Assembly: GCA_030141605.1 (NCBI GenBank)
Contig: JAQGDQ010000003.1
Coordinates: 701,501-765,500 of the forward strand
From: Tubiluchus corallicola
Lineage: Eukaryota; Priapulida; Priapulimorpha; Priapulimorphida; Tubiluchidae
Length of the DNA: 64,000 bases
Direction: 5' to 3'
Part shown: positions 1 through 64,000 of the stretch, one piece after another
How positions within the stretch are numbered: the first letter of the stretch is position 1
Layout of the letters: each line of letters opens with the position of its first letter
The notes under the pieces: generated by a model
Told to the model about the DNA's origin: nothing
The model's input: only the letters and a program-made list of their open reading frames with translations
Database searches by the model: none
Program-made: the position numbers and the translations under genes

Positions 1-988
1 GTCGCCGCTTAATAGACTCACTTTGGGACCGACGTGTTTTGACCCAATTAACAGATGGGTGTAGTATTACTGCTATAGAAGTATGAGTCATCAGCTTACT
101 ATGCACTGCAAAGGCTTTTAATCAATTGTAGAAACTAACTAATCCCTAAATTCCTTTGTGCAGTTAAAAATTAGAAGAAAAAAAATTGTAAACCACACTT
201 TTAACACTGACTCCACTTCACAGTCTTTTCCTGTGCGTCGGCTCTTAGATGCTAGATTCTCATTTTGGCTTGCTGACTACTCAATTTCAGATCGTTTTTT
301 CAATTTTCTGCCGAAAGTACTTTGGGAATTTTCAGCTGCGCTGCTGTAAACCTCTGCCCTTTCTTTGGAAGTTTATTATACTCCTCTAAAATTTTCAGTT
401 TCTCCTTAACTGTTAGATCTTTATGCTTATGCTCCATTTTTCAAACTTCTCAACTCTGTGCCCTTATTTGCTGTATGATGTTTACTCTTGTAAGTCACAA
501 GGAATACTGGCTGATTACTGTACCTGCCTTTTTGACTATAAATTCATTAAGCCTGAAAGGGTGATTTGCAACTAGCGCATCAAAAGGAGACCGCTAGGCA
601 AGTGATTAAATGTTTAGCTTCCAGAAATTCTTTGGGTAACGAGGTTAATTGCAGTAGGCTAGCGAGTAACAGATTCAGAGCAAAATCGTTAGGCTACCGT
701 ATTAACGCATGATAAACGTACTTGTTTACAAACAAAACGGTACTTAACATGATTGTTTCTACTCATATAATGCACAAAAGGGAAGTAAAGATAACATAAA
801 AGTAGGAAAGGCTGTTTGGGCACATACAAATGTCTTATTTTAAGTACGTGAAGGAAAAATATTGAGTCAATTAAGCGAAGTTATTTGAGTCAATTACCGA
901 TAGTTTTTATTTATATTTGAATAGAAGCGGCCCGTGCCAGGCGTTTTGAGTCAGTTAAGTGATTGAGTCTATTAAGCATCGACTACTG
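1..988 (-). mobile_element. Degenerate pogo/Tigger-like DNA transposon (left tip just outside window)
   Basis: Bases 1-20 (GTCGCCGCTTAATAGACTCA) are repeated inverted at 965-984 with two mismatches. The right end reads ...GACTACTG then TA at 989-990, i.e. a CAGTAGTC-type terminus beside a TA target site, as in the pogo/Tigger branch of Tc1/mariner. Subterminal TTGAGTCARTTAAG-like motifs recur at 862, 885, 946 and 964. On the minus strand there is a broken transposase N-terminus. The element sits in an intron of the kinesin gene. The left-most few bases of the TIR would be upstream of the window. Confidence 0.75.
150..437 (-). pseudogene. Broken Tigger/CENP-B-type transposase N-terminus
   Basis: Reading down from the ATG at 437-435 gives MEHKHKDLTVKEKLKILEEY and then LPKKGQRFTAAQL, the helix-turn-helix of pogo/Tigger transposases (CENPB_N type). 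The frame stops soon after. Further fragments such as SKSRRTGKDCEVESVLKVWF, also typical of the family, follow in another frame. Stops and frameshifts show it is dead, and the catalytic DDE domain is absent. Confidence 0.75.
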
Positions 989-1284
989 TACAGTTCATGC
1001 AAATGTGGCACATGTTTTGCACGACACCTTTCAAATATTTCTAATTTTCTATAGAATACGTTGATGGGGCTTAAACTTTTCTAACGTATTAAATGTGCTA
1101 TAGTTAATTTTTTTGTAAACCCGAGATACCTGAGATTATATTTTGTATTCAAAAATGTTTAGTAGATGTGTTGTTGTTGTATTAAAAAAGTACAAACCAC
1201 AATCTAAAAAAGTTATTTTCATGTACCTATTATAATGTCGCAATGCGTGTCAATTTTTGTACTTGAAGAATTGAGCTACTTCAG
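989..1284 (+). other. Intron remainder upstream of first exon
   Basis: AT-rich non-coding sequence between the transposon right end and the acceptor at 1284. I see no further exon. Confidence 0.5.
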
Positions 1285-1386
1285 AAATCGTTAAAGAAGT
1301 CGCGCAAGAGAGCTAGAATTACGGAAGAAAGGGAAGACGAACTTATTTCGAAGGCTCTGTTGGATATGGAAACAGCAAGACTGAAG
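1285..1386 (+). CDS. KIF20B: KIF20B-like exon 1 of window
   Basis: Acceptor cttcag before 1285 and donor AAG/gtttgt after 1386. 34 codons, phase 0 at both ends, beginning KSLKKSRKRARITEE. A basic stretch leads into coiled coil (ELISKALLDMETARLK). It has no start codon, so coding sequence continues upstream of the window. Confidence 0.72.
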
Positions 1387-4300
1387 GTTTGTAACTCTTT
1401 TTAAATAATCTTCAACACTCTGGGTTATTTTCTAACTTATTTCTGGCCTTTCAATCTTCTTAAAATTGAGTTATCTGATAATTGACTGTTTTTCATATCA
1501 GTTCACTTACCAGTTTAATAGTATGAATTCTTATTGTGTTCTTGATAGAAGCATCAGATCTAGCTTTTTTTATCTCGTTTCTTCGTTTCTTGATTGTGCA
1601 CTTCAAGAACACTTATTGCGGCATATAGCAGTCCAGCTGCATGTTTGTTTAACCATAAAGTGCTTTGTTTGGTCCTGCTATGTAAAATTACTAAACAGGT
1701 AAAAATATATCACATGTGTAAAAAATTTTATGTGATGGTAGGAGAAAGAACACCAAGTGAGCGTTCTTCAGCAAAAGTTGGAGGAATCACAACGTGATTC
1801 GCAGCTGCAGATTGAGAAGCTGAAATCTGTGATAAAACAGTCAGGACTGGATCGAGCTAAAACAGTTGAGGAAAATTCCAACCTGCAATTTAGATTGTCA
1901 GATGCTAACACAACTATCAGCAAATTACAGCAAGAGCTCACTAGGTACGTTTCTGTAAGTTTGTTTAAGGTAAGTGAGGTATGCGTGCGTGTGTGTGAAT
2001 GTCAACCACATTTTAGCAGTGCAGCTGTTGACATATCAGCTTTTTCATAATGGAACAGTTACATATGCAGAGTTAAATTATACTTATGTTAGAGTAACGT
2101 TACTTTAATGTAAAGAATTAGTGGTGAGTATTGTTACAAATTTTAATAAATTTCTTACCTTTATCAAAGGCAGTGCTAAGAAACATTTTTTGCAGTGGAA
2201 ATAGTCTGTCGTCACAATTTCAGTGCGAGGAAAATCTGTATTGATTCCGAAAAGGTGGTTAGAGACTTAAAAAACTGAAATATGGAATCTTGGGAAACCT
2301 TTAATGTTTCCTTTACTTTGTTCATAGTGACGTGCTTCCTTTACTTTGTTCATAGTGGTGTTGAATGACTTTTGCTTGTATGTCGGTCCTGTTTTTTTAG
2401 CCTGTTTGACAAGACTAATAGCACGGAGGAGAATGAAAATGAAATGAAAGTGCTTTCATTGGCTGCTGAAAATGAGTCCCTCAAATCCTGCGTTGAAGCT
2501 TCAAACACTCGTCTCACATCGTTAGAGCAAGAACATACTGTGCAAATGGAAGAGATATCACAGAAACTACATGATGCTGAGGAAGAAATTAACAGATTGA
2601 AACAAAGCATAAGTAACCATGAACAACAGGCAACAGCTGAAAACAAAGACGACAAGGTACGTGGTACAAGAGGTACTTAATCAGAATTACCGTAAGGAAA
2701 ATATCAAAAAATAAATGCTATCTGGTGTGATATTTTTCTCTTTTTTTATACCAAATCATAATGGCTGTTGGTCGAACCAATAATGACTACTTAGGATGGC
2801 GAGCCTTGCGAATCAACTAAATTGCTGCCACACTGCCATTCAATGTGAAGCACAGTTGTAAGAAGTGGCTTCCATTTAGATGTTGCATTATTTTTGATAA
2901 TTCTGCATGCCTGGCTGTGACTTGGATGGATATTTATGTTGTTGGTATGCTTAGCCGGGAAGTCGAATGCACAGTGTGAATATTGTGTGACTTCAGCGGT
3001 CGCATTTCTAGTTATGGCACCTGCTTCACAAATTTTCAATCACATGCTCACAAATCTATGCCGTAATTTTTTTATTCGCAAGGTGCGTAAATATTGTAAA
3101 CATATCAGGGTCATAATTTTGTTATATTTTGCCAGAATCTTCGCCATGACTTTTTACGAGAATCCAGAGAATCAAGGTCAAAATTACACATTTCAAGTAT
3201 GATGAATTATAATTATCGAAACAGCAAAGATTAAATTTCAATTAAAGTGATTTATTAATCCGCTATCAGAACTGTCGCCTTTTTTAGAATGAGACGTAAC
3301 ATTTCCTGTTTCGGTCTCCAAGCTATTTAGAATTTTGTTAATTCTTCACTTTGTCAATGAATTCACAATCATCATTTCCTTCATCAAGAAATGTATCACA
3401 AGCATTTGAAACGAGAAGCGCTTTAAATTTATGCAAAATACAAGAAATTTTACTGATAATTTGACAAATTGTCTGCTTAATTTTACACCGTCTGCCAAAA
3501 GTTTGCGTTTTTGTTGGCTTGGCAACGAGCATAGATCCCTACAATTTTTACATACAACTTTGAATGAAAAACGCAGTGCGTCAAAGACACTTGTGAAGTA
3601 ACTAAGTAATATCGCCAGTGCAATGTGACAGCGTGCGTATGCGCTAGCGTAAGGTAGAGAGCAAAAATGTCAGATTAATGCCAGTATTTCTTTATTTTTT
3701 AACGTTCAAGTAAAACCTGCGCTAATCTAACCAGATTCGCAGAAAAAGGCAATAGCGCCAATGTTTACTCGAATGGATTCGCATCGAAATTCTGGCTCTG
3801 TACATTGTTACAAGTTTTGGTTCTGATTTGCATGTATGGATAAAGCAGCATCTTTTTTGAGAAGCTCGAGTATGTTATAATGTGTTTACTACTTGGGAGT
3901 GTAGTAACTTACCACTTTCGGATAATTACTCTGAAGCTTTTCGTGAATTTTTTTCAAGTATTTGTTGCATTTTATAGGGCGGGAATAGGCCTGATTCTTC
4001 CAATGACTTTTTACATTCTGAAATCATAAATGAACTGCAGCGGCAAATTCAAGATGCTAAATCAGTGCTTCTTGAAAAGGTAATGAAGCAGTAGATGATT
4101 AGATTGAGTTTAAATTTAATGATTAACTGTGTTCAAGAGTGGATATTTGCATTACAGTATGAAAAGTATGAATATTTTCAAATAAAAATATTTTATTGTC
4201 AAAATGTAATTAAACGTGAATTTTTAAGTGTCAATAATAAATTGCTGTTTTTGGCATCATGTAATAAATTTGTTTAGGACATAATTCAAGAATAACACTG

Positions 4301-7300
4301 TAGGGAATAGTTAAATTGATATAACTGGATGCATGTACAAATTGTTTTTTTAGGAAGCTGAAAATATGGAATTAAACGAAATGTTACAAGAAGCAGGAGA
4401 AACATTCCAAGAAAAAGATTCAAATATTAAGCAGCTGGAAAAGACCATTGAACAGCTGAAAACACTGCTTAACCAGCAAGAAGAACGACTAACAGCACAG
4501 GTATGCTAACACTTTAACCTGAAACAAATCATATACGTCTTGGTATCATGAATTTGGCAAATTATTTTTATAAAGATTTGCATACTTTTGAGCTCATTTA
4601 GGAAACTGCTAACTACACAACTGTTTAAGTCAACTGAAAAAAGATATTAAAGTGGCTAAAGTTAAAATGTTATTTTTATTTTACGAAGTGCAAAAATCAA
4701 TGTTGCCTAAAGTCATTGTGCTTAGCTAAAAACTGTATTTCAGATTTCCTTCAGTGTCATAATTATACTTTTCCGTACATAATTCTTGCAGTCTGTAATT
4801 TGAATATGGGGAAACTAACGTAATATGTTATTAAATAATTTTATTTTTAAATTTGCTGTATGAACTGTCACTTCTCTTTTAGGAAACAGCAATGAATGAG
4901 CAACAGATTCTCGAAGAGCAAACCAGCCAGGCTCTTCAAATGGCAAATAACAAGCTCAAGGATAAAGACGAAGACATCGTTCTACTTAGAACTAGATATG
5001 GTGTGCCCGAAGGTAGCTTAGTTAATACTGGCCTGAATTATGTTAATGAAGCAGTTGATAATATTCCTACTATAATTAAGAATAGAAATAATGTTTGTGG
5101 TAGTGGTTTTGATTCTCATGTAACAAATGAAGTAAGTTCCGTGCCAAAAATTGTCATATCTGCATATGATGACGACGACGAAGTGTTTCCTTGTCAAAGT
5201 CGTCACGAAATTGTTAAGTCTGTTGACATGCAATCACAACTTTCAGTCAATGCTAATAATCATTTACTGCTTAATGACACTTTGCCATTTGGTTCTTATG
5301 CTGAGTCTGCAGATAATTTTGGACTGCAAACAGAGAAGGAAGTTGTTGTCAATGTGTCAAATGAAAGAAAGATTGTTAAGGATAGGTGTATAGTAGCGCT
5401 GCCTGAAGCTAGTGTCTACTGCACTGTTGATCTTTCAATTAAAGAAAACTTGCACGAAGACACAGAAGAGAATTTACAAAAGCTTGGCAGTTCTGTTACT
5501 GATAAGCCGCCAGAAATAATAACGAACTCTTCCAACGATGGTAGTAGTGACCCTAATCATGACATCAATAGAAAAGAGAAAGCTAGTGAGGAACAAGATA
5601 TAACCGATTCCTTAGAATGTAATGCATGTGTGTTAAGTAATAATAGTTTAGATGTTTGTGACAACAGCATCCAGGAACAAGTAGATGAACAACTTGAACA
5701 ACAAGATTTAACAAATGCTGTGGAGTGCGACACTAATGCAATAAGCAGAGATAGCTTGGAAGTTGAAGATTCTCATGATTCAATTGGCGTATCCTTGCAA
5801 AAAGTGAACACAGAGTTTGGTTGTAATGGTGCCTACAGAGAAGTAATCAGTTGTTCTGTGAAATTAAGTAGACTTACTGATCTAAAAAATAATCTTAACC
5901 TTACTTCTGGTCATGGCAAAGTAAGTGGTGCTGAAATTGTGGCAACACTGGACACTAATCACGATGGTGAAGAAACGGACGAAATTAGTATGCCGGCGCA
6001 TGAAGATAATTATGATGACGAATCCGGCCATAAGCACGTGATTGGAGAAGAATTAAAAAAAGTGAACGATTCTGCTAAAGAAACACCAATGAAAATAGAA
6101 GCAGGAGAAAACAACGTTGGCAGTGATGTGCCTGTTAAGGTTTCTTCAGAAAGAATAGAAGTAGACTCGGATAATATGAACAAAAACCCTAATAAAGAAA
6201 CTGCAGAAAAATCTGAAGCAGAAGTTAATGAAAGAAACTGTGACATAACTGGTGGTATAAAGAGTAGGGAAGCAGACATGGTTGACAGAAACAAATACTC
6301 GGTTGAGGAAACTCCAACGAGTGAAAAAGCAGATATTGATGAGAGGAGTAAGAATTCCAGTAAAAAAAGCTCAGAGAATGTGGAAGCAAATGTGCATGAT
6401 ACGATTAAGGGCAATGTTAGACAAACTTCAGACAAAGTGGAATTAAATGTGGATGCAGAAGTAAACGATGCAAAAATTAAGAAAATGTGTTATGTGGAAA
6501 TAAGCCCATTGTTGAAGGGGGTTGATCCAATGCAAACAAACAAGTTAGGTACTAGTCCAGAATCTAGAATGTCTATGCCAAGTACGGAATTTAGAGAAAC
6601 TCTTATGTGTCGTGGCATCAAAAGAAGTAGAGATAAGAGTGCACCTATTATCAGTACAAAATCTCTTCTTGTGCGTTATGGTGATGAGAATGTGGATGAG
6701 CCTTCACCAAAGCTTCAAAAAACTTCATGTAGCCGATACAACCAAAAGTCTTCCAAGTCGACAACGAGTTTATCTGATAAAAGTCGTGTCATACGAAAAA
6801 TTTCTTTTGATAAGAAGCGAAGAACTAGAGCCAGCAAAATATCAGACGTAAAGATGATTAAAATTTTAAAACAGTTAGAATATGATGAGGGTGAATCGAC
6901 AACAGTAGGCACTAGCAGCTCAGTAAGTAAAACAAGTGATAAACGTTTATTTGACAATGTAGGTAAGGAAAATGCAATTCCGCAAGTGAATAAAAATCTA
7001 CAGGTTCACCATTTGCAGGTGGAAGACAAGGCATTAGTTCCTTCCAACAAGCTTTTACACACGCCCAAGAGTGCTTTTAGAGCTAGTCCTCAGACAAAAA
7101 TTGTGCGCGAGAATGAGAGGCCCCCTCCTTCGCCTTCTGCTGGACTTGCAGTAATGGAAGAAACTCTTCACTTGTCCTCGTCACCAAGAAAAGTAACCTT
7201 CAGGCACACTAAAGCAAGCAGGTTGAGAATATCAAAGTCTCCACTTTGTGGTGGTTCCAAGTCTCGTCTTTGTGTTTCACCTGGACAGCGGAAAAATGTC

Positions 7301-10300
7301 AAAATCTGTCAGCAGAAAAGATCATTGAGAAGAAAGTCATCACTAATGATTAAGAGAAGATACAATACAAGATCTCGAGCAAAGTGATTTTGTTCTGCAG
7401 TCCAGCCATAGTTGTCAGTGAGAGGTAGAATAGTTTGCGCGCTAGCTGGCCAACACACACATGTAAAGCAAAGCTTATATTGTATGAATTTGAATATATC
7501 GTATGTTATGCATTTTACCTAAGGCATTAGTTTTCATGCTTAAAACTAAAATTTTCACGCTAATGAATAATTGGCACTTTTTCGTTTGAATATTACTCAT
7601 ATGCTTTGACTAAACAAACTTGTCCTTTGGTAATTTCTTAAAGTATACTTAGACAATTTTCTTAAGAATACTGTTGCAGGATGTTTTAAGTTTAATCTGA
7701 CATATAAACTTATCATTATACTTACCTACACACTTTCTGGAACATCTTTCATATTATCCATGATTTTTTTCCTCTGAGACATGGCGTCACATTAATGTAC
7801 AAATAAATAAATAATTTCATTTTAATAGGAAGTGTACAAAAATATTTTTGCATTTATTAATGGTGATCGTAATGTGCAATGTTTCCTCATCTGTTATTGT
7901 ATGGATAGCGCTGTGTTTATCTTAACATGCAACGCCAGTTTGTGTAATTATAGTCGTTTAGAATCAATCATAGATTATCTTACTCAATTAATTTGTAGCT
8001 AAACTGAGGTGGCTTTACAAAAGCATTGAATAAGAGTATGAGTAAAATTTTTTGTTGTGTTTTTTAACTGCCACACATTGGTCATTTATCTGTGCATTAT
8101 CTATGATGACTTACATCATTGTGAAATGTTTTCCCTTTTTTGTGTATATTTTGTATTGAAAGTTTATATTACATTTCTGTAATTTTCTTAATAGACAAAT
8201 TATTTTTCATACAAGGCTATGCAAGAATGTACAGCATCATTTGATTTTGCTGAACACATGAGCATTTGAATCATGTTGCAGAAATTTATATTGTCTAAAT
8301 TTAATATTGTGCATTCAATGTTGCTGTATAATGTACATTTTAGAAAGTATATGTATGAAACAGCTTGCTTTGTTTACATGTACTATAGTTACTTGCATAG
8401 CTGAAGAATTAATAAAAAAACTATTTTTCTCGTTACTACCTCTTTACTTAATTCGGTTGCATATATGATTGATCATTTGACGTTAATTGTAGTTGATTTA
8501 TTATGTTATTATTTACTTCTACTCCTATCTCCAGGTGTCTTGCACAAACTCATTGTTCTGTATTAATGTGTTATACTTAATTTGAATTTACTAAAAATTT
8601 ATGGCTGAAACGTTCTTTGGTTTTGTAAAAAGAATTGTTATATGGTGCACTTGTCAGTTATAATAAACTCACGTTTACGTTTTAATTATTATAATATCAT
8701 AATTACTGTTGTACGTTGTATTTTACCTAAGCAGCATTTTCTTTTAAGTCTTCACCAGTGATTCGTGCATATGTGAAAATGAGAAAACTTGACTTACAAC
8801 GATGAGTAGGTTTTTTATTAACAAATTGTATGCATTGTCTTGAAAACATTTTTCTAACAAAGTCTCTAACAGTATTGAAAATGCTGACTAAGATAAAATA
8901 CTATACGATACTTGGCCTAGTTCTTTATCAGTTTTTCTCATTTCACAGATGCACTGGTCACAGATGATACAAACAAAACATACGATCAGCTCAACACCAC
9001 AAATGCCTTACTCGAAAAGCAAAATACCAGTATGGCTGAACAGCTTGAGGGTTTATCAAAGCAGCTGTGTCGTTACGTGGATGAAAATGAAGTGTTAGAA
9101 AAGAAACTGGAAACTGCACTGTCCAGGTAAGATCTTTTTTGAAGACTATGTATATAAATAAACTTAGCACTCAACATTAATTTGACAGTTAGATGCTCAG
9201 TTAGATGACAGTTAGATGCAACTTGTTCGTATCAGTATGGATCCTAAAAGTTCCACATTATCCCCTACTAGTGGAGTGACAGCACAGTTTTTTGTCCACA
9301 TTCTGTACCAGTGGAGCAAACAGCACTGTTTCTTTTGTCCACGTAATTCTGTACCAGTGAAGCAACAACAGTTTTTTCCAAGGAATTTAAGCTGCAATAA
9401 TATTTCATACTTTGTGTTTCCTTGAGTGATTTTTATTATGTTAGAAGTCGGCAAAAAAGAGATGAAAATGCTGCTTGATTGTTGATATATGATGCTCAAG
9501 CAGAATTTGAAAAAAGCAAGCAATTTAGTATAGTACTGATAACTGAAATTTTTTATATCATTGAGTTTAAATTAATGTTGAATCAGATAAGGCAAACACA
9601 TTTAGCCAGCTGCATTTGTTTGTTATGCAGATGTAGAGAGCTAGAGGAACAAAAAGTTGAGATGGAGAACAAGGAAACTTGTATGTCTAAAATTGCTGAT
9701 TGTGAAAAGAATGTGGCAGTGCAGGAAGCTGTATCTACACTCGAGTCCGAAAAGCATAATCTGCTTCTTCACATTAGTGAACTACAAAACGAACTTGCTG
9801 CAGGAAAAGATGAAATAGAGACTCTAAATAGTTTGTTAACTGAATCCCAAAGTTCAGCATACGATACTAACAGGCAGTTAACAGCGCTCATGAGTCAGCT
9901 AGAAAAGATGAAAGAGCAGGCTATGGAACAACTTAAATCTGTAGAAGTGATGAAGGAAGAAAATGAGAAGCTGATTAATGCAAATAAAACTCGAGAGGAC
10001 GAGTACCAAATGCAGGCAGAGTCACTGAGAAATGAAATTGAAGAGTTGAGAAATCAGCTTGCACAAGGAGGAAATGAATCGAGTCAGGTGATGTTCGAAG
10101 AAGTGCATATGTTGAAATGCCAGGTTTGTGATTTGCAGTCTGCATGCACAATGCAGTCGGACATGATTTCAAAAGCAAATTCCAAAACAGAGTGTATACT
10201 CAAAGAGCGTGATGAAATTAAACTGAAATTCACAGAGTTACTGGCAGAAAATGATAACTTGTTGCAAAGGACAAAACTAATATCCGGTGAAACGCAAGAA

Positions 10301-13300
10301 CTAAGTGATAATCTAAACGCTGTTACTAAAGAGCGTGAGCAGCTGTTAAAGGAAAAGAGTGAATTACTGAGAGAGAATAATTTGCTGACAGTTACTATTG
10401 CTTCATTGAAAACAGAGGGGAGATCTTTGTTGTGCGATAAGGAAAATGAATTAGTTTCTCTTCGGGAGCAGGTTCACATGCATGAAAAAGAGCTGGAATC
10501 AGCTAAAGAGCTGTGCGAAAATTACAAGGCGAAAGCTGACATGATAACAAAAGAAATGGAGTGCCAGAAAAATGCGTGGATAGAAAGTGAGGAAAAAGTG
10601 CAGGAAAAAGCAAAAGATATAGTCATTAAGTTAGCAAATGAAAGAAAAGCACACACTGAATCTAAAACTGAACTGGAGAATGTTATGGATTTGGTTTCAA
10701 AAAAAGATGGCATCATTAAAGAACTTGAAGCTAGTTTGAGCAATTTGAATCAAGACTTGGCAATGAAGGTGGAGAATGTTGAAGTTACTCGAAAGGAAAT
10801 TGAAGAACTTCGCTCAAAGCTGAATGCGATGGCGCGACAGAAAGAAGATGAAATTTCTTGTGTGCATGAAAAACTGGAGTCATCACAAGCTGCAGAAAAA
10901 ATGCTGACTGAAAAATGTGTTGAATGTCAAAAACAAGTGGCTAATCTAGAGAACAAAATAGAAGAGTTCCGTCACTCAGAAAAGCAGTTTAACGTAATTG
11001 AAGAACAAGATAAAATTAAACTTGGCACTTTGGAAAAAGAATTGGATGCATTGAAACACACAAATGAAAATTTAGTTGAGAGGGATGAACAAAATGAAAA
11101 GAAATGCTTGACATTACAAATTGAGATAAACCAGCTAAATAACACTATAGACAAACTGAAGGAAACAGAAAAGCAAAATGAAAGTCACAGTGCTGAACTT
11201 CAGAAGGAATTGATTTTGGTGAGACAAATTGAGCAGAGAGCTCAACAACTTAATGATGATAAATGTTTGGCTCTGCAAAATGAATTAGATGAGTTCAAGC
11301 AGCAAGTACAGATTCTCAGAGAAACAGATGAACAAAGTAAAACTCGTATTGCAGAACTGGAGAACATATTGGAAGCATCGAAACATGCCGCAGAAAATGT
11401 AATTGCTAAAGATCAAGAGAACATTAAAAAGTGTTCAACTTTGGAAGTAGAACTTAGTAACCTGAAGCAAAAACTTGCAAGCCTCAAAGAACAAGATGAG
11501 CAGAGCAAAAAGCAAGTAGTAGAGTTACAAAATGAGCTTTTTGTATTAAAGGAAAGAGAAAAAAGCTTCATACTGGAAGGAGAACAAAGTAAAGAAAAAA
11601 TATCTGAATTGACTAGACAGTTGGAAGAACTGAAGCAAAATGAACAAAATCTGGTTGAGTCAGCTGAGCAAGCTAAAAACCACCTCAGGGAAGTCAACGA
11701 GAAAAACTTAGAACTTAGTAACCTGAAGCAAAAACTTGCAAACCTCGAAGAACAAGATGAGCAGAGCAAAAAGCAAATAGTCAAATTACAAAATGAGCTT
11801 TGTGTATTAAAGGAAAGAGAAAAAAGCTTCATACTGGAAGGAGAACAAAGTAAAGAAAAAATATCTGAATTGACTAGACGGTTGGAAGAACTGGAGCAAA
11901 ATGAACAAAGCCTGTTTGAGTCAACTGAGCAAGCTAAAAAGCAGCTCAGAGAAGCCAACGAGAAAAACGAAGCCGAACTTGGTTTTTTGCAAAAGCAGCT
12001 GGAAACTTTGAAATATGCAAATGATGAACTGATAGAAAAGAAAAGTGACGTGTCGAAACTAAACGAAAGGTTAAAACTGGTGAGTATAGCATCTCTTCAG
12101 TCAAACCTCTTTATACCGCCTACTTTGGGTCTAGAAAAAAGTTGGCATTATAGCGAGTTTGGCATTATAAAGGGGGCGTTATAAATTCTTTATAATAACC
12201 TTTATAAAATCTCAGACTTTTAAAGGTCAGACTTTTAGTTACTACCAAAATTACCGAAATTATGAATAAAAAATTTCATCTCTCTTTTTTTTTTAAATTT
12301 GTAACACTATATATGATAATCGTATATGTTCATTTTGTTGCCAAAAATTTTGGAATATCTTATATTGAATTCTGTTCCTGTTGTTTTAAAATTTGCCAGG
12401 AAGAGGAGAAGATATCAGAACTAAAACAAACAGTTCGAGATTTGGAAGAGGAGGTAAAGCGTAAGGACATCAAAATCAATAACAAAGTGATGGCTATTGC
12501 CGACCTCAAAAATGAGAATGAGTCAAAAACAATCAAACGAGATCTTTTAACAAAAGGTAAGTGTTTTTGTCTTTTTTATTCTATTTTTTTATTGATTATA
12601 TTCTTACATTTGTGCATGTGTTTCCAAAGTTCCAACTGACTATTAATGCCTGTGGTTCTGTGATCAGTGCCGTGAAATCATTTTCTTAAAGTATTCATGT
12701 CTATCATTTATGGTGATTTCAGATTTGTAAATTTGTAAAGCCAGGTTTTGACGGGCACACGACCGTTTCACAAAGACCAAATTTTTTTTAAAGTCTAACA
12801 GCCACCAAAAAATTTATGCACCATGTTTTGTCGTCCAGGTCGCAACTCATTTGTGCAAAGTTCCAAATAATTGTGCCGCTTTCTTGAGACTTTAGGGTTT
12901 TTTCTTGGGGACTGTGTGACATCCTCGCGAGTAAGTTGGATCATTTCACTACCATTTCAGCAGACGAAATTTTTGTAGGAAAAAATGCCAGACAATCGAG
13001 GTTCTCCAAAATGTCACAAAATGTTGAAAAATAGTCGCAAAGCCATCTCAACATTTTCAAAGGCATCTCAAAATGCTGACCAATGTTTTTGTGTACTCCA
13101 AAATTGTTGACGAATGTCACGAATAATTGAGAACATTGTGCGCATGTTGGCGCATCTTTAGACAACTTTGCAACATTTTGGAGAGGTTTTGACGAGGTTG
13201 GGGAACTTTTGGAGCATGACTATCGGATAGTTGCTGAAACCCCATGAAATCCTAGCTTAAATCAAACATGGTAAAAACTGCTTTGTTCATGACATGTGTT

Positions 13301-16300
13301 CTGCATTATGGGAGTTCCTTAATTTAGCTCTAGTCCTCAACTCTGAAGGCTCCCATTTATCGAGTTGCTAAATGCTAACCTGCTTACCAGGTTTCTGTTA
13401 CGTAATTGTATTAATAAAAGTGGTTTCATCTACTAATATGTGTAGACAGGTTAACATGTTTAAGTCATTTAAATTGCCTAATTGTACCTTGATTGATTAT
13501 ATCATGTGTAGATAATTTATTAATGCTTAACTCCCATTAATAAAGATGAATATTCAGCACGTTAATATTATATATATTATTACTTAACTCGTAGTCCCTG
13601 CCAAAGAGCCCTAACTCAAGCTGACAGAATACGTAGCATTTGATAATGAATAAATCACTAATGTATGACATTTGTATGAGTAACATAGCAAACATGAACA
13701 CAGAGAGAAAATAAATTTCTGCTGGCTTCCATTGTTGCCGGGTTTTCATATAACTTATTCATATTTGTCTTAACTATTTTCTTCTTTCTATAAAGATGAT
13801 AATCCACTAAAAGCAACTGTTATGAATTGCCGATAAATAGAATTGTACTAGTTTTTGAAATAATTAATTTTATGCGGGTTAATCTATATGACATCGATTC
13901 AGAAGGCATTTTTGTCATTTGTTGCATCTTTAGATGTTGCAGAACAAGCAGAATTGATCAGCCAGTTAAAAATGTTGGCCACAGAACAAGAAAGCACAAT
14001 GGAGATTCAGGATAAAGCTTTGAAGGATAAAGAAAATGAAGTTACAATTTTGCAGAATGGTATGTTCTAGTTATGTAATTAATGAAATACTTTTCAAACT
14101 GTGGTTTTAACAGGTTTTCTGAACTTTGAAGAGTTAGTTCGTCAACATCGCATAACGACAATTCTGTTGCAGTTCTATCTGCTGAAACAGTGAATTAAGG
14201 AAATGTGTGCTTGTGTCTGTGTGGTGTAGTTTGACAAAAGGCAATGCTGCAAGCCAATGTACTTGTCTGTTTGAGGAAACTGGAATTTATTGAACTTAAC
14301 AAGAAATTTTCATCAGAAGTTTTCTTATCTTAAGCTAAACTTTTCTTTAAGAATCTAGTCTATTCTGTGCCTTCAAATGTAAAAATTGTTTTCAGACTGA
14401 GATGGTGATGATGTCTACATATGACTTGAAGGGATGAATGCAAACATTCTGGCATTCTTGTGTTAAAATCCCAAACTTGGTTAATTTGGCAAAGCCTAGT
14501 GTAACAAAATTTAAAATATAAATACGTTTAGTTAATGGCTCAAATTAACCGAGAGTTCGTCATGAAACGTTAGGCTAAAATAAGAAAATTAGAAATCTAA
14601 ATAAGTTTAAAAAGTTACAATGAAGGTGCAAATGTAAAATAACTATAGATTCTGTAATTTCTAGTGCAAGATTTTACAGAATGCAAGAAATTAATTGATA
14701 TACATAGTCTAACTGAGTTTCAGGTTGTCGTGTTATCCAGGTTATCCTGTTGTCCAGGTTATATACACTGTCCATATATTGTTGCTTTTACACTTCAGCA
14801 ATGTGACTACACACGTAATTCCAACTTCATATACTGATGATACGGTACACTGCTGAAGTTCAAATTATGGCGATAATTGCATTAATGCAGACTGTAAAGC
14901 ATAGAATAAAATATTAAAAGCCTTGCATCAACAAATAAATTTGAAAACCATCTCTAGTTTTGTCGATTATTGTTATTGTTGTTGTTGTTGTCGTCGTTGT
15001 CGTCATCGTCGTCATCATCATCATCATCATCATCATTATTATTATCATTGTCATCATAATTAATTATTGTCCTAGACATGAAGAAGCTGGCCGACGATTA
15101 CGAACAGAAACTCAGAAAAATTACTGAAGAAAAGAAGTCTAGCAGCCAGCTTGCATCTGCTCTTGAGGAGAGCAACAAAGAATTGAAGGAGCTGGAAAGA
15201 TTATATGCAGGTATATGTAATACCAAATCATGGGTCATTGTCTCGTTTTGCAGTCTTTTTAATCCTCGTTTTACAGTAACGTAGTTTCTGTTGGGTTCAT
15301 ACATGTACTAACAACTTGCTGAAAACTTGATGTCTCATATTTTTATAGACCCGACGTAAAATAACGTGTATTTTGTGTATCAATCAATATGTTTGTTATG
15401 TGTTAGCTGGTCTTTTTATTTATACTATTCTTGCAGAAAGTCAGAAGCAATTGGAGACTTTAAAGTTGGAGCAGGACAGTCATATGGAAGCCAAAACATC
15501 CTCTCTACAAGAACAAGTTGCTAGCAAACAGAAAGAAATTGACAGTCTCAGTCGCGAACTCCGTATAAAAGAAAGACAAAAAGAAAAACTTTGCGAGGAG
15601 AACAAAGAAAAAGATGTTAAAATGCAGGTATGGGATGTTTACTTTGATTTCTCTTTTATTTTTATAAATCTGGTCTTGGTGACTGAAGTCGAGTATTGAG
15701 AGGCATGAGTGTATTTCTATAACTGTTGTTTCTTCTTATTGTGACTACAAGATTATAAATAATGCATGTGCTGTTCGCTGTTGACCAACAAGCCTAGCAG
15801 TTTACCAGTGCTGCTAGTGAGTGTTTCTAGACAGTCTGAGCCCGAAGGTTCCCCTGAATGTGTGTAGGGATCAATTGTATGATAAACTTATTTTAACTAT
15901 GCAGTATTTATAATATCAAGTTGTGTTCTCAGTAGTCAATGGCTGATTTTAATAGCAGCTTCAAGAAACATGACAATGCTTCGGTGATCAACGTATTCGT
16001 TTTGAAAGATCATTAACGGTTGACAGGAATGAACAATGATTTCATAATTTACAAAATTATTCACACTTTATTTAGTTTTATGATGTTTCGTATTTTGAGT
16101 ATTCTTAATCAAGTGCTTACAGCAGATTTAACTGTGTCAAAAAATAAGTAAAAGAAATACAATTTTGATGCTTATATTTGCGTTCCAGTTTGCGGCTTTG
16201 CCGAATTGTTATTTATACAATTCTTCATCAAGGCGTTTAGTCGCACTGATTATGAAATTCCATTGTCTCTCTACTTGGTTTACCCATGTATACTGAGCTG

Positions 16301-19300
16301 TGATGCTACATGACAACTAAAAACCTACTAAACATTAATGTTTATTTCAGAAATGGAAAGAAGAAAGAAATGAGATTGTTGGTAAACTGGAAACAGTGTT
16401 GAAGGCACACTCGGCAGACTTGCGAACGAAGACAGCAAAAATTCAAGAACTAGAAGATTTGCTCAACAGTGGCGACCAGGTTAATATCCTTGCCACATTT
16501 TAAGTTATAATTTGCTTGTAGATGCTCTTGCTTCACTACATATCTCAACAGCTCCTGATTTTACACCAAAGAAGAAATCTACTGAAGTTATAATATTGAG
16601 GCAATAGTTGTCCTAAACATATATTTGTATATGTATGCAAGGAAACAGGACAGTGAACTGTACCGGGTCAGTGCTTTTGTTCTGAAAAGACTACTTTTAT
16701 GACTGTTTGTTTGTTTGTTTTTTTTACATTCAGTTTTGGGTTTTTGTTTTCGTTAGTTTGCGGCCTTTGCTATTTTATTGTTTTTGTTTACCTTATTTTA
16801 TTTTATTTTTATTTTTTTGAAATTATTTTACATGAAATAATTATTTAAAGGAAACAGTATAATTTTTCAGATCTTGCTCATTTTTAAGTACTGTTTAAAA
16901 ATTTAAATTTTAAATGTACTGCTGTGCTCATGTATGATATCTCACACGTGTGCACTGAATCATATCTGAACTGAGCGGTACAGTGCCTGCTTATTGTGCA
17001 ACACGTTTCCAAGATGCAGACGCTAGTATCCATCTAACTAGTGAATAAGGAAATGGATGTAACAACGAAGAACTTGCCGCGCTAATGCGAAATTAATTTT
17101 CTGAGGTAACAATTCTTTTATGTAAGTCATTCATGAAAAAAACAAAAAAAAACAATTTTATACATTAGATATTTTGAGCAAAGTTTTAGATTGGGTCCTG
17201 TTTTCCTTTTAACATGTAATGTTTTATTCCCATATGTTTAATTCCTTTTTTTAAAAATGAATAAAACTGCTTTTTTAATTTATTACATTATCACCTGAGA
17301 TTACTGACTGTAGTCACATGATTAATTTATATTTATGGTTAGGTTAACGTTCTAAAGCAGCAAATAAGTGAGAGTGAAGTGACTATAGCAAATTTGAAAA
17401 GCAAGTCGCAGCTTCAACTTGAGAAAATAGACCATTTGGAAAAGCAGTTGTCGGTGAAGGAGAAAGCCGTTGCATCAAGTCACACTCCTATGACTAGGAG
17501 TCGAAAAACTCGCCATGCCTTGCAAGTTGTGGAAGATGTAGGTGATGTGGACTCTAAAAAAGAGGTTTGTGCTATATTGTGCTAAAGATGGTTCTTAACT
17601 TCTTATTTTATTTCTCAGCAATTAGCCAAAATCTGTCTCAGTAAAAGCAAATGTACAATAAACATACTGTTTTGTCAGATCAGGAAGAAATACGATGATC
17701 ATCTCCCAAACAAATTCTAACTTTCAGTTTTGGAAATGTGAGTGGCCCATTCATTGCATATAGAGACAAAGAACTCGAGCTTGAATAATGAACTTGGCTG
17801 TTTTTGTAGTCCGGACTTGTTGTGATGTCAGCCTTCTACTAACATGAACAACTATTGAAATGACTCGTATTAATACACTCGAGAATATGTCACAATAAAT
17901 TTTCACTTTTTTAGGATGCCACACTTAGTCAGCAGTTGATGGAGAAAGGCAAAGTGGTTGAAAATCTGAAAATTGAATCTCAGCATCAAGCTGAGACAAT
18001 AGCTCGTTTAGAAGCAGAGCTGTCAGAAAAAGCTAATGCACTTGCAGCGTCTTGTACACCAGTAACAAGGGGACGGAGAACGAGACATGCTCTGAAACTT
18101 GCAGAAGATGATGATAGTGTTGATGTGTTACGGAAAGAGGTAGCAATACTTTTTAACGTATGACATTTCGTAATTCAATTCAATTCAATTCAAATTTATT
18201 TATTACCTCATACAATTCAATAGGGTGTTTTGCTTAAATATGGTAGTTAGCCATAGAAAATAAACAGAAAGAGGTCGGGTGGTGAAAAACCTTCAGGTCA
18301 CCTGACATCCACCCCTTAGTACTCAATTAATAGTGTTGATGAAATTTAAACAATGATGTTAGTGACATTTGGAGAGGAACATATTGGTTTTTTTTATGAA
18401 AAGATACATTTGGTCATAAAAAATTCAATTGTTTGAGCATTAGTATTATGGTGTAGTATTAAAAATAAATTGTAAGAACTATCCATTGTACGAGCAAAAC
18501 AATGGTAGCAAAGTTGTCAATAAGTAACAAAACATTAAGGAATTCGGCAAAGCAATATATAAAGAAATGTTAAAAAATACTCAGAAATTTTGCACAAGCC
18601 AGTAAAAAAACTCAGCAGAGCAATAAAGCAACGAAACAAAAAAGTAAACTTCATTCTAATGTACAAAGTTAATCTAATGTATTACCCAGGTATGCTTTAA
18701 AGATCTGTATTAGCAGCAAACTACAAAGGTGGATAACATATAATTGAATGCTTAGCAGGGACAATTCTTAAGTACCATAACATACTTTCAAAACAAGGGA
18801 AATAGGCTCCAGGATAAAATGCCAATAATCAGTCCAGGCAAGGTAAGCAGCCAAATTCAGTAATCACTATATACACTATATAGTGAATGAAACCACCCAG
18901 AAAAAGTATTGAACCCTGCAGTCATCCATCCATTTGTTGACCAGCTTTGTTATTGCTTAACTTGGTTATGTTTGACCATCATCATACAAACTTGTTTTGT
19001 GTGGTTTACAAGGAAATGCTATCATTGCTAAATTTTGTTTATTTTTATTTTAGCTGGAGAAGGAAAGAGAAAAGGTTGCTACATTAAGGAAACAAGTCAG
19101 TGCTAGCTTACGCAATGAAAATGACTTGAGAGGGGCAAATTCGCAGTTGCAGAGTCAAGTTATGCAACTTGAGGTCAGTGCTCAGTTAGATTAAAGTGCT
19201 TTAAATTATATAGTTATATATGTATTAATATTAAAATGATTAAAAGTTTCACCTCAGTTTTAATCTTGTTTAATCTATGGCAGTCTTTGTTAATTAGGCC

Positions 19301-22300
19301 TAATAACAATAGACATTTGAAATGAGCTGTAAAATGTGAATTTTCTGTAGATAATTCACTAGTTGTGATTAAGATCTTGGCTTAATAAGAAAGATGCATG
19401 TATGCAGTATCCATGCGTAAAATGATTTCTCATAACAGTATATGTTAGAATTTATTGAGTAAATGCAAGTTGCAAATTTACAAGCTTTGTAAGAACAAAT
19501 TACTGTCTGTGGTTTGTTCTAACAAATATACGTGTTGCACTGATGTTTTCAGAGTAAAAAACAGTGTTTGTGATGCCCGTTTCGTGGCCTTTTTTCTATT
19601 AGGTTTGTGTAAACCTTAGGGTTAAAACTTTTCAAAGATTTATTGTCGCTGGGGCATAAGTAACTACTTAGTACTGGCTGGCAGTTATACATGCTTTTTT
19701 AGCATCTCGTTTTTTCAAGTTCTGTAACAAATTTTCACTTTTCCACACAAATATCTTGAGCGAATCAGCATTTGAAAGTTAAGCCTGCATATTTAAGTTG
19801 GCATTGTTTTAAAATGAGATTTTTGGGATAATAACATGTTAAATTAGATTTAAACTATTGGTTTTGTTTAGAGCGTTGATATTATTTTTTGTATTTATAA
19901 TTGCAGACTGCTAGAAGCTACAAATAATTGCCAAACCATATACTGTTATTTCAGCATCTTATTTTATAGACTTGGTGTAGTACTCAGGTATATTAAGACT
20001 ACGATCAGTGTACATTGAGTACAACTTAAGAGTGATATGTGAAAACATAACACATATGTTTCTATAGAAGTGGAACATGAAAACACTAAGGAACATGTCA
20101 CAATCATGGTCTTACGAAAACTCTGGTCTAAATGTTTTACCACAATACAAACATTCACCTTTCTTTAAGATTAAGATTTAGAAGGAGATGCATCGCAGAA
20201 TCTTCTACTCCCTTCATTGTAACTCCATGACTGTCAGAAATTTGACATCCAATTCGCTCATTTACAATGCAACTTTTGTCGCTGTACTTTGCTTTTTTTT
20301 TTTGCTGTGCATAATTCAGTAACAATTACTGCTTTTTATGAGGCTTACACTTGGTATTATATTTTAGGAGAATGTGAAGGACTATTTTGCTAGCGACAAT
20401 GTTCAGGAAGAGACAGAGCCCCGTTTACAAATAGATGTTACACCTGCTCAGGCAAAAACAAGTGCAACAAAAAGCAGGTCGAGGAGAAAGCAGATGACAG
20501 AAGAGGTTTTTTAATTAATTTAAAAAATTTTTGAGCCCAAATCTTCCAAGTATCAGTAAAACTGTTAATTCGTTATCATAGTTAATATAAACATAGCAGT
20601 CAAACTGATCCAGGTTGTGTAATATAGGGTTACTTGTTTATTGAACTCTTTTTGCGCAACTGCCTGCATATGTCATTTAGAATATCATTTATTTTTCAAT
20701 GAAGTTTCCCAAAAATTTAGAATATGGACAAACTCTATTGTGACATCACAATATAAGAATTGGCTAAAAACTTGTTAGATGAACATGGACGGGCAAAAAA
20801 TGCAATTAATTCTGTACACTCTATTTTGAGTTACAACTCACAACTATTGAGATATAAATATAACAACAATCAAAATGTGGATAATGCTAAAATTGCAATT
20901 TCGCAGTTGTCTTTAAGTGCTCTTACAATGTGACCACAATGAGTAGAATCATGTATTATTTGTGAAAGATATTGTGAACTCAATCAAGCATAAATAGTTT
21001 GAATTTTTGAACAGAAATGAACTTAACCTGATACTGATATGTCAAAATGAACTTATGTAATGTATTATTTTTTATAGTACTCTCCTTGACTAATTATTTA
21101 TTGTCCGTTTTTGTTTAAATTATTATAATGTGTAAATATTCGTATTTTTCTATGCTACTAAGAAATTTAATATTGTACAGCAATTCCAAAATAAATAGTA
21201 ATGATAATAATAAGAATGAGAATCAAAATCAATATTAACTTACCAGCCCAAAAATTGCTAGTTTATTAAAATCTATTCTTAACAGTCATTATATCTCTTT
21301 AGAGACGAAAATGAATTGAGCATAAAATTACAGCAACTTGCAGGGAAGCTTTTACTTTTTTTAAAGACTTTTGTCCAGTTGCTTACCACTTTCGACAATA
21401 TAAGGGAAAACAAGAACAATGACAATGTGCTGCTCTAGTAAAAAGAACTCTAAATAGAGCTGCTTATTCTGTCATTTCTGATCTTAACCATCAAGTTTCA
21501 CTCATTTTGAAAGCATTCTAAATGAAAATGTAATTACATGAGCTTACTTGAGTTGCCTTCCAGATTAAGCCAAAGCAGGAGTGCAATGTTTTTTCCTATT
21601 AAAAGCATGTGATTTTGATTATCATCGAATGTTGGTTTTTAATGACGTCAGATTACAATGTTATAAGCTTATAAGCATTCCTACTGTTGTGAAATACCAA
21701 ATCTTGTTAAATGGAAGTTTTGTTAACTTAGCTCTTTTAGTTTACAGTTCACTTAGTGAAATACTTGTTTGTTCAGGGTGAAAATAATGCAGATGAGGTT
21801 TTTGAAGTTTTTGGACAAAAACCTATTCGGTCGTCGAAGAGAACTGCCCTGTCTAAGATCGGGCACATTGTGAACAACAACAGTCCAATTACTAAAGGTA
21901 CATTTAAACTTTATTGGTCCGTATATTATAAACTTTATACCTTGAAGTTGAGTTATTAACTCTGCATTTTAAATCATAGTCACTGTAAAGTTGCCTAGAA
22001 GATTCAGAAATGCCTCACTTCGAACCAGTTTCTTTATTTGCCATTGAAATTTCCTCTTCCATCGAATTTTTATTGCAATAAATTTGCATTATTTCTTATT
22101 GTCATAATATTAGCTTTATAGTCAGATGTTCATCAAATTTAAATTAGCTTTTTTGTTTGAACTTGCACATGCATGTTTGAATGCAAAATGAAATCAGTTT
22201 TTGAGTAAGTGCTCCCTGCTTGTTTTTGCAAGGATCTAATAGCTACTCGTGTTTGTTTCATTTCTACATAAAGCTAATATAAATATTGGGTTTAGATGAA

Positions 22301-25067
22301 GTAAAAACATTGTCCTGCTGCTGTTGCAGAAACAAAACACACGACCAGTGTTTTATAAATAGCTTAGCGGAAGCATTAGTATGCTTAAAGTATTGTAATT
22401 AGAATGCATTTAACAAGCCTGTTATTTTCTTAGTGATAATCCGAATCACAGATTTAGTTTTTTCTTTCTATTTAAAAAGATCTGTTATTTGCATTAGCTT
22501 TCCTGTTATATTTCAAATGAGTAATGATTACAGTATTTAACTTAATTCTGTAAATTTTAATAACATTGTTTGGTTGTGAATAAAGTAATTATGGTTTGTC
22601 ATAACTTGAAAAACTCATAGAATATGCAATTTGCAAAATAATTCTTGACTTTTTCGGGCAAATCATTCATTTGATTTGCATGTTCGTTCCCAAGAACGTT
22701 CGAATCTTAACTAACTTTATAAACTAGCCTAGAACCTGTCTGTCAAATACATATGTTTAACATGCTGAGTGCATAACATAATCAATACAGACTATTAACA
22801 GTCAAGTGTACTTTCCAAGCATCTGTCTCTCACACGATAAATCAAAATCCAAAAAAACTTGCGGGGAAAATTTGCAAAACCCTCATGTTCAACCCAGCGA
22901 ATCGCCTATTAATGCTGAACTAACAAGTCGATGTAAATTCAATCAATAGCAATTATTTCTACTGTGTACATTTTTGACTCAATATTTCTAACAGGATGTC
23001 ATTGATCGTTGACGTTCACTGCACATAAAAATTAATGAGGCCATCCTGGTAAGCCCTTGAGAAAAATACACAACGTTAATGTGACATTTTCTCGGCAGTT
23101 CGCAGGAAAAGTTTATCGAGGAAGATACTGCAGTGTATAAATGATGCATTAACGATTTGCCAAATGAAAGTAGAGCATATTAAAAGTTTTATAATGTCAA
23201 CAGTTTTGTTTGAGCACCACCTTTTGTGTTGGTGATAAAACTTTGCCAAATAATAAATGATGCAGTGATAAGGTTAGACATGATTAGAGAATCTTCTAGA
23301 ATGTTCTGAAACTGTCATGCATCTGAATCATAAAATACAAGTAGACTTTTTGGATAAAGGGACTGTCAGGTATTATCTGTCTTACTCAAGTAGGTTTCTA
23401 CAAATTTGAGGTCAAGAAATTATTTAGCAAATGATACGATCACACATAACCATGAGAAAGAGCAGTTAATTTTGAATAAAGAACACTTGTTTTAATATCT
23501 CGTATTGCTGCCATTTGCAGTTCGTAGGGCCATTAATAGACGAGGGCATGATTCATGTTGGTTTCTTAATGGAAATGGAATCAACTTATTTTTTCCGAAC
23601 TTCTTATTTCCTTATTTCGTTAAGATGGTTTCTGACAACAAAAAGTGAAAAGAATTTTAAAACAAATTAAATAGAAAAACGTATTGATTAAATATTTAAA
23701 AAGAAATGTTTATATTTACTTGTGGTAATTTTTAAATGCAATGGGCTATCATTCCCTCACACCGTGTAGTCTGTTTTGTTGAAATTTTGAATTGTATTTC
23801 AGTCTAGATACACTTCTAATATATTCTTAAATTTTGAATAGCAAAGAGACTTATCACTGTAGCTGTTTCTGCTGTGTCACCAGAGAAGGATAAGACACTG
23901 TCTACCGAGTTTATGCAACCCCAAGTGCCCCTTCCTCATTCAGAAAAGAAAAAGAGGAAGCTCTTCAAAACGGATATTTCAGCTCCGCTGGAGATGTCTC
24001 CCATGGTAAGTTGTATTTGCAAGCACGTTTTGTTCATTTTGAATAAATTTGCCGGGAGGAAATGGGTGAAAAGATTATTGTGTGACTGAGGCACATTTAC
24101 AATAGCTACGTCTTTTTTCCATTTAATGCAGCTGAAAAGCTTTAATGTTTCATGCCATGGAGAAATTGCGGGAAGTCTGCTCAGCAAGGACATAATTACT
24201 TCTTTGTGCTCGCAGTGTAAAAACAACTACCTTTCACAAATCTGTCAATAAAAGAGAATTGGACAGATTATGGTAAAAAAAACATGCACATTTGCAAAGG
24301 CTTACTTGATTAAATGTAATAGTATTATTAATTATGAGTATAGACTGTTTCACATGCTGTCTTCCATATGAATCAAATTTGTAGTCATTTTTCTCTTCGT
24401 TAAGGAGATGCTCAGTTATAGTTGCAGTTGTCTGTCTTTATTTTTTCTGCAGACTGGCACTTTGTAAGCTGTGATTTAGCACTCGATTGCAAGACCTACT
24501 TAATATACATGGTTGTGGCAGCACTGGGAGCTAGCTCGTTACCGAAGATAATCCTTCTAAAATAAGACACTGAATCGGCAGTTGCTGGATGCATTGAATG
24601 CACTCCCACGTTGTCTGAGGCAGTATAGCAAATGAAACTGGCTTCCTTTCACACACCTATCTATTTTTTGACCCAGCCTCTGCAATTCTCAACTTTGGTC
24701 AAACATTGCTAAATACTGTAACCACTCAGGTATTTTTCAAAATTCAAATAGATAGATAGTTACGTTGAAAAAAACCTACAGTTACTTTTGCTTTTCTGGA
24801 AATATCCATTAAACAACCAAAATTGCTAGTCATCTCTGCTTTAGATTTACGAAATCATTTGTTTTTCATAATAACACAAGAAGTTGACAAAGTCTGTTGT
24901 TAAATATGCCAAACGATTGATAACCTGTTAACTGATAATAAAATAAGTTTGCACCGCACATGTTTAATTTGCTACAGGTTTTTGCTGCAAATAGTTCTGA
25001 AAGTGCTTCTGCCCAGACAGATCCTCATGAAATAGTACTAAAGAAGTTACGCATGCGGCGAAAGTAA
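1285..25067 (+). CDS. KIF20B: KIF20B/MPHOSPH1-like kinesin-6, tail region (5' part outside window); 20 exons
   Basis: Joined coding exons: 1285-1386, 1742-1944, 2401-2656, 3978-4079, 4354-4500, 4883-5012 (or longer, see composite exon), 8949-9126, 9631-12079, 12400-12556, 13934-14059, 15076-15210, 15437-15627, 16351-16479, 17343-17564, 17915-18139, 19054-19173, 20368-20505, 21777-21897, 23842-24005, 24978-25067. All junctions are GT-AG and every donor phase matches the next acceptor. The product is almost entirely heptad-type coiled coil rich in E, K, Q and L, as in a kinesin stalk. The family call rests on the C-terminal exons: SSKRTALSKIGHIVNNNSPI, KKRKLFKTDISAPLEM and the final HEIVLKKLRMRRK resemble, from memory, the human KIF20B C-terminus. 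KIF20B is a plus-end-directed mitotic kinesin acting at the spindle midzone and midbody in cytokinesis. The motor domain must lie upstream of base 1. CENP-E or another long coiled-coil protein is the alternative if the C-terminal match is wrong. Confidence 0.78.
1742..1944 (+). CDS. KIF20B: KIF20B-like exon 2 of window
   Basis: Acceptor ggtag, donor ACTAG/gtacgt. Phase 0 in, phase 2 out. Encodes coiled coil starting EKEHQVSVLQQKLEE and ending SKLQQELT. Confidence 0.78.
2308..2358 (+). repeat. Short tandem duplication before an acceptor
   Basis: TTCCTTTACTTTGTTCATAG followed by TGACGTGC is repeated directly, with the second copy truncated after TTCATAGTG. It lies about 40 bases upstream of the exon at 2401, where branch-point or pyrimidine-tract signals would be. 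Confidence 0.7.
2401..2656 (+). CDS. KIF20B: KIF20B-like exon 3 of window
   Basis: Acceptor tgtttttttag, donor AAG/gtacgt. Phase 2 in, phase 0 out. Begins LFDKTNSTEENENEMKVLSL and continues as coiled coil with HDAEEEINRLKQSI. Confidence 0.8.
3978..4079 (+). CDS. KIF20B: KIF20B-like exon 4 of window
   Basis: Acceptor ttttatag, donor AAAAG/gtaatg. 34 codons, phase 0 at both ends. Encodes GGNRPDSSNDF followed by helix INELQRQIQDAKSVLLEK. Confidence 0.75.
4354..4500 (+). CDS. KIF20B: KIF20B-like exon 5 of window
   Basis: Acceptor gtttttttag, donor CAG/gtatgc. 49 codons, phase 0 at both ends. Strong coiled coil including NIKQLEKTIEQLKTLLNQQE. Confidence 0.8.
4883..7387 (+). CDS. KIF20B: Composite terminal exon: alternative C-terminus of the KIF20B-like protein
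   Basis: After acceptor ctcttttag the frame (phase 0) stays open for 834 codons to TGA at 7385-7387, far beyond chance in such AT-rich DNA. The first ~45 codons continue the coiled coil (ILEEQTSQALQMANNKLKDK). The rest is a hydrophilic, low-complexity acidic region rich in N, S, D and E, followed from about 6600 by a basic Ser/Thr/Pro-rich tail (SPRKVTFRHTKASRL) ending MIKRRYNTRSRAK. Phase-1 donors at 5001 (TATG/gtgtgc), 5013 (GAAG/gtagct) and 6963 (GTAG/gtaagg) would each join in frame to the acceptor at 8949. Read through, the exon ends an isoform of about 1,104 in-window residues. Spliced, it is an internal exon of the long isoform. Two adjacent genes are possible but less likely, because the exon at 8949 needs a phase-1 donor upstream. 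Confidence 0.72.
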   Translation, partial: ETAMNEQQILEEQTSQALQMANNKLKDKDEDIVLLRTRYGVPEGSLVNTGLNYVNEAVDNIPTIIKNRNNVCGSGFDSHVTNEVSSVPKIVISAYDDDDEVFPCQSRHEIVKSVDMQSQLSVNANNHLLLNDTLPFGSYAESADNFGLQTEKEVVVNVSNERKIVKDRCIVALPEASVYCTVDLSIKENLHEDTEENLQKLGSSVTDKPPEIITNSSNDGSSDPNHDINRKEKASEEQDITDSLECNACVLSNNSLDVCDNSIQEQVDEQLEQQDLTNAVECDTNAISRDSLEVEDSHDSIGVSLQKVNTEFGCNGAYREVISCSVKLSRLTDLKNNLNLTSGHGKVSGAEIVATLDTNHDGEETDEISMPAHEDNYDDESGHKHVIGEELKKVNDSAKETPMKIEAGENNVGSDVPVKVSSERIEVDSDNMNKNPNKETAEKSEAEVNERNCDITGGIKSREADMVDRNKYSVEETPTSEKADIDERSKNSSKKSSENVEANVHDTIKGNVRQTSDKVELNVDAEVNDAKIKKMCYVEISPLLKGVDPMQTNKLGTSPESRMSMPSTEFRETLMCRGIKRSRDKSAPIISTKSLLVRYGDENVDEPSPKLQKTSCSRYNQKSSKSTTSLSDKSRVIRKISFDKKRRTRASKISDVKMIKILKQLEYDEGESTTVGTSSSVSKTSDKRLFDNVGKENAIPQVNKNLQVHHLQVEDKALVPSNKLLHTPKSAFRASPQTKIVRENERPPPSPSAGLAVMEETLHLSSSPRKVTFRHTKASRLRISKSPLCGGSKSRLCVSPGQRKNVKICQQKRSLRRKSSLMIKRRYNTRSRAK
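7388..8948 (+). other. 3' UTR of the composite exon / intron of the long isoform
   Basis: AT-rich and free of long ORFs. Canonical AATAAA hexamers occur at 7802-7807, 8411-8416 and 8662-8667, any of which could serve the transcript that stops at 7387. In the long isoform the whole stretch is intron, ending in the acceptor tttctcatttcacag before 8949. Confidence 0.55.
8949..9126 (+). CDS. KIF20B: KIF20B-like exon 7 of window
   Basis: Acceptor tttcacag, donor CCAG/gtaaga. Phase 1 in, phase 2 out. Reads ALVTDDTNKTYDQLNTTNAL and then LEGLSKQLCRYVDENEVLEK. The apparent ATG right at the acceptor is out of frame. An in-frame ATG lies inside (MAEQLEG), so a downstream start is conceivable but unnecessary. 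Confidence 0.75.
9127..9630 (+). other. Intron 9127-9630
   Basis: AT-rich. The region 9216-9425 contains a loosely repeated phrase, TTTTGTCCACATTCTGTACC / TTTTGTCCACGTAATTCTGTACC, around CAGTGGAGCAA / CAGTGAAGCAA. That is probably a decayed tandem duplication. No exon seen. Confidence 0.4.
9631..12079 (+). CDS. KIF20B: KIF20B-like exon 8 of window: 816-codon coiled-coil exon
   Basis: Acceptor tttgttatgcag, donor AAACTG/gtgagt. Phase 2 in, phase 0 out. The open frame extends upstream and downstream of the splice sites, but those flanks are intronic in composition. Nearly the whole exon is uninterrupted heptad coiled coil starting RCRELEEQKVEMENK. It contains EQDEQSKKQ-type pseudo-repeats about 40 residues long and an exact-register 261-bp tandem duplication at 11450-11971. 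This is the main stalk of the kinesin, expected to dimerise and space motor from tail. Confidence 0.85.
11450..11971 (+). repeat. In-frame 261-bp tandem duplication in the stalk exon
   Basis: Copy 1 is 11450-11710 and copy 2 is 11711-11971. Both start GAACTTAGTAACCTGAAGC and encode ELSNLKQKLA..EEQDEQSKKQ..EREKSFILEGEQSKEKISELT..LEEL. By eye about nine bases in ten agree. The unit is 87 residues and keeps the frame, lengthening the coiled coil. Confidence 0.88.
12400..12556 (+). CDS. KIF20B: KIF20B-like exon 9 of window
   Basis: Acceptor atttgccag, donor AAAAG/gtaagt. Phase 0 in, phase 1 out. Encodes EEEKISELKQTVRDLEEEVK followed by a basic helix. Confidence 0.8.
12557..13933 (+). other. Intron 12557-13933 with possible decayed foldback element
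   Basis: Between about 12740 and 13225 the sequence is richer in CG and carries repeated, partly inverted short words around CAAAATGTTG, CTCAACATTTT, CCAATGTTTT and GCAACATTTTGG. It is bounded by similar TTTTGACGGG and TTTTGACGAGG phrases. This looks like a non-autonomous transposon remnant, but no clear terminal inverted repeat or target duplication was found. Confidence 0.25.
13934..14059 (+). CDS. KIF20B: KIF20B-like exon 10 of window
   Basis: Acceptor tgcatctttag, donor AATG/gtatgt. Phase 1 at both ends. Reads VAEQAELISQLKMLATEQES and continues ALKDKENEVTILQN. Confidence 0.77.
14060..15075 (+). other. Intron 14060-15075
   Basis: AT-rich intron ending in a trinucleotide microsatellite next to the acceptor. 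Nothing else supported. Confidence 0.5.
14967..15060 (+). repeat. Compound trinucleotide microsatellite (GTT)n(GTC)n(ATC)n(ATT)n
   Basis: Consecutive runs of GTT, GTC/GTT, ATC and ATT trinucleotides. The array ends about 15 bases before the splice acceptor at 15075, so it effectively occupies the place of the branch-point/pyrimidine region. Confidence 0.9.
15076..15210 (+). CDS. KIF20B: KIF20B-like exon 11 of window
   Basis: Acceptor attgtcctag, donor GCAG/gtatat. Phase 1 at both ends. Encodes MKKLADDYEQKLRKITEEKK and ALEESNKELKELERLYA. A trinucleotide microsatellite ends only about 15-20 bases before the acceptor. Confidence 0.77.
15437..15627 (+). CDS. KIF20B: KIF20B-like exon 12 of window
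   Basis: Acceptor ctattcttgcag, donor ATGCAG/gtatgg. Phase 1 in, phase 0 out. Coiled coil beginning SQKQLETLKLEQDSHMEAK and ending in the charged run KEKDVKMQ. Confidence 0.78.
15628..17342 (+). other. Introns 15628-16350 and 16480-17342
   Basis: AT-rich, with T-rich low-complexity tracts around 16705-16830 (TTTG and TTTTA runs). No other feature supported. Confidence 0.5.
16351..16479 (+). CDS. KIF20B: KIF20B-like exon 13 of window
   Basis: Acceptor tttatttcag, donor CAG/gttaat. 43 codons, phase 0 at both ends. Reads KWKEERNEIVGKLETVLKAH and KIQELEDLLNSGDQ. Confidence 0.75.
17343..17564 (+). CDS. KIF20B: KIF20B-like exon 14: first copy of a duplicated TPxTRxRxTRHAL exon
   Basis: Acceptor atggttag, donor AGAG/gtttgt. 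74 codons, phase 0 at both ends. A short coiled coil (LEKQLSVKEKAVASS) is followed by TPMTRSRKTRHAL and an acidic end, VVEDVGDVDSKKE. Size, phase and layout match the next exon, so the two are a tandem exon duplication. The TP and basic residues suggest a possible phosphorylation or docking motif, but that is inference. Confidence 0.78.
17915..18139 (+). CDS. KIF20B: KIF20B-like exon 15: second copy of the duplicated TPxTRxRxTRHAL exon
   Basis: Acceptor acttttttag, donor AGAG/gtagca. 75 codons, phase 0 at both ends. Reads VVENLKIESQHQAETIARLE, then LSEKANALAASC, then TPVTRGRRTRHAL and an acidic tail AEDDDSVD. The motif sits at almost the same distance from the exon ends as in exon 14. Confidence 0.8.
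18172..18320 (-). mobile_element. Probable 3' end of a non-LTR retrotransposon or SINE
   Basis: On the minus strand the sequence ends ...AATAAATAAATTTGAATTG followed by tandem AATTG units (plus-strand AATTC repeats at about 18173-18192). Such short tandem tails are typical of some LINE/SINE families. The segment lies in the intron after exon 15. I cannot set the 5' boundary, and no coding part is recognisable. Confidence 0.35.
18321..19053 (+). other. Rest of intron 18140-19053
   Basis: AT-rich, perhaps including more of the retroelement body. No exon seen. Confidence 0.4.
19054..19173 (+). CDS. KIF20B: KIF20B-like exon 16 of window
   Basis: Acceptor tttattttag, donor CTTGAG/gtcagt. 40 codons, phase 0 at both ends. 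Coiled coil LEKEREKVATLRKQVSASLR ending SQLQSQVMQLE. Confidence 0.77.
20368..20505 (+). CDS. KIF20B: KIF20B-like exon 17 of window
   Basis: Acceptor tatattttag, donor AGAG/gttttt. 46 codons, phase 0 at both ends. The coiled coil gives way to a non-helical tail: ENVKDYFASDNVQEETEPRL, then TPAQAKTSATKSRSRRKQM, a basic stretch that could be a nuclear localisation signal. Confidence 0.72.
21777..21897 (+). CDS. KIF20B: KIF20B-like exon 18 of window
   Basis: Acceptor tttgttcag, donor AAAG/gtacat. Phase 0 in, phase 1 out. Reads VFEVFGQKPIRSSKRTALSK and then IGHIVNNNSPITK. This resembles the conserved basic/KLG segment near the C-terminus of vertebrate KIF20B (from memory). Confidence 0.75.
23842..24005 (+). 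CDS. KIF20B: KIF20B-like exon 19 of window
   Basis: Acceptor ttttgaatag, donor CCCATG/gtaagt. Phase 1 in, phase 0 out. Contains VSPEKDKTL and SEKKKRKLFKTDISAPLEM, the segment most like the KIF20B C-terminal KxLxxxEISxP motif. Confidence 0.77.
24132..24251 (+). CDS. Possible alternative last exon of the KIF20B-like gene
   Basis: A good acceptor (ccatttaatgcag) is followed by a phase-0 frame of 39 codons (LKSFNVSCHGEIAGSLL...) to TAA at 24249-24251. The stop is embedded in an AATAAA poly(A) hexamer at 247-252 of the same kilobase. The preceding donor at 24005 is phase 0, so an alternative C-terminus is possible. It does not fit as an internal exon. Chance cannot be excluded. Confidence 0.2.
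   Translation: MKSFNVSCHGEIAGSLLSKDIITSLCSQCKNNYLSQICQ
24252..24977 (+). other. Intron before the last kinesin exon
   Basis: AT-rich; nothing further supported. Confidence 0.5.
24978..25067 (+). CDS. KIF20B: KIF20B-like last exon (long-isoform C-terminus)
   Basis: Acceptor tttgctacag. Phase 0; 29 codons plus TAA at 25065-25067. Encodes VFAANSSESASAQ and ends DPHEIVLKKLRMRRK, a basic terminus like the IIKRRLR-type end of KIF20B. No canonical AATAAA was seen just downstream; an AATATA variant lies at 25382-25387. Confidence 0.72.
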   Translation, partial: VFAANSSESASAQTDPHEIVLKKLRMRRK

Positions 25068-25820
25068 GAACTTCAAAAAGACTCAGTCATCGAGGAGAAA
25101 CTAACTACGGGATACAAGTAGACGAACTAACATGCTACTTTGTCTTCCATTGTGTGTACAAAAAATTATCCACTGCCCCGTTGGTATAATGTAAAATCAT
25201 CGTTGCTATTTACGATTAGTTTAATTTAGTTGCACTACATAACTAACTTATTACGTTTCACCATAAGTAAGCGCCAGCTAATTCAGGCACTGAGCATTTT
25301 TGATGTTAGTGACGTTGTGCGTCAGACTTAATGAACTTTGTCGTTTGTATGTACTTCTGTATGCTGCCCTTTATGTAAAATAATATATTTAATCAGTCAA
25401 ACTTTTGATTTGATGTTTTCTGAAATTGAATGAAATCTGTGTGCGTTTGCAAAGACAATACAGAATTCTAAATTAATGAAGAATAACATATTTACAAACA
25501 CATTAGGAAGCATTTTAATACACTAATTTCACACAAAAATACGTATTCTTCCTCCTGTTCCTCTTATACAGTTCCATTAACAATTAAACACTGCTAATGG
25601 CTTTTTTCTTACTAACATTTCACTTGAATAGATCATTTACATATAACTAGGATATATTGTATGTATTTAATTGTTAATCATTAGGTTTATCTGTAATCAC
25701 TGGTCTCTTTTAACCAGTCACAATATATTTAGTCAAGATACTACAGCTGTATGTTATGAAGTAAATTTAAACAATACTACTGAACAATTCCATGACTTGT
25801 TTATGTTCACACTTAGTTTA

Positions 25821-26252
25821 AAGGAAAACAGGGCCCAATATTAGACCACAGATCGAAGTAAGTTCACGGTCTGAAATCTAAAATGTAAATATTGCATTGT
25901 TTTAAGAATGACTTTTATTCAAGAACTGGTCAAATTTGCTTAGTTTTTCAATGTAGCATGTTTACAGGCAGACATAGTTTTTGTGGGCAACAATTCTCAT
26001 TTCTGGGAAATAAGTTACGCACATATGTTTTACGAAATGAGCACAAACCAGTCATAATGTCGAGGTAGTTTTTCACGGCATCAAATCAAATGCAAAATGT
26101 CAATGTATTTATAGACCTAAAAAAATTTCTAGGTCAGTATTGAAACATAAGAAACATTTTTTGGAAACTATGTGTATTATAGGCAATAAAAGATGGTATT
26201 TTAGTCCACAAGTCAAAATAAGTTACTGTTTATAAATTGTCCTGTTTTCCTT
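25821..26252. mobile_element. Possible small MITE-like element
   Basis: AAGGAAAACAGG at 25821-25832 is perfectly inverted at 26241-26252. Just inside, a word TTAGaCCACAgaTCgAAgTAAGTT (about 25841) recurs directly as TTAGtCCACAagTCaAAaTAAGTT (about 26202). No target-site duplication is visible, so this may be chance or a decayed element. Confidence 0.3.
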
Positions 26253-28101
26253 CAATAGGCATCTTAATATTCATCAAATGACAAGAGCTTCAAAAACATT
26301 CTGACATTTCACATACATTAAGATTTGTAAAATTTAAATGCATGAAATTCAACAAAATGAACAAGTTGTAACACAACATTGTGCGGCTGGGAAGCAACAT
26401 ATCTTTTGTCAAGCAGATTATGAACCACTTTACACTTGAATAAATTTAGGGCCTTGCAGCCAATAATTTGTAACATACATTCTCAGAACTTTCTTTATAA
26501 ACCAATTAACAATTCCTGCAAATGCGCACATTATCAACGATGTGTGCAACAAACGTCTCCGTATCTACAAATTTAAAAAGTGACTACCAAAACATTTACA
26601 GGCTTTGCAAAGCCAACAACGTAGGACATTTACTTCAAAACTGCAGCAAATCATCTCATCAGACGGCAACATTAGACAAGATTCGGAGCTATACTTTATC
26701 ATCAACTCAACTTGTTCACCTTTATCATAGAATAAATCTCTTCTCATTTGCTACGTAATTTACTTTTCACAAATCATAATAACACAGCAAGCACATCGCC
26801 TGCTCGTAATTCCCATGTTCTTACGGAGATATTTCATATAAGGCAAGAAAATTACCATTCGCAAATGTCTGTCACTGTTGAACATTACTAAGAAACCAAA
26901 TCACATATTTCTTCGTCAAACAAAACATAACCACTCGTGGATCAATAGGACATCGTACTTACTTTGAATGTAGCACAACAAAGTAACATATAACCAGCAA
27001 ATTCATAACCATTACTCAGCATCAGACTCGACACTATCATTATACACTTGCGTCACCTACTATCATAATAATCAAGTGAATTCAGCATATAATTTCATTA
27101 TATGTGCGTGAACACAGCGCAACATTAGTAGTACTCCTTAGAAACCAACTGTTTCAAATATTATTACAGAATCACATTGAATAATTACAATAATTATTAA
27201 TCACAATAATGCTGCTACAATAATTGTTTGTATATGCAATGCTAACAGACGTTACACTAGTAATTCGAAACCTATATAACACAGGTAGGGCTGGAACATC
27301 AGCTAAATACTATAGCGAAGATGACGTACTTAGATCTGCTTACGACAGTTGACCATTAAAACAATAATTATGTTGCTAATACAAGGCAAGCAAACAATAC
27401 AATGTACTAGAGGTAGATGATAAATGTTGACCCTGGTAATACGACAATAATTGCTGGCAATTAAAATAATAAGCCATATACTGCAGGCAATCTATAAACA
27501 ATTATTACGGTTCATATAACCATTTTATCTGCCTGCACTTCCATTCCATTCGTATCACTGTTACAAGCCCTCTGAACAAGTCTGGACTCTGAGACACAGT
27601 CTGACAAAAATTCCTAACTAAACAATAGCCTACAGAAAGTATACATCACAGCAGTTCAGGGAAAAATAGTTAAACTGAAAGGTACAGCTTGTTAATCATA
27701 AAAGCTGCATTATCAGGAAGTGTTGGTTGGTCCTAAAGCCAAAAGCCACAGGTGGATAAGAACTGCAAAAAAGTCATTTCTTGCTTTGTCTTTGTCTATG
27801 CATATTGAGAACAACTTATGCATTTTTAAAATGTCCAGATGTGTGAGAGAAATGGAACACATACATACATTAATCTTTATTTACAAGTTAAAGACAGACA
27901 GACAAAGATGTGACAAGAATTTCATTAAGAAAATGTCGTCCTTGAATTCTACCAGAATTCATGCTAAATTACCTACCACATATCAAAGCATAAAAAATTT
28001 ATTGTAGAAGCAAGATTATTCAATGAAACGTCTACCCAGGCCTAGACAAAACATGTTGCATTGCACAAAGGCGTGACAATAAAAGATCAACATGACAAAG
28101 C

Positions 28102-28362
28102 TCAAATTTTGTTAAACTTTCTATAGTCCAAACTAATTTATGCTTGTTCTTAATTTTCAAATAATAGGCCACTACTTAGCCAATGTCCAAGAAATTTTAT
28201 TTCAATTCTATTTATGTCTAATGCACTAATGCAAGCATTAGTTTTTGCAAGTCCCTTTTGAACCAACTTTAGAGTTACGCCTTGCAGTTTTAACATGGAG
28301 GCAATTCCAAAACATGGGAACAATGCATAAAAGATAAACACATTTAGAATGCAAGCACAAAT
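28102..28362. repeat. Dispersed repeat, copy A
   Basis: Shares its order of words with 31195-31397: CAAATTTTGTT, TTGTGCTTGCTCTTAA-like, CTAATGCAC, AACATGG, AATGCATAAA-like, and CATTTAGAATGCAAGCACAA at the right end. Diverged copy of an unnamed repeat family. No coding capacity identified. Confidence 0.65.
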
Positions 28363-30585
28363 ATTGACTATTGACAAATGATAATTATCGCTAGACAGCA
28401 AAGACCTACAGACAATCTATAAAAAAGTAATAATGGGCACAAGAAAAATAATATTGTCATATAACAAACACACCATTAGACAGAAAAACACAAACAAAGA
28501 AATGACTGAAACATATTCTAAAATTTACCAAGAGAATTACTGCAAAGTGCACATATGAAGTGATTAAGCCTTTGCTTAGGCACTATGTGTTACCCTTTTT
28601 ATATTCTCTGAATGACAACAAACTAAAACTGCTATTATAATCCTGGCTTTAAAATTAGTGAAATGAATAAGAAATTGATAAATAATATTTAGACATGCTG
28701 ATTGTTAATTTTACAAATGGAAATTTTTTTTCTCAAAAGTGGCTCATTACACCAACTGTAATGGCTATTATAATCGACTAGGCTTTTCTGAATATCACGT
28801 ACGGCCCAGATTTCATGCATCTTATTATCTAGTGCACCATTTAAAGAAACTGTTAAAGGCACAATGAGGGAGAGTACCAATTTAGGAAATGAAAGACTCA
28901 AGTTTCTTAATGCCTGAATTCTATGCTCCAACCCAAGACATCTGATTAAACAGAAAGCAAACAATTATTCCTAGCTGTTCAATGTAATCCATAAATAGCT
29001 ACTAAAGAAAACAAAATGAAACAGATACCACTTCAATTCTGTGAGCGAAAAACAGAATACTGTTGTAAAGAAAGAATCAGGTGATACGCTTTTTTATAGT
29101 AACGTTCGCATAAATACAACTTGCAACTATTTCTAATCATGTCCGTTCTGGCATGAGTATCTTCAATCTCTTTATTATACAACTATACACATATACACTT
29201 CTTATTTTCTGTCATTATAGTATAGTCTTTTAAATTATAAATACCTAAAACATTGTATCCAGAAAAAGATTGCAAGAAATCTGCAAAAACGTGTTATTAA
29301 TGGTTAAATTGGCAAACAGCAGAAAATGCAGACAACTGTCTAAAGCACTGGAAAAAGTTGTTTCCAAACACAGCGCTGGGAAAAAAATCACAAAGAAGTT
29401 TATCCCAAGAAGAAAATGATGTTAAATATCTTCGTGCAAAAATAAGAGCAAAAAACAAGTAAGATTACAACATTAACAAAATCATTGAGATTACAAATAT
29501 TATCACATTTAATAAACAGCCTACTCACTTTACCTTAAACTATACCTAAATAACTGGGCAATTGCTCAGCCAGCACCTAGTCACGCAAACACTAGACGGC
29601 CCACACAACCTTTTGTCTCCTTTCATTGTAACCAACATTATTTACAAACACTACATTTTTGTTGCAGCTTCGAAACATTACATATTCATTGCAACTTGGG
29701 ATTACACTTTACAATGCTACAAGTATTTTGTCAGCAGTCAAAATGCCTATAATTATGTTAAAAGAAAAAAGATATAGAGAGACATTGAGCTAAAAGTCAA
29801 TGTAATATGTCATATAGATGTTATTGCTGAACAGGAATAGAAACCAAATATCAAGTGTTCTACTGCTCTTTTTCAAAGGACTGACACTACACAGCATAGG
29901 TACTGTAAATAAAAATTTTAGCATTATTGATTTAATCAAACAGTTGTACATAGACCAAATGTTTTTTTTAAATTAAGCATTTAAACATCAGCTTCAAATT
30001 TCTAAGAAAGTGCTTTGCAGCAAAATAGCCAACTAAGTTTTGGAAAAAACTCTGTAGCAGCCAAATCAATTAAAACACACTTTGTGGAAAAATGGCAAAA
30101 TTAATTTTGTGAGAGAAATATTACGTTACAATTAAATGACGAATTTGCACACTAATCTAGTACACATATTACTACATTTTCAATTTTCTAACTGAAAGAA
30201 TGACCTCCATGTACACATTAAGTACTCAAATCAAAAATAACAGAAAAACTGTCAGTAAAGCATAATAATTGTTCAAAATTTGCAATATGTACACTCTCAG
30301 ACAAATGCATGAACTATAGATGGTTCATTAGAAATTCGATCAGACGTCTTGCATACACATACTAGGTTGCCTACATTGATATTTCTTTGGTAAACTGGTG
30401 AGTGTCAAATCTGACTACAAGCAACCAGTGCTTTAGCCAACTCTGCACCTGGCAGCATTACACGTATACATATCATAATATGTGAACATATATATAATTA
30501 TTTATGTAATAAGAAGTATTAATGTTTAAAATAACTCATCGTATGCATGGATCTTGACTTAACTATCTTTGAAGGTTGAAGATGT

Positions 30586-30714
30586 TCAGTTGTTCTCGAT
30601 CAATTCAAGGTCAAGGTCGCTGAACTGGCAGTCAGGAGCTTGGCTGTTCTTGTCAGTTTCAATGTCACTGTCCTCAGTTGTTGAGCCACCTTCTGGCTTA
30701 GATGGTAAAGCCTC
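30586..30714 (-). CDS. FAM53: FAM53-like last exon
   Basis: Acceptor gctaatttag. 42 codons plus TGA at 30588-30586. Reads EALPSKPEGGSTTEDSDIET and ends QFSDLDLELIENN, matching the (D)LDxxxIExN end of FAM53 proteins. Confidence 0.85.
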   Translation of the reverse strand, partial: EALPSKPEGGSTTEDSDIETDKNSQAPDCQFSDLDLELIENN

Positions 30715-33700
30715 CTAAATTAGCATAATCATAACATTTATATGCATAAAAAACTTCTAAGTGGCTGTAAATATGAATTTTTTGTGCACAGTATTTGCAA
30801 AAAAATTGGGAAATTTGTGTGGATTCCTTTTGAAAAGTTTCTTTAAAAGACTCTTGCCTCTCACAAAATGAAACTATGCCTACTCCGCACTAGTATTGTA
30901 CTCAGTTATGTAGTTCAACACCAGAAATAAATTCGGGTCTCCCCATCTTAAGCTTTGCAAGTTTTGAAAAAAGTGGCCAAAAATTACAAGATTCTCTTCT
31001 CGCTGTTCTAGACAACTGAAAAACTAACTTCTAATGAGATGATGGGAAATTAAGTGCAGTTGTTTGTCAAACTCTTATCAACATGCAAACCTGGATAAGA
31101 CTGGCTGATAAAAAAGCAAAAATCAGCTTCACGTTACTAATAAATAACAAACTAGAGTATCATTAAAAATAATAAACACTAACATCGCAAAATGCAAATT
31201 TTGTTCAAAGTGTCTGTAATCAAACAAGTTTGTGCTTGCTCTTAACTGGCCTGTTTAACAAGAAATATCTAATGCACCGAAGCAAACATCAATTTTGTAA
31301 GCCTTCGTCAGTCTTTATCATTGCACTTGGAACATGGGGGAAATTCTAAGACAAGAGTACAAAGCATAAATAAATACATTTAGAATGCAAGCACAAACAA
31401 TTACATACTACATATACACAATTTTTTGCACTAATTTTGCTGCAAATTTTTAACGCTAAAATCTTGATATTTTCATACCTGTTGTGGGGAATTGTCACTA
31501 TCAAACTGCACAGGCATGTGGCTAGGTTCAAGTGGTGAACTAGCTATGGTGTTTAATTCTGGATGCTGTAGAGTAGGCCTTAAACACTAATAAAAATAAA
31601 TTTTATCATGAATATAAATGAGAATGAATAATTACACTAGAACTAAAAGCTAACAGTTGTGTATCACATGTAAAAAAATATCATTGGTCTAGCTGAATTA
31701 AATGCCTGACTTCTCGGCAAGTAAAATGTTTAACTAGTCATCAAACATATAACGCAGATGTGACCCATCAATATTAATGAATTATTACTCTTCTATAATA
31801 ACCACAATATTTACAAAAGATTATGACATTAGTTAAGTAGAACTGTTAGTTCATAAGGTATCATGAAAAATTGATATGAAATGCATGCAATAACTGAAGA
31901 AAGGTCTCAATCTCGAATGTTCCCATCCCTTTGCTTCTGATCCAGAAACAAAAAAAAGGGATTGTGACCCTTGTTATTAAGTCAAACTGGGGCAACTTTA
32001 GTTGTTATTGCTTGTGAAATATGCTTATGTTACATACAGAAACACATTAATTATGTGATGCATGTAGTAGATACTCACATGAAAGTTTGTTATTTCTGCT
32101 GACAAAATTGGAGACCAACTAAATGAAGTCTGTAAAAAGTGTCATCAAACAATAATTAGTATATAAAAAGTAATATAAAATTGGTGATACAAAAAGTAAA
32201 ATACAACACTGACGAACACAAAATTTTATTAACGACCTGATACAAAACAAATAAGACCAGGCCCTGTTAAGTGGAAAGCCAAGTCCAACATGGTATCATA
32301 TGTAATCACTTAATAGGATAGGTATTCTAATTACTCGTTGATTCAGTATAACCTTTATCCTACAGAAAAATGTGAAATTGGCAGTGCTGTACAGTGTAAA
32401 AGCTGAGCGCTGAAATGAAATGTCAAAAAAGGAAAGGGAGTCTACACAGCGATTTTGGTTTTCAATGTCGTTTCATAAAAGCAGAGATTCGTTTTGACTC
32501 TGCAGAGGCAATTCAAGTTCCTCAGGTATTTTAATCACAGTGACCAGAAAGTTGTCATATTTATATGTAAACTTATCACATAGTAATTTATGTAATTACA
32601 TACCCCTGTCATTTTGTAGAAGTCTATAGAAGGACGATGCTTTTCCTTTGCTCTCCTCCTTTTCATATTTTTCTTCTGCGACACACACGGTTGTGACTGA
32701 GTACGTGCTAGACGTTGTGCGTTAGCACACCTGCAAGCTGCCCTACGTGCACTATTTAATGAGATGTGATCCTCTGATAGCGACAGACTACGAATTTTGA
32801 AGTGATCTTCTTCAGTTGAATCTAGAGGTCGAGAAAATCTGCAGATATCGTACGGCTTACTGGTAGCCGAAGAGGGTCTGGGAATTGGAGACCCGCTAGG
32901 GCTAATACCGCTGACACCAAAGTTTGGTGTGCCCAGTAATGACCTAAGCTCAGCCGATCCTAGAGAACCATGCAGTGAGCTGGGTTTGTGTAGACTACCT
33001 GTATGACCACAAAACAATTTGTGCGAATTGCTGTTGTGCCCAAACATGTCGCCACTAGTGTGGCGCTCGCGACAGAAAGCTGTGTCGCCGGAGTAGTGTC
33101 GTTCACGGAAGAAATCGCGGTGCATGAGAGGCCTGACATCGCTCCAGCAAGTACAATTACCCTGAGATAAAGACTGCATGCTATCCTCATGATAGCAGCA
33201 GGGAGTGGACAGAGATCGGCAGTGGCGTTTCTTTGGTGGCGCTGATGAATGTGCAAATCCAGTATGAGATTCTTCTAAACTCAGTTGTGACTCTAGTGAT
33301 TGGTTGAGGTGCCCTTCATACTGCTCAGCAAGTGGACCTTTGTGTACATTGCTAGAATAGTAATCTGAGCTCTGTCCACTGTCATCTGTGCCATGCCCAA
33401 TGTGCAGTTCTTTTTGCAAATTGCTATCATGAAGATTTGTGTCCTGCCCAGTGTCCCTCATCAATGATGCCTGATGCTGCTCACTATGTTCACACACGAA
33501 TGGAGTCCATTCAATTTGCCGGCTTTTATCTGTAAAAAAACATTGCTGAAAAATTGCCACCAATATAAATGTCATCCCTCTGGAAGTAAGGCCAGGTTTA
33601 TGGGCACAAGTCAGGGAATATAATACCTATCAAAGTCAAGAAGTTAGATGGATGACTGTCAGAAGGTGGAAAATGTCTATGAGTGGTTTCACCTATCATA

Positions 33701-34295
33701 CTGCCACCTACCATTTACATCGTTGAGGGAAGAAGTATATGCATATTGAGAAGCGGCTTCTGGTCCTACCACAACAATTTACACAGGCCCCGTCTTTGAA
33801 TACTAAAAGCTTACATGCATAAAATTTTAAAACTGAAGTCCCAGTAGCATTACAGAAAAGCTTCTATGATAATCCATTGGTAGCTCAGCCCATTGGTTGA
33901 TTAAATATGGTAAGCCGTCAGCTCACTGTTTCTAACATAGCTTTACACACACTTAAGATGTAGATAATTGCAGCTGAAATTTGCAGTTAGTTAGGGTCAA
34001 GTTATTATTTTTTGAAAATTATCTACATTTTTTGAAAAAACAGTGAGCCGAGGGACATGTCAACTAGGTGACAACTGGACTGAAAAGTCATTGGGTTGAG
34101 GGAAGTTAATAAAAGCAGAAAATTGAATTACTTGTTTTTATGACAGAGAAATCTGGGAATAACTTTCATTGGACAACTAGATTTCTATGTCTAATATCCA
34201 GAAATTTACAAATACAAAGATGTAATAAACTTACCAGCTAGAGAGAATTTAAAGACATTGTTTCCAGGTGCAATTCCATGAATTGTTGTCGACGT
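30586..34295 (-). CDS. FAM53: FAM53-family protein (FAM53B/simplet-like), five exons; start exon uncertain
   Basis: Exons on the minus strand: 34295-34235, 33529-32604, 32129-32079, 31565-31479 and 30714-30586, with GT-AG sites and matching phases; about 417 residues without the initiator exon, close to FAM53B's roughly 420. FAM53-type blocks in order: PPKKRHCRSLSTP, CTCWSDVRPLMHRDF, RSLSLSEDHISL, ARTQSQPCVSQKKNMKRRR followed by RPSIDFYKMT, SWSPIL, and the acidic C-terminus SDLDLELIENN. FAM53 proteins are nuclear. FAM53B (simplet) promotes nuclear entry of beta-catenin and so Wnt output in vertebrates. KKNMKRRR is a likely nuclear localisation signal, and the SLS/RSLS sites are candidate phosphorylation sites. 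The gene is convergent with the kinesin gene. Which vertebrate paralogue is closest cannot be judged here, so the symbol is at family level. Confidence 0.85.
31195..31397. repeat. Dispersed repeat, copy B (in FAM53 intron)
   Basis: Diverged direct copy of 28102-28362, ending in the same CATTTAGAATGCAAGCACAA. It lies in the last intron of the minus-strand FAM53 gene, about 80 bases from the exon at 31479-31565. Confidence 0.65.
31479..31565 (-). CDS. FAM53: FAM53-like exon
   Basis: Acceptor ctactctacag, donor CAACAG/gtatga. 29 codons, phase 0 at both ends, HPELNTIASSPLEPSHMPVQ followed by FDSDNSPQQ. Confidence 0.7.
32079..32129 (-). CDS. FAM53: FAM53-like small exon
   Basis: Acceptor ctttttacag, donor CAT/gtgagt. 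17 codons, phase 0 at both ends, TSFSWSPILSAEITNFH. The SWSPI word resembles the SPPWF/SPF segment after the KM motif in vertebrate FAM53 proteins. Confidence 0.7.
32130..32603 (-). other. FAM53 introns 32130-32603, 31566-32078, 30715-31478 and 33530-34234
   Basis: AT-rich introns. The only recognisable content is the dispersed repeat copy at 31195-31397. Confidence 0.5.
32604..33529 (-). CDS. FAM53: FAM53-like main exon
   Basis: Acceptor tttttttacag, donor ACAGGG/gtatgt. 926 bases, phase 1 in and phase 0 out. Carries the CRSLS, SDVRPL, RSLSLSED, RTQSQPC and KRRR..RPSIDFYKMT blocks that define the family. The middle (about 32880-33170) is S/G/H-rich with repeated HSG/RHYSGDT/RHTSGDM words. 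Confidence 0.88.
34235..34295 (-). CDS. FAM53: FAM53-like exon upstream of main exon
   Basis: Acceptor cttttccag, donor GCTG/gtaagt. 61 bases, phase 0 in and phase 1 out. Reads TSTTIHGIAPGNNVFKFSLA. The only ATGs inside are out of frame, so another exon must supply the start codon. Confidence 0.65.
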
Positions 34296-35352
34296 CTGGA
34301 AAAGAAAAAGCAGAGTTATAGGCTTGCACCAAGTACAAATGACAGAGAATAAAAACAATATGAGCTAATTTCCTACAAACACCTTTGCATTAAATTAAAT
34401 CCCGTAAAATTTGACCTGGGAGCTCTCATGCTAAATTCAGACTGTATACTTAAAATATTTGATAAAAACGAAGGGAAGTTACCACAGCTTTGATCGTACT
34501 TTTGCACGCAATTTCAGAATGAATTGTCTCCTGAATACGGAATTCAACAATCGTGTTTTATATCCAAGACCGTTTACTGGTTATATGTTTGCTATAAATC
34601 AGAGTCGAACATGCTGAGCAGCATAAATTCAGTTTACAACACAATCGATTTCAGTTTAAGTGCTTAGCTTGCTTAGCGTAATTATGCCCCCAACGTGACG
34701 TCAGAAGTTCAATCGCAGGCGCCTGTCAATAAGTAATCAATGCTTTCAATCAGCTGCAGCTAGTCCTCGTAAAATGGTCACGTTCTGCCGTGTTTATAGC
34801 CCGCCATCTAATCATCTTTAGCGACCACTGGAGAAAACTCTTCGCTTGATTTTACAATGACCTGAAGGCCCCTATTAACTATTCAGCATGAGAACACACA
34901 CGGAGGGAAGCTCGTCTCATTACTTAACTAACACCACATTCATTTTTCATATCACGCAATAATCAACATAGTGCTGAACTGTCAACGCAACGTGTTTTTA
35001 TGGTCTAATGTATTTTTCTTCAACCCTCAGTAGATGAAGTTACATATACACCGATACTTTACCTCAGGTAAATAACCCGAAACCTTCGATAAGGCATCAC
35101 GTAAGAGCACTTTAGCTCCCAGAATCCAACAAGTTTGAAACAGACCATTCGTTACGCAGTTGGACATTCCTTACATGTAATCTATGCGCAACCACGCGGA
35201 CATTAAACTTTCACAACACATACAGTGATTAGAAGCCGTAAGACCTCTACTCCTTTATACACTAGTGTACAACTTAAGCCAGCTTTCAGAAAGTCAGTCA
35301 TTCAACATTTGTCAGATGGATGTACACGTCTAAACAGCATAGTCTGTGTGAT
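34296..35352 (-). promoter_or_regulatory. FAM53 first intron / 5' region
   Basis: No family-like coding found. Base composition becomes less AT-rich from about 34690, with several CG dinucleotides and clustered short motifs, so part of it may be promoter or 5' UTR. No specific element can be assigned. Confidence 0.25.
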
Positions 35353-35703
35353 GGCGTGTTCAGACAAGCATACACGCATGATTACATGCATACACACATA
35401 CATACCTTTCTCTCGCGAGTATTAGCCCTCACAGCGCAAAGTCTCAAGTGAGAACATCTTTGCGAGTTACTATTAGCAAGTTATTGCAAACTGTCCGGCA
35501 GTTGCTGCGAGTTAACTTTCAGCGAGTTACTATCTAGTACGAATGCCTCTGCGACTTACCCTCGACAATACTCGCATCGAACAGGGAGGTGAGTATCAGC
35601 TTGCGCTTATTGCCGGAGAGTAACTAGCAGCAAGTTTTGCTCTCCAGTCTGAACGCACTTTCGAGTTACTTGGCGAGGAAACTTGCTAGTCTGAACGCGC
35701 GCC
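35353..35703. mobile_element. Putative MITE with GTTCAGAC-type inverted termini
   Basis: GGCGTGTTCAGAC at 35353-35365 is matched inverted by GTCTGAACGCGCGCC at 35689-35703, and a further AGTCTGAACGCAC lies at about 35647. Internally GCGAGTTACT-like words recur at 35462, 35506 and 35521. The segment is richer in CG than its surroundings. No clear target-site duplication was found. It may coincide with the FAM53 promoter region. Confidence 0.4.
35560..35577 (-). CDS. Candidate FAM53 initiator exon
   Basis: ATGCGAGTATTGTCGAGG followed by donor gtaagt. Phase 0 out fits the phase-0 exon at 34295. It would give MRVLSR then TSTTIHG. Against it: it lies inside a MITE-like segment and no family N-terminus is recognised. 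Confidence 0.25.
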
Positions 35704-38674
35704 GTAAGGCAATCATCAAACATTATATAATCCGGCAGATAATTCGATGCTAAACTGCAAAACTAGAATACTTGGAAAAATATTAAAACGAAAACATTTA
35801 CATTGGGAAGATTTCAACTTAGCTAAAATCTCTGAGAATGAAAACGCTATCAGGTCACGGACAAAAGGGAAAGAACACGCTCGTGGATACTATCAATGAG
35901 TTTGATATGGCTCAGTCTGTAGAGAAATAATGGGAGTTTAATGAGCTTACTGGATTTGTTCATATCGACAATTCTACTTGTCTACCTGTCATATCGACAA
36001 CATCTGCCGTAAGGCAACCTCTTATGTCGAGAAAGTACTTTACAAAAGCTACCAGTACTTGTAAATTTCTGCATGAAATCAATTCAGAATCACATCAGAC
36101 ACAGACAACAAATGGAACAAATTCCAAGCGAAAACAAGTCTAGGATGAATCAAAGCGTTTCCTCCAAGATAAAATCTACAAAGAACATTGCATTTGAGTT
36201 TGCGTTTCCAGAGAGTTGAAATCAGTTCAGAGTAACAGCGATCTTAAATTTTTCAAATGGAAAGCAACCAGTTCTTCAAAAGATTTAAAAAATGCACGGG
36301 TAAAGTTTTACAAATTTTGGTCAATGATAAAACCTCTGTGTAAATATCTTTACTGAAGTAGCACACCTTAAAAGTCACAGGTCGGTAACGGTTGATAGTT
36401 TTTCATGGCATATGCCAGCCACGCAGATGGTGCATAGTAGTCACAGCACATACTAACATAGTACATTCTAAATACTAACGTAGCAAAGGTAGTTAAACAT
36501 AACCAATGAATACGGTAATTCATTCTCCGGGCCAACTCTCTCTTGCAGCCTACATGCATGGAAACAAAGATCTGACCTTAATAAATTTATTTTACATTGC
36601 TGGTGTCGCCAGTAATAATAAATAATCGCACGGCATTATCTTTTATAGCATATAATATAGTACACACAAACGCGACTTTATCAATTTTATAACATAAAAT
36701 AGCATCCAAATTATGTTGGTATAAAAATCAACAAATAAGATACATTCAAGAATGTATTTAAATATTTAAGCTTAATAAAATAATTATTTAGGCACCAGTC
36801 ATATTGGTTGTTAAGTTGTAAAATGCAGAGTGAAGGATACTATCACCATATTATGTTATAAAATATATAGTAGAGCTGTACACCAGCAGCAAATGAACTT
36901 TACCACTTACATCTAATTTAACTCTTGAAAACAAATGATTCCTCTAAAATAGGACTTTCCTGTTCCGTACATCAATCACAATATCACACAATTTTTATTT
37001 CATAATGAAGTGTTTGGGAAAACACAATAAATCCAAAAAAGCACGACTATCAGTTTGTGCACGCGTTATTTCAATTTTATGAATTACACAAATCCGCATA
37101 CGAACAAGATTACACAAACGGTGGCTGTTGCGACCAAAAGCAAAAAGGAAAAACTCTTCTGGAAAATCCTTGTGTGTTTGCAAAGTCTCTTGAGCTAGGA
37201 CATTAACGAAACAGCTAAATTCGTTTTTCAGTCGTCTTTTGTGTGCTGCTAATGAACGCCTAACTCAACGAATAAACGCAGGCTGACTGACTGACTGACT
37301 GAGTGAGACTGATCAATTGATTCTAGGTGATTGATATTATTAATGACAGGCTGATCGGCTGATTACTGATTTTTGACTGACTGGGAAGATACATATATTT
37401 GATCAATCACAGCAGCTCGGCTCCACAGCCTCCGCCTTTCTGACCAGCTAGTTGGCTAATTAACTGGAGCGTACTGTACGTGTAATGACGCGCACATCAT
37501 TTTATTCCAACACTTCCGCCAAATACAAAATTTCCATGCACCTTTAAATAAAAAAGATTAGACATACTGAAGAACAATGTCAACGCGAGGGTGAAGTATT
37601 TTATTCGCGTAAGACCCAAAAAATCAGAGTAAGTTGCACCTTGAGAATGCCACTACCAAAGTACTATTTTAAGCATTCGCTTAAATCTACAAGTTTTTTT
37701 AATACCGAGCCCTCGCGCCATTGAAAATCCACTAAAGTGAACAATATTAGTGTAACACGCCAGCGTGACGCACAGACAAAACGTCTCTAGACCAGATCAG
37801 GGCTGTTTACAATACCACTGAGAATCAGGAAAGTACAGAGACAAGAAGCTGACGGAATTACATGCAATTAAGCCACTCTACATGACTGGCAGTTTTACTT
37901 TGAAGAACTGCTAACCAACTAGTGGCTGCGCTTAGGTATTAATCTTCTTCGGTGGCTGAAGTGGCAGTGAAACCCTTGTGTGCTTCATTTCATAATAACT
38001 GGACGAGACGAAGCCAGCCAGGTGGCTCTGACAAATGTAGGAAATTAATACAAGCGACAGTAGGATAGCAGTGATAGATGGCCTTGTACAAGAACTAGTT
38101 GCTGTAGCTAACAACTACTTAACATGGCAAAATAGGTGTGAAGCATAGGATATAATAACTGGAAAGTAGAGTATTTCCACAATGACGGCATATCTAGCGA
38201 ATTCGCGTATGAAATAAGCTCACACTGTTTTTTAAAGCATTCAACGTGTAAATTCATTTTAGCAACCACAATCAGTATAATAGTTGAAAAGGATTCATCA
38301 ATGGGCAAAACGCGGTGTTCAGCTTCGCTGCTAAATTCTTTCATACTAAACTTAACCCAAGACTACGAAACGTGAAAATAAACATGTACGCACACCTCGA
38401 ACTGACCTCTTAACCAGTTATCCGCGCAAGTTGCCATTTTGACTAGATCTATTTTTTACGTTTATGCAGAACACCAGTCAGAAGGAACAATAGTAGTATT
38501 AATATTGTACAAAAAAGAGCGATTATATAGAAGTTGATTATCTGGTAAAATTGCCTTTCGTCACTTAGCTTAAAATTTGCAATCAATAACCTTAAAAATT
38601 GTGGCTGAGAAAGATGTCTTCTAAAAATTGCGCAGCACAAACAAGTTTTTAAAAAATTATTTATACATTTTATT
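35704..38674. other. Intergenic DNA
   Basis: No recognisable gene. A (CTGA)n stretch lies at about 37282-37300. Two overlapping minus-strand ORFs (38344-38108 and 38114-37932) have fairly even codon use, but I recognise no family in either. Confidence 0.4.
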
Positions 38675-38870
<196 letters not shown>

Positions 38871-40539
38871 TTATGCAAGTTTTGGTGTATGTGCACTGAT
38901 TCAGTATTTGGTTCAATGCCACTAGTAAACTAGTTTATTTCTATTCTGGGCCACACCATCCCATCCTATCTTGTTAGTTTTATTAGACAAAATTTAACTG
39001 AATTTAGCAAGAAAACTACATAAGATAGAAGAAAGGATGAATCAGATGTGCCAATTGTATCTCTACGATTGTGATGGGACTTATTATTTCCTAGTACAGG
39101 TAAGGGGGAGCATCATTGTAAATAATTTATTTAACTAGTAATTGTCCATGCCTGCATATAAATCATGTTTATTTAATACCGATTACAGAAATACTAAAAT
39201 AGTTTGAAATGAGGCTACATTTTCCATCTAATTGAACCTAAACCAACAGCCCTAAAGTATGCGAAAACAATCAAGCTGTTTCACTGCTGACTTTTAGCTA
39301 GGTTTAAATCAGATCTTTTCATGTTTCCACTGGTGTAAATTATGCTAAACATTTATTATTGATAAATCCATTTGGTAGCATTATAATTCAACTTTTTGCT
39401 ACAAAAGAGGTGACTAACACTGACTTCTCCACCAGTAGTGAATTGACACTGTTAAATGCATCTAGAAGAAAATCTATAAAAACGGCTGCAAGAAACTCTC
39501 ATACGAGTTTGTCAATATTGGACGAAGCCCTGAAGGAAAGGGCTGTTTGTCCAAGACAAGACTTTCAGTTCACAAATGTGATATAATAGTTAAATCGGCT
39601 TAGTTCTGCCACTATTAGAACAGCATCACTGTTCAGCGTGGCTCTTTCCCATTTGAATGATAGTAACTTTAGTTAGGTAATTTTGTATCAATGCCAGTTG
39701 ATTGTTTGTCCAAATCAAGGCAATTCTTACTGATTTGCTGATTAAGAATATAGGAAATCAAACATGGATGTCTCACTGTAGCTTACATAATAACCATATT
39801 GGTGAAGTGACCATATCATCGTACCATGTTGTTTATATATGCAATAATGCTGTCTATATAATATTCGTTTGTTCACTTTCTCTTTGTGAACATAAATCAT
39901 TGTAATAATGTTGTTGAGTGAATCAATAAAAGTCTAATATCTAAAGTACTAGCCATAGAATTTTTGTCTCAGAGTCCATACTAATCCAGATCTATTCACA
40001 AAAAGTGATTCGTTATATATCAGTGCAAACCTTTTAATGTAGAAAGAATAATAGCACGCGTTTTTCTTTTTACTTTTAAACATTACTGTTACTTGATACT
40101 AATTATTTTTGCTCAGCAGCAGCAGTAGAAAAATTTCTTGATCGTCAGATCGTTCTTAATGTTCATGTAAAAAGATAGAAATCTAAACATAACGAAAAAG
40201 CTAACGATATAATAACCGTTTATATTTTATAATTTCTATTACATATAGTTGTGTTATGCCATTTTTTATTCAAGAAAGAAACTGAATTTCTAAAGCTAAA
40301 TTGAATATTGATTAAACCACTTCTTAAAGAACACCATGTACGCTATAATCAAAATTGTAGTTTCATTAGATATTATGAAAAACTGAACGATTGCACGGTA
40401 ACAAAAAGGCTAGAAAAAGACCTGCATTAAACACAACGCACGATTAGGAACAAAGTTAAGCAAACCAAACAAAATTTAAATATTACCTAGATATCAATAA
40501 AGATCTGATTCATCCACCCTGTGTAACCTCAGAAGCTTT
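38871..40539. other. Intergenic DNA
   Basis: AT-rich, no supported gene. Poly(A)-like AATCAATAAAAG lies near 39920 at the end of a weakly ORF-bearing stretch (39359-39905) that may be an old retroelement; no motif confirms it. Confidence 0.35.
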
Positions 40540-40860
40540 CTCTTACAAACACAAGAACTTAATCAGACTTAGGACGGGCCGTCACAACTTAAAAACTGAA
40601 GCAAGAAGAAAAATGCGATTAGCACGTGAAGATAAGACATTGCACTTCATGTAATGAAATAGATGATGAACATTACTTCATTTTTAGATGAGTAAAAACG
40701 GACAATATGAGAAAAGAGTGTAGTTTTTTGTATATCATGAATTTACAACATTTATTAAACGACTATGAAGATGCTACAATAGTCATGGCGATTCTAAATA
40801 AGTATTCAAGTATTCGGCCTGTTGTAAATGTTTACTGTACACTGCCTAAAATTTACTGCT
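40540..40860 (+). pseudogene. Non-LTR retrotransposon ORF2 C-terminal fragment
   Basis: Frame from 40551 reads KHKNLIRLRTGRHNLKTEA, the basic post-RT segment of LINE ORF2 proteins. After a frameshift comes CNEIDDEHYFIF, the usual C-terminal C..(V/I)EDExHFL motif. The frame then continues NLQHLLNDYEDATIV. Stops and frameshifts show decay. A CAA/CCA-rich tract follows, resembling a simple-repeat 3' tail. Confidence 0.7.
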
Positions 40861-40865
40861 ACTGC

Positions 40866-41020
40866 ACACAACAACAACAACAACAACCACAATTACTAAA
40901 CACTACCACAACCACCGCCACCATAATCACAACCACCACCACCACCACTGCCATCACCACCGCTACTATTTACTACTACTACTACCACTACCACTACCAT
41001 TACCACTACCACTACTATTG
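40866..41020. repeat. CAA/CCA/ACT-rich low-complexity tract
   Basis: Runs of CAA, ACC and CTA trinucleotides following a LINE fragment; probably an expanded retrotransposon tail. Confidence 0.75.
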
Positions 41021-41079
41021 TTCAAACTCATTTGCCCTGTAATTCAAAAACTCGTGGACGAAATTCTAATAATTGCAAC

Positions 41080-41700
41080 CATTTAAAGAAATCGCTCTAT
41101 TGCTGCAATTACACAGTAACAATTTAATCCTGAAACACGAAAAACTTCTCATTTCTTCAACAGTGGATTTTCCGAACAAGAGCGGGTTTACCAAAGTAAG
41201 AGGACAAAAATTTAAGGCACCACGAGAACTACAGGACATTTTCCCACTGTTCTCCTATGACTATCATTTTAAACACCCTCAATTATCACATCGGAATTTG
41301 GATAGATTGGAACTTATTTTAATGCCATATTCAAGAAAACTATTGCCAAATGAACAGTGATCAGTGTCAATTGATACTATATAATTTACGGTAGATAAGA
41401 TTGCTGCAGAATACGAGAATGAGAAAAGATAGACTTATCTTTTCTACAACGTGAACTAATTTGGAGGTAATTAGAAAGTGAAATCCCATTCGGGAGACAG
41501 CTAACCAGATTTCATGAGATAGCGTGCAGAGGATGCCCTCTTCTGTTACATGCCCAATAATCCTGAAACTGAAAAGGTTCTTTTTTCTTCTACATTTGTT
41601 GTTTTTCCGAACATGAGCAAGTTTAGCAAAGTGGGAGTACTAGCGTGAATCCGTTTTTTCCACGTTTCGCCTATCACCACCTCTCCTGCAAGTAAACACG
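41080..41700 (+). repeat. Diverged direct duplication of an unknown ORF-like segment
   Basis: About 41090-41250 and 41520-41650 share the order GAxATxGCxCTxTTxTG, AATCCTGAAAC, CTTCTxCATTT, TTTTCCGAACAWGAGC, GGTTTACCAAAGT/AGTTTAGCAAAGT and TTTTCCACxxTTCxCCTATxAC. Copy 2 reads AEDALFCYMPNNPETEKVLF in one frame, and copy 1 encodes related words after a frameshift. Family unknown; probably a decayed mobile element. Confidence 0.5.
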
Positions 41701-43696
41701 GCCGTTTATTACTTCGCATTCTTCTTCAGCCAACTAAAAATTTCTGTTCTTCAGCTTCTACTACACGCTGTAACTCCAACAAAAATTCTCTATTCAAAAA
41801 ATGAATATGAGTACAGATAACGTTACATTCCAAGAGCGTCTATAAAGAAACCCATCAAGTTTTATCTTTAAGACTGCAGACTTCCAGATGCGAATTGAAA
41901 ATTACACGAGCGTAGTACATGGATTTGTTGCCGGCAAGCCTGCTTCTGGATGACCAATAAGCACTTGGCAGAAAAATCTTCCTTGAATTCAGTGTTGCAG
42001 AGATTTTGCACTATAAGACGCGTAAAGATTTTAGTGGTAATTCAAAAGATAGAAGCCATATGATGACAATTTATTATCAAAGCCGCGAACCATTTGGTTT
42101 AAAAAACTTTGGGTAAAATGAGAGAAGAGTAACCCGTGGACCTGTTTATAAGGTCCGTGAGAAGCCTACACCACTAATTTCCACCCACTTAAATAAGGCA
42201 TTTAATAAATAACATCAATTAATACATAAATTTAATTATTTATTTAGCGCTTTTTACTAACGAACTAAAAAAGTAAGTTACCAACTAGTTAAAACACGCT
42301 AGCATGTAGGTAGCCGTCTAGAAATGTAAATGTGATCTGTGAAGTCATAAGTCCTTGCAACTTGTCAGACAAATCTTGGCTACCAGGTACTGCACCATTG
42401 CATTACATGGACGCTGCACTTTATAAATTAACGAAGTTTAAAGGTCAAGCTAAAAAAACAGTGATTGGTAACTTTGACCTATGAATCTGGAGTCACTTAT
42501 TTCCTGTAAGAATGTATCACTATCAGCATCAAACATCTCGAATGTTTCATGCCCCCAGCTAGTATATATAGTTTGAGTTACTGGGCAGAGCCTATCCTTA
42601 CATTCAAACACAGTCCCAGCAGTTTTAATGCATTCTATCTAACCTCTAATCACATATGCAAAAACGCTTTTATCAAATTATGCACGTTCGACTGCACATT
42701 ATGAGACGATCACAAAACACCCTTACTCTCCCCGTTTAGTCATTGTGGGGGCAAAATTTATTTAGCAACTGGGCAACACTGGGAAACCAACTGTCTCCAC
42801 AATGTTTCTAGCCGCTGTTTGCTGGCTTTATCTTACGATGTCTTAATTTTCATCGTACCTCCCATAACCATAGGCCAATTAGCAGTGTAATAAGATAAAA
42901 TAAAAAATATATAGATACATGTATTTTATAAACTACGAGTTATATTTTTCATGTCATTGCACATAAGTATAACGTTAACTGTTGGCTTACGGATAAGAAA
43001 TCTGTAGCAAAACAATAATGAGAGAATCTTTCAAGGATCTAACTGTTGCCAAAATTGGCTTTTTATGAAAACAAGGAAGTGCAGGATAATAGGTTTTCTG
43101 AAAAAATTATAAATTTTTAAAGGTTTTTGTTCGCCAACTGTTCGAGATGTTAATATTCCCACGCTCGTAATTGTTTGGTGCTCTAATTCACTGCTCTACA
43201 CTGAGCGTATAAAAGCAGTTGCAAATACATGGTAAATTTTCCTTCGAGGGGGATTTTGTCGTTTTTTTGAAGAGGCTTTTCATCATTTTTGTAGTGGCAG
43301 ACTCGACAGCAGATTTTGAAATACGCACCGTTGTGCCATCTGTTGACAGAAAAAAACAAACACAACCTCGATCAAAAAGTAAATGAAAATATATTTTTCC
43401 TCAAACGTTGAGTTATAAGCGTGAATTTCTTTTACAAACAACATTAGCATTAAATTTTCAAACTTTTAATTCTGATTAGACCGGGGGTCCCAAAATTTGG
43501 CCTAAATGACGAACAGACCAAATCCAGTGTAAGACTCTCATCAAAATTACTCATACTGAAATAATATTAAAATTCATCAAAATGTAACCTGTTCATTTTT
43601 TTACTGTAGTCTGGCTCTAAATTTAAATCAAGTTTAGTCGAATAATCTGTAACAAATAATAACAATATCCACAGTTAATGTTTTGTAATTTTAACT
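41701..43696. other. Intergenic DNA
   Basis: AT-rich; nothing supported. Confidence 0.45.
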
Positions 43697-44221
43697 ACTT
43701 TCAAACAAGTTTCTTCCCTTCTTGTATGAAAGAATGGAATAAGCTTGCTGTCGACGTTAGAAATAAATCGTCAGTAAGTAGTTCTAAGAAAGTTCTAATT
43801 AAAACTTATCGTCCTCCCGTTATTATTCTACTGGCTCACGTTACGCTTCTACGTTAACCTGTAGATTAAGATTGGGTACAAATGCTTTAATTTACTTTCT
43901 GTACGAACGCAGCTAATCATGTTCTCCTAAATATTTGTAACAAAAATGTGCAAACAGAAGCTGTTACATTATTTACTAATATGGCCATTTTACAATGCTA
44001 CAAGATTACCTTACTTGAGTAAAGTAACTGATTTAATGCCCCGTATGTTAATTTTAATGGCTTTTTGATGGTCGATAAAGCTAAACTTTTAGTTGCTGGA
44101 TCCGATCCGTTTCCAAAATCTATTAATCAAACATTGCTTAACGAAAGACAAATGCACATTACTAAGGCAAAAAGGCAAATATAGTTAACTAAGAATAAAG
44201 ATTTCATTATTATTATTATAT
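43697..44221 (+). pseudogene. Non-LTR retrotransposon ORF2 end with (ATT)n tail
   Basis: From 43697 the frame reads YFQTSFFPSCMKEWNKLAVD and continues VRNKSSVSSSKKVLIKTY, the characteristic SFFPxxxxxWNxLP end of LINE (CR1/L2/RTE-like) ORF2. The 3' UTR-like stretch ends AATAAAGATTTCATTATTATT at 44200-44221, a microsatellite tail as in this class. Only the 3' end of the element is present. Confidence 0.72.
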
Positions 44222-51489
<7,268 letters not shown>

Positions 51490-52040
51490 AGTAAATAGGA
51501 GAAAGGACGCTACCTCAACGTTAAGCGAGTAAATAGGAGAAATGGTACAACCTCAACGTTAAGCAAGTAAACAGAAGAATTGAAGCTACCGCAACGTTAT
51601 GGGAGTAAATAAGAGAAATGGTACAACCTCAACGTTAAGGAAGTAAACAGAAGAATTGATGCTACCGCAACGTTATGGGAGTAAATAAGAGAAATGGTAC
51701 AACCTCAACGTTAAGGAAGTAAACAGAAGAATTGATGCTACCGCAACGTTATGGGAGTAAATAAGAGAAATGGTGTTACCTCAACGTTAAGCAAGTAAAC
51801 AGAAGAATTGAAGCTACCGCAACGTTATGGGAGTAAATAAGAGAAATGGTACAACCTCAACGTTAAGGAAGTAAACAGAAGAAATAATGCTACCTCAACG
51901 TTATGGGAGTAAATAAGAGAAATGGTACAACCTCAACGTTAAGGAAGTAAACAGAAGAAATAATGCTACCTCAACGTTAAGCCAGTAAACAGAAGAATTG
52001 ATGCAACCTCGACGTTATGCGAGTAAATAAGAGAAATGGT
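51490..52040. repeat. 38-bp minisatellite, 14-15 copies with 76-bp higher-order period
   Basis: Head-to-tail 38-bp units sharing AGTAAA...CAACGTTA. Two variants alternate: type A contains GAGAAATGGTACAACCTC and type B contains GAAGAATTGATGCTACCGC, giving a 76-bp dimer in the middle of the array. Each unit holds one palindromic AACGTT. The edge units are mixed types. Confidence 0.93.
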
Positions 52041-55000
52041 TTGATGCACGTACGAACAGTCTGGCTTCAGGTGAACACTGAAGGTTATTCCATGAAAATA
52101 CCATCACACATCGTGACAGTACTTATCGGATAGCAGGAAAACAAGCAATAAATACAACAGAACTTAATCAATAGTGCTCCATTGATGTACATCCAGGGAA
52201 TTGTATTTAGGGACACGGCACATTATCGCTGCGCGGTAAGGCGAGAACAATTCATTATTACACGTAGCACTAATATATTAAGTGCAAAAGAAGAACCATG
52301 GCAACTGTTATTGCTTTATGACCTACATGAACGCGCGTGCGTGCAGCATCACAATATTACTGAATATTTTTCAGGTAATTAAATAAACATTTGGAAATGA
52401 GAAATGATTAACCGTTTAGCAAAGTGCTGGAACAATACAGCAATTTAGCTTAATGGTACCTTGACTTAATTAAGATATATGCAGCGTTACATTCAGTACG
52501 TGTTACGCTGAATTATGAAGAGAAAGCTTGTAAACGACAAAAAAACATAGATAAGGCAGGCAACTGAAATTAAAATAAAGCAACTTAATTATGTTAGTCA
52601 TAGAAGAAACTCTCACTTTGTCGCAAGTCAACTCTGCCTATATGTTTGTTGATAAGTAGTCGCAATGAGAAATTAATCTCTAAATTAAAAACAACTACGT
52701 ATGACAAATAAAATTACTATGCAGTGCGCGAATTATGCAAACGAAAACTGTAACGCGTGGATGCATCTACATAAAGTGATTTATATGTCTATGTTTTTCG
52801 AAATCCTCTCTCAGTCTATGATTAACTTTGTTTAAAGTAAATTCTATATAAATGTAAAATAAAAAAGGATGGATTTATTCGTAAAATATTTATTTCAAAT
52901 TCGAAATTTTTTTCGCAATACAAAGACAATTACCTCCCTTAACTAAAACTTACTGTTTTAGGTGAATAAGAACCATGATACAGAAAACCGTGAGACAAGC
53001 AATCAGAACATTCTGTTAATGTGAAGAAGTGCACATTTCTTACTGTTTACCTTGATATAGGCAATTGACATTTACTACCATAAACCGGACAGCGGGAATC
53101 GCTTCGGCAGCAGCTTCTTTAATAATATAGCAAAAACGAAATACAAACATTGCAGTGCACTGCCAAACGTGCACGAAAATAAATAGTAAGCGTAGCGTAG
53201 CGTAGCAAACCTCTGGGAAAACGGTATAACAGAAAAGAATTATGAGCGCAAAAAATCTTCCCTGAGCTTAGTTCGCCATAAAAGCAAGTTCATCCCTGCC
53301 AACCATGCAGTCTCGCATCTCCGCAGGGGGTTCGCCATGGTAAAGACGCCTATACAAAAATTATTTGCGGTGGTTGAACAGAATGAAGCCATTAATCTGT
53401 CGAGCACATGCTGAAATCCTTTCACATGTAAAATTCTCCCTAGTTTTTGCATGCAGGGTTTGATGAAGCCATAATTTGCACGAGGAAACTACTGATTAAT
53501 AATAATCAAGCCTGCAGCTTAAAACACGTCCCAATGGGCACACACTTCAAAAGCTATTTATTAAACCAATTTCATACCGCATAGGCCAGTTATAGGCTAC
53601 ATTAAATAAGCTAACAGAAAATATTACAAGACTGAACAAAATCAGTATTGGGTTTACAAGTCAAGTTCTCATACCAGCAAAATATAAACGGCAAAGTACA
53701 AAAGACGAATTTTTATAACTATTTGTCTCTTGTGTACTGAATAGAAAATAAGATTAGTTCCTAAGTTACACAATAGCACTAAACGGACACGATGAAGGCT
53801 TTACTGAACTGGATTGGTTAGGCTTAGGGAAAGGTCCGTCCTAGGAACTGAAGACGGGAGACTGCTTGGACTCCCAAGGGATGAAATCATAGAAGATGAA
53901 ACCATATGAACTACACAAGAAAACTTGTGAATCTCCATTGCTAAAACTATGAATTATTTAGAACAACAGAGAAAAGTTGTTTCTCAAGAATTTAATTAAA
54001 TCTATCCTTATTTGTATAAAGCTTCAGGTCAATATGCAGATCAACTTAAGCTATTGGTTATAAGCATTTTGAAAAAGGCAAGTCTTTTTTCATATCTTAT
54101 TAGATATGAAATTGACTAAAGAACAAAATCTTTAAAATTACTGCTATAATTATATTTACCGAGAAGTAATTAAACAAATAACGAACCCTGAGGATAATAA
54201 TTAACATCTATTAAGTGCTGGAGATGTCCTATAAGAAAATGCACCAGCTTTTTTATTAACCCTAGCAAAGAAGTTCGTTTAATTAGGTTTGTCAATACTT
54301 GACTAATTTAGACCTTGTGCGCCAAAAACTAATATCCCTGATTGCAAAATGTTTGATATTTAAATAATTGATTACAGGTTTTTTTATCTCTGCGTTTAAT
54401 TATTAAATGTACGATGGTGAATAAATTGCTGGCATTGCGTGATGCAATGTTTAATGCCGCAAATGAAGTTTGGGCCCTATGAGAATGAACAAACTGGCTG
54501 CAACGGCTCATAGCGCCGCTGATAAAATAGCAATTTGTTGAAAGGTAGCAGTTACATGAATAAAAATAACACTTTACGTAAAATATTAATCATTCTGCAA
54601 AAGTCGGGCGGAAGCTGCTAGCACTTGCTACTATTAATGGGAATCCTACTCGAAATCAAATTTTGGGTTGCAGTGCAGGTTTTCTGACTCCATTTACTTT
54701 GGGTTTCGTGAAATTTAATTGGCTCGTTCGATTTAATACCAATCCGCGCAAATTTCGAAATCAGAATACCACAGTTCACACGATTACAAACGTGCAACGA
54801 GCTACGCATTTTTCCAAGATGTCTGCTATTTACAGAAAAAGTGGATTTTGCAAAAAAAATGACAAACTGCCATTACTGCCTACAGGCTGTTGGCGATCTT
54901 GTTGGTCAAGTCTTCACTTCGACAGTCCTGATGGTTGTACAAGTGGAGATGGATCGCAAACGCCGCTATTGAACAGGAGTTATATGGCGTAATCGTTTCA

Positions 55001-56844
55001 AGTGAGCTAGTGTTATTGTAGTTGCCCATCTATAGAATTATCGATTTGGTCTGGCTGACCGTTCACTTTTTATATGCTTACCGCTGAAGTAGGCCTAGAT
55101 ATGCCGCGATTATAGAATTACCGATTCCGTCTGTCTGTTCATCTGTTCGACTGTCACCATTTTTTCTCAGCCTTAGAGTAATATAAGAAGTTGATACCTC
55201 GTACAAAGGTAGGGCATCGTTAAGCTCGGAGAATATAAATTTTTGGATCAAATGGTGCAGGTGCAATTTTTTTCTACAATTTTTTGAAGATTCGCGTGTA
55301 ACAAAATTGGGTATTTAATATGCTCAACACCCTGGTGTAAGTGATCGTTAAACATCAGTAACAGCTAAGTGAATTATGATTCATTACCAGGGTATCAGAT
55401 AACACCAATCCCTAACATACATTACGCAGGAAACACATTTTTGAAGTAGTCTTCAAGTAGGTTGTTTCATTTAAACGTGCAGGGTATGATGGTAGCCAGT
55501 GGTTTTTCACGACTTCGAATTTGAATCTGTATCTGAATTTAGATTATTATTTAAAGGTTTAAACCTACGGGCATTGTAACTCAGACACGCTTAAAGTTTT
55601 TCCATTAAAAATTAACCCTCAAATTCTGTCTGTATCGAATTCTAACCTCAACTAACACGATGCTCTACATAACAGTAGTTGCTTTTTCACAGAAATTTGG
55701 TATCATTTTATGTGTCAATGTAGAAAGTACAACTTTGCGGTAATTTTGAAGTCGATTTCACAGAGGCAATAAAGTACAAGCTACAAGGAATAGTCGTGCA
55801 TCAGTCACTTATTCAGGCTACACAGTATCGTTTATGTAAGTAGTAATCAAATATCATAAGTGCCTGTACGTAAAATGAAGCCAGTCTCAGTTTTCATACA
55901 GTTCGTTGCTATACAACCCAAGTACCTATAGCAGGTAAAACAACGTGCTCGATTGTGACAGTAAAACAGTGTTCATGATTGTGACAGAACTGGAGTAGCA
56001 GGTGGATAGTGTGATAGACGAAATCGCTTATAGGTAGGTCTCCAGGTCTTTACTAATCCGCTTACTGAACAGGCTCTACGTTGCTTAACTTCGGTCGTGC
56101 TCAATTATAAGTCTCGCCTTAATGCATGCAGGCTTTTGCACAATCGCAGCATACAAAATATCTGTTTATTCCTTTGAGCTATCCAGGTGCGCGCTTTTTG
56201 CAATAAATGACCGCAAGAATTTTAGCAGCTACACAAACATTAATAATAGCGCTAGCCCCAGATAGAAACCTGCAGAGAGCGGTATGCGCAGCCGGCCCCT
56301 CAGGCACACCACTAACGAAAATCTAAACAAATTTGTTAGAAAGCTGAACCGGCGGACTTTGGGAATCCTGAACGTACACCACGTTCAGATTTGTGTTGGT
56401 GAATAAATTCTGGTTAGAGATGGAGACTTGTGCGATTATAGAATTCCTGAAAAGACACAGCGAGAAAGCACCGAACATGTGAAATTCACATGGATATGTA
56501 GTTATTGGGTTCATTATAAGCAATCCCACAAAACTCACAGTGAACGAATTTCTAAAGCTTTTAACGATCAGTAGTAACAATACTTAAAGTCCAGCAACTA
56601 GCAAGACATGTACGACCACCCTATTTGTTCCTAGTTATACATTATCCAGTTTAGCTCTTTTTTTGCAAATGTAAGTAATGTGAAATTTCTTGTGTATGAC
56701 AATTAAAGCAATAAGTATAAAATAGGTTCAAAAGACTTCAAGCACACGGTGGTGCACAAAGCTCACAAAATAAGCCAAAAGTGAAATGAAGTTGAGGTAT
56801 TATGCTACTGTTAAGCTATGAATACAGTCCACCTGCGGTAGTGT
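52041..56844. other. Intergenic DNA
   Basis: AT-rich with no supported gene. At 55030-55150 a repeat-like phrase, TATAGAATTAYCGATT, occurs twice with CCGTCTGTCTGTTCATCTG after the second; probably an old mobile element edge. Confidence 0.35.
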
Positions 56845-57003
56845 TTACCCAGCAAAACATGAAACACATCCCATTAATAATAGATCAAGCTCCTTCGAGT
56901 CCTCTGCAACTCGGCGGTCAGCTTCAGCCGGCTTCTCTAATTTGACAGCAGATTTGAGATTCGATGATGACGTGGTCAGGGAGTTTGAGTAACTCGATAG
57001 CCG
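56845..57003 (-). CDS. Orphan exon-like segment (possible terminal exon of an unknown gene)
   Basis: A strong minus-strand acceptor (ttctttctctctgcag) opens a 52-codon frame ending TAA: RLSSYSNSLTTSSSNLKSAV, then KLEKPAEADRRVAEDSKELD, then LLLMGCVSCFAG. GC is higher than nearby. A second frame from the same acceptor (AIELLKLPDHVIIESQICCQ) is also open for about 25 codons. I found no partner exons upstream to 64000, and no family is recognised. Confidence 0.22.
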   Translation of the reverse strand, partial: RLSSYSNSLTTSSSNLKSAVKLEKPAEADRRVAEDSKELDLLLMGCVSCFAG

Positions 57004-59008
57004 CTGCAGAGAGAAAGAATTTCATATAACGGAAATCAATGTATGGCTATAACATACGCCGAGAATGGTAAATTTAGCAGCTACAGTATTTACTGTGTAA
57101 CCAGGAAAAGTCTTGCAGAGACGCAACTATTTCATCCCACAGAAAAATCATTAATCTTCTCATATATTTAAACAATCCTAGCGTGAACTGTACGAAAGGT
57201 ATGAACTCACATCGAAGCACAGATCCAGTTGTACTACATGTACATAATATGAGTATAGTCACTTAGCGACGCCCGAAATGCAACAATGAACAACGAAAGA
57301 AGGTGTAAAAAATTCGGCCAGAAACGGTCGAATGTGTCTAAGTCGCCATCTAGTTGCAATGGGGCTTTGAGGCCAGCCCACAATCTGGCTACCATAGCAA
57401 AACCTACTACGACGTCGTTGCGTGGCTTTTATGTGATAAAGGAGTAGGTGATAAGTCTCATACACTTTGCCTATGCACGCACATACACTACAAATCTGAC
57501 ATAAAATCGGGCTCACAGAAACTATGCATTCAGAGGAACTGAATAAAACCAAATCATCGCCCATAATACACAAAGTTGCAACTTAACTGAGGTAATAATT
57601 TCAGCCAAAGAAAGAATTTTTGTACAAAGTTGGCTTGGTTTTGCCTTTGGTTCCTTCAAACTGACCCTTTTCTTTTAAATTATGCATTTTCAAATTATTA
57701 AAATTCTGAAATTCTGCACACGGGAAAATCTTAAAAGTGTATGTTTCGTCAAGATCTTCCAGTGTACAAAGATTATGGAAATTAACGCAAGTTGGATGCA
57801 AACTCAGTAATTGATGAAACTGTAAAAACTTAACACCTAAATCTGTTTATCACCATCGCGGCAAATATTTAAATTTACAATACGACATTGTGATCAACAC
57901 AAGGCTTAGTAATTTCGCTGCCTCTCCTTGTATGAAAATTCTAGAAGCAAAGCCAGCAATTTCCAAAGTTCAATAATGAAGTCATGTATCACGTCAATAC
58001 GCATTACTCGCATTACCAACTCATTTTTTATTTATGCATTGTTTACTACGCCAGTCTGCATGTGGTCGTATGCTGATCAAGAGCATCAGGCAAAGTGACA
58101 AATGCAGCAGCCTTGTAAACAACAACGCATCTAACTACAAACAATCAATAACTGAGGTGTCATAAGCAATGCAATAGTTCAGGAATGAGAGCAGAAATGA
58201 CAGGTAAACGTGCTTTCACCCGATATTATACATGTAGGAGGCGATTGAAAAAGCTCTTTGTGTAATTTCTAGCAATGAACATCTCAAACTCAAATTCGTA
58301 TATCCATTTCTAACACCATTTCTTTACTATTTAGCACTACTGGCGTTCCCCAGAACCTGCCACTTCGCAGAATGGCCAAATGACCTACGACATACCCTCA
58401 TTTCAAATAGTGTGCTGAGTAATCTTGCCAAACCTTTCAAACCAGCTAACGTGCTTTCCAAGTGCTTCGTCCAAAACAAAAGGGGCTTCACAGCGTTTTC
58501 TAGAAGCAGGTAAAAATGTGCACGCCCATTTCCTAAGTATACTGTCCCACGTTTGGATTTTGGATTCCAGTTGTACAGTACATAATACAGACGTTAAGAC
58601 ACACGCACAAACACAGAGACGGGTGTACACGTTAATTACATGTCATTTTTTGTCAAAAAAAAATTGCAGAGGCTTGCGTAACAAGTACCTTATTACATGG
58701 AGTTGAAAAACAGTCAGAGACTGAATTTAAAGGTTTAGAAGTATTGTACAATTGAGTAATGAAAGTTTTACTCGGTATAAAATTACAAACACTCAATGAA
58801 TTGTGTTATCCTGAGGCTGCATCCCAAGGTTAGAAGACAAAATTTAAGAGAATAGCTGACTACATGAACAAAAAGCTTCGTTCATGGAGCTAACCTGCAA
58901 AGTAATTCCTCGAATTTTAGAGCATTCAATCGGTTTTTTATCACTGTTCGACAAGCAGCCTAAGAACATTAGAAGAGAAAGTCAGACAAAGAGTAGATTC
59001 ATTACTTA
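57004..59008. other. Intergenic DNA
   Basis: Several 60-100 codon ORFs on both strands (e.g. minus 57801-57601, 58630-58403) show no recognisable family. Confidence 0.35.
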
Positions 59009-59515
59009 ATGTTAAATCCCTCCGCAAAACAACATGAAATTTATAAAGTTACCCTTCCAGATGCCCTTAGAATTAGCTTTAGCCGTTTCGTCCTGTCTTC
59101 TCACAGACTAAAAGTTGAGACAGGACGTTGGCATAGGCCCCTATCCCACACGACCAAAGGCTGTGGCCATGCAGTAACGCAGTGCAAGATGAAGAACACG
59201 TTGTTACTTTTTGCGAATTAACAAAATCGGTGAGAGAAAAATAGAACCTAAATTTACGTAACATTCTGTAGTTTCATTATATCGACTCTTTAACCTGTGG
59301 AAAATTCCTAAGCGACATTCCTAATTTATTTATGTCAGTGACAGTTAAGTTACCAAACATTTTGTTATTAAAATTTTATCTGGTTCTTAACATCTTTCTG
59401 AATGTTATGTTAAATTTTTACTGCATTTTTGTTTTATACTTTAACAAAATTTGCATACATGTAATCTTGTTGGTCTTTCTGACAATAAAAATACTACTGC
59501 TACTACTATTAATAT
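59009..59515 (+). pseudogene. Non-LTR retrotransposon ORF2 C-terminal fragment
   Basis: Reads LRISFSRFVLSSHRLKVETG (continuing RW), and after a one-base shift AVQDEEHVVTFCELTKSV. These are the paired (H)xLxxExGRW and C..VxDExHxxxxC motifs at the end of LINE ORF2. Downstream AATAAAAATACTACTGCTAC at about 59486 looks like the 3' tail. Truncated and frameshifted. Confidence 0.72.
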
Positions 59516-62500
59516 TATATATACAGTGTGCTCCCAACGTGTTTTATTTATGTGGCAGCAAAATAAAAGACTACTACATGCAGATTTGCAATAAACTAAT
59601 TATTTTGCGTAAGTTTTACGCAAGTGTTAATCTGCCAGCATTTCACTCTTATCAGAAACTTGTCTCAAGACGAAAGAAGTTTCTAATATAACTGAATTTA
59701 CTAATGGAAGGTTTTTCTCGCTGACTAAATATCATTTTTTGCAAAGCTGATTTGAGTATTAACTTGGGTGTATTTCACAGTGAGGCCGCAACGAAAATGA
59801 CGCGCGGGAAAGTTGCTAGAAAATCATAAAATTTTCAGAAAAATGCCGATTTTTTCGCGAAAGCCCATACGGCAAGAATGTTCATTTCACACAGAAACAG
59901 CGAGGTTTTTTACTCGTGTCTGCCTAGCGCAAACTACTTTACCATTCCAGGCTTGCAATTATTACGGACAACGAGGACGACGCGATGTTTTCATGAGTGC
60001 TTACTATTATTACGACAGTATTAATTCCGGGTATATTAGGTGTATCCAGCTAATGAAACAAGACGCAGTGTTCTATGGCCAGTTGAACCTCAAAGCAGCA
60101 TTATTTCTGCTTTTTTTAAACTGATATAAAAATTTTATGCTATAGATGTAATGAAGATGATATGTTTAATAATATTGGACATGGCTTTCATAAATATTTT
60201 AACACAATTATAACAATCTTGGCTACGCTTGTCATCAGGTTACGCTATTAAATGAGAAATAAAAACAATCAAAACCTTGATTATGATTATGGTTATTATG
60301 ATATTGTGCCTTGATATCATATCTTATATCTAACCAAAATTATAAATGAGTGCCCTTTTTAACGTTTCATAAAGACCAAAACAATATCTATGTTATACCT
60401 ATTTATGACGAAAATGGGTCTGTGCTTTTGTGAGGATGAAAAATATAAACATTTCGCTTACAATACACAAAACTGAAGTAAATCTTGTGTTCTGGATTCG
60501 TTTTTCATGAACGACAGGGGTTAATTTGCCAGACAAAGGCTCGCTTGTAGTGTGAGTGCCATCCGAAATGGCTTCATCTGGTAGAATGGCACTGCATCGC
60601 CGTCCAAGTGTGCATCACTGATTCACCAAAAATCACACTATTGATCTAATTGATGTATAAAGCAATTTAAACGTTTGCTTAGCTAGCAAAGAGACTGCTG
60701 CAAATGCTCTGATTATTTTTTAAACTTTACGCAAAGTTATCTAAATTTCTTTCAAACTCCTTATCATCAAAATGGAATGCGCAGTATTTCTACCAAGTGG
60801 CAAATTTCCTCGTGAGGATGACGCATAGCTTCTAGCTGGCGACAGAATTTCTCACGTGGAATTACACGAGGAAAATGCCTCATAAAGCATCTATGTGAAA
60901 TGTCACAGAAAACAATGTATGCCATTTTCGTCAGAAATGCCGTAAGAAAGTTTTACTCAAGGAATTTTGCCGGCCGGGCGTCAGGGCTGTGAAATGGGCT
61001 TTACGCGTACATGTAGATCTTGTCAAGGTCAATTAGCTGCAACGAGAACTTCCACTTTGCAACCATATATCTCCAAATGCATCAACTACCTTATATCATA
61101 AATACATATTACTGATTCATAAATGTAACCCAACGATACTGCCAGCCGTTGTATATACGCTCTAATACCCTTTAGCGTTAAGTGTTAAAACACGACTGGC
61201 AAGCTTCTTAGAATTTACGAAAACTTATATGTTTGCCTTAAAACAATCTTTATAAATTTAAGTAATCAGTTTTTTGGCTGCACAACACAACAAGATTGCA
61301 ATAATGCCCACAATAAAATATAATCGAGGAAATGATGTGTAAGAACTAATAATTAAGTGACATCATACTCAGTGAGTGAATGGATTAGTCATTATCAACA
61401 TTACTCACTATAATTAACGCTTAAACAATAACTATGACACTCATCGGAGCTTCTGCATTGAAAGAAATCATCGTTAAATTAAGCACTTCCATATACAATA
61501 TTATAAAGACTAAATGTTCGATCGCTGACACAGATTAAGGTAAAATAACCCTTCCCCCAAGATAATTTTTTTAAAAGTTATTAATGTTTGTATACAGTCA
61601 GCGGTTTCGAAAATCTAATGCAAAAATGACTGAACAGAAATATGGCAGCACAAAAGGATGGACCTCATCTGACGTGAGCCGGGAGAGGTACAAAATGAGA
61701 CATAAGTTAAGTCACGAATCATAACAATCCGCTCATTAAAAAGACTCCAAAGTATAAACTCATTACAGTTCACTAAAAATATTTAAAGTACATACTACAA
61801 GACATTATGTAAAATTGTACATTATACTATTTCCGGAATAAGTATTAAGGTAGTCACACTAACAATGTTATCGATGACATAAACAGTGCAACAGCGAAAC
61901 TCAAAATTAACAAGATATTTTCTCAGTATATCTGGGTTAACTAAAATTCGGTAATTAAAGGAACTGAAGTTCCACTATTCCCTAAAAGCATGTCTCTCAA
62001 AATTCCCGGGAAAACTATAAACTATAAAAAACAAGTAGTAACACCCGTAAGTACAAGAAGTAGGCCTACTCTAAAATAAAGTTCAGTAGTAAATTGCACT
62101 TGCAGTTTTTACAATATTATACAGTTTACAAATAAACTCTTTAAAAACGACATTCGTATTACATATCTCTAAAGTTAGTCTTCAACGCCACAATGATGAG
62201 GCATACGGCGTTTAACAAAGCAGCTAAACTGTTCAATTACGCAGATGTTTTTTTAATTGCTGCTGGTAATTAAACTTGTTCTTAGCAAAAAGCAGAAGCA
62301 CTTTATTGCGTCCGATAAATTACCCGACGCAAGTAACCCTATCACTCATCAGAGCTCGAGTCCGCTGCTGCATTAATTGCGCACAATGCTTCATGAATAT
62401 CTTGTTCAACTTAATCATGTTCTTTTATTTAACTATCAAAAAGAGCTGCTGGATTTCTATTCTAGTAATTGTGTTAGTTATCGGGCGAACAGCACTAATT

Positions 62501-62894
62501 AGTAACGAGCCGTAATATGCTGGACAATTTCCTGGGCTCTCATTTTCCAGCAAAATCCACGGTGCACAGCGCAGCAGTAAACACTAGGCTGAATTCAATT
62601 TTTCCAGAGCCAATTTGCGGCCGACTATGTACATGTGCTGTGACAATCCGTAATTCAGCAATATGGAAATGAGGCGCAGTCGTGGCTATACTTGAAGCAC
62701 ACACTTCAGCTTGCGTGAGCATACATAGCTTAGAGGCACTGTGACAAATGTACGAGCAGAGATGAAATTTGCTGTGTTGGGCAAATATAAAGGCTGCTCA
62801 GCCAGCGACACAAACTAGAGTCGAGGGAATAGAATCAGCCAATATCAGAAGCATCTCACTGTCTGGGGGCTCAGTTAGACGTGGTGGTGGTGTT
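59516..62894. other. Intergenic DNA
   Basis: AT-rich; no supported gene or element. Confidence 0.4.
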
Positions 62895-62909
62895 GGGGGG
62901 GGGGGGGGG
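62877..62909. repeat. (GGT)n followed by a run of 15 G
   Basis: GGTGGTGGTGGTGTT leads into 15 consecutive G at 62895-62909, a potential G-quadruplex. Rare in this AT-rich window. Confidence 0.9.
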
Positions 62910-63599
62910 TTAATAAAGGCATCGCTGACAATATCAAAGTAGTAAGTGTAAATATCAAACTCAAACTGATTGACAAAGAGACACTTAACATGTGCGTACT
63001 GGTACAAAATTTGAAAATGCTACGGGAGTAAGAAATGAATCCAGCAAAGAAATTGTTAAAACAATTAATTATTGGTGATTTAGCAAGAAAATTGTACTAG
63101 CAGCCAAGATAACGGTCAGATATTCGCCAGTTTCTACTGACTTTTCGTGTCCAGTTACAGGGCCAGCCGGTGGCTTCCTGGTGGAAGAAACTTTCTCAGC
63201 TCCAAGTCTAGGGATGTGGGCCACTTCGCAGCCAACGTCAACAAAGTGCTTATTTTTGTAACTACTCGAAACAAGTGGGTCTATAAGCACATACAGCAAC
63301 CTGGTCGGAAAGCTAGAGTAACGTAACTCTTGCATTGACAGCTGCTACAGGGAGCCAAAGTCATTTTTATAACTAACCCTGGATGTAATGACGAGTCATT
63401 CGAGTATTTTGCTGATTATATTTGTTTGATCTCACATACGGTAAGGTCAATCAATACTCTTGTTAGATACATATCAAGCTGCCAACTATTACCCACTCCG
63501 CAAAATAAGAAATCGGTACCTTTTGCTGACATTTATTGTAATGGCTCTGTAATTAAAAACCCATGTTTTCGGATATCAAGGGCATATTATAAGAAATCT
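62910..63599. other. Intergenic DNA
   Basis: One minus-strand 88-codon ORF (63335-63069; words RLGAEKVSSTRKPPAGPVTG) has more even composition than its surroundings but no recognisable family or clear splice sites. Confidence 0.3.
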
Positions 63600-63880
63600 G
63601 GCCTCTGATAATGAGGATATTACGAGACAGAAATGTCAGCTTACTGCTACAGCAAGCATTGTTATTAGAAACTTTTCATTTTGAAGTAAAGATGTTAAAA
63701 TACAATTGTTTGAAACTTATCGCACAAGTGTCTATGGTATACCACTGTGGAGAAATTACAATGCATTATGAAAGAACTGAAAGTTACCTATAACAAGTGT
63801 ATAAGAAATCTATTTTCACTGGCCTATGACTGCAGCACTAGCCAAATGTGATATATAAATCTTTATTGCAAAACACTATT
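63600..63880 (+). pseudogene. Non-LTR retrotransposon ORF2 fragment (post-RT region)
   Basis: Across frames it reads NCLKLIA, TSVYGIPLWRNYNAL and MKELKVTYNKCIRNLFSLAY (then DCSTSQM). This matches the usual LINE pattern YGxxLW...(M)xKLxVAYNxxxRxLxxLPxxxSxSxMF. Two frameshifts and a short length show it is dead. Confidence 0.6.
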
Positions 63881-64000
63881 GATAATTATAAATTTGATGC
63901 GCGTGAGAACCAAATAAACCTTCTACGTTATACTACTGGTATATAGCTTTATGGATTTATTTATTTATTAACTTATATATCCTTGTATCTGTTACACAAA

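Follow-up and report, generated by a model that had tools for sequence, protein, structure and literature searches.

A KIF20-type kinesin-6 gene with a candidate composite terminal exon that may give two alternative C-termini

The question raised by this locus is whether a single kinesin gene can supply motors with two very different C-termini, according to whether a splice donor inside one long exon is used or ignored. The window, the whole stretch of 64,000 nucleotides that was analysed (contig C1915, 701501-765500, in a genome of 343.5 Mb; positions below are those of the window unless a contig is named), had been read in an earlier note as containing a kinesin-6 gene with such a composite terminal exon. 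The data presented here leave this main idea plausible and on firmer ground than before.

Results

A long open exon in a KIF20-type gene

The exon that starts at 4883 on the plus strand contains 834 uninterrupted codons before the stop at 7387. In 60 simulated 64-kb sequences (Markov-1, with the same dinucleotide make-up as the real window) no open run on one strand exceeded 191 codons, which confirms the frame originally described. The exon has the acceptor TTTTAG/GAA (slashes mark splice boundaries) and follows the exon at 4354-4500 in phase 0. A Pfam search with its protein returned a single match, under the cut-off of that family, and the prokaryote and virus collections gave 71 and 7 pattern matches, respectively, none of which was confirmed as a relative.

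The motor exons of the gene sit within 10 kb upstream of the window. When joined they matched the kinesin motor domain (PF00225) with an E value of 3.1e-74, and the top three sequences in the PDB were KIF20A (E 9.3e-94 to 1.5e-93), the next being 5x3e at 5.2e-44. These similarities support the assignment of the gene around the 4883 exon as a KIF20-type kinesin-6, in line with the family proposed previously. The motor is linked to the 4883 exon by seven modelled exons (401 residues), two of which lie before the window. The exons within the window are as follows:

1269-1386, plus strand: coil-like exon upstream of the composite exon (DP gene model)
1742-1944, plus strand: coil-like exon (DP gene model)
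2401-2656, plus strand: coil-like exon (DP gene model)
3978-4079, plus strand: coil-like exon (DP gene model)
4354-4500, plus strand: coil-like exon ending in phase 0, which joins 8949 (phase 1) only with a frameshift (DP gene model)
4883-7387, plus strand: candidate composite exon, 834 codons and stop (open reading frame list, simulation)
7388-8948, plus strand: intron remainder or candidate 3' UTR, with AATAAA at 7802, 7806, 8411 and 8662, a number not above chance
8949-9126, plus strand: first long-form-specific exon, phase 1 in, phase 2 out (frame joining)
9631-12079, plus strand: 816-codon stalk exon (DP gene model)
12400-19173, plus strand: eight further stalk exons at 12400-12556, 13934-14059, 15076-15210, 15437-15627, 16351-16479, 17343-17564, 17915-18157 and 19054-19173 (DP model, frame joining)
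21777-25067, plus strand: three tail exons at 21777-21897, 23842-24005 and 24978-25067, ending ...LKKLRMRRK and stop (DP model, frame joining)

The exon model came from our own DP, in which codon scores were taken from the 4883 exon and 9629-12150, and were thus partly trained on the exon under test, while the splice scores were set by hand. Three of its choices were corrected: a spurious donor at 7384 gave way to the 7387 stop, the acceptor was moved from 8932 to 8949, and for its last exon, at 25572, we substituted the stop at 25067. For the 17915 exon the 3' boundary is placed only to within a few codons.

Joining one donor G to the 13 modelled exons from 8949 to 25067 generates a single frame of 1,441 residues whose sole stop is terminal, and the long form is therefore a coherent reading frame. 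These residues are largely coil-like, by eye. The stretches ...KKKRKLF... and ...HEIVLKKLRMRRK may resemble a KIF20B-type C-terminal tail; KIF20B itself was absent from the 60 PDB rows listed for the motor.

Several repeats were observed in and around these exons. The stalk exon contains a tandem duplication (11448-11968) of 260-nt copies with a spacing of 261 that are 93% identical, adding 87 residues. The adjacent exons 17343-17564 and 17915-18157 encode segments that are 51% identical over 67 residues, with a common basic TP.TR.R.TRHAL motif; at the protein level they appear to be a tandem exon duplication, and no repeat between them was found in the DNA. A separate 363-residue open frame on the minus strand (32535-33626) matches FAM53 (Pfam E 3e-15), which suggests that the host is an animal.

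Other kinesin genes in the genome

Searches of the genome with three pieces of the KIF20 motor found 13, 9 and 4 matches, respectively, and those on C1915 were 80-98% identical. The next best match was a piece on contig C166 (60% over 40 residues), the others reached at most 55%, and for the third piece matches outside C1915 were only 31-32% identical. With these three pieces no second KIF20-type locus was seen across the assembly, which may be incomplete. The C166 contig carries a second kinesin-6-like gene whose best structure match, 5x3e (1.9e-52), ranks ahead of KIF20A (5e-40). The PDB table labels 5x3e 'Kinesin-like protein'; it is presumably the structure of ZEN-4. Zen4 is described as a relative of MKLP1 in a passage of PMC5602324, and the C166 gene appears to be an MKLP1-like kinesin-6. 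A family search of the genome listed 111 kinesin motor pieces, taken here as one group. Four further kinesins, on C349, C1556, C530 and C2263, have the entire motor domain in one open frame (698-1002 residues), unlike the intron-rich KIF20 gene.

Donors inside the exon

As the 4500 end is in phase 0 and the 8949 exon is entered in phase 1, there is no in-frame junction between the two, and the long form thus requires a phase-1 donor within the 4883 exon. All three such donors listed in the earlier note were found, together with the phase-1 entry at 8949, and each leaves a final G:

5001-5002, plus strand: weak phase-1 donor ATG/GTGTGC (PWM)
5013-5014, plus strand: weak phase-1 donor AAG/GTAGCT (PWM)
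6963-6964, plus strand: phase-1 donor TAG/GTAAGG, the strongest of the exon, whose bases also code V-G-K-E-N, KEN-box-like (PWM)
6963-7384, plus strand: 141 codons that only the short form would contain, whichever of the three donors is used; basic, with six [ST]P sites (frame, read-through, background windows)

The PWM scores of the donors at 5001, 5013 and 6963 were 5.67, 4.68 and 8.79, respectively. Compared, leave-one-out, with the modelled donors of the gene, 4 of 20 scored no higher than 5001, 3 of 20 no higher than 5013 and 10 of 20 no higher than 6963, which is therefore of average strength for this gene. The donor of a long form would most likely be 6963 and less likely 5001 or 5013. 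The exon contains 161 GTs, and since the background rate (0.54%) yields ∼0.9 donors scoring like 6963 in any phase, the mere presence of this donor is not significant. In addition, V-G-K-E-N reads as KEN-box-like by motif match, and a donor-like sequence would be expected at this position anyway if a KEN motif were kept. The telling feature is the length of the read-through rather than the presence of a donor.

Sequence past the donors looks coding

Read-through to the stop is 795 codons past 5001, 791 past 5013 and 141 past 6963, compared with 1-35 codons at 20 further introns of the gene model. Donor strength and read-through were both assessed on these 20, of 27 DP exon ends; the seven excluded (-7810, -4368, -1984, 7383, 18157, 21897 and 25063) read through for 1-28 codons, the range also obtained at five doubtful modelled ends. 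The extension past the donors thus resembles coding sequence, as expected of a composite terminal exon. Among overlapping 141-codon background windows on both strands of 26000-63990, 3 of 10,302 outside the FAM53 frame were fully open and 13 of 10,302 matched the coding score of 6963-7384. When the FAM53 frame was included, 35 of 10,734 were open and 13 of 10,734 reached that score; the windows overlapping FAM53 contributed 32 of 432 and 0 of 432, respectively. The last 141 residues contain six [ST]P sites, against 1.86 in shuffles (p 0.004). A second reading frame of 6963-7384 scores equal to the true frame (-0.091 each).

The 834-residue product begins with ∼43 coil-like residues, by eye, followed by a charged stretch. 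Its net charge runs from -20 (residues 44-250) and -28 (251-450), amounting to -48 over residues 44-450, through +11 (451-693) to +25 over the last 141 (694-834). By a charge-hydropathy estimate, residues 44-834 lie narrowly on the disordered side (0.412 vs 0.419) and the last 141 clearly so (0.404 vs 0.477). This is consistent with the disordered tail proposed for the short form, but most of that tail may be common to both forms: with 6963 as the best donor the long form may keep ∼650 disordered residues and diverge only from residue 694, leaving 141 codons specific to the short one. The short tail showed no similarity to the C-terminal part of the long form at E ≤ 1.

The region between the stop and the next exon

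Poly(A) hexamers after the stop had been cited as evidence for a short form. The 7388-8948 region contains four AATAAA, two of them overlapping, and no ATTAAA, where 3.5 ± 1.9 are expected for both together; the count is at chance level and gives no evidence for a signal. The poly(A) site of the short form would lie in this region. The same region was a place to look for a separate promoter or first exon. Its CpG o/e, 0.60, falls among the 0.50-0.62 of four other stretches and gives no sign of a promoter island, and the frame of the 8949 exon has an upstream stop at 8918 with no Met from there to the Met inside the exon.

Partial duplicates of the exon

The 4883 exon is present twice more, on contig C1336 (72.5 kb), at 63755-66235 (plus) and 57959-60139 (minus), 96 and 95% identical, respectively. 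C1336:56549-68323 holds them as an inverted pair that partially duplicates window 3433-9195, ∼4-12% diverged by segment, and dispersed repeats occupy a 6-kb stretch adjoining it. Also present in the duplicates are portions of the introns on either side and of exon 8949, but not the stalk exon. They were considered as retrocopies that might reveal splice junctions; this was rejected because the intron sequence in them shows that they were copied as DNA, and because the stalk exon is not duplicated. Indeed, a DNA search with 9626-12150 found no other stalk exon, only short dispersed-repeat matches at its 3' end.

In the plus duplicate the frame survives over 843 residues, with a single 1-base deletion close to the end and two indels that leave the phase unchanged; the minus duplicate carries two indels that break the frame and is truncated at 7103. 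In the plus duplicate 87 of 2484 sites differ in the ORF vs 131 of 1471 in 7400-8940 (p 2e-12), a comparison confined to these two regions; three other stretches, each short or poorly aligned (31/77, 3/57 and 26/122 sites differing), were excluded. The minus duplicate displays no contrast (75/2178 in the ORF vs 40/1146 outside, p 1.0). An excess of silent changes is seen in 5013-6000 (p 0.028 and 0.014 for the two duplicates) and not in 6000-6963 (p 0.39 and 0.37). Across 6963-7384 silent and replacement changes number 2 and 17, respectively, in the plus duplicate (p 0.95 for constraint), and 2 and 5 in the 46 codons compared for the minus duplicate. Constraint over the whole ORF is weak (p 0.13, plus; 0.045, minus). 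Ka/Ks against broken fragments is a weak test, and three of the seven silent-excess tests reach p < 0.05 uncorrected. The cores of the three donors are identical in both duplicates.

Discussion

A model with two forms and its alternatives

The reading that we consider likely is that of one KIF20-type gene with a composite terminal exon, in which donor splicing and cleavage would compete within the same intron. If the phase-1 donor (most likely 6963) were used, splicing to 8949 would add 1,441 residues, and the resulting long-stalked motor would end at 25067. Were the donor ignored and the RNA cleaved within 7388-8948, translation would run to 7387 and yield a short-stalked motor that, as the earlier note had it, would be without the 816-codon stalk (exon 9631-12079). 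Its tail would be long and probably disordered, with a basic last segment that is rich in proline-directed sites and contains KEN. On this model both RNAs would be made, and the balance of donor use and cleavage would regulate which protein is produced. The model is supported by the duplicate that keeps the frame nearly whole, and weakened by the chance-level hexamers, the equal second frame, the weak or absent constraint against the duplicates and the reliance on an exon model partly trained on this exon; the donors could also be decoys.

That the gene makes the long form alone, with a frame past the donor that is open by chance or as a relic, seems improbable. The hexamer count, the lack of visible constraint in 6963-7384 and the ordinary strength of the 6963 donor would all fit such a gene, but a 141-codon read-through is hard to reconcile with the maximum of 35 at the other 20 introns, with the three open windows in 10,302 outside the FAM53 frame and with the enrichment of [ST]P sites. 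The coding-like C-terminus of the 834-codon exon might also belong to a KIF20 gene that ends at 7387, with a separate coiled-coil gene starting in 7388-9100 through lineage-specific gene fission. The weakness of 5001 and 5013 would fit this reading, and the Met within the 8949 exon could serve as a start. We regard two such transcription units as quite unlikely, since the 8949 exon begins at an acceptor and requires one upstream base, its frame has no Met between the stop at 8918 and the one inside the exon, and CpG o/e is ordinary. The weak donors at 5001 and 5013 would also suit a gene that makes the short form alone and no longer uses its downstream exons; with 13 such exons still open over 1,441 codons, this is very hard to credit. 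The 141-795-codon read-through and the intact downstream frame thus favour a single gene with a composite exon, as initially proposed.

A more speculative extension, which we think doubtful, is that this one gene does the work of the two mammalian paralogues, providing KIF20A-like short-stalk and KIF20B-like long-stalk motors from one promoter, with the tail of the short form (KEN-like, proline-directed sites) under cell-cycle control. As the V-G-K-E-N bases coincide with the best donor (GGTAAGG), use of the donor would delete the KEN degron. If this were true, the length of the stalk and the turnover of the protein would both be set by one sequence.

Comparison with known systems

We found no literature on kinesin composite terminal exons with intronic polyadenylation by term search. 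Intronic polyadenylation at composite terminal exons is defined in PMC5928244, which also names KIF20B, in human tissues and immune cells, among the motor proteins whose intronic-polyadenylation forms retain enzymatic function without interaction domains. As in the known systems, the exon here is internal, ignoring its donor would carry translation to a stop in frame, with the 3' end of the RNA inside the intron, and the motor would be kept while the C-terminal part is lost. Unlike them, the predicted extension comprises 141-795 coding-like codons, where read-through at the other 20 introns would add at most 35. The human KIF20B isoform is, as described, alike in being a KIF20-type kinesin-6 whose truncated form retains the motor and loses interaction domains. 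If the host is not a vertebrate, this precedent would point to an early origin of the choice of RNA end in KIF20 genes, or to two origins.

According to PMC5374676, the stalk of mammalian KIF20B is two-fold longer, stalk length is one of the features that distinguish KIF20B from its relatives in mammals, and what the extra-long stalk signifies is described as not known. A locus able to produce both lengths would make it possible to test stalk function isoform by isoform. Mammals have both stalk types of KIF20-type motor, as would this genome, with the difference that here one gene would encode them and no second KIF20-type locus was seen. The arrangement of the gene is thus of a known kind; what is unusual is the size of its alternative C-terminus, in a genome where it is the one KIF20-type gene found.
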